Assembly (NCBI RefSeq): GCF_014698755.1 | Contig: NZ_JACJTO010000013.1 | Coordinates: 32,792-96,791, forward strand | Origin: Aphanizomenon flos-aquae FACHB-1287 | GTDB taxonomy: Bacteria; Cyanobacteriota; Cyanobacteriia; Cyanobacteriales; Nostocaceae | DNA: 64,000 bases | Direction of reading: 5' to 3' | Shown here: positions 1-64,000 of the stretch, in pieces | Position numbering within the stretch: the first letter of the stretch is position 1 | How the letters are laid out: the number at the start of each line of letters is the position of its first letter | Notes under the pieces: model-generated | What the model saw: the letters and a program-made list of their open reading frames with translations, nothing else | What the model was told of the DNA's origin: nothing | Database searches by the model: none | Translations under genes and position numbers: made by a program

Positions 1-8
1 AAATAAAA

Positions 9-1439
9 GTGAGTCCTGGATTTGATTACGATTTAGTGATTATCGGCGCTGGTGTAGGTGGACATGGTGCTGCTTTACACGCTATCAGTTGCGGTCAAAA
101 AACGGCGATTATTGAAGCTGGAGATATGGGAGGAACTTGTGTAAACAGGGGCTGTATTCCTTCTAAGGCATTGTTGGCGGCTTCAGGAAAGGTGAGGGAG
201 TTACGTAATGCCCATCATCTTAAGTCCTTGGGAATTCAAGTTGGCAATGTAGAATTTGATCGACAAGCGATCACTAACCATGCTAACAATCTTGTCTCGA
301 AAATACAAGGCGACTTAACCAACAGCCTTAAACGCTTGGGAGTTGATATTATTCGAGGTTGGGGCAAAGTATCCGGTACACAAAAAGTTACCATCGTCAC
401 AGATAAAGGTGAAAAAACCATCACCGCCAAAAATATTATTCTTTCTCCTGGTTCTGTCCCCTTCGTTCCCCCCGGAATTGAAGTAGATGGTAAAACGGTC
501 TTTACCAGTGACCAAGGGGTTAAATTGCCATCTCTCCCTAAATGGGTGGCGATTATTGGTAGCGGTTACATCGGGTTAGAATTTTCTGATGTTTATTCGG
601 CTTTAGGTTGTGAAATCACTTTAATTGAAGCTGTAAGTGAGTTAATGCCAGGATTTGATAGAGATATTGCTAAACTGGCGGAACGGGTCTTAATTAACCC
701 CCGTGATATTGAAACCAAGGTCGGTATTTACGCTAAAAAAATCATTCCTGGTTCGCCAGTAGTAATTCATTTGGCTGACTTTGAGACTAAAGAAGATTTG
801 GAAGTTCTGGAAGTTGATGCTTGTTTGGTTGCTACCGGTCGTGTTCCTGCTACTCAAAATCTCGGGTTAGAATCCGTTGGTGTTGAACTTGACCGCCGCA
901 ATTTTATCCCTGTAAATGATAATATGGCGGTATTGTCGGCAGGGGAAGTTGTTCCCTATCTCTGGGCTATTGGTGATGCTACCGGGAAAATGATGTTAGC
1001 TCATGCGGCATCTGCTCAAGGTATCATTGCTGTAGAAAATATGATGGGTCGTCACAAAACTGTTGACTATCGTAGTATCCCTGCTGCTGCTTTTACTCAT
1101 CCAGAGGTTAGCTATGTGGGATTGACAGAAACAGCCGCCCATACTTTAGGTCTAACTGAAGGTTTTGAGGTTGCTACCAGTAAGAGTTATTTTAAAGGTA
1201 ATTCTAAGGCTTTGGCGGAAAATGATACTGATGGAATGACGAAGGTAATTTATCGGCAAGATACTGGTGAAGTTTTAGGTGTACATATCTTTGGTCCTCA
1301 CGCCTCAGATTTAATTCACGAAGCCTCAGCCGCCATTGCTAATCGTCAATCTATCCAAACTCTTTCTTACCTGGTTCACGCTCATCCAACGCTTTCAGAA
1401 GTTTTAGATGAAGCTTATAAACGGGCATTGGTAAGTTAG
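9..1439 (+). CDS. lpdA: Dihydrolipoyl dehydrogenase (E3)
   Basis: Flavoprotein disulfide reductase of 476 aa that reoxidises dihydrolipoamide with NAD+ in the 2-oxoacid dehydrogenase and glycine cleavage complexes. The FAD-binding glycine motif [10 protein letters not shown] lies at residues 11-20. The redox disulfide is Cys44-Cys49 in [10 protein letters not shown] second nucleotide-binding motif ([10 protein letters not shown]) follows near residue 185, and the C-terminal His459-Glu464 dyad (HPTLSE) closes the active site. All catalytic parts are present and the length is normal. The start is GTG very close to the window edge, so the upstream signals are not visible. trpC follows on the same strand after a repeat-filled gap. 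Confidence 0.95.
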
Positions 1440-1486
1440 TCAATTGTCAGTTGTTAGTGGTCAGTGGTCAGTGGTCAGTTGAATAC
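1440..1486. repeat. Heptanucleotide tandem repeats (STRR), left block
   Basis: Short tandem repeats built on units such as GTCAGTG and GTCAGTT. They are complementary in sense to the block at 1569-1631 on the other side of a broken gene. This class of 7-bp short tandem repeat is characteristic of Nostocales intergenic DNA. Confidence 0.8.
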
Positions 1487-1573
1487 ATGGCGAAATCTAA
1501 CTGCGATAATTTGCAAGTTTACCAATTAGCTTAAGAAACTAGCTGATAAGATTTGGATATTGTTCTCACATGA
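1487..1573 (+). pseudogene. Fragment of four-helix-bundle (S23-like) protein
   Basis: Translation from the ATG at 1487 gives MAKSNCDNLQVYQLA and then a stop. Dropping one base (T at 1532) and continuing from 1533 gives KKLADKIWILFSHD. Joined, this resembles the N-terminus of the small four-helix-bundle proteins related to 23S rRNA intervening-sequence (S23) proteins, which typically contain LEVYQLAxKLADxIW. Those proteins are about 120 aa, so only about a quarter remains. Heptamer repeats flank the fragment on both sides. It is a frameshifted, truncated relic. The family assignment rests on remembered motif similarity only. Confidence 0.55.
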
Positions 1574-1631
1574 CAACTAACAATTAACAACTGACAACTG
1601 ACAATTAACAACTAACAATTAACAACTAACA
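1569..1631. repeat. Heptanucleotide tandem repeats (STRR), right block
   Basis: Runs of CAACTAA, CAATTAA and CAACTGA heptamers ending three bases before the trpC ATG. The repeat therefore occupies the trpC leader and leaves no clear Shine-Dalgarno sequence. It is roughly the reverse complement of the block at 1440-1486. Confidence 0.8.
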
Positions 1632-1634
1632 AAT

Positions 1635-2516
1635 ATGCAAATCCGTCGTCGTTCACCTAGCACAGTTATTAATATTTCTATTCTTCAATATAGATCAGCT
1701 ATAGAAGGGTCTGCACCAAATAATATTTTAGAAGAAATTGTCTGGCAAAAAGAAACAGAAGTTGAGCAAATGCGAGAAAAACTACCTTTACGAGAATTGC
1801 AAACACAAGCCCTATCAGCACCACCAACTCGTGATTTTGCGGCCGCTTTACGTCAAGGTAAAACTCATCCAGCCTTAATTGCAGAAGTTAAAAAAGCTTC
1901 TCCCAGTAAAGGGGTATTTAGGGATAATTTCGACCCCGTAGCTATTGCTAAATCTTATCAAGCCGGTGGCGCTACTTGTCTTTCTGTACTGACAGACGTT
2001 AAATTTTTTCAAGGTAGTTTTGAAAATCTATCTTTAGTCCGTTCGGCGGTGGATTTACCTTTACTATGCAAGGATTTTATTATCTATCCTTATCAAATGT
2101 ATTGGGCGCGAATTCATGGAGCAGATGCAATTTTATTAATAGCAGCAATTCTCAATGATCAAGATTTGCAATACTTTCTCAAAATTGCTAATAAGTTGAA
2201 AATGGCAGCTTTAATCGAAGTGCATAATTTAGAAGAATTAGACCGGGTTTTAACTTTAGAAGGTGTTTCTTTAGTCGGAATTAATAATCGCAACTTGGAA
2301 GATTTTTCCGTTGATTTACAAACTACTTGTCAATTAATGACCGCTAGAGGTGAACAGTTACAAGCAAAGAACATTCTTGTGGTCAGTGAATCAGGATTGC
2401 ATTACCCTCATGATTTAAGTGTAGTTAAAACAGCAGGTGTATCTGCTGTACTAATTGGTGAATCATTGGTCAAACAACCAGATCCTCAATTAGCAATAAC
2501 TAATCTGTTTAGTTAA
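1635..2516 (+). CDS. trpC: Indole-3-glycerol phosphate synthase
   Basis: TIM-barrel enzyme of 293 aa that closes the indole ring in tryptophan synthesis, converting 1-(2-carboxyphenylamino)-deoxyribulose-5-phosphate to indole-3-glycerol phosphate. The family signature [15 protein letters not shown] is at residues 81-95 and the catalytic lysine region LLCKDFI follows. The strand ends VSESGL and IGESL line the phosphate site. An N-terminal extension of about 30 residues (MQIRRRSPS...) is typical of cyanobacterial homologues and supports this start. It lies downstream of lpdA on the same strand but is separated by repeats, so co-transcription is uncertain. Confidence 0.95.
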
Positions 2517-2643
2517 TCACAACCTTTTGCCTTTTATCTAACGGCAATTATCTGTTTCCTGTGTAACAATTAACTTAGGATTAGTTAAAGTTTAACTGAT
2601 TGAAAATTAAAAATTCCTAAGTTGCAATTTTACAATAAACTAC

Positions 2644-2889
2644 ATGGAGCAAATTCCTTTACCATCTCCTATCCACTACGAACTTATACTTCAACTTTTA
2701 GAAAGACAAACCATGACCTCTCTAGGTCAAAACCAAGACCTCCGCAATCAAGTCAATCAACTGATTATTACCCTGCGAAAAGCTGCATCCCAACAAAAGC
2801 GTCTGGAACAAACTGTTCAATCTTCTTCTCTCATGATTGACCACCGTTGGTCTATTAATCATTTTGGTGATAAAGTGGATTGCTCTTGA
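2644..2889 (+). CDS. DUF5340-like small protein
   Basis: An 81-aa protein resembling the cyanobacterial DUF5340 family, whose function is unknown to me. It opens with MEQIPLPSPIHYELILQLLE, which is characteristic of these proteins. It continues with a polar helical stretch rich in Gln, Arg and Lys (residues 25-60) that could form a short coiled coil. There is no signal peptide or membrane segment, so it is probably cytosolic. Two other open frames overlap this stretch but do not resemble known proteins. A hairpin consistent with termination follows at 2923. Confidence 0.7.
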   Translation: MEQIPLPSPIHYELILQLLERQTMTSLGQNQDLRNQVNQLIITLRKAASQQKRLEQTVQSSSLMIDHRWSINHFGDKVDCS

Positions 2890-2922
2890 TAAATGTCTGT
2901 TTTCACCCGAACAAAAACCTAG

Positions 2923-2945
2923 CCCTGCAAAAGCGGGGTTAATTG
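2923..2945 (+). terminator. Hairpin after the DUF5340-like gene
   Basis: CCCTGC (2923-2928) pairs with GCGGGG (2933-2938) across an AAAA loop with one G-U pair. TTAATT follows rather than a pure T run, so this is a plausible but weak intrinsic terminator. Confidence 0.45.
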
Positions 2946-3056
2946 ACAGTTTTTACCTGGTATTCCTACAAAAGATCTTATTGGGTTTTTTTTGTGTTTT
3001 TATCCCCTGTAGGGGTTAATTTGGATTGTATTGAAATTTTCAACTAGGAAATAAAC

Positions 3057-4208
3057 ATGGACAATAAATTGATGCTAATGATTCCTGGTCCTACCCCAGT
3101 ACCAGAAGCAGCTTTACTAGCATTAGCCAAGCATCCCATTGGCCACCGCAGTGGTGAATTTAGTAGCATGATGGCAGAGGTGACGGAAAACCTCAAATGG
3201 CTGCATCAAACCGCCAGTGATGTACTGATGTTAAATGTCAGTGGTACTGGTGCTGTGGAAGCGGGAATAATCAATTTTCTCTCTCCAGGCGATCGCATTT
3301 TAGTCGGTTCTAATGGTAAATTCGGTGAACGTTGGGTAGAAGTTGGTCAAGCCTTCAATTTAAATGTAGAAACTGTCACCGCAGAATGGGGACAACCCCT
3401 AGACCCAGAACAATTTGCAGCCAAATTGCAAGCTGATACCAACAAAGAAATCAAAGCTGTGATTATCACCCACAGTGAAACCTCAACCGGTGTCATTAAC
3501 GATCTAGAAGCTATTAACCGTCACGTCAAAGAACATGGAGAAGCCCTAATCATTGTTGATGCTGTCACCAGTTTAGGGGCTTATAATGTCCCTGTAGACG
3601 CTTGGGGTTTAGATGTAGTCGCTTCCGGTTCTCAAAAAGGTTACATGATTCCTCCCGGTTTAGGATTTGTCTCCGTTAGTCCCAAAGCCTGGGAAGCCTA
3701 CAAAACTGCAAAACTACCTAAATATTATTTGGATTTAGGTAAATATCGCAAGGCGACCGCTAAAAATACCACTCCCTTTACTCCTCCTGTCAACTTAATG
3801 GTGGCACTACACACCACTTTGGGAATGATGAAAAAGGAAGGATTAGAATCTATTTTTACCCGTCATCAACGCCAAAAAAATGCTACCCGTGCGGCTATGA
3901 AGGCGTTAAATTTATCTTTGTTTGCTGCTGATGAATGTGCTAGTCCTGCTATTACTGCTGTAGCTACTCCTGGCATCGAAGCCGATAAAATTCGCTCTTT
4001 AATCAAAAAACAGTTTGATATTGCTTTAGCAGGTGGACAAGACCATCTGAGTAATAAAATTTTCCGTATTGGTCACTTGGGTTTTGTTTGCGATCGTGAT
4101 ATTCTTAGCTGTATCGCTTCCCTAGAAGTTATTTTACCACAAGTTGGTCATGAAAACTTCACCCCCGGCGCTGGTATAGCAGCAGCAGCAAAACTTTTTG
4201 CCCAATAG
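3057..4208 (+). CDS. Class V aminotransferase, alanine/serine-glyoxylate type
   Basis: PLP-dependent aminotransferase of 383 aa, fold type I class V. It probably transfers the amino group of serine or alanine to glyoxylate in photorespiration. The N-terminus (MIPGPTPVPEAAL) and the PLP-lysine motif SGSQKGYM (Lys194) are diagnostic, and VDAVTS holds the Asp that contacts the pyridine nitrogen. Cyanobacterial copies have often been labelled as a soluble hydrogenase 42-kDa subunit, but nothing here suggests a hydrogenase. The exact amino donor cannot be read from sequence. Confidence 0.85.
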   Translation: MDNKLMLMIPGPTPVPEAALLALAKHPIGHRSGEFSSMMAEVTENLKWLHQTASDVLMLNVSGTGAVEAGIINFLSPGDRILVGSNGKFGERWVEVGQAFNLNVETVTAEWGQPLDPEQFAAKLQADTNKEIKAVIITHSETSTGVINDLEAINRHVKEHGEALIIVDAVTSLGAYNVPVDAWGLDVVASGSQKGYMIPPGLGFVSVSPKAWEAYKTAKLPKYYLDLGKYRKATAKNTTPFTPPVNLMVALHTTLGMMKKEGLESIFTRHQRQKNATRAAMKALNLSLFAADECASPAITAVATPGIEADKIRSLIKKQFDIALAGGQDHLSNKIFRIGHLGFVCDRDILSCIASLEVILPQVGHENFTPGAGIAAAAKLFAQ

Positions 4209-4217
4209 TTATTAGGC

Positions 4218-4287
4218 TGGTAATGGGTAATGGGTAATTGGTAATTGGTAATTGGTAATTGGTAATGGGTAATGGGTAATGGGTAAA
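4218..4287. repeat. Heptanucleotide tandem repeats (STRR)
   Basis: About nine consecutive heptamers, alternating TAATGGG and TAATTGG, lie between the convergent aminotransferase and DUF2949 genes. The unit is too short and has no spacers, so this is not a CRISPR array. Confidence 0.9.
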
Positions 4288-4321
4288 TTCTTTTCCCAGT
4301 CCCGTGACCCCTACCTCTTCC

Positions 4322-4513
4322 CTACGCAGTTTCTAGCCAATCATAAATTTGTTCTAACTGTTCCAGGGTAATTAACCCATATTGCCAAAGAGTCATGGTT
4401 AAAGAACCAGGATCTTGATCACGGTTACGCAATGCTACAGCTAGGGAAGCGGCAGAAATTGCCAAATCTTCTTGGAGAAAATTAATTAGCCGAGAATATC
4501 TTGATAGTGTCAT
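4322..4513 (-). CDS. DUF2949-family small protein
   Basis: A 63-aa protein beginning MTLSRYSRLINFLQEDLAI. It matches what I recall of the cyanobacterial DUF2949 family, with an LPxxLWQYGLxxLxQLxxIxDWLE-like C-terminal half. Function is unknown. A start 12 codons further upstream is open, but the ATG at 4513 is preceded by a near-perfect Shine-Dalgarno sequence (AAGGAGGTGAG, six bases upstream), which decides the start. The family is known in stress and light responses only loosely, so no role is proposed here. Confidence 0.75.
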   Translation of the reverse strand: MTLSRYSRLINFLQEDLAISAASLAVALRNRDQDPGSLTMTLWQYGLITLEQLEQIYDWLETA

Positions 4514-5246
4514 TTGTATCTCACCTCCTTGAGTAGAATTAACGATCATAGATTGCTTGTCTCATTTTTGTGAGTATTGTATGGACAGTATTTTATTTGT
4601 CACTTTGCCCTCAGTAGATAAAAAGTTATTTTGTGTATACAAAGTTTCTTCCAAATCATCCTTTTATCGAGCCTTAATCTATCTAGACACATAGGAACAG
4701 ACAAAGATTTTAGGAAATTAATTGTCCCTGTCAATGTACTGTAGCGTTCATTAACCTCAGTTCATATCAAGGTTTTACTCTTGATTCTGTTTAACTGGCA
4801 CTCATGGCAAAGTCTGATTCCTAATATATTAGTGTATATAATTACACTGAATTACGATGTAGGTTTTTAATACAGTGACTTATTTATCCCAGGAAAATAA
4901 TATTTAGGCAATACTTTAAGAATGACATTAGTATTACCATTCACATCCTCTAGTTCTTTCTGGTTTCAGTAACAAGAATTTTTTTTAGTTTACACTCATT
5001 TATTGCCGACTATTTACACTTGCGTCAAAAAGGAGATTTTTGTTACTCAACTCTAAAGTCGTAATTTTAACTAGAAAAAACGAAAATTTGATGTTATTTA
5101 GGTTCCTAATAAATATTAACCTCTTCATTACCATTTATGCCAGGTTTGGTAATTTTTTTTTAAATATTTCTGTATCAGATAAAAATTCAGAACAAGGACT
5201 AATGCTATTTTTACATAGGATTATTGTTAGCAAATCTTGTTCCTGT
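4514..5246. other. Long intergenic region, no gene recognised
   Basis: AT-rich sequence between a leftward small gene and the 3' end of the leftward DUF192 gene. It must hold the promoter of the DUF2949-family gene. An open frame from a TTG at 5040 to 5270 encodes 76 aa of low-complexity, Leu/Ile/Phe-rich sequence and runs into the DUF192 gene. It has an upstream AAGGAG but no family resemblance, so I do not call it. No tRNA, riboswitch or repeat family was recognised. Confidence 0.5.
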
Positions 5247-5774
5247 TTACTGAATAGCTCCGGGACTTAAGAAATCAATTTTAACCTGATCTCCTTGATG
5301 TAAACCTAGTTCCGCAGCTCGTCCTGACCTGAGTTCAATTACTTGATCTACACTTACATCAGGACCATAAATAGAACAAGGTTCTTGATTACAAGGAGGA
5401 GCAGATGCTTGTATGTACTGAACTACACCTTCCCGGAGAAATACCATGTCTAAGGGAACAGGTACATTTTTCATCCAAAATTTTACTGGTTGTGGTGCAG
5501 TAAAAAGAAATATCATTCCTCTGTCATTTGGTAAAGCTTGTCTATACATCAAACCCATCTGTTGCTGTTCTTGTGTTCGTGCTACTTCTAACTGAATTTT
5601 GATATTTTTAGGAAAAGTAGCAATTGCTGAAATTGGCAGATTTTGACCAGTATTTACTGGTGTTTGAGTTAGTGATTCCGGTGTCACGGTTGGAGATTTA
5701 GCTGTAGTGGGTGGTGAACAGCCCATTAATAAGATACTAAGTAATATTGAACATAAACTGAGCCAAGATTTCAT
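5247..5774 (-). CDS. DUF192-family lipoprotein
   Basis: Predicted exported lipoprotein of 175 aa. The signal peptide (MKSWLSLCSILLSILLMGC) ends in a lipobox, so Cys19 would be lipidated. A Thr/Pro-rich spacer (residues 20-45) leads to a DUF192 domain with the typical VARTQEQQQMGLMYR, GMIFLF and MKNVPVPLDMVFL motifs. The domain forms a small beta-barrel of unknown function, often encoded next to metal- or redox-related genes. There is no operon partner here: nblR-like is the next gene upstream after 259 bp. Confidence 0.85.
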   Translation of the reverse strand: MKSWLSLCSILLSILLMGCSPPTTAKSPTVTPESLTQTPVNTGQNLPISAIATFPKNIKIQLEVARTQEQQQMGLMYRQALPNDRGMIFLFTAPQPVKFWMKNVPVPLDMVFLREGVVQYIQASAPPCNQEPCSIYGPDVSVDQVIELRSGRAAELGLHQGDQVKIDFLSPGAIQ

Positions 5775-6033
5775 AGGTCGTACAGGGAAGAGGGAACAGG
5801 TTACAAATAATTGACAATCAATTTATACCAAATTCAGATGAAACTGCATAGAATCAGGTTTCAAGAGTATTTAAGCGTATCTAAACCCAGTTTAATATGG
5901 GTAATGATTATTCTGTGCAGCCTCACATAAAATTGATATGACTGGAATTTAGATTCTGACTATTTTACTTAATTTATGCAAAATTGCCCACTAATTTAGA
6001 TTTTATTTGTGATTATTTCTGGTTTCATGGATT

Positions 6034-6726
6034 TTAGGAGTCTCTGAGTACATAGCCTACACCGCGGACAGTTTGAATTAGGCGTTTTTGACCTTCTTCT
6101 TCGATTTTGATCCGCAGGTAACGAATATATACTTCAATGACATTAGACTCACCCATAAAGTTGTAACCCCAAACATTTTCTAAGATTTTGTCCCGAGTTA
6201 ATACTTCACGAGGATGTTCCATTAAGAACTTTAATAATTCAAATTCCTTCATGGTTAAGTCAATGGCTTTATTCTTGTAAATAGCGCGACGTGTCCCTAT
6301 ATCAAGAACCAAATCTCCAAAGCGCAATTGCTCTGTGGCCTCAATATCTGGTTTAAGATAGAGCCGAATCAGCTTTAAAAAATCTTCCGCACGGTAAGGC
6401 TTGAGAATGTAATCATCAGCACCAGCATTTAGACAAGCTATGCGATCATCTACTGTATCTCTGGCCATTAAAACCAATATAGGAGAACGATTACCACTCA
6501 TTCTGAGATTTTTGCATAGAGATAGTCCTGATTCTCCGACGAGCATCCGGTCTACAACAATCAAAGCGGGTTGGGAATGATGACAGTATTCTAATCCATT
6601 AGCTGCATCATGAGTTACAATTGCATCATAGCCAGCTTCCTGCAAATCAAAAGCTAACTGATTGGCTAAAATTTCATCTGGTTCAATCACCAAAACAAAA
6701 ACGGCGGGCTTGTGGGTGGCTATCAT
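6034..6726 (-). CDS. nblR: NblR-like OmpR-family response regulator
   Basis: Response regulator of 230 aa: receiver domain at about 8-125 and winged-helix DNA-binding domain at about 133-228 (WGYNFMGESNVIEVYIRYLR, TVRGVGYVLR). It resembles NblR, which controls phycobilisome breakdown and survival under nutrient stress. The acceptor Asp59 (VVDRML) and Lys109 are present. The acidic pocket is reduced (VIEPDE, with Pro at residue 16), and the usual switch Thr/Ser is Met87 (LVLMARD). These departures fit NblR, reported to act without classical phosphorylation. OmpR paralogues such as RpaA/RpaB are less likely because they keep canonical receivers. Confidence 0.72.
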   Translation of the reverse strand: MIATHKPAVFVLVIEPDEILANQLAFDLQEAGYDAIVTHDAANGLEYCHHSQPALIVVDRMLVGESGLSLCKNLRMSGNRSPILVLMARDTVDDRIACLNAGADDYILKPYRAEDFLKLIRLYLKPDIEATEQLRFGDLVLDIGTRRAIYKNKAIDLTMKEFELLKFLMEHPREVLTRDKILENVWGYNFMGESNVIEVYIRYLRIKIEEEGQKRLIQTVRGVGYVLRDS

Positions 6727-6746
6727 AGCAGTTGGGGATTGGTAAT

Positions 6747-6752
6747 ATTATA
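6747..6752 (-). promoter_or_regulatory. Possible -10 box upstream of the NblR-like gene
   Basis: On the minus strand this reads TATAAT, about 20 bases before the ATG at 6726. No good -35 or NtcA-type box was found upstream, so the promoter is tentative. Confidence 0.35.
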
Positions 6753-6829
6753 ACCTGTTACCGTGTTACTGATATTCCAGACAATACTAACTCAAGTTAC
6801 TAATTTTCCGGTTTTATCTCTATACAAGG

Positions 6830-6850
6830 TGCTTTAATTTAATTAAAGCA
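6830..6850. other. 21-bp palindrome downstream of pabAB
   Basis: Ten-base arms (TGCTTTAATT and AATTAAAGCA) around a single T. It lies just past the stop of the leftward pabAB gene and upstream of the NblR-like gene. It could be a weak terminator or an operator; the AT-rich stem argues against a strong terminator. Confidence 0.35.
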
Positions 6851-6880
6851 AGTGATATTGATTTGTGATTCAAGGACGAG

Positions 6881-9055
6881 TTAAAGGGCTTCTACACCTA
6901 CTCTTTCATACCCGTCCGAAGTTTTTGTTTCTATTCCTTGGATGTAGTATTGATCATGATCGACAACTCCACAATTTGTAATCATCATTGCATAAATTAA
7001 TGCTTTAGCTTTCAACATTGTTTCTTCAAATTCCATCCGAGGATGAGAAAGTGCTACAATACCACCACCAATACCAATGGAAGTTTGTTGAGCAGTCATC
7101 ACAGCAGTACGAATAACAATATTCAAATTTGCTGAACCATTTAAACCTAAAAAGCCAATAGACCCGGAGTAAACTCCCCGCGCTTCTTGTTCTAATCTAT
7201 CAATAATTTCCATGGTTCTGAGCTTCGGTGCGCCAGTCATAGAACCCCCAGGAAAGGCATTACGAATGCAGTCTACCGCGCTCATATTGTCACGTAATTG
7301 ACCGCGAATCGTCGTTACCAATTGATGGACTGTAGCGTAGGTTTCCACAGCCATTAATTTGGAAACATGAACCGTTCCGACTTTACAAACCCGTCCTAGA
7401 TCATTGCGAAGTAAATCCACAATCATTAGATTCTCCGCTCGATCTTTTTCGCTATTTTGCAAGCGATCGCGTAAAATAAAATCTTCTTGAGGTGTTTTTC
7501 CTCGTGGTAGAGTGCCCTTGATGGGTTTTGTTTCTACCCAACCTTGGCGATCAATTTGCAGAAATCGTTCTGGAGATGAACAAGCTATTCCCACATCACC
7601 AAAGCGCAAAAATGCGGCATAGGGAGCAGGATTAATGCGGCGTAATAAACGATAAAATTCTAGAGGATCTACTGTTGTGTCTGTGTGAATCTGGTTTGTT
7701 AAACAAACTTGATAAGTTTCTCCTTCATAAATTTCTTGCAAACACTTTTCAATATCATCAAGATAAGTTTTTTCAGATCTACTCAATCGGAAGATAATCG
7801 GTGTTTCTTTCTTCTGAGGAACAACAGACAATAGCGGTGGAAGATGATCAATTTGGTGTTTTATCGTTTCAAACCAGTTTTCTGCGGAGGCTGTTTGTCC
7901 TGGATAAATTAGACAAAGTAGATAGATAGTTTGCTCCTGATGATCGATGGCAATCATCCGATCTGCTAACAAAAACATGGCATCAGGTAAGGTAGGGGAG
8001 TGATTTAATTTCCCTCCACATTCTGCTTTTAATTCATAGCCAAAATAACCCACAAATCCGCAGTTAAAATCAAAAGGTAAATGATCAGATCGACAATGTC
8101 TTTTTTCAATTTCTCCCTGAAGATAATCAAAAATTCCTTCTGTTTTGAAACTGACAGTATCAGACTGTGTAATTGTTAATTCCTGCCCTTTAGTTCGATA
8201 ATGAATCAATAGACTATGATCACCACTATTATCTCCCATAAAGGAAAAGCGAGAAAGACCAAGTTCCACACGACTGCTATCTAACCAAAATGCATTGGCT
8301 GATTTACTAAACAAATGTACAAACATCAGTTCGGTATCAGGGCACAAATTCAATTTGCGCGTACAAAGTTGAAATTCCTGTTGCTGTTTTTTGTGAGCAG
8401 AATTTGTGGGTAAGGTTCTATTCCCGTTATTTATTGTCCAATAGTGTTTTTTCGGGCTTTTATCGCGCTCTTGGGCAAATTTTCGGGTAATCTCTTGAAA
8501 ATTCTCAAACAAAGTATGTCCATACTCAGTACAGATTGATTCGGGATGAAACTGTACACCCCATAAAGGCAAAGAGCGATGACGCATAGACATGATCAAA
8601 TTGTCATTAGTCCATGCGACCTTTTCTAAGCACTCCGGTAGTTCATTTGCAACCAACAAGGAATGGTAACGGACAACGGAGAAGGGAGAAGGTATTCCTG
8701 CAAATAAATCAGTAGCAGTATGATAAACTTTACTTAGCCGACCATGACGAACTTCAGGTGCATGAATGACTTTTCCTCCGTAACTAAAGCCTAGTCCCTG
8801 ATGTCCCAAGCAAACGCCTAGTAGTGGTACTTGGGTATTTTTGATTACTTGACTACAAATACCAAAATCTTTTGGTTTTTCTGGACGGCCTGGACCTGGT
8901 GAAATGACGATGTTATCAAATTTCCACTGTTTCAGATCATCCCATATAACTTGATCATTGTAAATTACAGTTGGATACTCTCCGTTAACTTCTGCAATCA
9001 ATTGGTAAAGGTTAAACGTATAAGAATCGTAGTTATCAATAATCAGGGTTTTCAA
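6881..9055 (-). CDS. pabAB: Aminodeoxychorismate synthase, fused PabA-PabB
   Basis: Two-domain enzyme of 724 aa for the p-aminobenzoate branch of folate synthesis. Residues 1-190 are a class I glutamine amidotransferase with Cys82 (GVCLGHQ), His170 and Glu172 (QFHPES). Residues 240-700 are a chorismate-binding domain with MTGAPK and IGGGIVA. Two points favour ADC synthase over anthranilate synthase. The amidotransferase is N-terminal, as in fungal and plant ADC synthases, whereas bacterial TrpEG fusions put it last. The catalytic motif is also PIKGT with Lys513, where TrpE has PIAGT. Such genes are often misnamed anthranilate synthase. Confidence 0.85.
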   Translation of the reverse strand: MKTLIIDNYDSYTFNLYQLIAEVNGEYPTVIYNDQVIWDDLKQWKFDNIVISPGPGRPEKPKDFGICSQVIKNTQVPLLGVCLGHQGLGFSYGGKVIHAPEVRHGRLSKVYHTATDLFAGIPSPFSVVRYHSLLVANELPECLEKVAWTNDNLIMSMRHRSLPLWGVQFHPESICTEYGHTLFENFQEITRKFAQERDKSPKKHYWTINNGNRTLPTNSAHKKQQQEFQLCTRKLNLCPDTELMFVHLFSKSANAFWLDSSRVELGLSRFSFMGDNSGDHSLLIHYRTKGQELTITQSDTVSFKTEGIFDYLQGEIEKRHCRSDHLPFDFNCGFVGYFGYELKAECGGKLNHSPTLPDAMFLLADRMIAIDHQEQTIYLLCLIYPGQTASAENWFETIKHQIDHLPPLLSVVPQKKETPIIFRLSRSEKTYLDDIEKCLQEIYEGETYQVCLTNQIHTDTTVDPLEFYRLLRRINPAPYAAFLRFGDVGIACSSPERFLQIDRQGWVETKPIKGTLPRGKTPQEDFILRDRLQNSEKDRAENLMIVDLLRNDLGRVCKVGTVHVSKLMAVETYATVHQLVTTIRGQLRDNMSAVDCIRNAFPGGSMTGAPKLRTMEIIDRLEQEARGVYSGSIGFLGLNGSANLNIVIRTAVMTAQQTSIGIGGGIVALSHPRMEFEETMLKAKALIYAMMITNCGVVDHDQYYIQGIETKTSDGYERVGVEAL

Positions 9056-9377
9056 GTTAAAATCTTCCTAATTAACTCGTCAAAAGGGCTAAATTCCAAC
9101 TACATCCACAGTTATTAGATTCTAATATTTGGGGGGTAACCAGTAAAGTTTTAATTTCCCCCAGTTTAAGATTGATTCCAAGAATCTGATAAATGGTGTA
9201 TGGGAAATATATCGTTTCCCAATTTAATGAAGTACACACCAATTTATTCCCTGTTCCCTAAAACTAAAAAACTTTGTACCTTACGAGCATGAGAACTGCT
9301 AGATCAGTTTTCCTAAATGGAGAGTTGGAAGTTACACTAAGTTTGTATTTACCGCCCAAGACTATACTAACTGACAA
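9056..9377. other. Intergenic region carrying one copy of a dispersed repeat
   Basis: Apart from the repeat at 9231-9300, I see only AT-rich sequence here. It lies between the leftward NAD kinase gene and the start of pabAB and should contain the pabAB promoter. Confidence 0.5.
9231..9300. repeat. 70-bp dispersed intergenic repeat, copy 1
   Basis: It matches 23606-23675 in the same orientation with six mismatches in 70 bases. The shared core CTGTTCCCTAAAACTAAAAA continues to a common end, GAACTGCT. Weaker similarity extends about 20 bp to the left. It is non-coding. Confidence 0.8.
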
Positions 9378-10295
9378 TTAAGGCAATTCTACAGAAGAAG
9401 GTTTAGCAATATGGGGTAAACCCCAACCGAGTTTTTCCCTAAGAACACGGAAGAACTCTGGTGGTTGTAGACGAATAAATCGGGCGCTATAGGGCGATCG
9501 CTCTAAATATACCCGATCTTCTGCTAAAACATAACATCCACCATTACCATCTACCACCATCACCAGTCGAGGAATGTTCACGGGATAGATATTAACTGGT
9601 TCACTATCAGGAAACACCAAAGCCCTAGAAGCCAGGGAATGGGGACAAATGGGTACTAACTGTAAAACAGGGACACCAGGAGTAATTACCGGACCACCCG
9701 CGCTTAATGAATAAGCTGTAGAACCAGTGGGAGTAGAAACAATAATACCATCTGCGGCAATATCCACTGGTGAATGTCGCCCTACTGCTATTTCAAAATG
9801 GCACATACAAGTTAGCGGTTCTCGATGTAACACCATTTCATTTAAACAGAGGGCTTCCCATATCACCGTATCTCCCCGGAGAACCTTAACGGTGATCATG
9901 ACCCTATCTTCAACCTGATATGCACCCGCCATTACCTGTTCTATGGCTTGGGGCAATTGGTTGAGATAGGTTTCCGTCAAAAATCCCATGTGACCAGTAT
10001 TGACCGTCAGCATGGGGACACCAGAGGGGGCGACTAGGCGTGATGCTGCTAACACCGTACCATCTCCCCCTAATACTACTACAAATTTCATGTCTGAGTC
10101 AAAGCCAGGGGGCGTAAGACCTTCAATGGGGGTGTGAAAGACCGGACTATCTGGTTGAGAATAGCCCAATATCCCACCGATACTCGCAGTGATGTAAACA
10201 TCCCAACCAGCAGCAGTGAGTTTGTCTTTTAGTTGGATAGCGATACTACTCGCTATCGGTTTAATGTCGTTGTAGATAATGCCTGCTTTCGGCAC
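9378..10295 (-). CDS. nadK: NAD(+) kinase
   Basis: ATP-NAD kinase of 305 aa that makes NADP+. The GGDGT motif (residues 76-80, catalytic Asp78) and the conserved [20 protein letters not shown] stretch, which binds NAD, are both intact. Cyanobacteria usually encode two NAD kinases; this one has the normal short bacterial length without extra domains. It starts at ATG 10295 and lies downstream of ycf39 on the same strand with an 84-bp gap, so read-through from the petM-ycf39 cluster is possible. Confidence 0.93.
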
Positions 10296-10379
10296 ATTTA
10301 AATATCCAAGTTTAGGGGATGATTTTTCTGTATCTAATAGTTACACATTTTTGATTCATGTAACCATTTATCTGAATAT

Positions 10380-11381
10380 TTATTGACTATTGGTTTTGGA
10401 AGATTCTTTAAAGGCGTTTTTTTTGCTTTTGAGCTTTTTGCTTTTGGCTTTCTCGTAATCTAACTGTTTTAGCTTGTTCATAATCCGGCTGAAATATTCT
10501 TGTAGATATACTTCTAGTGTGGTGGTTTGTTGTTTATCTAACCCAAAGATAGTATATACTTCATCCATAGCTTCTGCATTTAAAGCTTTACCACTGGCTA
10601 AAACTTCTGTAAAAGCTAATCTATCAGCAACATTCCATCCCCATTGAAAGAAGCGGAGAAAACTTTGTACAGTGCGGAGTACAGCAAGGGGCATCCGTGT
10701 AACTTTTGCATCTCTATCAGATAAACGTTCACAAAGATTAATAATTTCCTCAGCACTCCAAGCGCGAGTCCCCACCACAGGGAAGGCTTGCTTTTCTGTT
10801 TCTGACACCCCCAAAGCCTGAACAGCAAATTTCGCAATATCCTGAGTATCCATGTAGGCAATAGGGGAAGATGTACCTGTTACCCATACTGGTTGTTTTT
10901 CTAAAATAGGTATACCATATTGACCAATCAACCCTTGCATAAAACCAGCTAAACGTAAAATCGTATAGTTTAAACCGGATTCTGCTAAAAACATTTCTGT
11001 ACAGTGCTTAATTTCCATAAGCGGTACATTGGGGTACTTATCAGCATCGAGAATTGAAAAGAAGATAAATCTTTCTACACCAGCAGCTTTAGCCGCTTGA
11101 ATTAATGCTACTTTTCCATCCCAGTCTACATCTTTAATAGTCAGAGAATCTGTAGGACGAGATGTGGCAGCATCAATAACTGCGGTTACACCCGCTAATG
11201 CTGGGGTCAGAGTTTCTGGTTTACACAAGTTTCCCCGTACTAGTTCAGCGCCCCATTCTTTGAGAAAAGCGGCTTTTTTAGGACTCCGCACCAGACAGCG
11301 AACTTTATACCCTTCATCAATTGCGCGACGGGCCACTTGTCTTCCCAAGGTGCCAGTTGCACCAACTATTAATAATGTCAT
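10380..11381 (-). CDS. ycf39: Ycf39-type photosystem II assembly factor
   Basis: Atypical short-chain dehydrogenase/NmrA-like protein of 333 aa. GATGTLGRQ (residues 7-15) is the dinucleotide-binding loop, and the body (AAGVERFIFFSILDA, YTILRLAGFMQGLIGQY) matches Ycf39. In cyanobacteria Ycf39 acts with high-light-inducible proteins in chlorophyll delivery to newly made D1. The C-terminus (from about 300) is a Lys/Ser-rich tail that looks dispensable. petM lies immediately upstream on the same strand, an arrangement found in many cyanobacteria, which strengthens the assignment. Confidence 0.87.
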   Translation of the reverse strand: MTLLIVGATGTLGRQVARRAIDEGYKVRCLVRSPKKAAFLKEWGAELVRGNLCKPETLTPALAGVTAVIDAATSRPTDSLTIKDVDWDGKVALIQAAKAAGVERFIFFSILDADKYPNVPLMEIKHCTEMFLAESGLNYTILRLAGFMQGLIGQYGIPILEKQPVWVTGTSSPIAYMDTQDIAKFAVQALGVSETEKQAFPVVGTRAWSAEEIINLCERLSDRDAKVTRMPLAVLRTVQSFLRFFQWGWNVADRLAFTEVLASGKALNAEAMDEVYTIFGLDKQQTTTLEVYLQEYFSRIMNKLKQLDYEKAKSKKLKSKKNAFKESSKTNSQ

Positions 11382-11473
11382 GGGGTTGGTTATATATCTT
11401 AATGTTTATGAAGAGAATCTTAACAGAATTAGTTATGTAAATAAAACTTTACATCTTTTTAATAAAATTGGTG

Positions 11474-11518
11474 AGAGGCAAGAGGCAAAATTAATATTCT
11501 CCCTGCCCCCTTGCCTCT
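11474..11518 (-). other. Hairpin between petM and ycf39
   Basis: AGAGGCAAG (11474-11482) and CTTGCCTCT (11510-11518) form a perfect 9-bp stem around a 27-base loop. It lies just downstream of the petM stop and may reduce read-through into ycf39 or stabilise the petM message. There is no T run. Confidence 0.45.
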
Positions 11519-11526
11519 GGGTATCT

Positions 11527-11631
11527 CTACTCTTGTACGCCTTGAATTTTGAGTAACAAAGCACCAATTGCCCAACCGACGAAGATTAGACCGAAAGATA
11601 GCATAGCTGCATTTAACATTTCGCCGCTCAT
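11527..11631 (-). CDS. petM: Cytochrome b6f complex subunit PetM
   Basis: A 34-aa thylakoid membrane protein, one of the four small subunits of the cytochrome b6f complex. The translation starts [20 protein letters not shown] and ends [12 protein letters not shown] single membrane helix spans about residues 6-28 with a short charged stromal tail. The ATG at 11631 is preceded by a good Shine-Dalgarno sequence (AAAGGAG) ten or so bases upstream. It lies 145 bp upstream of ycf39 in the same direction. Confidence 0.92.
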
Positions 11632-11810
11632 TTGCTGTAATTCTCCTTTATGGATTTTTGATTGATCTGAGATTGTTCAACTCTAACAACTCAGGTATAA
11701 TAGGTCTATCAGAACTATTGGGATTAGACTTATAAAAATTCTAAACCAATTTAGGGATGGTAATCGGGAATCGGTGAAGATGGGCGGAGAAACCCCGCTC
11801 CGGCAAAATA

Positions 11811-12854
11811 ATGAGTAATCAAAATAACCGTCCGCGTTTGGTGGTGACGCTGGGAGATCCGGCGGGTATTGGTTCTGAGGTGATTTTGAAGGCTTTGGCA
11901 GATCCTGAAGTTACTCAAAATTGTCATCTGGTGGTGGTAGGAAATGTAACTTTATTAGCTAAAAGTTATGAAAATATCAGTAAAAATATTGATAATTCTC
12001 TCAATTTGGTAGATCTTACTGATTTATCTATAGTTGATATTACTACTGCTGGTGAAATTATCACGGGTGTGGGAAATACGGCTAGTGGTGCCGCCAGTTT
12101 TGCTTATATGGAATATGCTATATCTCGAACTTTGGCTGGTGAGTTTGATGGAATTGTAACGGGTCCGATTACAAAATCTGCGTGGAAATCCGCAGGTTAT
12201 AATTATCCAGGACAAACGGAACTTTTGGCGGAAAGGGCTGGTATTGAACGTTTTGGGATGTTGTTTGTGGGGTGCTCACCTTTTACAGGTTGGACTCTTC
12301 GCGCTTTACTTGCTACCACACATATACCTTTATGTCAAGTATCTGCTACTTTAACACCACAGTTATTAACAAATAAATTAGATTTGTTGGTGGAGTGTTT
12401 AGAAAATGATTTTGGGATTAAAAATGGTAGAATAGCGATTGCCGGTTTAAATCCCCACAGTGGAGAAATGGGACAACTGGGAACGGAAGAAATAGATTGG
12501 TTAATTCCCTGGTTGGAATCAGAACGCCAAAAACGTCCCCATTTACAACTAGAAGGACCAATACCCCCAGATACAATGTGGGTGAAACCGGGTATGGCCT
12601 GGTATGGTAATTCTCCGGTTAAAAATCCGGCTGATGCTTATTTAGCACTTTATCATGATCAAGGTTTAATTCCGGTGAAATTAATGGCTTTTGATCGGGC
12701 TGTGAATACTACAATTGGTTTACCATTTGTGCGGACTTCCCCAGATCATGGTACAGCTTTTGATATTGCAGGTAAGGGTATTGCTGACGCGACAAGTATG
12801 AAAGCAGCGATTCAGTTAGCGGTAGAGTTGGTAAAACGGAGGTATAAAGTGTAG
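11811..12854 (+). CDS. pdxA: 4-hydroxythreonine-4-phosphate dehydrogenase
   Basis: NAD-dependent, metal-requiring dehydrogenase of 347 aa that acts in vitamin B6 (pyridoxal phosphate) synthesis in the DXP-dependent route. It shows the family motifs [11 protein letters not shown] near the N-terminus, TGPITKSAW in the middle, and [10 protein letters not shown] plus [19 protein letters not shown] at the C-terminus, which include the metal-binding histidines. Length is normal. It is divergent from petM and convergent with the hydrolase gene that follows. Confidence 0.94.
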
Positions 12855-12952
12855 TTTAAATGTGTAGGGATTGATAAGTAAAACTTTTAACCTATCAATT
12901 ATATTATATTATCAAAACAGAAAAATAGTGGTTGAATATACTCAATTTTCCT

Positions 12953-13840
12953 TTAATTCCCAAACTCTAAGATATGTTGGGCGACAATTTGTGGTTGTTC
13001 TAAATGAGGAATATGGCCACAATCTTTAATCCAAATTAGCTTACTTTGGGGAATGGCTTTGGCAAATTTTGGAGCGTCTCCAGTTCCTAAAATTTTATCA
13101 CTATCGCCCCATAAAATTAAAGTCGGTTGTGCCATTTGGGCCAGTTGTGAAAATTTAAAAGCACCATAACCGCCACTTTTAGTAAAAGCAATTAACGCTT
13201 GGGTCCAATTAGGCATTTGTAAATGTAACTCTCCACAATATAAAGCATCCTCGGATATGAGACTGGGGTTTTTATATGCAGTTCGACAAATAGTTTTCCG
13301 CACTTGCGGATTTCGCAAAAATTCCGCCGCCCAATAATCCAAAGGTGGAAATATATATTTACTTAATGGGGAATTAGGTTTCAAGCCCGCGCTATCAATT
13401 AATACCAGTTGTTTTACCGCTGCTGGATAAGTGAGGGTAAAATCTATAGCTGCAGCCCCACCCATAGACGCACCCACCAAAATTACAGGCTGATTAATCA
13501 GAGTTTGCCAAAAACAGTAGAGATGGGTTTTAATTGCTTCAGGACTATAAGTAATCCCCGGTAATCTATCTGTAAAGCCAAATCCCAACAAATCCACCGA
13601 CCAAACGGCATTTTTGGCAGCCAGTAAAGGTAAAAGTCGGCGATATTCTAATACAGAACTATCAAAACCGTGAATTAATAAAATCGGCGTACCACCCTGA
13701 CCTTGTTGGACATAAGTAGTATAAATGGGTTCATTGGCTAGGATTGTGCTAATCGCCTGACGTTGGATATTTTGGGCCAAAGCGATAGACGTGGTTTGTG
13801 TGAGTTGCCCAACTGCGGGGGGGAGAAAACTTGGAAACAT
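12953..13840 (-). CDS. Alpha/beta-fold hydrolase
   Basis: Alpha/beta hydrolase of 295 aa, substrate unknown. The oxyanion strand is LLIHGFDSS (about 54-62), the nucleophile elbow is GASMGG with Ser125, and the catalytic His is in DCGHIPHLEQP near residue 275. The Asp should be in ILWGDSDKIL. This is a complete triad of the type found in esterases and C-C hydrolases. The first 40 residues are variable, so a downstream start is possible. It is divergent from the ccmK pair, with about 140 bp between them for both promoters. Confidence 0.8.
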   Translation of the reverse strand: MFPSFLPPAVGQLTQTTSIALAQNIQRQAISTILANEPIYTTYVQQGQGGTPILLIHGFDSSVLEYRRLLPLLAAKNAVWSVDLLGFGFTDRLPGITYSPEAIKTHLYCFWQTLINQPVILVGASMGGAAAIDFTLTYPAAVKQLVLIDSAGLKPNSPLSKYIFPPLDYWAAEFLRNPQVRKTICRTAYKNPSLISEDALYCGELHLQMPNWTQALIAFTKSGGYGAFKFSQLAQMAQPTLILWGDSDKILGTGDAPKFAKAIPQSKLIWIKDCGHIPHLEQPQIVAQHILEFGN

Positions 13841-13982
13841 AAAACCCAGTTTACATCAGCGCGTACCACTTGAAACAATACCCAGTAATTAATTAAAAAA
13901 GAAAATTTCCCCAAAAATAAAAATCGGTACACAATCCTCGTAAAATGAGAATCACCCATCCCTAACGTAGGAGATTCAAGCC

Positions 13983-14294
13983 ATGCCAATGGCAGTTGGC
14001 GTAATTGAAACATTAGGTTTTCCGGCGGTTTTAGCCTCAGCAGATGCCATGGTTAAGGCCGCTGGTGTCACCATTGTCTATTACGGTATCGCCGAAAGTG
14101 GTCGACTGATAGTTGCTGTCAGAGGCCACGTAGCGGAAGTACAAACAGCCGTAGCCGCAGGTATTACTGCGGGTGAAGAAGTTTATGGAGGTCAGGTTAT
14201 TACCCATTACATTATTCCTAATCCTCCGGAAAATGTGGAAACGGTCTTACCTATCCATTTTACCTCTAAATCTGAGCCTTTCCGTATTTTCTAA
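13983..14294 (+). CDS. ccmK3: Carboxysome shell protein CcmK3
   Basis: Single BMC-domain hexamer-forming shell protein of 103 aa. The VGVIETLGFPAVLASADAMVKAA start is typical of CcmK proteins. The pore loop region (GIAESGR) departs from the KIGSGR of CcmK1/2, and the C-terminus THYIIPNPPENVETVLP resembles CcmK3. It is paired with ccmK4 immediately downstream, the classic satellite locus away from the main ccm operon. CcmK3 and CcmK4 are thought to form mixed hexamers that tune shell permeability. A Shine-Dalgarno sequence (TAGGAG) precedes the ATG. Confidence 0.87.
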   Translation: MPMAVGVIETLGFPAVLASADAMVKAAGVTIVYYGIAESGRLIVAVRGHVAEVQTAVAAGITAGEEVYGGQVITHYIIPNPPENVETVLPIHFTSKSEPFRIF

Positions 14295-14382
14295 GTGAGT
14301 TAGCTATCAAAAATTGAAGTATTTCTTCATAAAAATAATTTGTAGCAACCAATAACTTTATATTCATAACAGGAGATTAAAA

Positions 14383-14730
14383 ATGTCATTACAGGCTGTT
14401 GGATCATTAGAAACTAAGGGTTTTCCCGCCGTTCTCGCAGCAGCAGACGCAATGGTAAAAGCCGGTCGAGTCACTCTCGTTGGTTATATCAGAGTTGGTA
14501 GCGCTCGTTTTACCGTCAATATTCGTGGTGACGTTTCCGAAGTTAAAGCCGCTATGGCAGCCGGTGTAGATGCTGTAGAAAAGGTTTATGGTGGTACTCT
14601 GGAATCTTGGGTAATTATTCCCCGTCCCCATGAAAACGTAGAAGCTGTATTACCAATTGCTTATACAGCAGACGTTCAACAATACCGAGATTCTGTGGAA
14701 AATCCCATTATTGGCGCTTCTAGAAGCTAA
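14383..14730 (+). CDS. ccmK4: Carboxysome shell protein CcmK4
   Basis: BMC-domain shell protein of 115 aa, 88 bp downstream of ccmK3 and clearly homologous to it. The pore loop is IRVGSARFT, and [17 protein letters not shown] is typical of CcmK4. The C-terminal tail (about residues 95-115) is longer than in ccmK3. It has its own Shine-Dalgarno sequence (CAGGAG). A heptamer repeat at 14744 follows the stop. Confidence 0.88.
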
Positions 14731-14743
14731 TTAGTATTTTCGG

Positions 14744-14773
14744 TGGGTAATGGGTAATAGGTAATGGGTAATT
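14744..14773. repeat. Heptanucleotide tandem repeats (STRR)
   Basis: Four to five TAATGGG/TAATAGG heptamers downstream of ccmK4. Confidence 0.8.
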
Positions 14774-14819
14774 ATTTCCTATTCCCCTTTTCCCTAAATA
14801 ATAACTTACATCAATTATC

Positions 14820-15956
14820 ATGATGATACAAGGTGGGTTAAATTTAGCTCAATATTGGCAACAGCGACTCAGTACAGAATGTCCAGAAGAAAGTCAAGAT
14901 ACTAGACAAAGTATTCTTAACTGGCTGTTGGGAGGAGATTTAGAACGGTTTAATTTACTGAACCCGAAAGAAATAGAAATTGCTAAACAAGCAATGGAAT
15001 ATCGGTGGCGAATTTTACACAAACGCTATTTAGGCATGAGTAGAGAAAAGGCCTATCGTCAATTGATTAGCCGCTTGGGTAGTATAGTGGCTGTCAGAAA
15101 CAAAATTCAAGCCTGGATAGCCCTCAGCCGCGACCGTCAATGTAGTATGATTGAGGTTCTGCAAGAAGTCCTCCAGGAACTCATACAAAGTGACTCATAT
15201 ATTCAACAACAAATAACCTATATTGCCGCATTAACAACAGATAAAAAATTGCGGGATACATTGTTATTTGCCAGCATTGAAGAATATTGTTTACGTCCTG
15301 TGCGAAATCAACCAATATTAATATACCGTTTTGTTAATTATCTGCGACGAATGCAGAAGGGAGGATTAACACAAATACCTAATGGTAAATTAGTGAGACT
15401 TATTTCTGAAGAAATTCTCGCAGAAAATAATGATCATGTTATTAGTTTAATTAATAATCAAGCTATTACCCAATATCAAGAAACCCAAGACCTAGAACAG
15501 CAATTAGCTAACCGTCAAATCGTACAACAGAAATTTGAAAAATATTTATTAGAAAATATTGGACAACAAGCAGTAGATTGGTTACGCTTATATCTTCAAG
15601 GTAAAACCCAAGAAGAAATTGCCAAACAACTCAACCAACCGGTCAAAACAGTATATCGTCTGCGGGAAAAACTGAGTTATCATGCTGTGCGAATTTTTGC
15701 TATTAAAGACCAACCAGAATTAGTTGATAATTGGCTTTCTATCTCCTTAGAAGAACATAATCTAGGGTTAACAGAACCTAAATGGCAAGAATTTCAGGAA
15801 AAGATTACCCCTCTAGGACAAAAAATTATCAACCTCCGCAAAGCGGGTAATTCTATGGAAGCTATAGCCCAGCAGTTACAACTTAAAACTCATCAAGTTT
15901 TAGGTGAATGGACAAAAATTTATCTTGCGGCCCAAACCCTAAGAACTCAGAATTAA
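14820..15956 (+). CDS. HetZ-related protein
   Basis: Protein of 378 aa that resembles the HetZ-related proteins of filamentous cyanobacteria; HetZ itself controls early heterocyst differentiation. The sequence is mostly helical. Two helix-turn-helix-like stretches are visible: LQGKTQEEIAKQLNQPVKT at about 260-278 and RKAGNSMEAIAQQLQLKTH at about 340-358, so DNA binding is plausible. There is no membrane segment. It follows ccmK4 on the same strand after a short repeat. The HetZ connection is from memory of the family, not a search, and its own role is unknown. Confidence 0.6.
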   Translation: MMIQGGLNLAQYWQQRLSTECPEESQDTRQSILNWLLGGDLERFNLLNPKEIEIAKQAMEYRWRILHKRYLGMSREKAYRQLISRLGSIVAVRNKIQAWIALSRDRQCSMIEVLQEVLQELIQSDSYIQQQITYIAALTTDKKLRDTLLFASIEEYCLRPVRNQPILIYRFVNYLRRMQKGGLTQIPNGKLVRLISEEILAENNDHVISLINNQAITQYQETQDLEQQLANRQIVQQKFEKYLLENIGQQAVDWLRLYLQGKTQEEIAKQLNQPVKTVYRLREKLSYHAVRIFAIKDQPELVDNWLSISLEEHNLGLTEPKWQEFQEKITPLGQKIINLRKAGNSMEAIAQQLQLKTHQVLGEWTKIYLAAQTLRTQN

Positions 15957-16092
15957 CAGTTATTAAAAAAATTTTTTTGCTCAGAAATAATAATCACAAC
16001 TATAAACAATTCATGGTTTTAGCTATCAAAATCTAAACTGTTTTTACAGTATTTATTGTATTATCAAAAATAGTCCATTGACAATTACTTAT

Positions 16093-16956
16093 ATGTCTAC
16101 TACTCAAAAACTGCACGAATTACTGACAAGTCCAGAAATCATTGTTATTCCTGGTGTTTATGATTGTTTAAGTGCAAAATTGGTAGAAAAAGCTGGTTTT
16201 AATGTTGCTGCTACCAGCGGTTTCGGTATTGCTGCTTCTACCTTGGGTTTACCTGACTATGGTTTTCTCACAGCTACAGAAAATTTTTATACTGTCGGAC
16301 GAATAGCTCAGTCAATTAATATACCTTTAATTGCTGATTGTGATACTGGTTACGGTAATGCTTTAAATGTGATACGGACCGTAAAAGATGCGGTGCATTT
16401 GGGTTTAGCGGGTATAATTTTAGAAGACCAAGAATGGCCGAAAAAATGCGGACATTTTGCCGGTAAACGGGCAATTTCTATGGCTGAACACACAGGAAAA
16501 ATCCGGGCTGCGGTAGAAGCGCGTGGTGATAGCGGTTTAGTCATTATAGCCCGAACAGATGCCCGTGCACCTTTGGGTTTAGAGGAAGCTATTAATCGTG
16601 GTCAATCATACATAAATGCTGGTGCAGATGTCTTATTTGTAGAAGCACCCCAATCTGTGACAGAATTGCAAATTATAGCTACTGCTTTTCCTAATATACC
16701 ATTAGTAGCAAATATTGTAGAAGGTGGGAAAACTCCGGCTATTTCCCCCGCAGAATTGCAAAATTTGGGGTTTAAAATTGTCTTTTTTCCTCTGACTGCA
16801 CTTATGGCTGTAACTGAGGTAATGAGTGTTTGTTTTCGTCATTTAAAGGAACAGGGAAGAACTGATAATTTATCTGGTTTGATGAATTTTCAGGATTTTC
16901 AAGAATTGATGAATGTACCGCAATATTTAGCCGTGGAAAAAAAATATCAGGAATAA
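16093..16956 (+). CDS. Isocitrate lyase/PEP mutase family enzyme
   Basis: TIM-barrel lyase of 287 aa. ADCDTGYG (residues 81-88) supplies the metal-binding Asp residues and KKCGH (117-121) is the catalytic cysteine loop of the superfamily. The protein is short and lacks isocitrate lyase insertions. It is therefore closer to oxaloacetate decarboxylase, methylisocitrate lyase or carboxyphosphonoenolpyruvate phosphonomutase, and the substrate cannot be settled here. I start at ATG 16093 because the alternative TTG at 16078 adds only five non-conserved residues. Confidence 0.8.
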   Translation: MSTTQKLHELLTSPEIIVIPGVYDCLSAKLVEKAGFNVAATSGFGIAASTLGLPDYGFLTATENFYTVGRIAQSINIPLIADCDTGYGNALNVIRTVKDAVHLGLAGIILEDQEWPKKCGHFAGKRAISMAEHTGKIRAAVEARGDSGLVIIARTDARAPLGLEEAINRGQSYINAGADVLFVEAPQSVTELQIIATAFPNIPLVANIVEGGKTPAISPAELQNLGFKIVFFPLTALMAVTEVMSVCFRHLKEQGRTDNLSGLMNFQDFQELMNVPQYLAVEKKYQE

Positions 16957-17048
16957 ATTATTCATTACTTCTCTAGTTGAAAATTGATGAATAATGAATT
17001 ATATTAAAAATAATGCAATATAATATTGTGTATTATTGAGGTAATTTC

Positions 17049-17315
17049 ATGAGTACCACGAGTTTTCGACTTGATGATGATTTACAAGAAAAACTTGACA
17101 ATACTGCTAACCGAATTAAGCGTTCTAAAGGTTGGATAATTAATGATGCTCTCCGTCGCTATATTGAGCAGGAAGAACTTAAACAAAGGATTTTAGAAGA
17201 AACTCAAGAAGCTTTAGCTGATATTGAAGCCGGTCATGTAGTATCAGGAGAAGAGGTCATGAAATGGTTGGAAACTTGGGGAACTGCGGCTGAAACTAAG
17301 GCTCCTTTGTTATGA
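17049..17315 (+). CDS. Ribbon-helix-helix antitoxin
   Basis: An 88-aa protein of the CopG/ParD class. The N-terminus TTSFRLDDDLQEKLDNTANR is a ribbon-helix-helix DNA-binding domain, and the C-terminal half (QEALADIEAGHVVSGEEVMKWLETWG) is the acidic segment that wraps the toxin. Its TGA overlaps the toxin ATG by four bases (ATGA), a coupling typical of toxin-antitoxin operons. GAGG precedes the ATG. Confidence 0.88.
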   Translation: MSTTSFRLDDDLQEKLDNTANRIKRSKGWIINDALRRYIEQEELKQRILEETQEALADIEAGHVVSGEEVMKWLETWGTAAETKAPLL

Positions 17316-17590
17316 AATTGGAGTTTTCAGAAAGTGCAATTCAAGACTTGATTCGGCTACGGGAGTTTATCGCAGTTCATAATCCCAAAGCCGCAGAACG
17401 TATATCTCTGCGGCTACGACAAGCGATTGGAAAACTTGCACTGTATCCCCATATAGGGCGTTCTGTACCGGAGTTTGAGAATGTCCGAGAACTTGTAGCG
17501 GGTGATTATGTTGTGCGATATTTACCCCTTGAGAATGTGATTTTTATATTAAGAATATGGCACGGGAAGGAATTTCGTGATTTTAAGTAA
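17312..17590 (+). CDS. RelE/ParE-family toxin
   Basis: A 92-aa toxin of the RelE/ParE fold. ESAIQDLIRLREFIAVHNPKAA is the N-terminal helical hairpin and the C-terminus (VRELVAGDYVVRYLPLENVIFILRIWHGKE) holds the beta-sheet with the conserved Arg and His. ParE members poison gyrase and RelE members cut ribosome-bound mRNA; the sequence looks more ParE-like but the target is not certain. It is translated from an ATG inside the antitoxin stop. Confidence 0.87.
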   Translation: MKLEFSESAIQDLIRLREFIAVHNPKAAERISLRLRQAIGKLALYPHIGRSVPEFENVRELVAGDYVVRYLPLENVIFILRIWHGKEFRDFK

Positions 17591-17663
17591 AAACCGAAGT
17601 TAGATCGACACTAAATTAGTTTTTATGTGAAAATTGATCCAGGTATTTTAGGAGTTAAAAAAA

Positions 17664-18731
17664 ATGGCTTGGGTCCCAGGTGATAAATTACAAAATGGCA
17701 AATATACTATTGAGAGAGAGCTAAAAACAGGACGTTTTGGCGTTAATTATATTGCTAAAAATAAACATCATGATCTTCTGCTGCTGAAAACTTTAGATGT
17801 TAATTCACTTACATCTCTTAGTCTATCAGATAAGGAACGTTTAGAAACTATGTTTATGAGAGAAGCGGTAAAACTTACCCTTTGTCAACATGAACATATT
17901 GTCAAATTTTACGAACCTTTTAAAGAAGCAGGTTATTCATGTTTAGTAATGGAATATATTCCTGGAGAAACTTTAGATAAACTGGGAAAAATTTCTCCAG
18001 AAGAAGCATTAATTTATATTCAACAAATTGGCGCGGCTTTAACAATTGTACATCAACATCATTTAATTCATGGAGATGTACAGCCAGAAAATATTATTTT
18101 ACGTGCGGGAAAATCTGAAGCTGTATTAATTGATTTTGATTTAGTTTTAGATTTTGATCATGAATTAACAACGCGACGAGTTAGAGAAAATGTCGAGGGT
18201 TTTGCATCTCTTGAACTTTGCACTAAAAATACTAAACCAACCGCAGCTAGTGATATTTATTCCTTAGCTGCAACTTTTTATTATGCCATAACTGGTCAAC
18301 TTCCTGAAACTGCTTTAAAACGTAAAATTGACAATAAGCGTTTAACACCACCGCAAGAGCTTATTTCTGGTATCAGCAATGAATTAAATCTGGCAATTCT
18401 TAAAGGAATGGAATTAGAAGCTAAAAACAGACCAGAATCAATAGAATTATGGCTAAAACTATTAAATAGCAATTCTCACAATGCTAATGCAGTAAGTCAA
18501 AATGCCAATGCAAAAAGTAAAAATGCCAATGTAAAAGGTAAAAATACTAATGCAGCAAGTCACATTAACAATGGAATAGGAAACAAAGCTATTGTAAATT
18601 GGGATAAAAGAATGCAGATTTTGACATTAGTTATAGCTGCAATTGCAGCTTTTGGGGCTTTACTCCAAGGTATAGCTAGTTGGAATAGTCAAACAATACC
18701 ACCTTCCAATCCTACTTCTACCAAAAAATAA
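17664..18731 (+). CDS. Degenerate Ser/Thr protein kinase-like membrane protein
   Basis: Kinase-like protein of 355 aa. The domain spans about 12-265 and keeps Lys42 and Asp138. It deviates in three places: the glycine loop is LKTGRFG, the catalytic loop is HGDVQPEN (Gly137 for Arg, Gln140 for Lys), and the metal loop is DFD (157-159) instead of DFG. Activity may be weak or altered. A linker of 7-residue Asn/Ala/Lys repeats (NANAKSK type) leads to one transmembrane helix (ILTLVIAAIAAFGALLQGIA, about 314-333). It is a paralogue of the intact kinase 170 bp downstream. AGGAG precedes the ATG. Confidence 0.8.
   Translation: MAWVPGDKLQNGKYTIERELKTGRFGVNYIAKNKHHDLLLLKTLDVNSLTSLSLSDKERLETMFMREAVKLTLCQHEHIVKFYEPFKEAGYSCLVMEYIPGETLDKLGKISPEEALIYIQQIGAALTIVHQHHLIHGDVQPENIILRAGKSEAVLIDFDLVLDFDHELTTRRVRENVEGFASLELCTKNTKPTAASDIYSLAATFYYAITGQLPETALKRKIDNKRLTPPQELISGISNELNLAILKGMELEAKNRPESIELWLKLLNSNSHNANAVSQNANAKSKNANVKGKNTNAASHINNGIGNKAIVNWDKRMQILTLVIAAIAAFGALLQGIASWNSQTIPPSNPTSTKK
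18477..18570 (+). repeat. 21-nt in-frame repeats in the kinase linker
   Basis: Imperfect 21-nt units encode seven-residue repeats (NANAVSQ, NANAKSK, NANVKGK, NTNAASH). The unit is three times the heptamer found between genes in this genome. Confidence 0.75.
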
Positions 18732-18901
18732 ACAGTTTTTAATAAATAAACAGCTTTTTTAAATTTAATAAAATACAAAGTTATCTTATCTGTGTTCATC
18801 TGCGTTTATCCGCGTTTAATTCTTTTTTGTATTTTACTTAAATCAGAATTGCTGTAATTTGCTACTCAAAATTAGTATTAATTTGTAAATCGGAGGTGTT
18901 T

Positions 18902-20452
18902 ATGACTTGGGTAACAGGACAAGAATTACAAAATGGTAAATATATAATTCAGCAAGTTCTCGGTCAAGGAGGATTTGGAATTACTTACCAAGCATTACAA
19001 GTTAATTTAAATCGGTCTGTTGTCATTAAAACACCTAATAAATATCTGCAACATGATCCAGAGTATAACAAATATATAGAAAAATTTATTGCAGAAGGGC
19101 AAATATTAGCAGAGTTATCTAAAGATCCTCATTCTCATATTGTTGGGATAATTGAACTATTTCAGGAAGGTAATACCCATTGTCTAGTCATGGAGTTTAT
19201 ACCAGGGGAAAATTTGTTTCAGGTAATTAACCGTAGGGGAGCATTACCAGAAACAGAGATTGTAACTTATATTCGCCAAATTGGAGCAGCTTTGATAAAA
19301 GTACATGAAGCGGGTTTAGTGCATAGAGATGCACACCCTGGAAATATCATGCTACGAAATAATGGTAAAGCAGTTTTAATTGATTTTGGCATTGCTAAAC
19401 AAATAATTCCTGCAACTCAGAGTTCGACAGATAAATCAGCCCATGAGAGATTTGCTCCTTATGAACAGAGATATAGAGGAAGTAGAGATCCACGAGTAGA
19501 TATTTACTGTTTAGCTGCTAGTCTTTATTATGGAATAACTGGTCAAAGCCCGATAAATTCTTTAGCTCGTAAACTTGATAATGAGTTATTAATTGCACCG
19601 CAGGAAATTATTGTTAATATAAGCAACGAATTAAACCAAGCAATTCTTAAAGGTATGGCATTAGAAGCAAAAAATAGACCAGAATCAATGCAGTTGTGGC
19701 TAGAAATGTTAACTTACAAGTCTCAAATTCTTAATGCAGAACAAAACAGTATTAATGCAAAAACAATAATTGTTTCTGAATTAAAAAACAATACTAATGT
19801 AGAGGAAAACAATACTAATGTAGAGGAAAACATTGTTAATGTAAAAGAAGAAAATCCAACAGTAACAGTTCCATTTTTAGTTGAAGATAGTTATGAACAA
19901 GAAGTTATAGATGATGTAATTAATTTACCTAAACAGGTTCCTGCTAATAAACCAATTGGAAATACTTTTTGGATTTTGTTAGCTAGTTATTTACTACTTT
20001 ATGGATTAATAGGTTATTACTTAGCAGCTACTCATATAGATTTTTGGTTGGTGGCTATAGTTGTAGTCGGGGCTATGGCTGTAGCTTGGTGGTTAGCTGT
20101 GTGGATAGTAGGAGGGGCTGTACCTTTAGCAAGGGCTATAGTGGAAGCTGCACCTGCGGCTAGGGCTGTTGTCGGAGTTGTAACTAAACTTTGGTCTATT
20201 TTATCTAGGGCTTGGCCAGTATATGCGTTAGTGGCTGTGGCTGTACTAGTCTCTATTCCTTTGGCTGTAGTGATAGCTGTAATCGTTGCTGTAGTGGTTG
20301 CTGTAGTAGTTGCTGTACTTATAGCTGGGAGTTATGAAGACAAATTAGAGGAATTTCTTAACGAATTTCACACTTTTCTAATTTTAGCTGGCACTTCCAA
20401 CGTCGGTTTAGGTTTAGGATGGATAGTATACCGACTTTTGAAGCCGTTTTGA
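18902..20452 (+). CDS. Ser/Thr protein kinase with multi-pass membrane C-terminus
   Basis: Hanks-type kinase of 516 aa. All core motifs are present: GQGGFG (21-26), Lys43, HRD (141-143), DFG (161-163) and an APE-like PYEQRYRG. The linker carries seven-residue Asn/Val/Glu repeats (NNTNVEE). The C-terminal 190 residues are hydrophobic with perhaps five membrane helices, including a very Val/Ala-rich run. The start at ATG 18902 is chosen because GGAGG lies five bases upstream; the GTG at 18896 overlaps that site. Its ligand or substrate is unknown. The kinase domain is clearly paralogous to the preceding gene. Confidence 0.87.
   Translation: MTWVTGQELQNGKYIIQQVLGQGGFGITYQALQVNLNRSVVIKTPNKYLQHDPEYNKYIEKFIAEGQILAELSKDPHSHIVGIIELFQEGNTHCLVMEFIPGENLFQVINRRGALPETEIVTYIRQIGAALIKVHEAGLVHRDAHPGNIMLRNNGKAVLIDFGIAKQIIPATQSSTDKSAHERFAPYEQRYRGSRDPRVDIYCLAASLYYGITGQSPINSLARKLDNELLIAPQEIIVNISNELNQAILKGMALEAKNRPESMQLWLEMLTYKSQILNAEQNSINAKTIIVSELKNNTNVEENNTNVEENIVNVKEENPTVTVPFLVEDSYEQEVIDDVINLPKQVPANKPIGNTFWILLASYLLLYGLIGYYLAATHIDFWLVAIVVVGAMAVAWWLAVWIVGGAVPLARAIVEAAPAARAVVGVVTKLWSILSRAWPVYALVAVAVLVSIPLAVVIAVIVAVVVAVVVAVLIAGSYEDKLEEFLNEFHTFLILAGTSNVGLGLGWIVYRLLKPF
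19787..19850 (+). repeat. 21-nt in-frame repeats in the second kinase
   Basis: Two near-identical 21-nt units and a degenerate third encode NNTNVEE, NNTNVEE and NIVNVKE. The position in the protein matches the repeat in the upstream paralogue, but the unit sequence differs. Confidence 0.75.
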
Positions 20453-20616
20453 TAGTTAGTAAATAGACATTTGGAGATAAAGATTGTATAGACCTTCCAT
20501 ATAATCACTACCCATATTTAACTTCAGGACTTACACAAAATATTCCTCAAACCCTCCTTTCTCCGTGTTCTCCGTGCCTGGAGTGGTTCGTTATTCCCTA
20601 ACTCCTAAATTTAATA

Positions 20617-21339
20617 TTACGCTTCCGGTTCAATTCCCAAAGCCCGTAATTGTGCGGCCAAACGATTTGCTCTTTCTTCACCAGTTAATAACAAATTACC
20701 TTGCAAATCCCACCACCGCAACCAGGGTAACTCCATATTTTGATATTCACCCGTCCATAACCCTAACTCCACACCTGTATGTTTAATTGGATAATGTCCT
20801 CTTTCATTTGCTGATAATAACTGATATTTTCCACCAATTAATTCATAAACTTCTATACTGGCTTTATTCACTTCATAAATGCCATAAAAAGCGGGTTTAA
20901 TCACCTGTTCATAAATCCATAATTTACCTTTCCAAGGAGTTTTATCTCGTTCTTCTGCACCATTCCCCGAAACAAATTCTAACACAATTAATGGTGAAAT
21001 ATATTCTTGCCAAAGAACATAGGAACGTCGGGTTTTACCATTAAGTAAAGGTGGGACATTCGGGACATAATACCAGTCTGGCGCTACTGCACCTTTTTCC
21101 GGTGGTTCAGTAATACGCCAATAAATACCTAAATCCTGTCCGATAAAATATTGACCTTCAGAATAAAGTTTTTGTAATACTTGTGTGATAGAATCAGTTA
21201 GTAGAATACTTTGGGGATGTTCTTGCCAATTTTTTACAAAAGTACCGTTAGAGTCTGGTAATTGGGTATGATCTGGAAGAGAGGTTTCTGGATAAGGGCG
21301 TAAGTCTGGATCTTCCTGAACATCAGTTGTAAAAGTCAT
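20617..21339 (-). CDS. Uma2-family (DUF820) putative endonuclease
   Basis: A 240-aa member of the Uma2 family, restriction-endonuclease-like proteins that are greatly expanded in cyanobacteria. The PD-(D/E)XK-type core can be seen as VAPDWYYVP (Asp) followed by PLIVLEFVSGNGAEERDKT (Glu and Lys) and WIYEQVIKPAFYGIYE. The C-terminus (LLLTGEERANRLAAQLRALGIEP) is the usual helical tail. No partner gene is adjacent. Biological role is unknown for the family. Confidence 0.85.
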   Translation of the reverse strand: MTFTTDVQEDPDLRPYPETSLPDHTQLPDSNGTFVKNWQEHPQSILLTDSITQVLQKLYSEGQYFIGQDLGIYWRITEPPEKGAVAPDWYYVPNVPPLLNGKTRRSYVLWQEYISPLIVLEFVSGNGAEERDKTPWKGKLWIYEQVIKPAFYGIYEVNKASIEVYELIGGKYQLLSANERGHYPIKHTGVELGLWTGEYQNMELPWLRWWDLQGNLLLTGEERANRLAAQLRALGIEPEA

Positions 21340-21439
21340 TATGTCCTCCTAATAGTGTGAGGTTTATTCTAGTTTAGCAAAATTAGCAATAGTAAGAGAC
21401 AATGACTGAATTTAAATATGCGTGATATCAAAACCCTTA

Positions 21440-21465
21440 TAGAGACGTTCCATGGAACGTCTCTA
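21440..21465. repeat. 26-bp perfect palindrome
   Basis: A perfect inverted repeat centred on CCATGG, with arms beginning TAGAGACGTTC. It lies between the divergent-tail region of the Uma2 gene and the 3' end of metF. Similar GAGACGTTCC palindromes recur in cyanobacterial intergenic DNA, so I treat it as a mobile palindromic repeat that may also terminate transcription. Confidence 0.7.
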
Positions 21466-21495
21466 CTAAATTTATACTTTAAGCTACTTTTTCTC

Positions 21496-22410
21496 CTAAC
21501 TAACTTTCTCCACCCCCGCTAAATCCAAAATCGGCGCAATTAGATCTTCTCTTTTTACCGCCATAATATGCACTCCCTGACACAATCCCCGCGCCATTTG
21601 CACCTGTTCTGCGGCAATTTTCATTCCTTCTTCTAGGGGATGTTTTGCTTTTGCTAATCTCTCAATAATGTGTTCAGGAATATTCACACCAGGGACAGCT
21701 TTATTAATAAACTGGGCATTTTTTGCCGATTTCAACAGAAAAATTCCTGCTAAAATTGGTTTATTGTAACCACAGGCGATTTTATCCATGAACTTTTCTA
21801 ATATTTCAAAATCAGTAATTAATTGACTTTGAAAAAATTGCGCTCCGGCTGCTATTTTCTTTTCAAAACGACTTTGTAAACCTGACCAACTGCGAGATTG
21901 AGGATCTACTGCTGCACCTGCAAATAAGTCTAATTTACCATCAGTTAAAGGTTTTTCATTAAAATCAATACCTTGATTCATGTTTCTAATTAACTGCAAC
22001 AGTCGCACAGCTTCCAAATCAAAAACAGCTTTTGCTTGAGGATGATCACCAGCCTTTACAGGGTCGCCAGTTAAAGCTAAAATGTTGCGGATACCCAAAG
22101 CATGAGCACCCATTAAATCCGCTTGTAATCCAATTCTATTACGATCGCGGCAAGCAAACTGACAAATCGGTTCAATCCCATTTTGCAGTAAAATGGCCGA
22201 AGCTACTAACGAAGACATTCGCATCACAGCGCGGCTACCATCAGTAATATTGACAGCATGAACTCTCCCCTTAAGAGTCGCCGCCATTTTGATAGTATGG
22301 GTCATATCTCCCCCTTTTGGAGGTGCAACTTCGGCGGTAATTAAAAACTCCCCCGTAAGGGACGCTTTACGGAAGTTATTAAAATCACTGTGTCTCTGGG
22401 TATCCGGCAT
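21496..22410 (-). CDS. metF: Methylenetetrahydrofolate reductase
   Basis: FAD-dependent TIM-barrel enzyme of 304 aa that reduces 5,10-methylene-THF to 5-methyl-THF for methionine synthesis. ITAEVAPPKGGD carries the conserved active-site Glu, ILALTGDPVKAGD binds the flavin and folate, and AGIFLLKSAK is also typical. There is no C-terminal regulatory domain, as usual in bacteria. trpS lies just upstream on the same strand (44 bp), so the two may be co-transcribed. Confidence 0.87.
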   Translation of the reverse strand: MPDTQRHSDFNNFRKASLTGEFLITAEVAPPKGGDMTHTIKMAATLKGRVHAVNITDGSRAVMRMSSLVASAILLQNGIEPICQFACRDRNRIGLQADLMGAHALGIRNILALTGDPVKAGDHPQAKAVFDLEAVRLLQLIRNMNQGIDFNEKPLTDGKLDLFAGAAVDPQSRSWSGLQSRFEKKIAAGAQFFQSQLITDFEILEKFMDKIACGYNKPILAGIFLLKSAKNAQFINKAVPGVNIPEHIIERLAKAKHPLEEGMKIAAEQVQMARGLCQGVHIMAVKREDLIAPILDLAGVEKVS

Positions 22411-22454
22411 AACATTATAATTTCGATTTGCTAATAGGGTAAAACAAATTATAC

Positions 22455-23477
22455 CTAAAAGCTTAAATTTTTAAGAGGAACAGTAAAGCCCAAAGCAGCT
22501 TTAACATCTGCTAAAGTAGAATCAGCGATCGCTCTAGCTTTATCACTACCATCTCGCAACACTGACTCTAAATAACCCTTATCATCTATTACATCCTTAT
22601 ATTTGTCCTGAATTGGCTTTAAAGCATGAATTACTGTTTCTGTCAATAAAGGTTTAAACTGTCCCCAACCCATATCTACACACTCAACCCCTACCTCTTC
22701 CTTAGTTTTTCCAGCCAGTAGGGCATACAATGTTAATAGATTATGGCATTCTGGGCGTTCTGAATCATCAAAGGTTAAACCCCTCACCAAATCAGTTTTA
22801 CAGCGTTTAATCTTCTTAGTAATCTCCTCTGGAGAGTCTAAAATATTAATTCGACTTAATTCCGCAGGATCTGATTTTGACATTTTCCGTGTTCCATCTG
22901 TCAAACTCATCACCCTTGCACCTTCCTTTCTAATTAAAGGCTCTGGTAATTTTAATACAGGTGCTTTTTTCGCAAATTGGTGATTAAACCTATTGACAAT
23001 ATCTCGCGTTAATTCCAAATGTTGCTTTTGATCTTCACCTACTGGCACTTTATCAGCTTGATACAGTAAAATATCCGCAGCCATCAGTACAGGATAATCT
23101 AACAAACCAACACCGACATTTTCCCCTTGTTTAACAGCCTTTTCCTTAAACTGAATCATATCCTGTAACCAGTTCAGGGGAGTAATACAATTTAATAACC
23201 AAGTCAGTTCACTGTGGGCGGAAACATGGGACTGGACAAAAATACTAGAATGTTCTAAACTGATACCACAGGCTAAATATAAAGCAGCAATGGTATAAGT
23301 ATCAGCCGCTAAAGTGGCGGGATTATGCGGTGCAGTAATGGCGTGTAAATCTACTACACAAAAGAAATTTTCATACTGGTCTTGAATTTCTACCCAGTTA
23401 CGAATCGCACCTAAGTAGTTACCTAAGTGTAAATTACCAGTTGGTTGAACTCCCGACAGAACGCGCTGCTTACCCAT
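22455..23477 (-). CDS. trpS: Tryptophanyl-tRNA synthetase
   Basis: Class I aminoacyl-tRNA synthetase of 340 aa that charges tRNA-Trp. The HIGH-equivalent motif is PTGNLHLGNYLG near the N-terminus and the KMSKS loop is RKMSKSDP. GEDQKQHLELTRDI is a signature for TrpS. Normal length and complete. Confidence 0.95.
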   Translation of the reverse strand: MGKQRVLSGVQPTGNLHLGNYLGAIRNWVEIQDQYENFFCVVDLHAITAPHNPATLAADTYTIAALYLACGISLEHSSIFVQSHVSAHSELTWLLNCITPLNWLQDMIQFKEKAVKQGENVGVGLLDYPVLMAADILLYQADKVPVGEDQKQHLELTRDIVNRFNHQFAKKAPVLKLPEPLIRKEGARVMSLTDGTRKMSKSDPAELSRINILDSPEEITKKIKRCKTDLVRGLTFDDSERPECHNLLTLYALLAGKTKEEVGVECVDMGWGQFKPLLTETVIHALKPIQDKYKDVIDDKGYLESVLRDGSDKARAIADSTLADVKAALGFTVPLKNLSF

Positions 23478-23605
23478 AATTATCTGTTAATTATCTGTTA
23501 TTTATCTTCTCTTCCCCCCTTGATAAATGGGGCGTTACAAAACTAGTTTTAGTAGCTATTGGGGCTTAGTGATGGGTTTAATCTTCTATATCTTTTCCCA
23601 GTATA

Positions 23606-23675
23606 ATTACACACTAATTTTTTCCCTGTTCCCTAAAACTAAAAAACTTTGTACCTCATGAGCATGGGAACTGCT
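23606..23675. repeat. 70-bp dispersed intergenic repeat, copy 2
   Basis: Second copy of the element at 9231-9300, same orientation, about 91% identical by eye. It lies between trpS and the downstream hydrolase gene in non-coding DNA. Confidence 0.8.
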
Positions 23676-23748
23676 ATAACTATTGACACCATTAGGGATA
23701 AATCCGCTGATATTCTTAGTTTAACGAATCCACTTAGCTTAGACCCCT

Positions 23749-24594
23749 TTAGGAACAACTTAAAAACTCTTTGACCTGTGCTAAATAAGTTTCGGAGTCT
23801 TCCAACATAGGAAAATGCGCTGTATTGGGAATAACATTTAATTGCACTTTATCACTCAAAGCTGCAGCAGTTTTCCCCAATTTAGCTGGAATAATAATAT
23901 CATATTCCCCAGCAATCAGCAAAGTTGGTATAGTTAATTTAGCAAATTCTCCTGGCATTATTTTCGCTTGTTCTTCACTAACAGAAGTGTAAATAGTTCC
24001 TAAAGCAGCATCATAATGAGCATTAATGAAATCTTCTAAAAAAGCCTGACGTTCATTTTTAGGAATAGAACGATGTAAAAATCTAGCCATAAACATTCTA
24101 TCAGCTAGGGGAATTTTACTTAACCATTGGGGACGGAATTTAACTACATAACCGCCAAATTTATGAAAAGCAGAAAAAGCCTTTTCATCATATTCAAAAA
24201 TACCGCTACAAGTTAAAATTCCCTTTTCGACCTTTTGGGGATAACGATTAAAAAATAAGGTAGCAATAGAAGCACCCATAGAATGGGCGTTAATATAAAC
24301 ACGATCAAGATTTAACTCATTTAATAAAACCGCCAAATCTTCTACATATTCTGTTAATTCATAACTTAAATTACTGTTATTTTGAGGTTGACATTGAGAA
24401 CGACCAAAACCCCGTAAATCATATAATAAACAATCGAAATTATCTAATAAAGCCTCAGCCGTACTTTGCCAATATCTAGCCGAACCAGCCCAACCATGTA
24501 CAAAAACCATCACAGGTTTAATAATATCTGATGGTTTTTTTATCCATTCGTAATAATGATCAACACCCCGAACATTTATATAACTCATTGCCAC
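23749..24594 (-). CDS. Alpha/beta-fold hydrolase
   Basis: Alpha/beta hydrolase of 281 aa. VFVHGWAGSARYW is the oxyanion region, NAHSMGASIATL the nucleophile elbow with its Ser, LLIAGEYDIIIP contributes the acid, and NTAHFPMLEDSE the catalytic His. No membrane segment or signal peptide. Substrate unknown. It is not closely similar to the other hydrolase in this window at 12953-13840. Confidence 0.8.
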   Translation of the reverse strand: MAMSYINVRGVDHYYEWIKKPSDIIKPVMVFVHGWAGSARYWQSTAEALLDNFDCLLYDLRGFGRSQCQPQNNSNLSYELTEYVEDLAVLLNELNLDRVYINAHSMGASIATLFFNRYPQKVEKGILTCSGIFEYDEKAFSAFHKFGGYVVKFRPQWLSKIPLADRMFMARFLHRSIPKNERQAFLEDFINAHYDAALGTIYTSVSEEQAKIMPGEFAKLTIPTLLIAGEYDIIIPAKLGKTAAALSDKVQLNVIPNTAHFPMLEDSETYLAQVKEFLSCS

Positions 24595-24595
24595 A

Positions 24596-24682
24596 ATTCA
24601 ACTAACAACTAACAATTGACAACTAACAACTGACAATTGACAATTGACAACTAACAACTGACAATTGACAATTGACAACTGA
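24596..24682. repeat. Heptanucleotide tandem repeats (STRR)
   Basis: About twelve consecutive heptamers, mixing CAACTAA, CAATTGA and CAACTGA, fill nearly the whole gap between clpX and the hydrolase gene. Confidence 0.9.
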
Positions 24683-24685
24683 CTT

Positions 24686-26029
24686 TTAAGCCGATTCTGG
24701 TTTCGGTAAAGAAGAAGGATGTACCAACAATTCAGCAGTAGAACGTTTTTCCACCATTTCCTTAGTAATAGTACAGCGAGTCACATCTTTACGGGAAGGT
24801 AACTCATACATCACATCCAGCATCAACTCCTCCACGATACCTCGTAAAGCCCGCGCTCCAGTTTTCCGCCGATAAGCCTCTTGAGCGATCGCTTTCAACG
24901 CATCTGGTTTAAAATCTAACTGAACATTATCCATATTTAGCAGTTTTTGGTACTGTTTTACCAAAGCACTGCGTGGTTCAGTGAGAATTGCCATTAGTGC
25001 CTCCTCATCTAGAGGGTCTACCACAGCCACCATAGGAATCCGGCCAATAAACTCAGGAATCATGCCAAATTTCACCAAATCATCTGGTTGCAGATGACGT
25101 AAGGTATCAGCAGCGCGTTTTTCCTTAGTTTGCACATCCCCAGGCTGTACAAAACCAATTGACTTTTTACCAACTCTCTGGTCTACAACCTTTTCCAAAC
25201 CGACGAAAGCACCACCACAGACAAACAAAATATTGCTCGTATCAATTTGGATACAATCTTGATACGGGTGCTTACGTCCGCCCTGGGGTGGGACATTAGC
25301 CACAGTCCCCTCTAACATCTTCAGTAAAGCCTGTTGTACCCCTTCTCCAGAAACATCCCTAGTAATAGAGGGATTTTCACTTTTGCGGGCGATTTTATCA
25401 ATTTCATCAATGTAGATAATACCCCGTTGAGCCTCTTCTACATCCAAATCTGCCACCTGCAACAGACGCAACAGGATATTTTCCACATCCTCCCCCACAT
25501 ATCCAGCTTCCGTCAGGGTTGTAGCATCAGCAACAGCAAAAGGAACATCCAGAATTTTGGCCAGAGTTTGCGCTAATAGAGTTTTACCGCAACCAGTTGG
25601 ACCAATAAGTAAAATATTGGACTTTTGTAGTTCTATGGCATCATCTACCCCAGCCTTCCCATTACCCTTAGACTGAAGAATAGCCAGTCGTTTGTAATGA
25701 TTGTAAACAGCCACAGATAGGACTTTCTTAGCTTCATCTTGGCCAATCACGTGTTCATCTAAATAATTTTTAATCTCCCTCGGTTTAGGGATTTGATTAA
25801 ACGAGAGATTAGACGAACGGGTGCGACGTTTTTCAGGCGGTTCTGATTTTTGCGGTGATTGTGGTGGGGCTGCTGCATTGGTATCCAGCAATTCCTCATC
25901 AAGGATTTCATTACACAAGTCAACGCATTCATCGCAGATGTAGACTCCCGGACCTGCGATTAATTTACGTACTTGCTCTTGAGACTTGCCACAAAATGAA
26001 CATTTTAAATGGGAGTCGTACTTAGACAT
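24686..26029 (-). CDS. clpX: ATP-dependent Clp protease unfoldase ClpX
   Basis: AAA+ unfoldase of 447 aa that recognises and feeds substrates to ClpP. The N-terminal zinc-binding domain has Cys10, Cys13, Cys32 and Cys35. A Walker A motif (GPTGCGKT), the pore loop GYVGED, the Walker B region [10 protein letters not shown] and the ClpP-docking IGF-like loop (KSIGFVQPG) follow. A Pro/Ser-rich linker separates the two domains. It lies 31 bp downstream of clpP in the tig-clpP-clpX cluster. Confidence 0.96.
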
Positions 26030-26059
26030 ATCAGCCTCTTATTTCAGAATGACGACGAT

Positions 26060-26764
26060 TTACCCTGCTGTCGGAAGATTTTGTCTAGAAATGACCTGAT
26101 CGATCAAACCATAATTCTTCGCCTCTTCTGCTGACATGAAAAAGTCGCGCTCGGTATCAGCCTCAATTTTTTCCAAAGGTTGACCAGTATGCTTGGCCAT
26201 TAATTGATTTAATTCACCCTTGATGTAAAGGATTTCTCGCGCTTGAATTTCAATGTCAATGGCCTGCCCTTGAGCGCCACCCAGGGGTTGGTGAATCATA
26301 ATCCGGGAGTCAGGTAAAGACATCCGTTTTCCAGCAGTTCCAGACGTTAATAAAAATGCCCCCATGCTCGCGGCTAATCCAAAACAGATAGTTACAACAT
26401 CGGGACGTATTTGTTGAATTGTATCATAGATTGCCATACCCGCGTAGACAGAGCCACCAGGAGAATTAATGTACAATTGAATATCCTTTTCCGCGTCCTC
26501 AGAGTCCAGGAAAAGTAATTGGGCAACAATAGAATTAGCTACAACATCATCTATGGGCGTTCCTAAAAAAATAATCCGCTCGCGCAGTAAGCGGGAGTAG
26601 ATATCAAATGCCCTTTCTCCCATTCCAGACTGTTCTACCACCATCGGCACAATATTACTAGAACTACTGGAAATGCCACGAGTACCGAGAGGACTCAAGC
26701 TGGTGATTGGGTAATTTGCCGATTGCGATACAAGCATACTAGAATATTTAAAAATAAATGGCAT
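26060..26764 (-). CDS. clpP: ATP-dependent Clp protease proteolytic subunit
   Basis: Serine peptidase of 234 aa forming the ClpP barrel. The catalytic Ser133 (GLAASMGAF) and His158 (MIHQPLGG) are intact, with the Asp near residue 207. The sequence between the N-terminus and residue 40 is unusually long and Ser-rich for ClpP; the ATG at codon 10 (26737) is an equally good start and would shorten it. It sits between tig and clpX on the same strand, so it is the copy most likely to pair with ClpX. Confidence 0.94.
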
Positions 26765-26870
26765 GAAATTGTGAACTGTTAACCATTATGCCCTATAAGA
26801 CAGAATTCAGGGGTAAAAGGCAGAGGGTAGGAGTAAGAGGTAGGAGGCAGGGGGCAGATATTTCCTAACC

Positions 26871-26908
26871 ACCAATTACCAATTACCAATTACCCATTAC
26901 CCATTACT
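26871..26908. repeat. Heptanucleotide tandem repeats (STRR)
   Basis: CAATTAC and CCATTAC heptamers that overlap the stop codon of tig by a few bases. Confidence 0.8.
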
Positions 26909-28301
26909 CAGGATTACTAGTTTCTTCTTCCTGAACTACTTCAGTGCTTTCAGTTACTTCTTCAGCACTTAAAGAACCTGCCGCGACCAGTTCCACAGAT
27001 GAACGTTCTAACAACCAATCAACGATCTTTTTGGTTAAAAGTTCTTCTTTGACAACTCCACGCAGTCTATTTTCATCTAAATCTTGATCAGCGTACTCTG
27101 TCATCAATTCTGTGACTCTAGCTTCAACTTCTTCCGTTCCCACCTCAATAGATTCGCGTTTGCCAATTTCTTGTAAAGATAGAGTCCGTTTGAGACGCTC
27201 TATAGCTTCAGGTTTGGATCTATCTCTTAATTGGGGGATAATTTCTTGGGTGAATAGCTTTTTCACGTCTATTCCTTGCTCGGACAACTTCATGGCTGTC
27301 TGTGATAGCATAGCATCAATTTCTTGATCAATGAGTGTGGTCGGCAAGTCTATTTCGACATAATTAAGCAGTTCCGTTAGTAAAGCTTCTTGCTGATTGT
27401 CTTTGGTTTTATCTGCAGCTTCTTTTTGATACCGTTCTACTAAGGATGCCCGTAATTGCTCTAATGTCTCAAAGTCGCTGACTTCTTGGGCAAAATCATC
27501 GTCTAATTCTGGCAGTTCTTTGGTTTTAATTTCTTTGAGGGTAATGGTAAACAAAGCTGCTTTACCAGATAATTCTTCATTACCGTAAGGTTCTGGGAAT
27601 TGAGCAGCTACTTCTTTGGTTTCTTCTGGGTTCATACCCACGATACCCAAGACAAAACCAGGAATAAACTTATCTTCCTGTAACTCAACTTGAAAATCAG
27701 TTCCTTGTCCGCCGGGAATGGGTTTGGGTTCACTATCAGGATCATCACCTTCAGTTTTGGCAATCACACCCTTAAAGTCAATCACTACCATATCACCAAT
27801 TTCCGCAGCCCGTCCCTCCACAGGAACTAATGTTGCTAATTTTTCTCTTTGGGCTTCAATAACGGTATCCACTTGGGTAGGATCATACTGGATTTCCTCC
27901 GCTTTGGCTGCTAAACCCGTGTATTGATTTAACTTGATTTCTGGAACAACATCCACAGCAGCCGCAAAAGTCAGGGGTTGTCCTGGTTCATAATTGACAA
28001 TTAAATCATCAAAAGAAGACCGTAATTGAGGTTGACCAATTGCTGTAATTGCTTCTTGTTTAATTGCTTGCTCAATGCCTTCTTGAAGGATTTCTTCCAG
28101 AGCAGTTGCTTTGACGCGAAAATTACCAATACGTTGTATTAATATTTGCCGGGGTACTTTGCCTTTGCGAAACCCAGGAATATTTACGGTCTTAGTTAAA
28201 TTTCTAACGGCTTGCTCGTATTTTTGTTTGGTGATTTCCGGTGTAATTTCTATTTCCAAACCAATTTGACTGGCGGGAAGTTTTTCCTGGGTAACTTTCA
28301 T
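26904..28301 (-). CDS. tig: Trigger factor
   Basis: Ribosome-associated chaperone of 465 aa with peptidyl-prolyl isomerase activity. The ribosome-binding signature is near the N-terminus (NIPGFRKGKVPRQIL, residues 40-54). The FKBP-type PPIase domain (IGDMVVIDFKGVI, about 165-250) and the C-terminal helical arms follow. The tail is acidic (Glu/Val/Ser-rich). It heads the tig-clpP-clpX cluster, a very common bacterial arrangement. Confidence 0.95.
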   Translation of the reverse strand: MKVTQEKLPASQIGLEIEITPEITKQKYEQAVRNLTKTVNIPGFRKGKVPRQILIQRIGNFRVKATALEEILQEGIEQAIKQEAITAIGQPQLRSSFDDLIVNYEPGQPLTFAAAVDVVPEIKLNQYTGLAAKAEEIQYDPTQVDTVIEAQREKLATLVPVEGRAAEIGDMVVIDFKGVIAKTEGDDPDSEPKPIPGGQGTDFQVELQEDKFIPGFVLGIVGMNPEETKEVAAQFPEPYGNEELSGKAALFTITLKEIKTKELPELDDDFAQEVSDFETLEQLRASLVERYQKEAADKTKDNQQEALLTELLNYVEIDLPTTLIDQEIDAMLSQTAMKLSEQGIDVKKLFTQEIIPQLRDRSKPEAIERLKRTLSLQEIGKRESIEVGTEEVEARVTELMTEYADQDLDENRLRGVVKEELLTKKIVDWLLERSSVELVAAGSLSAEEVTESTEVVQEEETSNPE

Positions 28302-28848
28302 GCTTTATTTTTATTTTTCTGGTATTTTGATCTGCTATCTAAATACTAGATCAAGTCTAGACATTTACTTTGTGCTTTAATGAGACTAGGAGAGCAATTC
28401 CCCAAGCTTACACGCCTAACCCGTGGGAAACAAGCTATAGCCAGCAGCCATAACCTAATCACATCAGGCATTATTCAACCCAAGGGTGGATCAATCTCCT
28501 TCGGTAGATATTCAGTGTACTGCCAAAAGTCAGAGAGTGGACAGGTGATTAACAAAAAAGGCTTTTTTTGCACTTTAATGTACAATAGGAAATTATGTGT
28601 TAGGATCATAATATATTTGATTGCTATAGCTGATAAGTTGTTATAAACTGTGATATCACTTAAATTTAACTTAAGGTATAAACAACAAAACCTGAAAATT
28701 CTCAATAAACCTCTAAACATGAGATAAAATCCCGAAAATACGCAATTCTTATTATTTAACATCTGTTTTGGAAAGAAACAGTATAGATATACTTAGTTTT
28801 TTGAGTTGGAAAAAAATTGCTAGTTACCTCTTAAAGGAGGAGTTGAGT
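28302..28848. other. Divergent intergenic region between tig and asd
   Basis: Promoters of both tig (minus) and asd (plus) must lie here. The stretch 28375-28560 is less AT-rich than its surroundings. It ends at a small A-run/T-run hairpin (28552-28569), and TAATCAC near 28457 can pair with GTGATTA near 28547. Open frames on both strands (28380-28646, 28475-28762) look random. A structured leader or small RNA is possible but I recognise no known family. Confidence 0.4.
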
Positions 28849-29880
28849 TTGTCTAAATCCTATCGTGTAGCTGTTTTGGGAGCAACTGGGGCTGTAGGTA
28901 CTGAGTTGCTAGAATTACTAGAAAGCCGGAATTTTCCTTTGGCTGATTTAAAATTGTTGGCATCAGAACACAGCGCTGGCAAGAGTTTGAGATTTAAAGG
29001 AGAGGATATCACCGTAGAGGCAGTCAGTAATGACAGTTTCAAAAATCTAGATATAGTCTTAGCTAGTGCTGGAGGTAGCATTTCCAAAATTTGGGCGGGA
29101 ATAGCTGTCGCACAAGGAGCAGTGGTAATTGATAATTCCAGCGCCTTCCGCATGAACCCGGATGTTCCTTTGATAGTTCCAGAAGTAAATCCCCAAGCTG
29201 CATTTACTCATAAAGGTATTATTGCTAATCCTAACTGTACAACAATTCTCATGTCTTTGGCAGTGTGGCCTTTACATCAAGTCAAATCAGTGAAAAGGAT
29301 TGTAGCTGCTACCTATCAATCTGCTAGTGGCGCTGGTGCCAAGGCAATGGCAGAAGTAAAAATCCAAAGTGAGGCTATACTACAAGGAAAGCAACCAGTA
29401 GCAGAGGTCTTACCTTATCCGTTGGCATTTAATTTATTTACCCATAATTCCCCCCTAACAGCTTGGGGATATTGTGAGGAAGAAATGAAAATGGTTAATG
29501 AAACCCGCAAAATATTTAGTAGTCCAGAAATCAGAATTACAGCCACTTGTGTACGTGTTCCCGTACTTCGCGCCCATTCTGAAGCGATTAATCTAGAGTT
29601 TGAAACACCTTTTGATCCAGATGAAGCTAGGGAAATTTTAAGAAAATCACCTGGTGTTAAATTAGTGGAAGATTGGCAAGCAAATTATTTTCCTATGCCC
29701 ATAGATGCCAGTGGTAAAGATGATGTTTTAGTGGGAAGAATTCGCCAAGACATTTCTCATGCTTGTGGGTTAGAATTGTGGCTATGCGGTGATCAAATTC
29801 GTAAGGGTGCGGCCTTAAATGCAGTGCAAATTGCCGAATTATTAGTAGAGAAGAATTTACTAAAATTGACTACAGTATAA
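28849..29880 (+). CDS. asd: Aspartate-semialdehyde dehydrogenase
   Basis: NADP-dependent enzyme of 343 aa that makes aspartate semialdehyde for lysine, threonine and methionine. The dinucleotide motif is AVLGATGAVG (8-17) and the catalytic Cys130 is in NPNCTT. I start at the TTG at 28849 (SKSYRVAVLGATG) because AAAGGAGG ends eight bases before it. A more distant TTG at 28768 would add 27 non-conserved residues. dapA follows 74 bp downstream, so the two first steps of the lysine branch are together. Confidence 0.94.
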   Translation: MSKSYRVAVLGATGAVGTELLELLESRNFPLADLKLLASEHSAGKSLRFKGEDITVEAVSNDSFKNLDIVLASAGGSISKIWAGIAVAQGAVVIDNSSAFRMNPDVPLIVPEVNPQAAFTHKGIIANPNCTTILMSLAVWPLHQVKSVKRIVAATYQSASGAGAKAMAEVKIQSEAILQGKQPVAEVLPYPLAFNLFTHNSPLTAWGYCEEEMKMVNETRKIFSSPEIRITATCVRVPVLRAHSEAINLEFETPFDPDEAREILRKSPGVKLVEDWQANYFPMPIDASGKDDVLVGRIRQDISHACGLELWLCGDQIRKGAALNAVQIAELLVEKNLLKLTTV

Positions 29881-29954
29881 GTTTAAATCAAGTCGTTTTT
29901 CATAAGTTATAAGGTAATCAACAACCAACAACTAGCAACATGAGAGGAAAGAGT

Positions 29955-30857
29955 ATGGGAGATTTTGGGACAATTTTAACCGCTATGATTACGCCGTTTA
30001 AACCAGACGGTGGTATTAATTATGATGTAGTTGCCAAACTTGCCAATCATCTAGTTAATAATGGTACAGATGCCTTAGTTGTGTGTGGAACAACCGGAGA
30101 ATCCCCAACCCTGACTTGGGATGAAGAATACCAATTATTTGTGGAAGTATTGCAAGCTGTATCAGGAAAAGCTAAAGTAATTGCCGGGTGTGGTTCTAAT
30201 GACACCAAAGAAGCGATCGCCGCCACTCAAAAAGCGGCTAAAATAGGAGTACATGGTTCTTTACAAGTAGTTCCTTACTACAACAAACCACCCCAAGCTA
30301 GTTTATATCGGCATTTTCAAACAATAGCACAATCTTGTCCCGACTTGCCGATGATGTTATATAATATTCCTGGAAGGACGGGTCAAAACCTGCTGCCAGA
30401 AACAGTAGTGCGGTTGGCTGCAATTGATAATATTGTCGCCATTAAAGAAGCCAGTGGTAACTTAGATCAAGTTAGTGAAATCCGCCGCTTGACACCAACA
30501 GAATTTCAGATTTACGCTGGAGATGATTCTTTAACCTTGCCAATGTTAGCAATAGGTGCTCAAGGTGTGGTCAGTGTAGCTTCTCATCTGGTCGGTAATC
30601 AACTCCAACAGATGATTCAATCCTGGAAAGCGGGAAAAACTCAAATTGCTACTGACATTCATCTGCAACTATTCCCATTGTTTAAAGCTTTGTTTTTAAC
30701 TACAAACCCCATTCCTGTCAAAGAAGCACTAAAACTGCAAGGTTGGGAAGTAGGTTCAACTCGTCTACCCCTGTGTGAAGCTGATACAGATGTATCTGAA
30801 AATTTAGCATCGGTCATGCAAAAGCTGAATTTAATCCAAGGGAAAATAAGTGAGTGA
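29955..30857 (+). CDS. dapA: 4-hydroxy-tetrahydrodipicolinate synthase
   Basis: Class I aldolase-fold enzyme of 300 aa that condenses aspartate semialdehyde with pyruvate, the first committed step to lysine. GTTGESPTL binds pyruvate, the catalytic Tyr is in YNIPGRTG and the Schiff-base Lys in VAIKEASGN. An ATG at 29940 is in frame, but the ATG at 29955 has AGAGGAAAG just upstream and begins at the conserved [11 protein letters not shown]. Likely an operon with asd. Confidence 0.94.
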
Positions 30858-31061
30858 TTTATAAATAATGTGTACAAATTGTTACTAAAGTACAATTTAA
30901 ACACCTGTGGTAAAACTGAACAATATAAAAATCATTCAGTTTGAAGTTAACGAAATCAAATAGGACTTTATAGAAGCTGAATTTAAACGGAAATTTAGTC
31001 TGTTCTTGGATACAAGAAACCGAACGATTTACTGATTCACAACTAACAAAAACAGAAGAAA

Positions 31062-32828
31062 ATGTCTAAAAACGAATCTCATTCCGCTCTCAAAATTATT
31101 CCTTTGGGCGGTTTACACGAAATAGGTAAAAATACTTGTGTGTTCGAGTATGAAGACGAAATTGTGCTGCTAGATGCAGGATTAGCCTTTCCTACAGAAG
31201 CCATGCACGGCGTAAATATCGTATTACCCGATACAACTTATCTACGGGAAAATCGCCACAAAATCAAAGGGATGATCGTTACTCATGGTCACGAAGACCA
31301 TATCGGGGGAATTGCTTTCCATTTGAAGCAATTTGATATTCCGGTAATTCATGGACCCAGACTAGCAATGGCCATGCTAGAGGGGAAATTGGAAGAAGCA
31401 GGAGTCCGCGACCGCACAGAACTAAGATCAGTCCTCCCCCGTGACGTGGTGAGAATTGGCAAACATTTCTTTGTCGAATATATCCGCAATACCCACTCTA
31501 TTGCTGATAGCTTTACTGTTGCTATTCATACACCAATAGGCGTAGTTATTCACACTGGAGATTTTAAAATTGATCATACTCCCGTAGATGGTGAAACGTT
31601 TGATTTACAACGCTTGGCAGAACATGGTGAAAAAGGCGTACTTTGCCTATTAAGTGATTCTACCAATGCAGAATCGCCAGGGTTTACACCTTCTGAACGG
31701 GCTGTTTTTCCCAACCTTGACCGAGAATTTTCCCAGGCCAATGGACGCTTATTTGTTACTACCTTTTCTTCTAGTGTCCATCGCATTAACATGATTTTGC
31801 AACTAGCAAGAAAACATAATCGTGTGGTGACAATTGTGGGGCGTTCTATGCTGAATTTAATCGCCCATGCTCGCAATTTAGGTTATATAAAGTGTGAGGA
31901 TAGCCTATTTCAACCCTTGCATACGGTGCGAGGAATGCCAGATGAGAGAGTGCTGATTTTAACTACAGGCTCTCAGGGTGAAACAATGGCAGCGATGACG
32001 AGAATTGCTAATAAAGAACATCCTCACATCAAAATTCGTCAAGGAGATACGGTTCTATTCTCCGCTAATCCTATTCCTGGTAATACAATTGCGGTGGTGA
32101 ATACCATTGATAAATTGATGATTCAGGGAGCAAAAGTGGTCTATGGACGGGATAAGGGGATTCACGTTTCTGGACATGGTTGTCAGGAAGAACAAAAGCT
32201 GATGATTGCTTTAACTCGTCCTAAGTTCTTTGTACCATTTCATGGTGAACATCGGATGTTAGTTAAGCATTCGGAAACCGCTCAAAGTATGGGTATTCCT
32301 GCGGAAAATATGGTGATTATCCAAAATGGGGATGTCATTGAGTTAACAGAAAATTCTATCCGTGTTTCCGGGAAAGTGGCCGCTGGAATTGAATTAGTGG
32401 ATACTTCTAGTTCCGGGATGGTTAGTTCTAAAGTGTTGCAAGAACGCCAACGCATGGCTTCTGAGGGGACTGTAACTATTGCTGCTGCTATTGATTGGAG
32501 TGGTAAGCTGATGGCTAGACCAGAACTGCATATGCAGGGTGTGGTAACGAGTATTGAGCGATCGCTCTTGCAAAAATGGGTACAACAACGCATTGAGGAA
32601 ATTCTCAGCGTCCGTTGGACAGAGTTTTCTCCTGTGGAAGGACAACCCGCTGATACAGACTGGGGTGGATTGCAGGAGACTTTAGAGCGGGAATTGGCTC
32701 GTTCTATGCGGAGAGAGTTACAATGTCAACCTGCTTTAACGTTGTTGATGCAAGTCCCGGAAGAGCCTGCTGTCAAGGTTTCTGATGGTAGAAGACGACG
32801 GACCCGTTCTGCTGCGGTGGCTTCTTAA
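31062..32828 (+). CDS. rnj: Ribonuclease J
   Basis: Metallo-beta-lactamase/beta-CASP ribonuclease of 588 aa with 5'-exo- and endonuclease activity in mRNA turnover. The zinc-binding motif HGHEDH (75-80) and the beta-CASP motifs (GRSM, HVSGHG, PFHGEHRM) are complete. The extreme C-terminus is a short basic tail (GRRRRTRSAA). Neighbour dapA is upstream on the same strand, 204 bp away. A clear terminator follows. Confidence 0.93.
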   Translation: MSKNESHSALKIIPLGGLHEIGKNTCVFEYEDEIVLLDAGLAFPTEAMHGVNIVLPDTTYLRENRHKIKGMIVTHGHEDHIGGIAFHLKQFDIPVIHGPRLAMAMLEGKLEEAGVRDRTELRSVLPRDVVRIGKHFFVEYIRNTHSIADSFTVAIHTPIGVVIHTGDFKIDHTPVDGETFDLQRLAEHGEKGVLCLLSDSTNAESPGFTPSERAVFPNLDREFSQANGRLFVTTFSSSVHRINMILQLARKHNRVVTIVGRSMLNLIAHARNLGYIKCEDSLFQPLHTVRGMPDERVLILTTGSQGETMAAMTRIANKEHPHIKIRQGDTVLFSANPIPGNTIAVVNTIDKLMIQGAKVVYGRDKGIHVSGHGCQEEQKLMIALTRPKFFVPFHGEHRMLVKHSETAQSMGIPAENMVIIQNGDVIELTENSIRVSGKVAAGIELVDTSSSGMVSSKVLQERQRMASEGTVTIAAAIDWSGKLMARPELHMQGVVTSIERSLLQKWVQQRIEEILSVRWTEFSPVEGQPADTDWGGLQETLERELARSMRRELQCQPALTLLMQVPEEPAVKVSDGRRRRTRSAAVAS

Positions 32829-32840
32829 ATAATTATCTCG

Positions 32841-32875
32841 CGCAAAGGTGTTTTTTAGCATCTTTGCGTTTTTTT
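32841..32875 (+). terminator. Intrinsic terminator after rnj
   Basis: CGCAAAGGTG (32841-32850) pairs with CATCTTTGCG (32859-32868, one G-U) around a short T-rich loop, followed immediately by seven T residues. A textbook Rho-independent terminator. Confidence 0.88.
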
Positions 32876-33551
32876 GATTTGAGAATAGCTTTTTCCCATT
32901 AATCAATTAATGTATCCTATTCACAGTAAAGCCGCATCTTGTCAAGAATACTGCAAAAGCGGTCTACAGAAACAATTTTAGTACCATCTGCTACGGCTAA
33001 CAGGCAAACAATGGATTTAAGCCTAAAGATAGAGTTAGACTTAGGGTGAGGGGTGTAAAAATTAGGGCTATGGTGTCATCAAGCAAGAAATTTAGAGAGG
33101 ATACCACGGCCGAAGCTAAAAACTATCCATGAGCCTGGAGGACTATGGGTAAGCATTAAGGAGAATATCACTACTTTACGGTAAAATCCAGCATAGTATT
33201 GCTATTTATGCCTGATGTTAGCTATTTAAGAGTATTTTCCCTGATCTTCATTATTAATAGTAATTAGTATATTAAGTTGTGTTACAATTGGGGTAAATAA
33301 CACCCAAAGGCAGATGTCTTTATTAGAATTTTAACTGTGACAAGTTACTAATAAAATTCGATGGACAAAACATTGCTTTTCGGGAAATTACGGTCGGAGT
33401 AACTTACTAACATATAGAGTCAACCATAGGCGGTATTTGATTACACTTTTTACAGAATTCCCGTAATAATCCTGTTTTTCGGTTCATGTTCTTGTTATAT
33501 TACATATTCATCAATAAAGTGAATACCCTTACAAAAAAAAGAGGAATTATC
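32876..33551. other. Long non-coding leader region upstream of the Mo-nitro_C gene
   Basis: About 675 bp with no convincing gene. The sub-region 32990-33180 is more GC-balanced than the flanks and contains short frames only (18-43 codons) without family resemblance. It could be a long 5' leader or carry a small RNA. No known riboswitch or ncRNA signature was recognised. Confidence 0.45.
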
Positions 33552-33917
33552 ATGAAGGTATCTAAAAATACCAGCAATAAGATTTTTTTATCAAGTTGGA
33601 TTTCTCTAAGTCAAACAGCCGCTAGTGAACCTTTACACGATGTTGCACCTAAGCCTGTTTGGGAATTTTTACGTCCTTTGCGAAATTGGGTAGATAGTAT
33701 TCAAGTAAGCGATCGCCAATTAGCTCATCGTCTCTGTAAATACATTCCGGCTCAGTGTCCATTTGAGCGTGATGTCAAAGTATTTGGGAAAACACTGTTT
33801 CACATTCCACCCATGTGTAAACTTAACCCTTTGTATGAAGAAGTAGTAGGGTTACGATTTAAAGCGATGTGCTATTTAGCTGATGTATGTGGTGAAGATA
33901 TTTCCCAGTATTGCTAA
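33552..33917 (+). CDS. Mo-dependent nitrogenase C-terminal-domain protein
   Basis: A 121-aa stand-alone protein whose C-terminal 85 residues match what I know of the Mo-nitro_C family: LAHRLCKYIPAQCPFERD, KVFGKTLFHIPPMCKLNPLYE and a C-terminal CGEDISQYC. The domain is found mainly in cyanobacteria; its function is not established despite the name. Conserved cysteines (CPFE, MCKL, YC) suggest metal or disulfide chemistry. I start at ATG 33552, which has AGAGGAA nine bases upstream. The in-frame ATG at 33486 would add 22 non-conserved residues. Confidence 0.75.
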   Translation: MKVSKNTSNKIFLSSWISLSQTAASEPLHDVAPKPVWEFLRPLRNWVDSIQVSDRQLAHRLCKYIPAQCPFERDVKVFGKTLFHIPPMCKLNPLYEEVVGLRFKAMCYLADVCGEDISQYC

Positions 33918-33961
33918 TATAATGGGTAATCGGTGATTCACGGTTTACAACTGACCATTGA

Positions 33962-35791
33962 CTAATTCCTTTGAAGTTGCCATTTTTGGATAGCATCTTG
34001 AGCGTCCTCATAAGCGATCGTTACTTCTGGAACTAATGTAGCGGTAGCGACAGCGGCCTTAAAATCTCCTTGAGTGGCACGGATTTTAGCTAAGTTCAAA
34101 ATTTTTTCACTCCATTGATTAATTGAGGTTTGGGCAATTTCAAAACCCGGTTGTCCTTTTTTGATTTTTTTAGCGACCTCGATAGCCCGATTGTAGGTAG
34201 ATGCTTCCTCAGGAAGGATTAAAGCTTTAGCAGCCTCTAAGAGAGTTTTATTACTTGCGTATTGCTTGGCTTCCAGTTGCCATTTTTGAATGACAGTTTG
34301 GGCTTGAGTATAAAGTGGCTCTTTGTTAGTAATTAACTGGGCAGTTGCCATGGCATTTGCATATTTTCCTTCCTTGGCTTGTGCTTGTGCCAATTCTAAA
34401 ATCATTTGACACCAAACCCGAATATTTTCCTGGGCTTTGGCGTATAGTGGAGCTTCCGGTGGAGTTCTCTGGGCTTTAGCGATGGCAATACTTAAATCAG
34501 TAGGTTTAGTAGGGATAAGAAACATTTTCTCTAGCTCTAAAATTGCCTGATTACGGTTGTTAGAGTCCGAATTTGCCTTAATTCGGTCATGACTAGAATT
34601 TTGATTATTAGCGAATATTTGGGGAAACTGAGGTTGATGGGTCTGACGATTAGATACAGTATTGGAGAAATTTTTAAAGCGGAAACGCTCCTGATTGCGA
34701 AGTAAAAATGTAGCAATTAAACCTACTATTACCATAGTACCGCCACCCCAAATGATAAATTGTTGCCAAATTGGTAGCTGAGACTGGTCTAAAGGATAGA
34801 TACGATCTGTAGTTAGAGCGGGAAGAAATCTACCTTCTGTCCCGGATTCTAGGGAAGTTGCTAAAGTATGATTGCTCTCAACAGATGACTCTAAAACTAG
34901 AGGAGTTGCTATTGGGGTTAAAGTTGTCTTAACGGCGGCATTTTCTGCCCACAAAGCTGACTGTGTGGTGCTAGAGGTGCTATTTTCCAGGGGAGGTGCG
35001 GTAGTAATCATAGCAAAACTTTCTTCTGGGAAAATAATTGCTTCTGAGTTTTCATCTAATGTCAAGACGGGTAAAATATCTAGAGATAGAGAGGGAATAA
35101 CCGTCACAGGGTTTTGGACTGGCCGCCAGTGGTGTTGACAAAGTTTGGGTGTAAGATAAGTCAGGTAGGCAGCTAAATCGGCGAAATTGTATCCTTTTCC
35201 AGAACTCAAAGCTTCTAATAATGCTGCTGTGAAGAAACTGTGACCTAATTCGGTGCTTTCATGGGAAAATTCCTCAGGTTGACAGGAAATAATTGCCCCA
35301 ATTTGCATTTTTTCAGCTAATTCGATGATTTCTTGACCTACGGGTGCATCTGCTTGAGTTCCAAAGGCGCGGTTAATATCAAATATCAATAAGATATTGA
35401 GTCCAGTACCTTGTAGACTGTGTATAAGCGATCGCACTTCTATCCCAGTTTCGGGAATTTGCTCAGGATTGCCAGCGACTGGCATTAAATAATCTTGTTC
35501 TTTGCAATTAACCCCATAGCCGCTAAAAAATAACCATAAATAGTCTTTTGGTTGCCAAGACGTTGCTGCTAGTTCTTCGAGCAACGAGAGAATATTTTCT
35601 TTTGAGGGATAGGAGGATCGTTTGCCAATGGGGGGTGAAGAATTGGTCATTAACAGGCATTTTTCAGGGAGAAAACCTGCTTGTGTGACTAGAAAGCCCT
35701 GAATTGCCTCAGCATCGGATTGAGCGCAACTGAGAGGTTGAAATGATTGATATTGATTAATGCCGATGACAATTGCCCAGTAATTTACCAT
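33962..35791 (-). CDS. Pseudo-orthocaspase (caspase-like, inactive dyad)
   Basis: A 609-aa protein. Residues 1-240 are a caspase/metacaspase-fold p20-like domain (AIVIGINQYQ, DYLWLFFSGYG, LLIFDIN). The catalytic His is Tyr92 (FSGYG for FSGHG) and the catalytic Cys is replaced by Asn140 (DIN for DxC), so it is probably inactive as a protease. A transmembrane helix follows (WGGGTMVIVGLIATFLL, about 349-365). The C-terminal 200 residues contain four helical repeats with AQ..I.KWQ and LA.A.A..G signatures, similar to TPR-like arrays. It may be a membrane-anchored scaffold. Tyr/Asn variants are known among cyanobacterial orthocaspases. Confidence 0.82.
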   Translation of the reverse strand: MVNYWAIVIGINQYQSFQPLSCAQSDAEAIQGFLVTQAGFLPEKCLLMTNSSPPIGKRSSYPSKENILSLLEELAATSWQPKDYLWLFFSGYGVNCKEQDYLMPVAGNPEQIPETGIEVRSLIHSLQGTGLNILLIFDINRAFGTQADAPVGQEIIELAEKMQIGAIISCQPEEFSHESTELGHSFFTAALLEALSSGKGYNFADLAAYLTYLTPKLCQHHWRPVQNPVTVIPSLSLDILPVLTLDENSEAIIFPEESFAMITTAPPLENSTSSTTQSALWAENAAVKTTLTPIATPLVLESSVESNHTLATSLESGTEGRFLPALTTDRIYPLDQSQLPIWQQFIIWGGGTMVIVGLIATFLLRNQERFRFKNFSNTVSNRQTHQPQFPQIFANNQNSSHDRIKANSDSNNRNQAILELEKMFLIPTKPTDLSIAIAKAQRTPPEAPLYAKAQENIRVWCQMILELAQAQAKEGKYANAMATAQLITNKEPLYTQAQTVIQKWQLEAKQYASNKTLLEAAKALILPEEASTYNRAIEVAKKIKKGQPGFEIAQTSINQWSEKILNLAKIRATQGDFKAAVATATLVPEVTIAYEDAQDAIQKWQLQRN

Positions 35792-35983
35792 ACCGCTCTT
35801 TGTCGGTTGTTGTTTGCCTGAAATTGTTGTGAGCAGAGAGTTTTGAACGCAAAGCTAACTTATGTCTTATAGTTTAGTTAATTTTTGGCTATTGATCAAA
35901 TTAGTTGTAGTTTATATAACATAAATAATCATAAAATATTTGCACTTGATGTCCATAATCGATCATTCAGGAGCTAAAAGTTT

Positions 35984-36430
35984 ATGTTCAGGATTTCTAA
36001 GCAGCAAACATTTTCAGTTATCCGCTTTTTACTTATTGACCAAGTCGGTAAAAAAATGCGGATTATTCATGGTGGAACTTGGCTGTTATTAGCAATTCCT
36101 TTATGGTTAACCACGGAAGTAATCAATCCACGAATTGTCCAAGCTTACACGGCTAGAGTAGATTTACTGATGGACAGTTTACCAGAGGAAAGCTATGATA
36201 CCTTGCTAAGAAGGGCAGAAGCTGCGGCTAGAGCCACAACTCAACGTAGCTTTGACCAAGATATTTTGGTAACAGAAGTATCTGTTATTATTTCAGCACA
36301 AAATCGGGGATCTACCGCACCTATTTTATCATTAGAGGTTAGTCGTCCTCAATGGCGGATCAGCCCAGATCCCCAAATTTGGACAACTTATTTCAAAACA
36401 GCCCGCGATTTACTATTGTTTGGTCAATAG
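35984..36430 (+). CDS. Unknown cyanobacterial protein with N-terminal signal segment
   Basis: A 148-aa protein I do not recognise. Residues 25-52 (MRIIHGGTWLLLAIPLWLTT and following) look like a signal peptide or anchor. This suggests that the true start may be the ATG at codon 25 (36056), giving about 124 aa. The mature part (ARVDLLMDSLPEESYDTLLR...) appears to be one small alpha/beta domain outside the cytosol. It is divergent from the pseudo-orthocaspase and upstream of rpmF on the same strand. Confidence 0.6.
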   Translation: MFRISKQQTFSVIRFLLIDQVGKKMRIIHGGTWLLLAIPLWLTTEVINPRIVQAYTARVDLLMDSLPEESYDTLLRRAEAAARATTQRSFDQDILVTEVSVIISAQNRGSTAPILSLEVSRPQWRISPDPQIWTTYFKTARDLLLFGQ

Positions 36431-36542
36431 ACGGGAAACCCAACTCCATGGCTGCGGAAATCAAAAGTTAAAGATTGCCAGTCAAAAGTCAATTAATCGC
36501 TTAGAATAGGAAGGTTGTCAAGAATCACGATATACTGCTGTC

Positions 36543-36719
36543 ATGGCTGTTCCTAAGAAGAAAACATCAAAATCTAAAAGAGATAAACGCCGCGCGACCT
36601 GGAGACATAAGGCTGCTGTGGAAGCGCAGAAAGCTATTTCCCTTGGTAAATCCATTTTGAGTGGCCGTTCTAAATTCGTTTATCCAACGACTGAAGAAGA
36701 AGAAACCGAAGAATCTTAA
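36543..36719 (+). CDS. rpmF: 50S ribosomal protein L32
   Basis: Ribosomal protein of 58 aa. The sequence starts [20 protein letters not shown] and ends in an acidic tail (EEEETEES). The basic N-terminal half and the [17 protein letters not shown] helix are typical of cyanobacterial and plastid L32, which lacks the four-cysteine zinc site. No strong Shine-Dalgarno sequence is visible. Confidence 0.94.
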
Positions 36720-37104
36720 AAATAGAAGTTCAACAGGTAGAAGTATGGCTAAGTCCACACTTCCCTATCAGGAGTTAAGAATAAATTTATATTCATAACT
36801 ACTGAGATTTGAATTTTCACAAATTACGAAGAACCCAAATGTATAGGGGTTTAGCTTTACTCGCTGGTGTAAATTTAAGCACTAGGGAGTAGAAGGACTC
36901 CTATAATACACTATACAATCAGTGACTCTCATGTAATTTCCTATAAACAATCAGAACATCATGCAAGATTAGCAGTAAACTCAACTAAAGCACTTTACAA
37001 CTTTCTGTTTGACACAAAAGAATATCAAATAAGACCTCCTCTCCGTGACTGGAGCGCCTCTGCGTCAGCTAAATTAGCTTAATCAGTAACACCGAAAATA
37101 TAAT
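36720..37104. other. Intergenic region between rpmF and apcC
   Basis: Convergent 3' ends. It contains an imperfect GGAGT/ACTCC hairpin (36883-36903) that could end rpmF transcription. A fragment near 37027-37072 (CTCCGTGACTGGAGCGCCTC) resembles sequence scattered widely in cyanobacterial intergenic DNA. No gene seen. Confidence 0.45.
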
Positions 37105-37133
37105 CAAAAAAAAAGAGGCCTTTTTAGACCCCT
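37105..37133 (-). terminator. Terminator of the apc cluster
   Basis: On the minus strand AGGGGTCT and AGGCCTCT form an eight-base stem (two G-U pairs) with an AAAA loop, followed by eight or more T residues. It lies just downstream of apcC. Confidence 0.85.
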
Positions 37134-37171
37134 TTCAAAATCAAAATAAAATAATGTTTGATTTATAAAAA

Positions 37172-37378
37172 TTAAGACAAACCAGTATTAGTACCTTGTT
37201 TACCAGTTGCTAATTCCACTTTAACAATTTTGCCACCCATTTTCATGATTCGTTGTTGTTCGCGGAACCAATTTTCATAGGGAACTAACTTAGTAAAGTA
37301 AGTGTTTTGTAATTCGCGTTGGGTGCGAGTACGAGATAGGCTAGGAACACAAGCAGTTACTTTAAATAAACGAGCCAT
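37172..37378 (-). CDS. apcC: Allophycocyanin core linker, 7.8 kDa
   Basis: Small phycobilisome core linker of 68 aa that caps and stabilises allophycocyanin trimers. MARLFKVTACVPS at the N-terminus and the RTQRELQNTYFTKLVPYENW core are diagnostic. It is last in the apcE-apcA-apcB-apcC cluster and is followed by a strong terminator. Confidence 0.95.
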   Translation of the reverse strand: MARLFKVTACVPSLSRTRTQRELQNTYFTKLVPYENWFREQQRIMKMGGKIVKVELATGKQGTNTGLS

Positions 37379-37594
37379 TTTGCTTCAAATCTCCTGATAT
37401 TGTTTGGGAAACTTTTTTATCTCAAATATCTTGAGTGAAAATCTTTAATTATTTTTTTCAAGACTGGAAATCAACCATCAAAACTAGACTGATAACACTT
37501 ACAATCAATCAGCAAGAGAACCTTCTAGCAATCATGATTGATCTCCAGACTAACATACAAATCGCACCTAAATGACTAAGTGCAAACCTAAATC

Positions 37595-38080
37595 CTAGCT
37601 CAAGCCAGAAGAGATATAGTCGAAGTAAACGCCCATTTCTTTACCAGCGTCAGGACCTACCAAACTAGCGGTTACTTCCTTCATAGCTTGGATAGCTTGA
37701 ACAGTAGAGCCTACGGGTACTCCCAAGGAATTGTAGGTTTCTTTCAAACCATTCAATACGCGCTCATCCAAAATGGAAGCATCACCAGCGAGCATAGCAT
37801 AGGTAGCATAACGCAAGTAATAATCCAAGTCACGGATACAAGCTGCGTAACGACGGGTGGTGTACATATTACCACCAGGACGGGTAACATCAGAGTACAA
37901 CAAAGACTTAGCTACAGCTTCTTTAACGATAGCAGCAGCATTAGCGCTGATGGTTCCTGCTGCACGAACGCGCAGTTCACCAGTAGCGAAGTAGCCTTTT
38001 AGTTTTTCGAGAGCAGAAGTATCAAGGTATTTACCTTGAACGTCTGAAGAATTGATAACGGAGGTAATTGCGTCTTGCAT
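37595..38080 (-). CDS. apcB: Allophycocyanin beta subunit
   Basis: Biliprotein of 161 aa. Phycocyanobilin attaches to Cys81 ([19 protein letters not shown]), and Asn71 (PGGNMY) is the residue usually methylated. Globin-like fold, standard length. It pairs with ApcA in the phycobilisome core and lies 68 bp downstream of apcA. Confidence 0.97.
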
Positions 38081-38148
38081 TGTTGTTTTTTCCTTATTTC
38101 CAACCTTATTGCAACAGTATCAGTTTGAGCCAAGAATATAGCTAAAAC

Positions 38149-38634
38149 CTACTGCATTGCACCAACAACGTAGTCGAAGTAAGAACCAGCTTCACCAGCG
38201 TCTTCAGCAGACAATAGGGTAGCAGCAACGTTCTTCATAGCGGCAACGCCACCAGCAACTGCATCAATGGGAGTACCCAAAGACTTGTACATTTCCCGAA
38301 CACCAACGATACCGATTTCTTCGATGGGGGTAACATCACCAGAAACGATTCCGTAGGTAACAAGACGGAGGTAGTAGTCTAAGTCACGCAAGCAAGTAGC
38401 TGTCATTTCTTGACCGTAAGCGTTACCACCGGGGGAAACAACATCAGGACGTTTTTGGAATAGTTGGTCGCCAGCTTGCTTAACAATGCGCTCGCGGTTT
38501 TCGGTCAATACTTGAGCGATGCGGAGACGTTGTGCGCCACCAGCAGCAAAACCTTTGATTCTATCTAATTCGCCGGGGCTGAGGTAGCGAGCTTCTGCAT
38601 CAGCATTCACGATAGCTTTCGTGACGATACTCAT
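38149..38634 (-). CDS. apcA: Allophycocyanin alpha subunit
   Basis: Biliprotein of 161 aa with chromophore Cys81 ([18 protein letters not shown]). Forms the alpha/beta monomer with ApcB. Its upstream gap (363 bp to apcE) is long enough for its own promoter, in line with the strong independent apcAB transcript known in cyanobacteria. GGAGG lies near the ATG. Confidence 0.97.
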
Positions 38635-38870
38635 TAATGGATTCCTCCAAAACTAATTGAACCAGGATTTGATTAAACTGGTACGACTTTATGCGGTTGA
38701 TATTGAAGTCTAACATCTTGATTTACATTTATAGCCAGATTGACTGGATTTGGTGTAAACCAGGTGGAACACTCAATTACCTCCCGTAAAATATTCTCCA
38801 GTATTATGTTGAGCATTTATTACTGCTCTTAATATTTTGTAACACTTATTTTCAGATTTGCTCATTCATC

Positions 38871-38917
38871 AGGGAACAGGAAACAGGAAACAGGGAACAG
38901 GGAACGGGGAACAGAAA
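38871..38917. repeat. Heptanucleotide tandem repeats, GGGAACA type
   Basis: About six heptamers of AGGAAAC/AGGGAAC form, a different unit from most repeat blocks in the window. Confidence 0.8.
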
Positions 38918-38949
38918 GATATTTATTAAACCTCTTACCTTCTTTTTAC

Positions 38950-38995
38950 TATCACCTATTACCTATTACCTATTACCTATCACCTGTCACCTATC
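38950..38995. repeat. Heptanucleotide tandem repeats, CTATTAC type
   Basis: Six or so heptamers (CTATTAC, CTATCAC) reaching almost to the apcE stop codon at 38998. Confidence 0.85.
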
Positions 38996-38997
38996 TG

Positions 38998-42764
<3,767 letters not shown>

Positions 42765-42989
42765 TTAGTCAATTGTAATTTGTTGCGGTCCATTAGCTTT
42801 GTCATTTTTTGCCTCTGTACCCAGGGTGCTAGAACTATGACCACAACCACAACCTTTTTTATTTAGCCAACTTTTAACTGGGTCTTCGTTCAGGTTGAGT
42901 CGGAGGACACCGGAAACAAATCCACCCATAAATGAAACTGGATTCTGGGTAAATTCTCGAAATAAGGGGGACAATTCACTAATAAACAT
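42765..42989 (-). CDS. Small UPF0426-like protein
   Basis: A 74-aa protein with FMGGFVSGVLRLNLNEDPVK followed by a glycine/cysteine patch (KKGCGCGH). The SWLNKKG part resembles the UPF0426 family of cyanobacteria and chloroplasts, function unknown. The Cys-x-Cys-x-His cluster could bind metal. I use the ATG at 42989, preceded by GGAG; the upstream TTG at 43001 lies inside that Shine-Dalgarno sequence. The tail after residue 50 is polar and probably disordered. Confidence 0.6.
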   Translation of the reverse strand: MFISELSPLFREFTQNPVSFMGGFVSGVLRLNLNEDPVKSWLNKKGCGCGHSSSTLGTEAKNDKANGPQQITID

Positions 42990-43217
42990 TACATTCTCCA
43001 AGTATTACTGTCAAAAATTATTAATTCTTCATTAATCTTAACAGATACTAGCTCAGAAGTAACTATAGGGATTTTAAATTAAGTAGATTAAAAGAATAAA
43101 ACCGAACTTTGTAAAGAAACGTAAAATTGCCTTTTACCTCTTCCCTAAAATCTGCGGGGTGTGCTAGAAGCCTACCCCACGGATTTAAACTAAATATTAC
43201 AGGCTGTTACAGAGATC

Positions 43218-45518
43218 TTATGATGTGGGTGGTTGTTCTGGGAACATACATTTGTCAGAGTCACAACCGCTAGGACCTGCTTCTGATAATTCTCCCAAAT
43301 CATAACGACTTAGGGCACCACAGAAATCATCTGTTTTCCGTCGGGCTTTGACTTCTCGGGATAAGCGTTCATAAGTAGCTTTATCTATGGGTTCAAAGGG
43401 TAAACGAGGGAATGATTGTAAATCGTCAAACCGCGCTAACAACGCAGCGGAAATATATCCTTCATCATTTTGGATAGCTTCATAGATGCGTGTTCCCAGT
43501 AATTCAACCTCCTCCGAACGGAGTTCTAGGGTAGCTGAGGTGTTATGGGTGACATAATGATTCTGAACTTCCATGACAAAATCTAATTGCGCTAAGACGG
43601 AAAACTGAGATACATCAATAATATCAGCACCGGGTAAGTCAGCCCAAGATACAGCTACAGGGATTTCTACTAACCATTCTGTACACCGAGGATCAAAGGC
43701 ATTATTAAGTAAGTTGCCATTTTCATCTTTGTCAGATTGGGAGGGGATAACGTTGTAACCATAGTCTATACAAGCTAGGGCCACAGGGTCATTTTTACGG
43801 AAGGTAATCCGACGGATGAATCTTTGGGACTTGGGCGGATGCCAACCAGGTGATGCTCCTGTTAAGAGGGATTTGGTCCCTGCTGGTTGGACTGTAGTAC
43901 AACGGTTGGGGCGTTTAATCTGATGGCGATCGCAATATTCCCATATTACTTTATGAACTACATCTTTCCAGAAGTTGAGATATTTTTGCTCACGACTTTT
44001 AAAAATCAGTCCTTGGGGGGTTTCTGGTCTTCCTGCTTCCCACCAGCGTAACCAATCTGTACCAAAAGCATGAACAAAAAAGTCAAATAAACCGGTAAAT
44101 GATACACCGACAATGGGATCTAATTCTCGGCTATATTGATAACGGGGTTCAATGAATTGATGATTTAACAGGGCGACGACGGAAAGCGCACCAGCGGTAA
44201 ATGCCTCTTCTTGTTCTTTATAGTTGTCGGGGTCGAGTTGGTTTAAGTGTACCTCTGATAAGTTACAGTGGAAGTTGTTACCGATAATCTCACCACACGG
44301 GTTTAATCCAAACCTACCCATTCTATGTTCTAATTCATGATCACTGATTTCCGGGTAATTCCGCTGTATCCATTCTTCACTTTTACCTTGTTCATAAGCG
44401 CGTAGAAAATCTCTTTTGATTTCCGGTGTATTTAATAAATCAGCATTAGCTCTAGCAACTGCTTCACCAGCCCATTGAATTGCTCCCTCACCACTATAAT
44501 ATTGTTTTTGTACAGCAGCAATAGATTCTTCTAAAGTTGGTTTACGGTGAAATACTCTTGTATGGTTGGCCATTCGCAAAGAATCACGTTCTGGATCTAT
44601 GCGCCAGTTACCTTCTGCGTCTTGTTGCCATAAGTTATCCTTGGCAGTTGCGCCTTGTTCGTCTTCAGAAATAAACTGTCTTATACCCGCGCTTCTTCGG
44701 ATATTTCCAGCTACAATTGTTACAGCAGCTTCATCAATCAATAAACAGCATTCAACGGAGTTTAATTGTCTGCCTATTGCCTGATTGAGAATAGAGGCGC
44801 AACGCTGATATAATCCAGGTAACTTGACTGGGTTGGCCATACCGCCAAAACCTTTAAGTGTTTCCCTTGATTGACGAACATCGTTAATATCAACAATTAC
44901 CTGTACTTCACTGGTAAAACGTTCATCCGTAGAAAGTTCTAAAAGAGTTTGATAGGATTTTACCCAACCTTCACGGCTGTCTCCAACGTGAATAGTAGCC
45001 GTGTTATCTCCTATAAGGATTTGTGTAAATTCACGACGCTGTTCTAGGGGTGTGCTACCAATTTCACCGCGAATGGTGACACTGAGAGGATTACGGATAG
45101 AGGGAAGTTGATTAATATACTCTGGTTCAATGATAGCGCCCGTGCCACAGCCCATCATCGCTAAGTCCATCATTAACCCGAAGGCTTTCCAGTCTACAAG
45201 GTTCGTGGAGGTGCAGTTATAAGCGCCGGAGAAGTTTTTGGGTTTGGTTAACCAATCTGTGCCGCCAACCCACATCCAGCGCCCACTGGGGAGAGATTTC
45301 ATGTTCCGCTGCATCTTATCTAAAATGGTGGCTTCTTGACGGGTCAGTTTTCCCAGTTCTACTAAACCGCGTAATGTGCGATCGCATAATTGCTCCCATG
45401 TTTCTCTTAAACCTGCTTCTGTTCGACGGCTGTAGGTTCTAAAAAACACGGGATTGGCTGCTGGAGCGGATTCTGGAAAAGTCGCACCCTGGCGTTTGCG
45501 TTCAAGTTCTTGAACCAT
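43218..45518 (-). CDS. nrdJ: Adenosylcobalamin-dependent ribonucleoside-triphosphate reductase (class II)
   Basis: Monomeric B12-dependent ribonucleotide reductase of 766 aa, making dNTPs from NTPs. The radical-cysteine motif is NPCGEI, the first redox cysteine is near GAYNCTSTN, and the C-terminal shuttle pair is CDSDKC, as in the Lactobacillus-type enzyme. Length shows no intein, although inteins are common in cyanobacterial homologues. The ATG at 45518 (MVQELERKRQG) is preferred; an upstream start at 45581 adds 21 non-conserved residues. No cobalamin riboswitch is visible upstream. Confidence 0.92.
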   Translation of the reverse strand: MVQELERKRQGATFPESAPAANPVFFRTYSRRTEAGLRETWEQLCDRTLRGLVELGKLTRQEATILDKMQRNMKSLPSGRWMWVGGTDWLTKPKNFSGAYNCTSTNLVDWKAFGLMMDLAMMGCGTGAIIEPEYINQLPSIRNPLSVTIRGEIGSTPLEQRREFTQILIGDNTATIHVGDSREGWVKSYQTLLELSTDERFTSEVQVIVDINDVRQSRETLKGFGGMANPVKLPGLYQRCASILNQAIGRQLNSVECCLLIDEAAVTIVAGNIRRSAGIRQFISEDEQGATAKDNLWQQDAEGNWRIDPERDSLRMANHTRVFHRKPTLEESIAAVQKQYYSGEGAIQWAGEAVARANADLLNTPEIKRDFLRAYEQGKSEEWIQRNYPEISDHELEHRMGRFGLNPCGEIIGNNFHCNLSEVHLNQLDPDNYKEQEEAFTAGALSVVALLNHQFIEPRYQYSRELDPIVGVSFTGLFDFFVHAFGTDWLRWWEAGRPETPQGLIFKSREQKYLNFWKDVVHKVIWEYCDRHQIKRPNRCTTVQPAGTKSLLTGASPGWHPPKSQRFIRRITFRKNDPVALACIDYGYNVIPSQSDKDENGNLLNNAFDPRCTEWLVEIPVAVSWADLPGADIIDVSQFSVLAQLDFVMEVQNHYVTHNTSATLELRSEEVELLGTRIYEAIQNDEGYISAALLARFDDLQSFPRLPFEPIDKATYERLSREVKARRKTDDFCGALSRYDLGELSEAGPSGCDSDKCMFPEQPPTS

Positions 45519-45660
45519 AAAAATGACGAAGTTCACATAAATTTTAAATTGTACCATTTGTAAACAAATTTTACTCGGCAAAGTCTAATATTATTTTTAG
45601 TATAAAATGTAACTTTAATTTGTAATTAATTATAAATCCATGTAAATAAAAATTACAACA

Positions 45661-45705
45661 CTTCCTGGTGTTAGGAAGTACATACTTAGCGGGCAAGATG
45701 CCCGC
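45661..45705 (-). terminator. Two hairpins between the Asn-synthetase-like gene and nrdJ
   Basis: GCGGGCA (45689-45695) pairs with TGCCCGC (45699-45705) around AGA. Next to it CTTCCT (45661-45666) pairs with AGGAAG (45673-45678). The GC-rich hairpin is of a kind repeated in many cyanobacterial spacers and probably ends transcription of the upstream gene. Confidence 0.55.
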
Positions 45706-45772
45706 ACCACAAGATTTTGATGATTCAACTCAGTGGAAAACGCTGTATCCAAGGTTGAAAGTGAATATTTAA

Positions 45773-47536
45773 CTACTTATCTAATGTATTTTTATTCATT
45801 TGTAACCAAATTTCTAAACTCACCAATAACCACAGTTTAACACCATATCTCCCCCAAATATCACCTTTAAAATCTAGCCAGTTTCGCAATATATCCTGAT
45901 TAATATAAGCTGATATCTCACTATTTCTATTTAACAACAATTTCCGCGCTTTTCTTTGCCAATATTTTCTAAATCCCAATTGTACAGGGACCATCATCCC
46001 ACTTTTAGGACGATGAATAATACTATCTGGTAAAATATCACTAACTGCTTTTTTTAAAACTGCTTTTTCTTCTACTCCTGAAAGTTTATATTCTGGAGGA
46101 ATTTGCATACTTAATGCAACTATCCGCTGATCAAATAATGGTGATAAACCTTGTAAATCTACTGCTTGAGTTAAGTTATTCACTTTTGTTAAAATCTGAT
46201 CCGCACCTTTAAATTTAATATTTAAAAACATTAATCTATTCAAATAATTGATATCGGTATTTAAATCATGATAAAATACAGATGATTCATTTTTTAAACT
46301 TTGCCAAATTTCTGGTTTTAAAAGTTGTGGTAAATCTAAAGCGCACTTTTGAAAAGAGGTTAAATAAGCTTGTAATGAATCTTGATTATTAATAGAACCA
46401 TATAAACTATTAATTAACATTGGTTGATTTTTTGGACCACCAAAACAAGGATCTCCCCCTTCTCCATTAAGAGTAATTTGGACATTTTCTCGCGCTATTC
46501 TTCCTATTAATAAGTTGGGAACTGTCAAAGGATCACCAATAGGATCATCTAAATAAGCCATGGTTTCTCGCAAATGTTCCCACATATCCCGAAAGCTAAT
46601 TTCTAAAATGTGCTGTTGGGTTTGACAATGTTGAGAAACTAAATTAGAAAATTCTAATTCGTTCGCAGTTTCTGCACCAAAATGAATAGAATAAGTATGA
46701 ATTGGTGCAGAATGTAATTTTGCTGCTAGTGCGGTAATACTACTAGAATCTAAACCCCCAGATAGAAAAATACCAATTGGTTGATTTTCGGGTAAATATT
46801 CTTTAACAACTTGTTCAAGTAAAAAACGCAGGTTTTCACTATACCATTCTAAAGGTTGATTTGTGTCTATAATTTGTTCTTTTAATTGCCAATAATCATC
46901 AACTTTGTGAGATGGTATTTTTAGAAAACTACCAGGACGAATTTCTTTGATATCTTGCCAAAGTGTTCTTTCTCCAGGTACAAATGCACAACAAAGATAA
47001 TCCCGTAATGCAACTAAATCTAAATTATTGGAACGATAAGGTGTTAAAGTTCTTAATTTTGGGGCTATCCAATAAGTTAAACCTGTGGTAGTATAATATA
47101 AGGTGCGACCACCAATAGCATCTCTAATTAAATATAATTCTTGTTTTTCACAGTCCCAAACTACTAAACCAAATATTCCTAGTAAGAGATTTAGACATTC
47201 AGAATTGTATTTTTCCCAAAGTTGTGCAACTATTTTTTGATCACTGCAAGTATGATTAATTTTAATTCCTAATTTTTGCAGTAATTCCCCTCGGTTACTT
47301 AACCAAATATCTCCAACTATTACAAATCTTTTACTGTCACTAATTGCAAGTTTATCTAATTCAGAAATAACTGTAAATTGCTGATCTTGCCAAATTATAT
47401 CACTGGTCAAATTATCTATTTTTCCGTAAGCTACACACCAACTAGAGTTAAATTTGATATTTTCTGAAGCAGACTGAGAATTTTTAAAGAAATTAAATAG
47501 CATTGGTTTTAGTAATTTAAAATTGATAATTGACAA
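45773..47536 (-). CDS. Asparagine-synthetase-like ATP-dependent amide ligase
   Basis: A 587-aa protein with an N-terminal Ntn-glutaminase-like domain (about 30-200) and a C-terminal PP-loop synthetase domain. The PP-loop is SGGLDSS (259-265), and NGEGGDPCFGG is the second substrate loop. The protein does not begin with Met-Cys-Gly, and no Cys lies at residue 2 of either candidate start (codon 1 or codon 12). The glutaminase nucleophile is therefore missing and free ammonia or another nucleophile must be used. This resembles asparagine-synthetase homologues in beta-lactam or lasso-peptide maturation, but no such genes are adjacent. Confidence 0.75.
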   Translation of the reverse strand: MSIINFKLLKPMLFNFFKNSQSASENIKFNSSWCVAYGKIDNLTSDIIWQDQQFTVISELDKLAISDSKRFVIVGDIWLSNRGELLQKLGIKINHTCSDQKIVAQLWEKYNSECLNLLLGIFGLVVWDCEKQELYLIRDAIGGRTLYYTTTGLTYWIAPKLRTLTPYRSNNLDLVALRDYLCCAFVPGERTLWQDIKEIRPGSFLKIPSHKVDDYWQLKEQIIDTNQPLEWYSENLRFLLEQVVKEYLPENQPIGIFLSGGLDSSSITALAAKLHSAPIHTYSIHFGAETANELEFSNLVSQHCQTQQHILEISFRDMWEHLRETMAYLDDPIGDPLTVPNLLIGRIARENVQITLNGEGGDPCFGGPKNQPMLINSLYGSINNQDSLQAYLTSFQKCALDLPQLLKPEIWQSLKNESSVFYHDLNTDINYLNRLMFLNIKFKGADQILTKVNNLTQAVDLQGLSPLFDQRIVALSMQIPPEYKLSGVEEKAVLKKAVSDILPDSIIHRPKSGMMVPVQLGFRKYWQRKARKLLLNRNSEISAYINQDILRNWLDFKGDIWGRYGVKLWLLVSLEIWLQMNKNTLDK

Positions 47537-47572
47537 CTAAAAAATTATCAATTATCAATTATTAATTAAGAT

Positions 47573-48172
47573 CTAAGCAGCAAAATTTGCAGCGACAAAA
47601 TCCCAGTTCACCAAATTATCTAGGAAATTTTTGATAAATCCAGGACGAGCATTTTTGAAATCAATGTAATATGCGTGTTCCCAAACGTCAATGGTCAAAA
47701 GTGCTTTTTTACCATGAGCGAGGGGGTTTTCAGCGTTTGGTGTTTTCATGATTTTTAGTGTACCATGATCATCAACCAACCAAGCCCAACCACTACCGAA
47801 TTGAGTAGCAGCAGCGGTGGAAAATTCTTCTTTGAATTTGTCAAAGCTACCAAAATCCTGTGCAATTTTAGCAGCTAATTCGCCTGTAGGAGCGCCACCA
47901 CCGGCTGGTTTTAAGCAATTCCAGAAGAAAGAGTGATTCCAAACTTGAGCCGCGTTGTTGAAGATTCCAGCTTTAGCAGAGTCACCAAAAGCAATTTTAA
48001 TTACTTCTTCCAAAGACTTGTGAGCTAATTCTGTACCATCAACCAGCTTGTTCAAATTATCTACATAAGCTTTATGATGTTTACCATAATGATACTCAAA
48101 GGTTTCAGCTTTCATGCCGTAAGACTCTAAAGCGTCAGAAGCAAAAGGTAACGGGGGTTGTGTAAATGCCAT
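47573..48172 (-). CDS. sodB: Iron superoxide dismutase
   Basis: Cytosolic Fe-SOD of 199 aa. Metal ligands are His28, His80, Asp162 and His166 (DVWEHAYY). Gln76 within NNAAQVWNHSFFW marks the Fe type rather than the Mn type. No signal peptide. It starts at ATG 48172 with AGAGGA upstream, and the Asn-synthetase-like gene begins only 36 bp beyond its stop in the same direction, so read-through is possible. Confidence 0.95.
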   Translation of the reverse strand: MAFTQPPLPFASDALESYGMKAETFEYHYGKHHKAYVDNLNKLVDGTELAHKSLEEVIKIAFGDSAKAGIFNNAAQVWNHSFFWNCLKPAGGGAPTGELAAKIAQDFGSFDKFKEEFSTAAATQFGSGWAWLVDDHGTLKIMKTPNAENPLAHGKKALLTIDVWEHAYYIDFKNARPGFIKNFLDNLVNWDFVAANFAA

Positions 48173-48430
48173 GTTATGAAATCCTCTCTTTACTGTTGTC
48201 TTGTTAAAAGCTATGAAAGAAGCTTCGGAAATTACAGGTTTTGTATGGTCTTGTTTTATATCCTCAAGGTCGGCACATAAAACTTAACATTGTTATTCTA
48301 CTACTAAAGTGAAAATTTCCACGAATTAGCGAGAATTTACTTTTATTTTCTGAATTGTTGCACCAAAGTGTTATACAAAGTGCTGTAAATGAGCCGCAAA
48401 CCCTTGTAGACTGGTAAAAATCCCTCCTTT

Positions 48431-51400
48431 TTAGTTCCTATTGCCGGTTTCATGTACATTTCGGTTCAAGGTCTCATAAATACTAGATAGTAATTTTTCT
48501 AACACTATTGCTCTAAATTCTTCATTATTCATGACCTCCATAAATATTTTTTCATTCCCGTCCATACGTTCAATAAAGAGGTTTTCTAGATGCTTTTCTA
48601 GTACAGGAGCAAAGTTTTCTTTAGTGTTGACTTGAGCAGCTTTTTTGATAGAATCATTAGCGATCGCTGTTGCAGTAATTTGTTCAAAAAACAGTTGATC
48701 TGCTAAGGTAAAATCTGTACTAAATCTTTCATTTAAAGAATTAATCAGTTGAGATAGAGGAACTTCCTGATCTAGTTGACGAGTTCCCACTGCTGTAGCA
48801 CCTATTAACCCTTCCGCTGTACCTTCCTGTAAATTAATCTTACCTGCGCTGATTTTTTCCAAGCGATAAAATTTTAGTTCGATATCCCCAGATAAATCAA
48901 TTCTGTTTACATCTTTAATTTTAGGTAATTTCTTAACTAAAAATCGTCCATAGGCATAAAGTTTTTCTAATTCTGAATCTTGATAAGGAATAATCTGAGC
49001 TAGGAATAAATAAAGATTACGGAAGCTGGTTAATTGATTTTTAAATTGTTCTTTTTCAGAGTCTATAAGTTGTTGATATTTGTCCACAATTGGATCTAAT
49101 AAACTATTTAATTTTTGATGTTCTTTTCCCGTCAAAGAAGTTTTAGGACGAAACCAAATTTCACACCACTGGTTAACATCTTTTTGGCTAAAAAGTTGCC
49201 ATTCATAAAGTTGATAAGATAAATCATTTAATTGTTGTGGATCTGCATTTTCACCAATAGGAGTTTCCTCATAGTAGGGTTTAAAGGCTTTGTAAATGTC
49301 CTCTGGTTTATTCACAAAATCTAATATAAAGGTGTCGTCTTTCCCTGTGGTGGTGCGATTGAGTCGTGATAAAGTTTGCACTGCTTGGACTCCATCTAGC
49401 CTTTTATCCACAAACATGGTATGTAATAAAGGTTGGTCAAATCCGGTTTGAAATTTGTTAGCAACTAACAAAACTTGATAAGTCTCACTTTCAAATTTTT
49501 CGGGAATTTCTGATGTTTTGATCCCGTTCATATTCTCTTCTGTAAAAGTTTGATCTGGAAATTCATCAAGGTTAATAGAACCAGAAAAAGCTACTAAAGA
49601 TTTGATATCCCTATAACCTTTTTCTTGAATATATTTATCAAAAGCTAATTTATATTTAACAGCGTGTTCACGGGAACGGGTAACAACCATTGCTTTAGCT
49701 CTTCCGCCGATTTTATGGCGGGTATGGTTGCGGAAATGTTCTATAATAATTTCTACTTTTTGAGTGATATTATGAGGGTGCAGTTCAATAAAACGAGCAA
49801 TAGCCTTGGCCGTTTGTCGACGTGGTAAAGTTGGATCATCTTCGGAGGTGCGGACTAATTCAAAATATCGTTCATAGCAGGTATAATTAGCTAAAACGTC
49901 TTTAATATATCCCTCTTCAATGGCTTGACGCATGGTGTAAAGATGAAAGGGAGATTGACCATTTTCTCCCGGTTCATCAAATAGGAGTAAAGTCCTATAT
50001 TTAGGAGTAGCAGTAAAGGCAAAATAACTCAGATTTGGTTGTTTACTGCGGGTAATTTGGTCTTTTAATAGTTGTTGTTTAGCCTCATCACTAATATCCC
50101 CTTCCTCAAATTCATCCTCTAAAAGTTGAGCCGCAATGACAGATTCAATACCATCTTTATTGAGGATTTTTCGCAATTCTGCGGCTGTTTCTCCACTTTG
50201 CGAGCTATGGGCTTCATCAACAATAATGGCAAAGCGTTTATCTTTGGTATTAATATTAATAGTTTTCCCTTTTTTAGCCAAGGTTTCAATAGCTCTAGTA
50301 ATAAAAGGGAATTTCTGAATAGTAGAAATTATAATTGGTACACCATCATTTAAAGCTTTAGCTAGTTGTTGAGTATTTTCATCTATTTTTTGCACAACTC
50401 CCGCTTTATGTTCAAATTGATAAATAGTATTTTGCAGTTGTTGATCTAATACGGTTCTATCTGTAATCACAACAACGGTATGAAATATTTTTTCATTTTG
50501 GTGATCATGAAGATTGGCTAATCGATGTGCTAACCAAGCGATAGAATTAGACTTTCCTGAACCTGCGGAATGTTGGATTAAATAATTATGTCCGGCTTTA
50601 TTTTCTTGACTATGCTTAATAAGTTTACGCACTACATTAAGTTGATGATAACGAGGGAAAATTAGGGTTTCTTTTTTCTGATATTTAATGCCTGTATCTG
50701 TGATAATTTTGATTTCTTTAACGTCAAGATGCAGAAAACGCGCCACTATATCTAATAGGCTATCTTTTTGTAAAACTTCTAGCCACAGATAACTAGTGCG
50801 ATATTCTCCATGATTACCAATGGGATTTCCAGCGCCGTGATTATGTCCTTTATTGAAGGGGAGAAAATAGGTATTTTCTTTAGCTAGTTTAGTCGTCATC
50901 CAAACTTGTTCACTATCTACCGCGAAATGGACTAAGCACCGTTGTTTAAAGGTAAATAGGGGATCTTTGGGGTCTCTGTCGGTTTGATATTGATAAATGG
51001 CTTTTTGGTAGGTTGACCCGGAAAGAGGGTTTTTTAGTTCAATACTGGCTATGGGTAAACCGTTGATACTCAGGAGAATATCAGGAATACCCCCGGTTTT
51101 AATGGTAACTTGGCGGGTAACAGTGAGGTGATTTTTCTGGTACAGTTTCAAGGTTTCCGGGTTCATGGTCGTGTTAGGTTGAAAATAGACTATTTTAAAG
51201 GTTTTACCATAACACTTGAAACCGTGACGGAGGACATCTAATATCCCCCGGCTTTTGAGTTCTTTGGTGAGGCTATCTATGATGATTTTTTCGGATTCAT
51301 TGGCGCTGGCTTTGACTAAATATTTCCATGCTTCTGGTTGAGTTTGTTGGATGAAATTAATGATTTCCGTGGGGAAAAGAGCGGTTTCTGGGTCGTAGTT

Positions 51401-51481
51401 TTTGGCGTTACCTTGTTCGTAGCCACTGAGTTGCAGGAGTTCTTTTTCTATGATGTTTTCAAATTCGTGTTCTGTGTGCAT
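48431..51481 (-). CDS. hsdR: Type I restriction enzyme R subunit
   Basis: Restriction and translocation subunit of 1016 aa. The N-terminal PD-(D/E)XK nuclease shows GGIPDILLSINGLPIASIELK. The SF2 helicase motor has Walker A SAGSGKSNS, DEAH box VDEAHSSQSG, motif III FTATP and the C-terminal VANKFQTGFDQP. The C-terminal helical region would bind the methylase core. It is the last gene of the hsd island; its start is four bases after the vapC stop. The final residues repeat an N-x-H-E-T-G-N-R-N motif, possibly a small duplication. Confidence 0.94.
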   Translation of the reverse strand: MHTEHEFENIIEKELLQLSGYEQGNAKNYDPETALFPTEIINFIQQTQPEAWKYLVKASANESEKIIIDSLTKELKSRGILDVLRHGFKCYGKTFKIVYFQPNTTMNPETLKLYQKNHLTVTRQVTIKTGGIPDILLSINGLPIASIELKNPLSGSTYQKAIYQYQTDRDPKDPLFTFKQRCLVHFAVDSEQVWMTTKLAKENTYFLPFNKGHNHGAGNPIGNHGEYRTSYLWLEVLQKDSLLDIVARFLHLDVKEIKIITDTGIKYQKKETLIFPRYHQLNVVRKLIKHSQENKAGHNYLIQHSAGSGKSNSIAWLAHRLANLHDHQNEKIFHTVVVITDRTVLDQQLQNTIYQFEHKAGVVQKIDENTQQLAKALNDGVPIIISTIQKFPFITRAIETLAKKGKTININTKDKRFAIIVDEAHSSQSGETAAELRKILNKDGIESVIAAQLLEDEFEEGDISDEAKQQLLKDQITRSKQPNLSYFAFTATPKYRTLLLFDEPGENGQSPFHLYTMRQAIEEGYIKDVLANYTCYERYFELVRTSEDDPTLPRRQTAKAIARFIELHPHNITQKVEIIIEHFRNHTRHKIGGRAKAMVVTRSREHAVKYKLAFDKYIQEKGYRDIKSLVAFSGSINLDEFPDQTFTEENMNGIKTSEIPEKFESETYQVLLVANKFQTGFDQPLLHTMFVDKRLDGVQAVQTLSRLNRTTTGKDDTFILDFVNKPEDIYKAFKPYYEETPIGENADPQQLNDLSYQLYEWQLFSQKDVNQWCEIWFRPKTSLTGKEHQKLNSLLDPIVDKYQQLIDSEKEQFKNQLTSFRNLYLFLAQIIPYQDSELEKLYAYGRFLVKKLPKIKDVNRIDLSGDIELKFYRLEKISAGKINLQEGTAEGLIGATAVGTRQLDQEVPLSQLINSLNERFSTDFTLADQLFFEQITATAIANDSIKKAAQVNTKENFAPVLEKHLENLFIERMDGNEKIFMEVMNNEEFRAIVLEKLLSSIYETLNRNVHETGNRN

Positions 51482-51485
51482 TTTA

Positions 51486-51896
51486 TTAATTGGGGTTGAG
51501 CCAGTTTTCTACTTTTAAATTAGGAATGCGAGAAAATTCACGAACATTGGCGGTAACGACAGTTAGATTTAATGTCAACGCATGGACAGCAATTAATAAG
51601 TCATTACTACCAATGGGAGTTCCTTGACGTTCTAAATGTGTACGCATTATAGCATAATTATGATCTACATCTGCCATTAATGGTAATATAGGAATCATGT
51701 TAAAAGCTAGTTCAATTCGTTTTTTTAATCGGAATGAATTGCTTTTTTCTGCGCCAAATCGTAATTCACAAGCTACAATGATACTGGTACAAATTTTTTC
51801 TTCACCCACTTTTTGAATTTGAGAAAAAATTCTCCCTGTTGGGTGTTTGACAAAATCAGAGAGTATATTGGTGTCGAGCAAGTATGAATAAGACAT
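51486..51896 (-). CDS. vapC: VapC-type PIN-domain toxin
   Basis: Putative ribonuclease toxin of 136 aa. PIN-domain acidic residues are visible: Asp8 (LLDTNILSDF), Glu in VACELRFGA, and Asp in GSNDLLIAVHA and VTANVREF. Its partner is the AbrB/VapB-like gene directly upstream, with a two-base gap. The pair is inserted between hsdS and hsdR. VapC toxins usually cut tRNA or rRNA; the target here is unknown. Confidence 0.87.
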   Translation of the reverse strand: MSYSYLLDTNILSDFVKHPTGRIFSQIQKVGEEKICTSIIVACELRFGAEKSNSFRLKKRIELAFNMIPILPLMADVDHNYAIMRTHLERQGTPIGSNDLLIAVHALTLNLTVVTANVREFSRIPNLKVENWLNPN

Positions 51897-51898
51897 TT

Positions 51899-52138
51899 TT
51901 ACAATTCAATATCATCTAAGGGTAATAATCCTTCATCAATATCGGGGAAATCTTCTTCTATGTCATCTAAGGTGGAAAAAGTTTCCAGGAGAGATTTTTT
52001 CTTGTAGGGTTCTATGATGAGTTTTCCGTTATCTTCTCGGATAATTACTTCTGTTGTTGATAGAGTTAATTCTGGAGGGATGGTTAAGGTTTGGGTGTTT
52101 CCTGTTTGAATAAGCTTAATGTGATATTCTGTACTCAT
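51899..52138 (-). CDS. vapB: VapB/AbrB-like antitoxin
   Basis: A 79-aa protein with an N-terminal swapped-hairpin AbrB-like DNA-binding domain (IKLIQTGNTQTLTIPPELTL). Its acidic C-terminus (DDIEEDFPDIDEGLLPLDDIEL) is suited to wrapping the toxin. It is five bases downstream of the hsdS stop, so translation is probably coupled to the RM genes. Confidence 0.85.
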   Translation of the reverse strand: MSTEYHIKLIQTGNTQTLTIPPELTLSTTEVIIREDNGKLIIEPYKKKSLLETFSTLDDIEEDFPDIDEGLLPLDDIEL

Positions 52139-52143
52139 TGTGA

Positions 52144-53514
52144 TTATCCTTTTTGGGGTTGTGGTTTCTGGGGTGAGGGTATAGCAATTTGGCTTACATC
52201 TATTTTACCTGTTACCGCGTTGGTAATTAGGGAGGTGCGATATTCTTTTAATAGTTCTATGGCTTGTTTGATTTTAGCTTTTTGTTGGTCAATTTGGGTT
52301 GTTTTTTGGTCTAAATATTGAGATATTAATTTTTGCTCTTTTATAGGAGGAAGACAGATAATCGTATTACCCAATTCTTCTGCATTCAAATGAGGCTGGG
52401 CTGCTCTACTTTTTGCCAAATATATTTGACCTTCTAAAATATGTTTACTCAATAAATTTAAAGCAATATATTTTGAGTAAGCTTTAGTAGGAGTTAAAAC
52501 CATATCGTAACCAGCAATTGCTCCAGCCCATTCATCTGGTACAATGGCAGAATCTCCTGTATAAGCTCCACTTCTTACAACTAGAATATCACCTACTTTA
52601 AGCTCTGGATTTCTTGACCAAGGAACTTTATCAGGATTTACTCTTTGTACTTTAGAACCATCAATTATTCCTCTATAAATATCTGTTGCTCTAATAATTG
52701 GTAAACCATCATCCAATTGTTCAGGAGGTTCACCCAATCCATATTTAATATCACCAATAAATTTAATTCTTATAGATTTCCAATGTTTCGGAATATCACC
52801 AAGCCACTCAATACCAGAATCTTTTATTGGTACGCTTGAATCTAGTCCTTTAGTGACAGCGTGACTGATAATTGCGGTGCGTTTTTCGTCGAGTTTTTCA
52901 ATGAGGGTTTCTTTCTTTTTGATGAGTTCGTCTATTTGTTTGGTTTTATAGTCGAGAAATTGAGCGATCTTTTCTTGTTCGTCTAGTGGGGGGAAACCTA
53001 AATATAAAACTCCTAAAAATGCGCCTGAAAGCTGTTGTTGTGCTGTCCCATAAGAATAAAAATCTAATTGCTTTGACCATAATAGAGACATCGAAATATA
53101 TTTCAAAAACTCAGCAAATATGTTTATTGGTCTAACAATTATCATTTGTGCATTAATAAATGCTGTTTGATACGGAACATTAGAAAACAACGCTGTTTGT
53201 CCAATAGTTCCACGCATAGTTACAACTAAGTCATTCTTAATTAATTTTCCCCGACTAAGAGATTCAAATTTTTCTAAAGTAATAAATTTTGTTTTTGAAG
53301 AAAAATTGAAAGCATTAGATTTAATATTGTCAGTGCTTAAAAAGGGGATTCCATCATCCTCTAAATCATTCTCATTAGGATAATTTTTTCCTCTGTCTCC
53401 GTCTATTAGTTTTGTTATTTGTTTTAATCGTTTAACTTCCCAATGCTCAGGAATATCACCCAACCACACAACACCAGAATCTTTATACTTTTGATAACCC
53501 TGATAATTACCCAT
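52144..53514 (-). CDS. hsdS: Type I restriction enzyme specificity subunit
   Basis: DNA-recognition subunit of 456 aa. Two target-recognition domains each begin with a GDIPEHW-type segment (WLGDIPEHWEVKRL near 18 and WLGDIPKHWKSIRI near 235). Each is followed by a long coiled-coil spacer ending DEKRTAIISHAVTKGLD or YRTSLITNAVTGKIDV. The two halves suggest a bipartite target that cannot be predicted from sequence. Its start overlaps the DUF3368 stop in TAATG, a coupling signal. Confidence 0.93.
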   Translation of the reverse strand: MGNYQGYQKYKDSGVVWLGDIPEHWEVKRLKQITKLIDGDRGKNYPNENDLEDDGIPFLSTDNIKSNAFNFSSKTKFITLEKFESLSRGKLIKNDLVVTMRGTIGQTALFSNVPYQTAFINAQMIIVRPINIFAEFLKYISMSLLWSKQLDFYSYGTAQQQLSGAFLGVLYLGFPPLDEQEKIAQFLDYKTKQIDELIKKKETLIEKLDEKRTAIISHAVTKGLDSSVPIKDSGIEWLGDIPKHWKSIRIKFIGDIKYGLGEPPEQLDDGLPIIRATDIYRGIIDGSKVQRVNPDKVPWSRNPELKVGDILVVRSGAYTGDSAIVPDEWAGAIAGYDMVLTPTKAYSKYIALNLLSKHILEGQIYLAKSRAAQPHLNAEELGNTIICLPPIKEQKLISQYLDQKTTQIDQQKAKIKQAIELLKEYRTSLITNAVTGKIDVSQIAIPSPQKPQPQKG

Positions 53515-54014
53515 TATTCCCCTTCCTTTTCCTGTGCTAAAAGTAAAATCTTGTCATATAAAAGCGGAGAAATCCAAAAAGTAGAATTTTCAATCAACTT
53601 ATTCATCAAAGGCTTAACAGCCACAACAAAACCCCTTGTTTTCCCTTCTAATAAAACTCCTAATAATCCAGTAATTCTAATTCCTAACCGTTGTGCTTCA
53701 GCCCTTCCCCTGCGTTCATCAATTAATAATAAATCAGTCTTTAACTCCAATGCCAAAATAATAGCCTCCGACTCCCCATTATCTAACTTAGCTTGTTGTT
53801 TTAATTCATATACTTTATTTTTATCTTTCACAGTTTTAACCTCTAAGAAAGGAGATTTTTCTGCTTGTAGTTCACTTAAAAATAGGGGATGACACCTTGA
53901 TAATTCTTCATAAACTGCTTGAGGAATAATCACCTTTTCATAAAGTGCCTGTAACAGAAAAATATGTTCAATACTAATTAAATTAGTAATCACAGAAGTA
54001 TCACTAATAATCAC
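53514..54014 (-). CDS. DUF3368-type PIN-like toxin
   Basis: A 166-aa protein. ISDTSVITNLISI carries the first acidic residue, and LDNGESEAIILALE plus LLLIDERRGRAEAQRLGI complete a PIN-like active site. DUF3368 proteins are regularly paired with UPF0175 antitoxins, exactly as here. The start overlaps the antitoxin stop by four bases. Confidence 0.83.
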   Translation of the reverse strand: MIISDTSVITNLISIEHIFLLQALYEKVIIPQAVYEELSRCHPLFLSELQAEKSPFLEVKTVKDKNKVYELKQQAKLDNGESEAIILALELKTDLLLIDERRGRAEAQRLGIRITGLLGVLLEGKTRGFVVAVKPLMNKLIENSTFWISPLLYDKILLLAQEKEGE

Positions 54015-54265
54015 AATCTTCCCAACTCCTGTAAATTCTGTAAATCAATCTCAAAATCCTCCAAATCATAACGATATAAAGGTATTTTCCGCGCCTTCAG
54101 TAAATCCCGAAAAGCATCAGATTCCATTTGTGCCATTTTAGCTGCATAATCAAAAGTTAATCGCCCCGACTCAAATAAATGTAATGCAATCTCCTGTAAA
54201 AATTCCGTAGGGGTTAACTGGGAAGCGTCTAAAAATTCATCTAAAATTACTAACGACATTACCAA
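54011..54265 (-). CDS. UPF0175-family antitoxin
   Basis: A small protein of 84 aa with a helical, HTH-like organisation: ALHLFESGRLTFDYAAKMAQMESDAFRDLLKARKIPL. That SGRLT...A..M....F...L pattern is typical of UPF0175. The acidic C-terminus would contact the DUF3368 toxin. It overlaps the toxin gene by four bases. Confidence 0.82.
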   Translation of the reverse strand: MVMSLVILDEFLDASQLTPTEFLQEIALHLFESGRLTFDYAAKMAQMESDAFRDLLKARKIPLYRYDLEDFEIDLQNLQELGRL

Positions 54266-54298
54266 AAGCTCCTAACTCTATATTTTTATTTTAGCTGT

Positions 54299-54595
54299 TC
54301 AGATCCCCGACTTCTTCTTAGAAATTCCTAGATCATTTTCCTTAAACTCAATATCAGCACAAGCACCATATAAATTAAGTATCCCCTGAGAATGAAGCAT
54401 ATTTTTTTGCTTTAAAAATTCCTGGAAATCAGTGTCAGAAAAAAAGTTGAGCATATCTTTCATCTCATCAAAATCAATCAAGCCATCTTTAAAAGCATCT
54501 AATACAAGATTAGCCAAGATTTTTTGGGATAAATTACCCCATTAATCAGGTATTTTATCTGTTAAATTATCTGGTAAATCAATTGTAATTTGCAT
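54299..54595 (-). pseudogene. Antitoxin gene with in-frame stop, C-terminus from a repeat
   Basis: From the ATG at 54595 (GGAGG nine bases upstream) the frame reads MQITIDLPDNLTDKIPD, then TAA. It continues in the same frame as WGNLSQKILANLVLDAF to residue 98. MQITIDLPDNL is a typical start of UPF0175 and related antitoxins, and KDGLIDFDEMKDML resembles the UPF0175 helix. The last ten residues (LGISKKKSGI) come from a dispersed hairpin repeat (54300-54335). A TTG at 54517 could restart a 72-aa protein. A premature stop plus repeat insertion suggest a decaying second antitoxin with no adjacent toxin. Confidence 0.65.
54300..54335. repeat. Dispersed hairpin repeat (CCCCGACTTCTT family), copy 1
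   Basis: Contains CCCCGACTTCTTCTTAG and supplies the last codons of the broken antitoxin. Related hairpins occur at 60731-60763 and 61740-61770, built around ACTTCTT/AAGAAGT. This family is common in cyanobacterial spacers. Confidence 0.6.
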
Positions 54596-54635
54596 AATTT
54601 GAAAACCTCCTAACTCTATATTTCTATTTTAGTCC

Positions 54636-56849
54636 TTAAACTACTTCCGCTAACATCGCCATAATATCCGATTCTAAGGCCTTAATATCATCCTCAATTA
54701 CATCCAAACCACGGGGAGGCTGATATACATAAAAATGACGATTTAAGGGAATTTCATAACCTACTTTAGTCTTATCAAAATCAATCCAAGCATCTGGAAC
54801 ATGGGGTAAAACTTCCTTTTTAAAATACTCCTCACAATGCTCTTTTACTAACTTAACTAACTCATTTACACTCCCATCTTTACCATAATCTAAAGGTAAA
54901 GGTAAAGCAATATCATTTGGTAAAGAGACAATTTCCGTATCTCGCAAATTACTATCTGGTTCAGGATTCCCCTTACTATCTCTACAAATTTCCGCTTCTG
55001 GATCTGCTGTTCCCAAAGCTGATAAAATTGCTTTTTTAATAGGTGCTTTTAAATTTAAACCTGCTTTTTTTAAAACCTGATTTAAATCTTTTTCAAACTT
55101 ATCACGGAATAGATAAAGTTTATTTGTATCTATTTTCTGTAAAGCTTCAATAATCTGAGTTTGGAGATTTTCACCCTCTAAAATTTCTAATTGTTGTACC
55201 TTTTCATCTTTCCGCTTTTTAGTAGTAGCTAAATTTTGAAAAGCTGTTTGTTCCCAAAGTAAAGCTAACCGCTCTTTACTAACTTGAAAATTTAATCTTA
55301 ATGGACGTTCTACGGTAATCTTTAAAAAACCAAAATCCCGATTATCAAAGATTTTAGAACAAATCGGCTTTTCTATTTTACCATCATTTTTAATTTCACT
55401 AATACCATTATGTTGAAAATCCCCATACAGTCGCACCAGTTCGGTAATATGTTCAGATGATAATTCATTACGCTTATTACCTAAACTCTTTTTCATTTTT
55501 GAATAATGATGAGTACCATCAATAAGCTGCACTTTCCCCCGACGATTTGACCTTTTTTTATTGGTGACTAACCAAATATAAGTGAAAATTCCCGTATTAT
55601 AAAACATCTGGTCAGGTAAAGCAATTACCGCATCTAACCAATCATTTTCAATTATCCACCGCCGAATATTACTTTCACCGCTTCCTGCGTCTCCTGTGAA
55701 CAATGGAGAACCATTAAATACTATCGCAATTCGTGAACCATCACCGCCATTTTCTGAAGGTTGCATTTTTGAGATCTTGTGTTGAAGAAACAACAATGAA
55801 CCATCATTAATGCGTGGTAAACCTGCGCCAAAACGTCCTTTAAATCCTAAATTTTTATGCTCATCTTCAATAAAATCTTGTTCCGGTTTCCACTCCACAC
55901 CAAAGGGAGGATTAGCCAACATATAATGAAATTTTTTATCAGAATGTCCGTCATGGGGTACGAAATTATTACTTTTATTTTTGGCGTTTTTTACTCCTAA
56001 TGTGTCACCATAAATAATATTGTCTATGGGTTCATCTTTAATCAATAAATCAGAACAACAAATAGCATAGGATTCGGGGTTATATTCTTGCCCAAATAGC
56101 CCTAAATTCGCTTCTGGGTTTTGGTTTTTAATATATTCTTCTGCTACTGATAACATCCCTCCTGTACCGGCTGTGGGGTCATAAACTGAGCGATAAATAC
56201 CTGATTTAAAAACATCGGTTTCTTCACAGAAAACTAAATTTACCATCAAGCGAATTACTTCACGAGGTGTAAAATGATCTCCCGCTTCTTCGTTGGCTTG
56301 TTCATTAAATTTTCTCACCAATTCTTCAAATAGATAACCCATTTGGAGGTTAGAAAGTTTAGAAGGAGATAAATCTATTTCTGGGTTACAAAAATCTTTA
56401 ATAATCAGATATAAGCGATTACTTTCATCAAGTTTTTGAATCTCGCTTTTAAAATCGAACTTTTCAAAAATATCCCTGGCTTTAGGTGAAAAACCATGTA
56501 TATAATCAATTAAATTACTAGCAATATTATCAGCATCATCTAATAATTTTTGAAATGTGAATCGACTGGTGTTATATAAAAATTGTTTACGTTCTCCCCC
56601 AATTGCGACTTTAGAAATAGCTTTTTCAAAGGCCTCACCCTTTAATTTCATGGCTTCATATTTGGCTTTAGCTTCTATCACAGCTTGTTTATTTGGTTCT
56701 AAAACAGCATCTAACCGCCGCAACACAATTAAGGGCAACATCACCCGACGATATTGAGGCGGGCGGTAGGGTCCCCGGAGTTTATCAGCAATAGCCCAAA
56801 TAAAACCAATTAAATCTTGATGATGAGAATTTTCTGTAATTGTTGCCAT
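54636..56849 (-). CDS. hsdM: Type I restriction enzyme M subunit (DNA methyltransferase)
   Basis: N6-adenine methyltransferase of 737 aa. The N-terminal helical HsdM domain (residues 1-130) starts LIGFIWAIADKLRGPYRPPQYRRV. The SAM-binding motif is DPTAGTGGML and the catalytic motif IV is NPPFGVEW. The ATG at 56849 (MATITENSHHQDL) is preferred; an ATG at 56924 would add 25 residues that look non-conserved. It is the first gene of the island and begins 83 bp beyond the panC-cmk stop. The C-terminal 200 residues are longer than in E. coli HsdM, as common in this subgroup. Confidence 0.93.
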   Translation of the reverse strand: MATITENSHHQDLIGFIWAIADKLRGPYRPPQYRRVMLPLIVLRRLDAVLEPNKQAVIEAKAKYEAMKLKGEAFEKAISKVAIGGERKQFLYNTSRFTFQKLLDDADNIASNLIDYIHGFSPKARDIFEKFDFKSEIQKLDESNRLYLIIKDFCNPEIDLSPSKLSNLQMGYLFEELVRKFNEQANEEAGDHFTPREVIRLMVNLVFCEETDVFKSGIYRSVYDPTAGTGGMLSVAEEYIKNQNPEANLGLFGQEYNPESYAICCSDLLIKDEPIDNIIYGDTLGVKNAKNKSNNFVPHDGHSDKKFHYMLANPPFGVEWKPEQDFIEDEHKNLGFKGRFGAGLPRINDGSLLFLQHKISKMQPSENGGDGSRIAIVFNGSPLFTGDAGSGESNIRRWIIENDWLDAVIALPDQMFYNTGIFTYIWLVTNKKRSNRRGKVQLIDGTHHYSKMKKSLGNKRNELSSEHITELVRLYGDFQHNGISEIKNDGKIEKPICSKIFDNRDFGFLKITVERPLRLNFQVSKERLALLWEQTAFQNLATTKKRKDEKVQQLEILEGENLQTQIIEALQKIDTNKLYLFRDKFEKDLNQVLKKAGLNLKAPIKKAILSALGTADPEAEICRDSKGNPEPDSNLRDTEIVSLPNDIALPLPLDYGKDGSVNELVKLVKEHCEEYFKKEVLPHVPDAWIDFDKTKVGYEIPLNRHFYVYQPPRGLDVIEDDIKALESDIMAMLAEVV

Positions 56850-56932
56850 ATTTATGGGATTTGTATTATAGTTACTTTCCCAGTTTTTGATTAAATTTGC
56901 AATGGTGAGTAAATTACCCACCATAATTGTAA

Positions 56933-58534
56933 TTAATCAGAGAGCCGCTGATAATGGTTAATAATTTGTGCAGCTACTTCAGAAGCTGTTAAACCATCAG
57001 TTTCGACCTCAATAGCATCAGCAGCTTTTTGTAAAGGGGAAATCTTGCGTGTGCTATCTTTTAAGTCGCGTTCAGCAATATCCCGTTCTAGCTGTTCTAA
57101 GCTAACTTGGTTTTGATTTCGCGCTTGAAAGTCTTGATGACGACGACGGGCCCGTTCACCCACGGAAGCAGTTAAAAATATTTTAACCTCTGCATCTGGG
57201 AAAACATGAGTCCCAATGTCTCTACCTTCCGCTACTAAACCCCCCCGTTGTCCCCAACTCTGTTGTTGTTGGACTAATGCTTGTCTAACAGCACTTTGAG
57301 CAGCGATCGCTGATACTAGAGATGTTACCTCAACTGTGCGAATTTTTTCAGTGACATCTATATCATTAATCTGGACTTTTACGGGAGATTGCAGACTTTG
57401 ACCAGGAGTGAGTTCAATTTTACACCGCGTCGCCAATTCAGCAACAGCACAATCATCATCAATAGCAATCCCCTGTTCCAGCACTAACCAAGCGATCGCC
57501 CGGTACATAGCACCTGTATCTAAATAAACCAAACCTAAATGATTTGCCACTTGACGAGCAACCGTAGATTTACCAGCACCCGCGGGACCATCAATAGCGA
57601 TAATTGGTTCGCGTATTTGGTCTTTGTCGCGCAAAATCGTATTGTCAATTAACCGTGTAGAACCAAGACGAGCAGCGATCGCCAACATTCCTTCATTCTC
57701 AACTTTTTCTAAAAACATCAACGTAGTCGGTTCCACCAATTCAACATATTCCAAGCTGATAGCCCTAACTTTTGCGATTTCTTCCCGAACCAATGCTATT
57801 AGTTCACTACTGTGACGAACGCCAGCTTTAAACGCCGCTTCAGCTTGCCGTAAACCTTTAAATAACACTGTTGCTTGCTCCTTTTCTGTAGCCGTCAAAT
57901 ACTGATTACGAGAACTTAAAGCCAAGCCAGACACCTCCCGCACCGTGGGACAAACAACAATTCCTACTGGCAAATTTAAATCAGCTACTAAGCGTTTAAT
58001 AATTGCCAGTTGTTGGCCATCCTTTTGTCCAAAATAAGCCCGGTCAGGTTGTACTAAATTCAAAAGTTTAGTAACAATAGTTGCCACACCAGCAAAATGA
58101 CCTGGACGACAATTACCACACAAACCAGATATCATATCAGACGGAGGGACAACTTGTGTCATCTGAGTTTCTGCTATATTCTTACTAGGGATACCAATTT
58201 CCTCCGGAGTTGGGGCAAAAATCACATCTACCCCAGCTTGTTCACAAAATTGTCTGTCCTGTTCTAGAGTGCGGGGATAGCGTTGATAGTCCTCATTCGG
58301 TCCAAATTGCAAAGGATTGACAAAAATACTCACAATTACCGTCAAATTTTCTTGTTTAGCCCGTTTAATTAAACTTAAATGACCTTGATGTAAATTCCCC
58401 ATAGTGGGAACTAAACCCACCACTGTAGGATACCAACTGGTTTGTTCATCATCATCTGGTGGCTTAATATGGCTTTGCCAGCGACGGCGATTTAAATAGC
58501 AGCGTAAGGCTACAACATTTGTCAGCACACGCAC
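56933..58534 (-). CDS. panC-cmk: Bifunctional pantoate-beta-alanine ligase / cytidylate kinase
   Basis: Fusion of 533 aa typical of cyanobacteria. Residues 1-290 are pantothenate synthetase (PTMGNLHQGHLSLI with the HxGH nucleotidyl motif; VSIFVNPLQFGPNEDY) for coenzyme A. Residues 310-530 are cytidylate kinase (AIDGPAGAGKSTVAR P-loop; YLDTGAMYRA; GRDIGTHVFPDA) for CMP phosphorylation. The two activities share no obvious pathway; the fusion is a taxonomic marker. Confidence 0.96.
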   Translation of the reverse strand: MRVLTNVVALRCYLNRRRWQSHIKPPDDDEQTSWYPTVVGLVPTMGNLHQGHLSLIKRAKQENLTVIVSIFVNPLQFGPNEDYQRYPRTLEQDRQFCEQAGVDVIFAPTPEEIGIPSKNIAETQMTQVVPPSDMISGLCGNCRPGHFAGVATIVTKLLNLVQPDRAYFGQKDGQQLAIIKRLVADLNLPVGIVVCPTVREVSGLALSSRNQYLTATEKEQATVLFKGLRQAEAAFKAGVRHSSELIALVREEIAKVRAISLEYVELVEPTTLMFLEKVENEGMLAIAARLGSTRLIDNTILRDKDQIREPIIAIDGPAGAGKSTVARQVANHLGLVYLDTGAMYRAIAWLVLEQGIAIDDDCAVAELATRCKIELTPGQSLQSPVKVQINDIDVTEKIRTVEVTSLVSAIAAQSAVRQALVQQQQSWGQRGGLVAEGRDIGTHVFPDAEVKIFLTASVGERARRRHQDFQARNQNQVSLEQLERDIAERDLKDSTRKISPLQKAADAIEVETDGLTASEVAAQIINHYQRLSD

Positions 58535-58663
58535 AAAATACCCCTAGTTCATTTCTATCTTTTCCCCCGTTAGTGTATATCTGATAGGGGAGGGAGAAGA
58601 TAAATTAACCAGGGGAATTTAGGGGAATTTAATAGTAGAAAGCGAAAGGAGAATTTGAACCAG

Positions 58664-59803
58664 TTATCTTCCTAAAACCTCAAGATTGACCGGAGCAACA
58701 CCGCTGCGGATCATACCTAATATTCGAGCAGCACCAGCGGAGAGGTCAACAATTCGCCCCCGGATGTAGGGACCCCTATCATTGATTCGCACGACGACAG
58801 AACGACCATTACGGGTATTAGTGACACGGATTTTTGTCCCTAGAGGTAAGGTACGATGGGCGGCAGTTAATCCTTCAGGATTATATCTTTCACCACTGGC
58901 GGTTTTATTGCCAGAGCCATCATAACCGTACCAAGAGGCCATACCCCGAAAATTGAGCTTGATATTACCTAAGGAAATCTGTCGCCCTCGTTTTAGCCCA
59001 GATCCTGATTTACGTACTGGTAGGTTAGCAATTTCTCCAATAGGAGACGCGTTACCCATCAGTCTTCGCAGTCTATTAGTTACTTGTAAGGCATCTTTGG
59101 CAAGATTAGTGGCTGGTGCCACGTTGTCACTATCGCTAGTATCTGCTAATCTCGTACTTGCATTGACTTCTACCAGTTCTTGACCGTCAATGGTAATGGT
59201 GTAGCGATCTACTGACGGTTGTTGACCTAAGAAGCCTTTTTTATTGGCTTTATTGTTAATTACGGAATTATCCGGTGTTTTCCAACTGACAGTAATCTTG
59301 CTTGCATCTACATTATTCTCGACTAGTTCGTTAATTCTAGCGGCTATAACACTAGCTTTCTGAACTGGGTCATTGTTAATTGTACTAACTTGTTTGTTAA
59401 AATCAACTTGATTGACAGTATTGCTAAAACTGGCAACTTTTGACTGGTTGGTAGTAGTATCAGTATGAGAATTGAGATTCTCACCACTGCCAATTACTCC
59501 AACTTTGGTTTCGTTGTTAGTAACTGGGGTAGAACCCAGGAAGGTAAGAACAGGAATATCCCGAACATAAAGAGTGGCTGCTTGTAAACCTTTAATACTG
59601 TGAGGGTAAATGCTGGCAGTCACAGGATTTGAGGTTGGGTTCTCTGTTGGGGATTGGTACTCTCCTACTTTAATGGCATCATGGGAAGATGATGCTTGAC
59701 CAGTTGGGGAACTTTCTTGACTGGGTTGAGCTTGACCAATGGAGGGCAGACCCAAAACAGCTAGAAGTACGGCAACTGTAGTCCACAAATGTCTTTGATT
59801 CAT
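58664..59803 (-). CDS. RlpA-like septal ring lytic transglycosylase
   Basis: Exported 379-aa protein. A signal peptide spans 1-25 (LWTTVAVLLAVLGLPSIGQAQ). A low-complexity Ser/Thr/Asn-rich linker covers about 26-150, and a conserved but unassigned middle domain (about 165-270) precedes a C-terminal double-psi beta-barrel (ASWYGYDGSGNKTASGERY...VRINDRGPYIRGRIVDLS). The Asp and the GRIVDLS motif match RlpA, which cleaves denuded peptidoglycan strands at the septum. No SPOR domain is present, unlike E. coli RlpA. Confidence 0.85.
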   Translation of the reverse strand: MNQRHLWTTVAVLLAVLGLPSIGQAQPSQESSPTGQASSSHDAIKVGEYQSPTENPTSNPVTASIYPHSIKGLQAATLYVRDIPVLTFLGSTPVTNNETKVGVIGSGENLNSHTDTTTNQSKVASFSNTVNQVDFNKQVSTINNDPVQKASVIAARINELVENNVDASKITVSWKTPDNSVINNKANKKGFLGQQPSVDRYTITIDGQELVEVNASTRLADTSDSDNVAPATNLAKDALQVTNRLRRLMGNASPIGEIANLPVRKSGSGLKRGRQISLGNIKLNFRGMASWYGYDGSGNKTASGERYNPEGLTAAHRTLPLGTKIRVTNTRNGRSVVVRINDRGPYIRGRIVDLSAGAARILGMIRSGVAPVNLEVLGR

Positions 59804-59858
59804 GCGTCCGATTTTTAAAGCGACTTTAGAACTTAAGTTTTTTGATTAGCTGGTTTTT

Positions 59859-59875
59859 TCACTGTTGAACAGTGA
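59859..59875. promoter_or_regulatory. 17-bp palindrome upstream of rlpA
   Basis: TCACTGTT and AACAGTGA arms around one G, 56 bp before the rlpA ATG. It could be an operator; there is no T run after it on the rlpA side, so it is unlikely to be a terminator. It does not match the cyanobacterial LexA or NtcA consensus. Confidence 0.35.
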
Positions 59876-60730
59876 TTCTCCCTGGAAATTTGAACTGGTT
59901 CGACTTTCACTTTTTATTTTGTAACTCGAATACATTAACATGAATTTTGAGGCTTGGGGATCAGGGTTTTAGCGTAAGTCTGAATCAACTAGCAAGATTT
60001 TCTGCCAGCTTTGAGCTTGCAAACCGTTATTAATTCAGGATTTTGGCTATGTAACGTTTTTTTTCAGATTTTCTGATTTTCTTGTGGAAACTTAATCTTG
60101 GGCACTCGCCTAATTTAAACATTACTATCTAATATTGATTCTCAGTATTCGCAAATCATGAGGTATTAAAAAATTTATAATGTTTATCTGGATTCGGATG
60201 GAATTTTACTGGTCTTAGTTGCTATCATCTACGCAAAAACAACCTATGAAAAGGTGAGATTATCAAAATACTGGCGTTGATTTTACTTAATATATGAGTT
60301 TCTGTCTATATTTTAGATAAGTAAATATATTTAAGTAGTTAAAATAATTAGTAGTAATAATTACAGCTAAATTGAGGTAATAAAAGTGATTTAGCTCCAG
60401 TCAGTATTTATTCTTATCCCCAAATAAATGATTAATGAGACAATAATTAGGGGTGGTAAGCGCGTATGCACAAATACAAAAAGTATAATACATTACTTTT
60501 GATTTAACAATTACCGTAATATTACTAGTAATAAATTTTGTATCAATCAATTAGACTCATGTTTAACTAGAAAATCCATAAATATTGCCAATAGCACTTT
60601 TAAGCATTATTGAAAAAGAATATTCCCGGTATAAATCTCCTAAAAATTGTTGTCATGGTAATAATTAATTGGTTTTAGCGATTTTACAAAAAAGGGAACA
60701 GGAAACAGACAATTTTTGTAAAATCTACTC

Positions 60731-60763
60731 AGATACCCAACTTCTTGAAGAAGTCAGATATCT
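60731..60763 (-). terminator. Hairpin repeat after the ParA-like gene, copy 2
   Basis: ACTTCTT and AAGAAGT form a perfect inner stem and GATA/TATC an outer one. It lies 12 bp past the ParA-like stop, followed by A/T-rich sequence, so it probably terminates the nuclease-parA transcript. Same family as 54300-54335 and 61740-61770. Confidence 0.55.
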
Positions 60764-60774
60764 TATTTTTCCAT

Positions 60775-61659
60775 TTATAACTTCTGCAATAATTCCTGAG
60801 TCAACTGGGTAAATGCCTTAGAACCGGCTGTATTTGGATTAAGTAAAGAAACAGGCATAAAACTATCTACAGCTTTAGCAACATTAACATCAATGGGAAT
60901 TTGAGCTTTACAGATTTTATCTACGCCAAAATCTTCGACAACTCGGTGCATTACTTGTTTGTAATATCTGCCATTGAGAAGATTTACATTGGACATACTA
61001 AAAACAATTCCCAGCATTTTAATATCTATTTTCGCTTCTTGTTCATGACCTTCTTTTAATTGGGAAATGCGCCTTTCTAAAAGTTGAATTCCTACCACAG
61101 ATAATGGTTCTGGTCTAGCAGGAAGAATGTAGAAATCGCTTGTAGCTAAAGCACTACGAGTCATAAGATTATAACCGGGAGCGCAATCTAAAAGAATAAA
61201 GTCATATTGATCACGTACGGGTTTTAAAATATCTCTAATTAGGACTCTTTCAAAACGATTCCAGATAGTTTCAAAGTCCTGTTCACCCAATGCTATAGAT
61301 TGATTATGCAGCATTTCAGAAACCACAAATTCATCATATAAATCTATGTCTCCCGGTAATAAATTTAATCCAGGAAGATTACAAACTTGAGGTTGAATAA
61401 TGTCATAAATTGTAAATTTTGCTTCTGGTCTGGGGTTGATAAGTTGATCTAGTAAATATCTCAATGTCTTTTTTTGTTTACGACGTTTAGTAAAATCTAG
61501 TGGTGACATTAAACTCAGTGTCGCACTAATTTGACTATCTAAATCTAAAACCAAGACCTTTTTTCCGTGATTTTTGGCTAAACAAGTGGCCATATTCACG
61601 GTAATGGTGGTTTTACCGACTCCACCTTTCATGTTTGCGGTTGCAATTACATATCCCAT
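60775..61659 (-). CDS. ParA/MinD-like ATPase
   Basis: Deviant Walker A ATPase of 294 aa. The motif KGGVGKTT (12-19) with the signature Lys, LDLDSQISATLSL (Walker A') and FILLDCAPGYNLM (Walker B) place it in the ParA/Soj group. No N-terminal helix-turn-helix domain is present, so it is the short type that acts with a separate partner. No parB or obvious parS is in the window. The gene directly upstream encodes the nuclease-FtsK fusion, so the two may be one module, although a hairpin separates them. Chromosome or plasmid partition is the generic alternative. Confidence 0.88.
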   Translation of the reverse strand: MGYVIATANMKGGVGKTTITVNMATCLAKNHGKKVLVLDLDSQISATLSLMSPLDFTKRRKQKKTLRYLLDQLINPRPEAKFTIYDIIQPQVCNLPGLNLLPGDIDLYDEFVVSEMLHNQSIALGEQDFETIWNRFERVLIRDILKPVRDQYDFILLDCAPGYNLMTRSALATSDFYILPARPEPLSVVGIQLLERRISQLKEGHEQEAKIDIKMLGIVFSMSNVNLLNGRYYKQVMHRVVEDFGVDKICKAQIPIDVNVAKAVDSFMPVSLLNPNTAGSKAFTQLTQELLQKL

Positions 61660-61739
61660 TTTTATTCCTCTACTGACGCTTTCCCATTAAGGTAGCGTTC
61701 ATATTATCTAATAGATTTTAACTTTGGTGATGGTACTCA

Positions 61740-61770
61740 AACCCCAAACTTCTCCAAGAAATCGGGGGTC
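61740..61770 (-). repeat. Hairpin repeat between the nuclease-FtsK and ParA-like genes, copy 3
   Basis: ACCCCAAACTTCT and AGAAATCGGGGGT form an imperfect stem around CCAA, only a few bases past the stop of the fusion gene. It may attenuate transcription into the ParA-like gene. Confidence 0.55.
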
Positions 61771-61773
61771 TTG

Positions 61774-63858
61774 TTAGGATAGTTTAATATTTTGTGCCAA
61801 TAAACTCTGAAGACGTTGTAAATGCGGACCAACTTGGTAAACTAAATCCCCTTTTCCTATTAAATAAGCTGCTACGGTTGATGTTCCACCTAAGATGATT
61901 TTTGAATCTGCTTCGCTTTTGGTACTGAGTGCGACCCTTCCAGGTAGGTTAGTACGAATAATTGGGGTGACAATACTCGCTTCTGGACGTTGGGTAGAAA
62001 TAATCAAATGAATACCTGCGGCTCTTGCCATCGCGCCTAAACGTTTGATACTTTGTTCTAAGATGTTGCGGACCTCTTTCTCTGCCATAAAATCGGCATA
62101 TTCATCAAAAATACAAACAATGCGCGGTAACATTGGGGAGGAACGTTGATTATAAACTGTTAAATCTGCACATTTAGCTTTTTCAAATTTTTGATAACGA
62201 GATTCCATTTCTGCTACTAGTTCTTGCATTAATTCTACAGCGCGATCGCTATCTTTGACAACTGGTGCATATAACGACGACATTTGTTCAAATTCGGGAA
62301 ATGTTACCCGCTTAGGATCAACTAAAGCAATTTTTAAATGTTGGGGAGAATGACGATAGATTAAACTGAGAAGAAGCGATCGCAAAAATTCACTTTTTCC
62401 GCTTCCTGTTGTTCCTCCCACCAAAAAATGACAGGTATTTGGATCTGATAAATCAGCCTCTAACAATTTACCATCAATACTCACCCCAATGGCAATTTTT
62501 ACGGGTGCTGTTGGGGGTAAAAATTGCTTTTGAATAAAATCTTCAAATTTAGCAATTTGTCTATCTTGACGCGGTAAATCAATACTTACATAACCAGCTT
62601 GAGGTGCAATTAAAGGCGGATATTCTAACCCCAATTGTACTTGTAAATCAGCGGATAATTTGAGAATTGAATTTACTTTTACACCCGAATTTGGTTTAAG
62701 TTTGACTCTGATAAATGCTGGACTTACCGCAGCACCATGATACTCAACACCAATACCAAAAGATTGCAAAGTATTAACTAAATCTTCTCCTATTTTATCA
62801 GCATTAATAGATGTATCCTTCTGACTTTTAAAAGTATTTGAAAAACCTCTCTCCAAACCTCTCTCCTTGCAGGAGAGAGGCTTTAAATTCTCCCCCTTCC
62901 CTGGTAGGGAAGGGGGTTGGGGGGTTAGGTTTCCTGTTGAGTTTTCCAAATTTTGATCATGATTAGATTCAACATCAAAAAAAGTCTGACACTTTTGTTG
63001 TTGGGGACAAATTTCACATAAATAAGGTTCAGTTGTCATTGGTGGTGGGTTAGGATTGGGAGATTCCCAACTTAACCATTCTTGCATTTGTAATAATTTA
63101 TAGGGAATTAATTGATGAACCGTATTTTCTAACTGTTCCCAAGAATATTTGTACTCTTTAAATTCTGGTAAAACACAATAAACAGCAGAATCAACAGGTG
63201 TTTTTTTCTGCTTCGATAACATATAACTATAGAGAGAGACTTGCGCTAATTGTGCTGCTGAATCTACAGGTTGATAGGTTTTAAATTCTACCATAAAAAG
63301 GCGTTTCAGTTCAAAATTAAAAACCAGACAATCAAACTCACCTCTGATTAATTGTTTTGTGCCATTAGGTAAATCAAAGTAATATTCTAAATTGTGTTCT
63401 CCAGAAATAAAAGTATTCTGAATAACTGTTTCCGCACTGCAATAACGACGATTGATGATCAACAATTCAGTAAACTTTTTAATTAATCCTTGTAAACCTT
63501 GCCAAACCTGTAGCAGTAAAGAGGCTTGACTCGCGTCTTTTGCAATTGCATTTTGCAAATAGGGAAAGAACTTAATTTGATAGAATAATTGTTGAATTTC
63601 CGATGTAATTACATCTACCTTTAATTGTGTTGCAGATGGATTAAATAAACTTTTAAATCTGGGTTCAATCAGCAGTAAATTAATAAAATCATCTGCTAAT
63701 TTATGAAAAACATTACCAACACCCCCAAGAGTATCTTTAGGAGAGAATATTGCTTTACAATTAAAATGGTGATTGAGATAAAATAGTCGAGGACATTCAA
63801 AAGCTAATCTAACTTTAGTGGGAGTTAAAGATGAATTTTCAGATTTGTGATTTACCAT
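61774..63858 (-). CDS. Cas4/AddB-type Fe-S nuclease fused to FtsK/HerA-type DNA translocase
   Basis: A 694-aa fusion. Residues 1-295 form a RecB/Cas4-type PD-(D/E)XK nuclease: His52 (GNVFH), Asp176, Glu191-x-Lys193 (MVEFKTY) and Gln206/Tyr210. Cys22 plus Cys281-x2-Cys284-x5-Cys290 match the four-cysteine Fe-S site of Cas4 and AddB. Residues 340-694 are an FtsK/SpoIIIE-like motor with Walker A GGTTGSGKSE (Lys488), ALVDPKRVTFPEF and Walker B CIFDEYADFM. It has no membrane segments and no gamma domain, so it is not the cell-division FtsK. The linker (about 309-341) derives from an inserted palindromic repeat. It probably processes DNA ends or foreign DNA while translocating. Confidence 0.85.
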   Translation of the reverse strand: MVNHKSENSSLTPTKVRLAFECPRLFYLNHHFNCKAIFSPKDTLGGVGNVFHKLADDFINLLLIEPRFKSLFNPSATQLKVDVITSEIQQLFYQIKFFPYLQNAIAKDASQASLLLQVWQGLQGLIKKFTELLIINRRYCSAETVIQNTFISGEHNLEYYFDLPNGTKQLIRGEFDCLVFNFELKRLFMVEFKTYQPVDSAAQLAQVSLYSYMLSKQKKTPVDSAVYCVLPEFKEYKYSWEQLENTVHQLIPYKLLQMQEWLSWESPNPNPPPMTTEPYLCEICPQQQKCQTFFDVESNHDQNLENSTGNLTPQPPSLPGKGENLKPLSCKERGLERGFSNTFKSQKDTSINADKIGEDLVNTLQSFGIGVEYHGAAVSPAFIRVKLKPNSGVKVNSILKLSADLQVQLGLEYPPLIAPQAGYVSIDLPRQDRQIAKFEDFIQKQFLPPTAPVKIAIGVSIDGKLLEADLSDPNTCHFLVGGTTGSGKSEFLRSLLLSLIYRHSPQHLKIALVDPKRVTFPEFEQMSSLYAPVVKDSDRAVELMQELVAEMESRYQKFEKAKCADLTVYNQRSSPMLPRIVCIFDEYADFMAEKEVRNILEQSIKRLGAMARAAGIHLIISTQRPEASIVTPIIRTNLPGRVALSTKSEADSKIILGGTSTVAAYLIGKGDLVYQVGPHLQRLQSLLAQNIKLS
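62841..62933. repeat. Palindromic repeat inserted in frame in a coding gene
   Basis: Two perfect hairpins in tandem. CCTCTCTCCT (62858-62867) pairs with AGGAGAGAGG (62871-62880). CCCCCTTCCCT (62892-62902) pairs with AGGGAAGGGGG (62906-62916). The element is GC-rich against an AT-rich gene. It is translated as TPQPPSLPGKGE...SCKERGLERGF between the nuclease and motor domains. It resembles repeats normally found between cyanobacterial genes. Confidence 0.8.
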
Positions 63859-64000
63859 ATTAAATACACGATTGATAACATCAGGATCAGAAATGTTGAA
63901 TGTCGTTACAAAACTTTACATATTTAAGTATACTAGTATTATCAAGGGTAAAAATGTCAACATTTCATAATATCTTCCATCCAATGAACATAACTGATTT
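63859..64000. other. Upstream region of the nuclease-FtsK gene
   Basis: AT-rich, truncated by the window end. It should include the promoter of the fusion gene. No further feature. Confidence 0.4.

Follow-up and report, generated by a model that had tools for sequence, protein, structure and literature searches.

What does a nuclease fused to an FtsK-type motor do beside a ParA-like ATPase in Aphanizomenon flos-aquae FACHB-1287? Both open reading frames (ORFs) lie towards the end of the window, i.e. the whole 64,000-nucleotide stretch of DNA analysed here. The original prediction joined them into one module and knew of no described system with the domain order of the fusion. The fusion itself was confirmed, as the 694-aa ORF gave three Pfam matches that all exceed the Pfam cut-offs (PDDEXK_1, E 2.7e-11; FtsK_alpha, 3.6e-9; FtsK_SpoIIIE, 3e-40). 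The ParA-like ORF was likewise recovered 114 bases downstream on the same strand (Table 1). From the analysis below, we find it fairly probable that the 694-aa ORF represents the nuclease and motor portion of a gene, here termed C, which was likely split by a multicopy element; that the intact three-domain C follows two further genes, A and B, in relatives; and that this trio would, as a prediction, defend against foreign DNA.

Table 1. Features at the end of the window (coordinates are those of the window)
Feature	Position	Strand	Evidence
Nuclease and FtsK ORF, 694 aa, part of the interrupted exo-nuclease-motor gene C	61774..63858	-	ORF, Pfam, homologues
PD-(D/E)XK nuclease domain, Cas4/AddB type, four conserved Cys, residues 11-291	62986..63828	-	PF12705, alignment
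Palindromic in-frame linker insert, residues 309-343, two hairpins when folded	62830..62934	-	
FtsK alpha domain, residues 345-429	62572..62826	-	PF17854
FtsK/SpoIIIE motor domain, residues 444-625	61984..62529	-	PF01580, Walker A/B residues conserved
9-base direct repeat ATCCTGATG, copy also at the C28 break	63879..63887	-	
End of inserted multicopy element, inverted end CAGAAATGTTGAATGT; contig C5 stops here	63888..64000	.	
ParA-like ATPase ORF, 294 aa; gene of the chromosomal site	60775..61659	-	AAA_31 E 1.4e-36

A search of 5.8 billion proteins returned 1128 homologues, and among the matches listed all 120 (of the 1128) are 790-909 aa long and start with an exonuclease domain, PF01612 (E 4e-27 in the homologue P0005). 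The ATG at 63858 corresponds to an internal Met of these longer proteins. Judged from the homologues, the window ORF is thus a piece of a gene and not a whole nuclease-motor gene. The proposed nuclease-FtsK order was therefore correct, but the fusion was not complete, as the intact form is exo-nuclease-FtsK in 120/120 of the matches listed. The linker insert is missing from homologues P0005, P0013 and P0115.

The catalytic and Cys residues named in the original prediction are all present, and they are conserved in 53-55 of 55 aligned proteins, i.e. 54 nuclease-motor ORFs and P0005 (window number + 188 = P0005 number). Cys22 is Cys in 54/55 with one gap, and Cys281, Cys284 and Cys290 are Cys in 55/55. 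The active-site positions were similarly retained: His52 in 53, Asp176 in 54, Glu191 in 53 (Asp in the other 2), Lys193 in 54 and Gln206 in all 55. The fusion of a Cas4/AddB-like four-Cys nuclease with an FtsK-type motor is conserved in other Nostocales. In AddB and Cas4 Fe-S nucleases, the PD-(D/E)XK core has one Cys on its N-terminal side and three on its C-terminal side. C shares this core and this Cys pattern, but it contains no helicase domain, and its score against the Cas4 model TIGR00372 was 18.5 bits versus a cut-off of 65. In the exonuclease domain, whose solved relatives are of the diDNase/NrnC, RNase D and Rrp6 types, the D-x-E, exo II Asp and Y-x3-D residues are invariant where covered (gaps in at most 3 of 47), while the exo II Asn is replaced by Ser in two sequences.

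The genes that accompany C were sought in 291 cyanobacterial genomes. A is a predicted winged-helix protein (278-294 aa in FACHB-1287), and B is a P-loop NTPase (670 aa in FACHB-1287), an Orc/Cdc6-like ATPase. C, scored as a match over both nuclease and motor and leaving out motor-only genomes such as G024, G040, G085 and G276 and the exo-only genomes G193 and G245, was present in 27 genomes. B was present in 33 at E < 1e-90, a threshold set after a gap down to 1e-12 had been seen and by which 8 weaker of 41 genomes were dropped; A was present in 34 at E <= 0.001, two of them weak (G164, G209). All 27 C genomes contain both A and B, including G046, G095 and G227, where A-B is separate from C and both are kept. 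Named loci came from the best 80 of 596 stretches, of which L047-L076 (30) were analysed and L077-L126 match the motor region. B and C are adjacent in 24/24 of loci L047-L070, and A-B-C lies on one strand in 22/24 (A was not found in L065 and is on the opposite strand in L066; the ORFs of L068 and L070 are broken). Gene order and co-occurrence thus indicate that the partners of C are A and B, which lie upstream and outside the window. Outside cyanobacteria, B-like and nuclease-motor ORFs overlap in Polyangium (L075) and a myxobacterium (L076), while Thalassoglobus (L074) has an A-like gene and then a B-FtsK fusion without nuclease. Tandem copies of B also occur.

C itself varies. The exonuclease domain was matched in 42/54 nuclease-motor ORFs, counting L028, in which only the start and end of the domain are left; the other 12 include the window ORF and one fragment. 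Exo-less C adjoins A and B in L046, L064 and G153 (L035). The exonuclease is therefore probably an accessory, because such forms occur next to A and B. In G125 (L134), a protein kinase domain is inserted between exonuclease and nuclease, and the fused nuclease has lost its His, Asp and Lys while keeping the four Cys. A separate 287-aa nuclease with the full residue set (one Glu changed to Asp) stands first in the same operon, and one additional gene (DUF29) lies between B and C. We read this arrangement as suggesting that nuclease activity was needed while the fused copy turned structural. A degenerate fused nuclease together with a stand-alone copy in one genome is a new observation.

Is this a described system? 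Among the papers searched, the phrase 'FtsK capture' was found only in PMC10853773 (Rakesh, Aravind, Krishnan, NAR 2024), whose passages on 'HerA/FtsK capture' operons describe an Orc/CDC6 ATPase together with a REase and a HerA/FtsK protein. According to these passages, wHTH proteins are present, one set has FtsK alpha, some members carry a 3'-5' exonuclease fused to the motor, the neighbourhoods are mobile, and interception and cleavage of invader DNA are proposed. They also place an inactive REase between the AAA+ and C-terminal wHTH parts of the Orc/CDC6-type ATPase, and a fast-evolving protein with 2-4 wHTH domains (DndG-like) in a subset. Of the features in these passages, the trio has an Orc/CDC6-family AAA+ ATPase gene coupled to a HerA/FtsK gene, a REase-fold nuclease predicted to be active (PF12705; H/D/E/K/Q in 53-55/55), a motor with PF01580 and FtsK alpha PF17854 both above cut-off, and a 3'-5' exonuclease fused to the motor (PF01612), which in FACHB-1287 is cut off. 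In the predicted structure of B, residues from about 425 to 620 form an alpha/beta part and residues 636-704 a mainly helical one that includes two strands; the fold search barely covered the end of the model. As A-B-C fits the description given in PMC10853773, the window gene appears to be a new member of this kind, split in this strain. The claim that the domain order was undescribed thus failed, since the same source already covers the kind, exonuclease fusion included. A four-Cys nuclease is absent from sections 22 and 26 of that paper, and its main text has no word beginning 'cyanobacteri' and neither ParA nor MinD as a whole word.

Other known systems resemble the trio less closely. With DndFGH/SspFGH it shares a winged-helix protein and an ATPase, and a PADLOC match (E 6.7e-66) relates the C motor to the motor at the C-terminus of SspH. 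However, C typically has about 850 aa and matches only positions 1362-1740 of the 1766 of SspH, B belongs to the Orc/Cdc6 class, and no Dnd/Ssp modification genes came to notice in the loci listed; DndH has about 1700 aa with an eight-domain core, against 790-909 aa for the homologues of C among the matches listed. NurA-HerA likewise couples a nuclease to a HerA/FtsK ring motor, but the nuclease of C is a fused PDDEXK_1 domain with the Cys set, and an FtsK alpha domain accompanies its motor. DUF87, the model for HerA, scored below cut-off, and no NurA was among the Pfam matches listed. Taken together, A, B and C correspond to no known PADLOC system.

The sequences show that C has three domains with conserved active-site and Cys residues, that A, B and C follow one another and co-occur, and that element ends and 9-base repeats mark the breaks; a tentative mechanism may be drawn from them. 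A and B would presumably recognise or load onto invading or replicating DNA, and the FtsK ring, as known for its family, would pump the loaded DNA. Conserved residues suggest that the predicted Fe-S, Cas4/AddB-like nuclease may cut or resect the pumped DNA and that the exonuclease may trim 3' ends. Defence is predicted because of the patchiness and decay of the system, the tandem B copies, replacement at the same site and the type I restriction-modification operon that lies near C within the window. The phage or plasmid control originally proposed can be kept as the best guess, with A and B instead of ParA as the members.

Alternatively, C and the Orc/Cdc6-like ATPase might help to maintain the chromosome by processing its ends, dimers or stalled forks rather than invaders. 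The motor does carry an FtsK alpha domain, FtsK itself provides the best solved matches of the motor, and in 13/27 genomes a ParA gene is found no more than 3 kb from C. We consider this unlikely, as C is present in only 27/291 genomes, is decayed or replaced within genera, and is not followed by ParA in its distribution over the window's family. It is quite improbable, too, that the genes serve to maintain or transfer an integrated mobile element, with the motor acting on that element's own DNA. In Pseudanabaena sp. PCC 7367, an exo-less A-B-C does reside on a conjugative plasmid, where an IS21 pair precedes it by about 5 kb, and the authors of PMC10853773 term such neighbourhoods mobile. Against this, one pattern scan of IMG/VR gave no relative, and no phage record covers 80% of C. 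Of the 199 phage records hit by tblastn, the 20 listed match nothing beyond residues 465-845, and a viral origin of C was rejected on the scan and these matches together.

How, then, did gene C come to be incomplete in this strain? In FACHB-1287, residues 1-182 of C are on a separate contig, C28, where the exonuclease domain (46530-47075) lies within a 208-aa ORF that continues into a repeat with inverted ends CAGAA(G/A)TGTTGAATGT. C28 stops 112 bases inside this repeat and C5, the contig of the window, 113 bases inside it, and the gene sides of both breaks bear the same 9-base direct repeat ATCCTGATG. The element end sequence has 86 occurrences in the genome (at most 1 mismatch), many near contig ends, while its reversed control has no occurrence in the genome. 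Contig C11 has a 630-base copy, one end of which is identical to the C5 end (113/113 bases); the C28 end matches the other end of that copy at its start and then diverges (67/112 ungapped). On our reading, the C11 copy carries transposase-like coding pieces. When joined, the C28 and C5 flanks align gap-free to 10/10 relatives examined. Because both contigs end in the multicopy element, whose ends are inverted and flanked by the 9-base direct repeat, the element probably split gene C; as no contig spans the site, we infer the insertion from its two ends. It is very unlikely that the gene is intact in most cells and that the break reflects a minority allele or an assembly artefact: no contig crosses the site and the same repeat terminates many contigs of the genome, but inverted element ends with an identical 9-base repeat at both breaks are what a real insertion predicts. 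A and B remain full-length ORFs upstream of the exonuclease half on C28. The system has therefore either been broken recently or still works, as a split form without the exonuclease.

The ParA-like gene was followed through the same genomes (E <= 1e-40). The 294-aa ParA was found in 78/291 genomes and co-occurs with C in the whole sample (24/27 versus 54/264, p 1.5e-12), which we read as arising because both are largely confined to the same order. In the window's family, ParA is present in 14/15 genomes with C and in 17/17 without C. As 31/32 family genomes thus have ParA, whether or not they carry the system, ParA is not a specific partner. Among the 27 C genomes, the distance between ParA and C is at most 3 kb in 13; ParA is located elsewhere in 11 and was not found at E 1e-40 in 3. 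ParA therefore marks the chromosomal site, not the system, and its place as module partner was rejected by the survey of 291 genomes. The ParA module thus fails the very test that the original prediction had set for it. That the nuclease-motor protein and ParA act together in a partition-coupled system is hardly credible, since the shared strand, the 114-base spacing in the window and gaps of about 0.6 kb or less in 11/27 genomes stand against ParA in all 17 family genomes without C and its location elsewhere or absence at the cut-off in 14/27 C genomes.

The same site may hold another cassette. A 457-aa REase-ParA protein, in which an N-terminal HSDR_N-like domain (a weak match, Pfam E 1.4e-4, below its cut-off) is fused to ParA, is accompanied by a ParB_N-like partner and occurs in 43/291 genomes at E <= 1e-60; D46 is kept in 13/14 and E70-x-K72 in 14/14 aligned sequences. 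In the window's family, it was found in 14/17 genomes without C and in 0/15 with C (p 1.5e-6, with shared ancestry ignored), so that the two occur together in 0/32 at the cut-off used. In 9 of those 14 genomes, REase-ParA and the same 294-aa ParA are no more than 2 kb apart. Remnants of C persist at REase-ParA sites: G024, G040 and the Scytonema locus L072 retain a piece of the motor, and G193 and G245 retain the exonuclease domain; in G193, A and B also remain beside REase-ParA/ParB. Genera g1, g6 and g13 each contain both states. These patterns suggest that the REase-ParA/ParB cassette often replaces C at the same site within the window's family, which is a new observation. Exceptions occur outside the family: in G115, C coexists with a match to the ParA part of REase-ParA (E 1.6e-84), and A-B-C coexists with a close REase-ParA in L057 (E 2e-166) and with divergent ones in L052 and L056 (E 1e-45 and 2e-44). 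G068 has a divergent REase-ParA (E 4e-43, short of the cut-off used) without C. A phylum-wide exclusion was not significant (1/27 versus 42/264, p 0.15). A bolder and rather doubtful proposal is that, in Nostocaceae-like cyanobacteria, A-B with exo-nuclease-FtsK and REase-ParA with the ParB-like protein compete for one slot, ParA/ParB having been 'captured' for defence like FtsK. ParA/ParB would then cooperate with the FtsK effector of one and the same Orc/Cdc6 and winged-helix sensor or take that effector's place, as G193 would illustrate.

The predicted Orc/CDC6-FtsK defence class thereby gains a well-populated cyanobacterial set, in which named loci such as L048 of Nostoc carneum NIES-2107 have all three ORFs open. 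The cyanobacterial set further offers natural exo-less forms, a degenerate fused nuclease with a stand-alone copy, and a site of replacement by REase-ParA/ParB. If the defence prediction is true, motors of DNA segregation would in this system be coupled to the destruction of DNA.

Palindromic sequence was found within the nuclease-motor gene of the window, and multicopy DNA beside it. The in-frame repeat in the linker folds into two hairpins (about -50 kcal/mol), and a second copy of its core was not found within the window. The insert is missing from some relatives. As for the multicopy element, its ends gave 86 matches at ≤1 mismatch across the whole genome of the strain (G000), many of them close to contig ends, and short copies of 630 and 542 bases lie on contigs C11 and C15, respectively. 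Elsewhere in the window, HsdS and HsdM have two paired genes between them, DUF3368 (toxin-like) and UPF0175 (antitoxin-like).

Features of the window, the genome and related loci (L)
Feature	Location	Strand	Organism
Type I restriction-modification genes HsdR, HsdS, HsdM	window 48431-56924	-	
REase(HSDR_N-like)-ParA fusion and ParB_N-like neighbour	L131:6746-8119 and 8122-8859		
Palindromic repeat, in-frame insert in linker of nuclease-motor protein	window 62830-62934		
Abundant element with CAGAA(A/G)TGTTGAATGT ends	whole genome G000; window 63888-64000		
Stand-alone nuclease and fused nuclease-motor protein	L134:8925-9788 and 13508-16873		G125
Additional tandem copies of Orc/Cdc6-like B gene	L057:253-2388; L069:433-4650; L127; L129		
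A-like (predicted winged-helix) gene, then B-type ATPase-FtsK alpha-FtsK fusion	L074:3291-7111		Thalassoglobus neptunius

The REase-ParA fusion of L131 also occurs in L130, L132, L136, L155-L159, L163, L164, L072 and L057, adjoined by the ParB_N-like protein in most of these loci, and it often takes the site occupied by the FtsK system (genes A, B and the nuclease-motor gene) in relatives.

Gene content of the system itself varies. L127 and L129 carry tandem B copies with A, but without a nuclease-motor gene at the same locus. The B-type ATPase, FtsK alpha and FtsK of L074 are joined in a single protein after the A-like gene. The G125 operon is headed by the stand-alone nuclease, the fused nuclease of the same operon having lost some of its catalytic residues. 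The fused protein also contains an inserted protein kinase domain, and its gene is separated from B by a DUF29 gene.

In many surveyed cyanobacterial genomes, ORFs of ~305-335 aa match residues 1-180 of the exo-nuclease-FtsK protein. They constitute a separate exonuclease family, widespread in cyanobacteria and ~50% identical to the exo domain, and this family is a possible source of the exo domain fused in the nuclease-motor protein.
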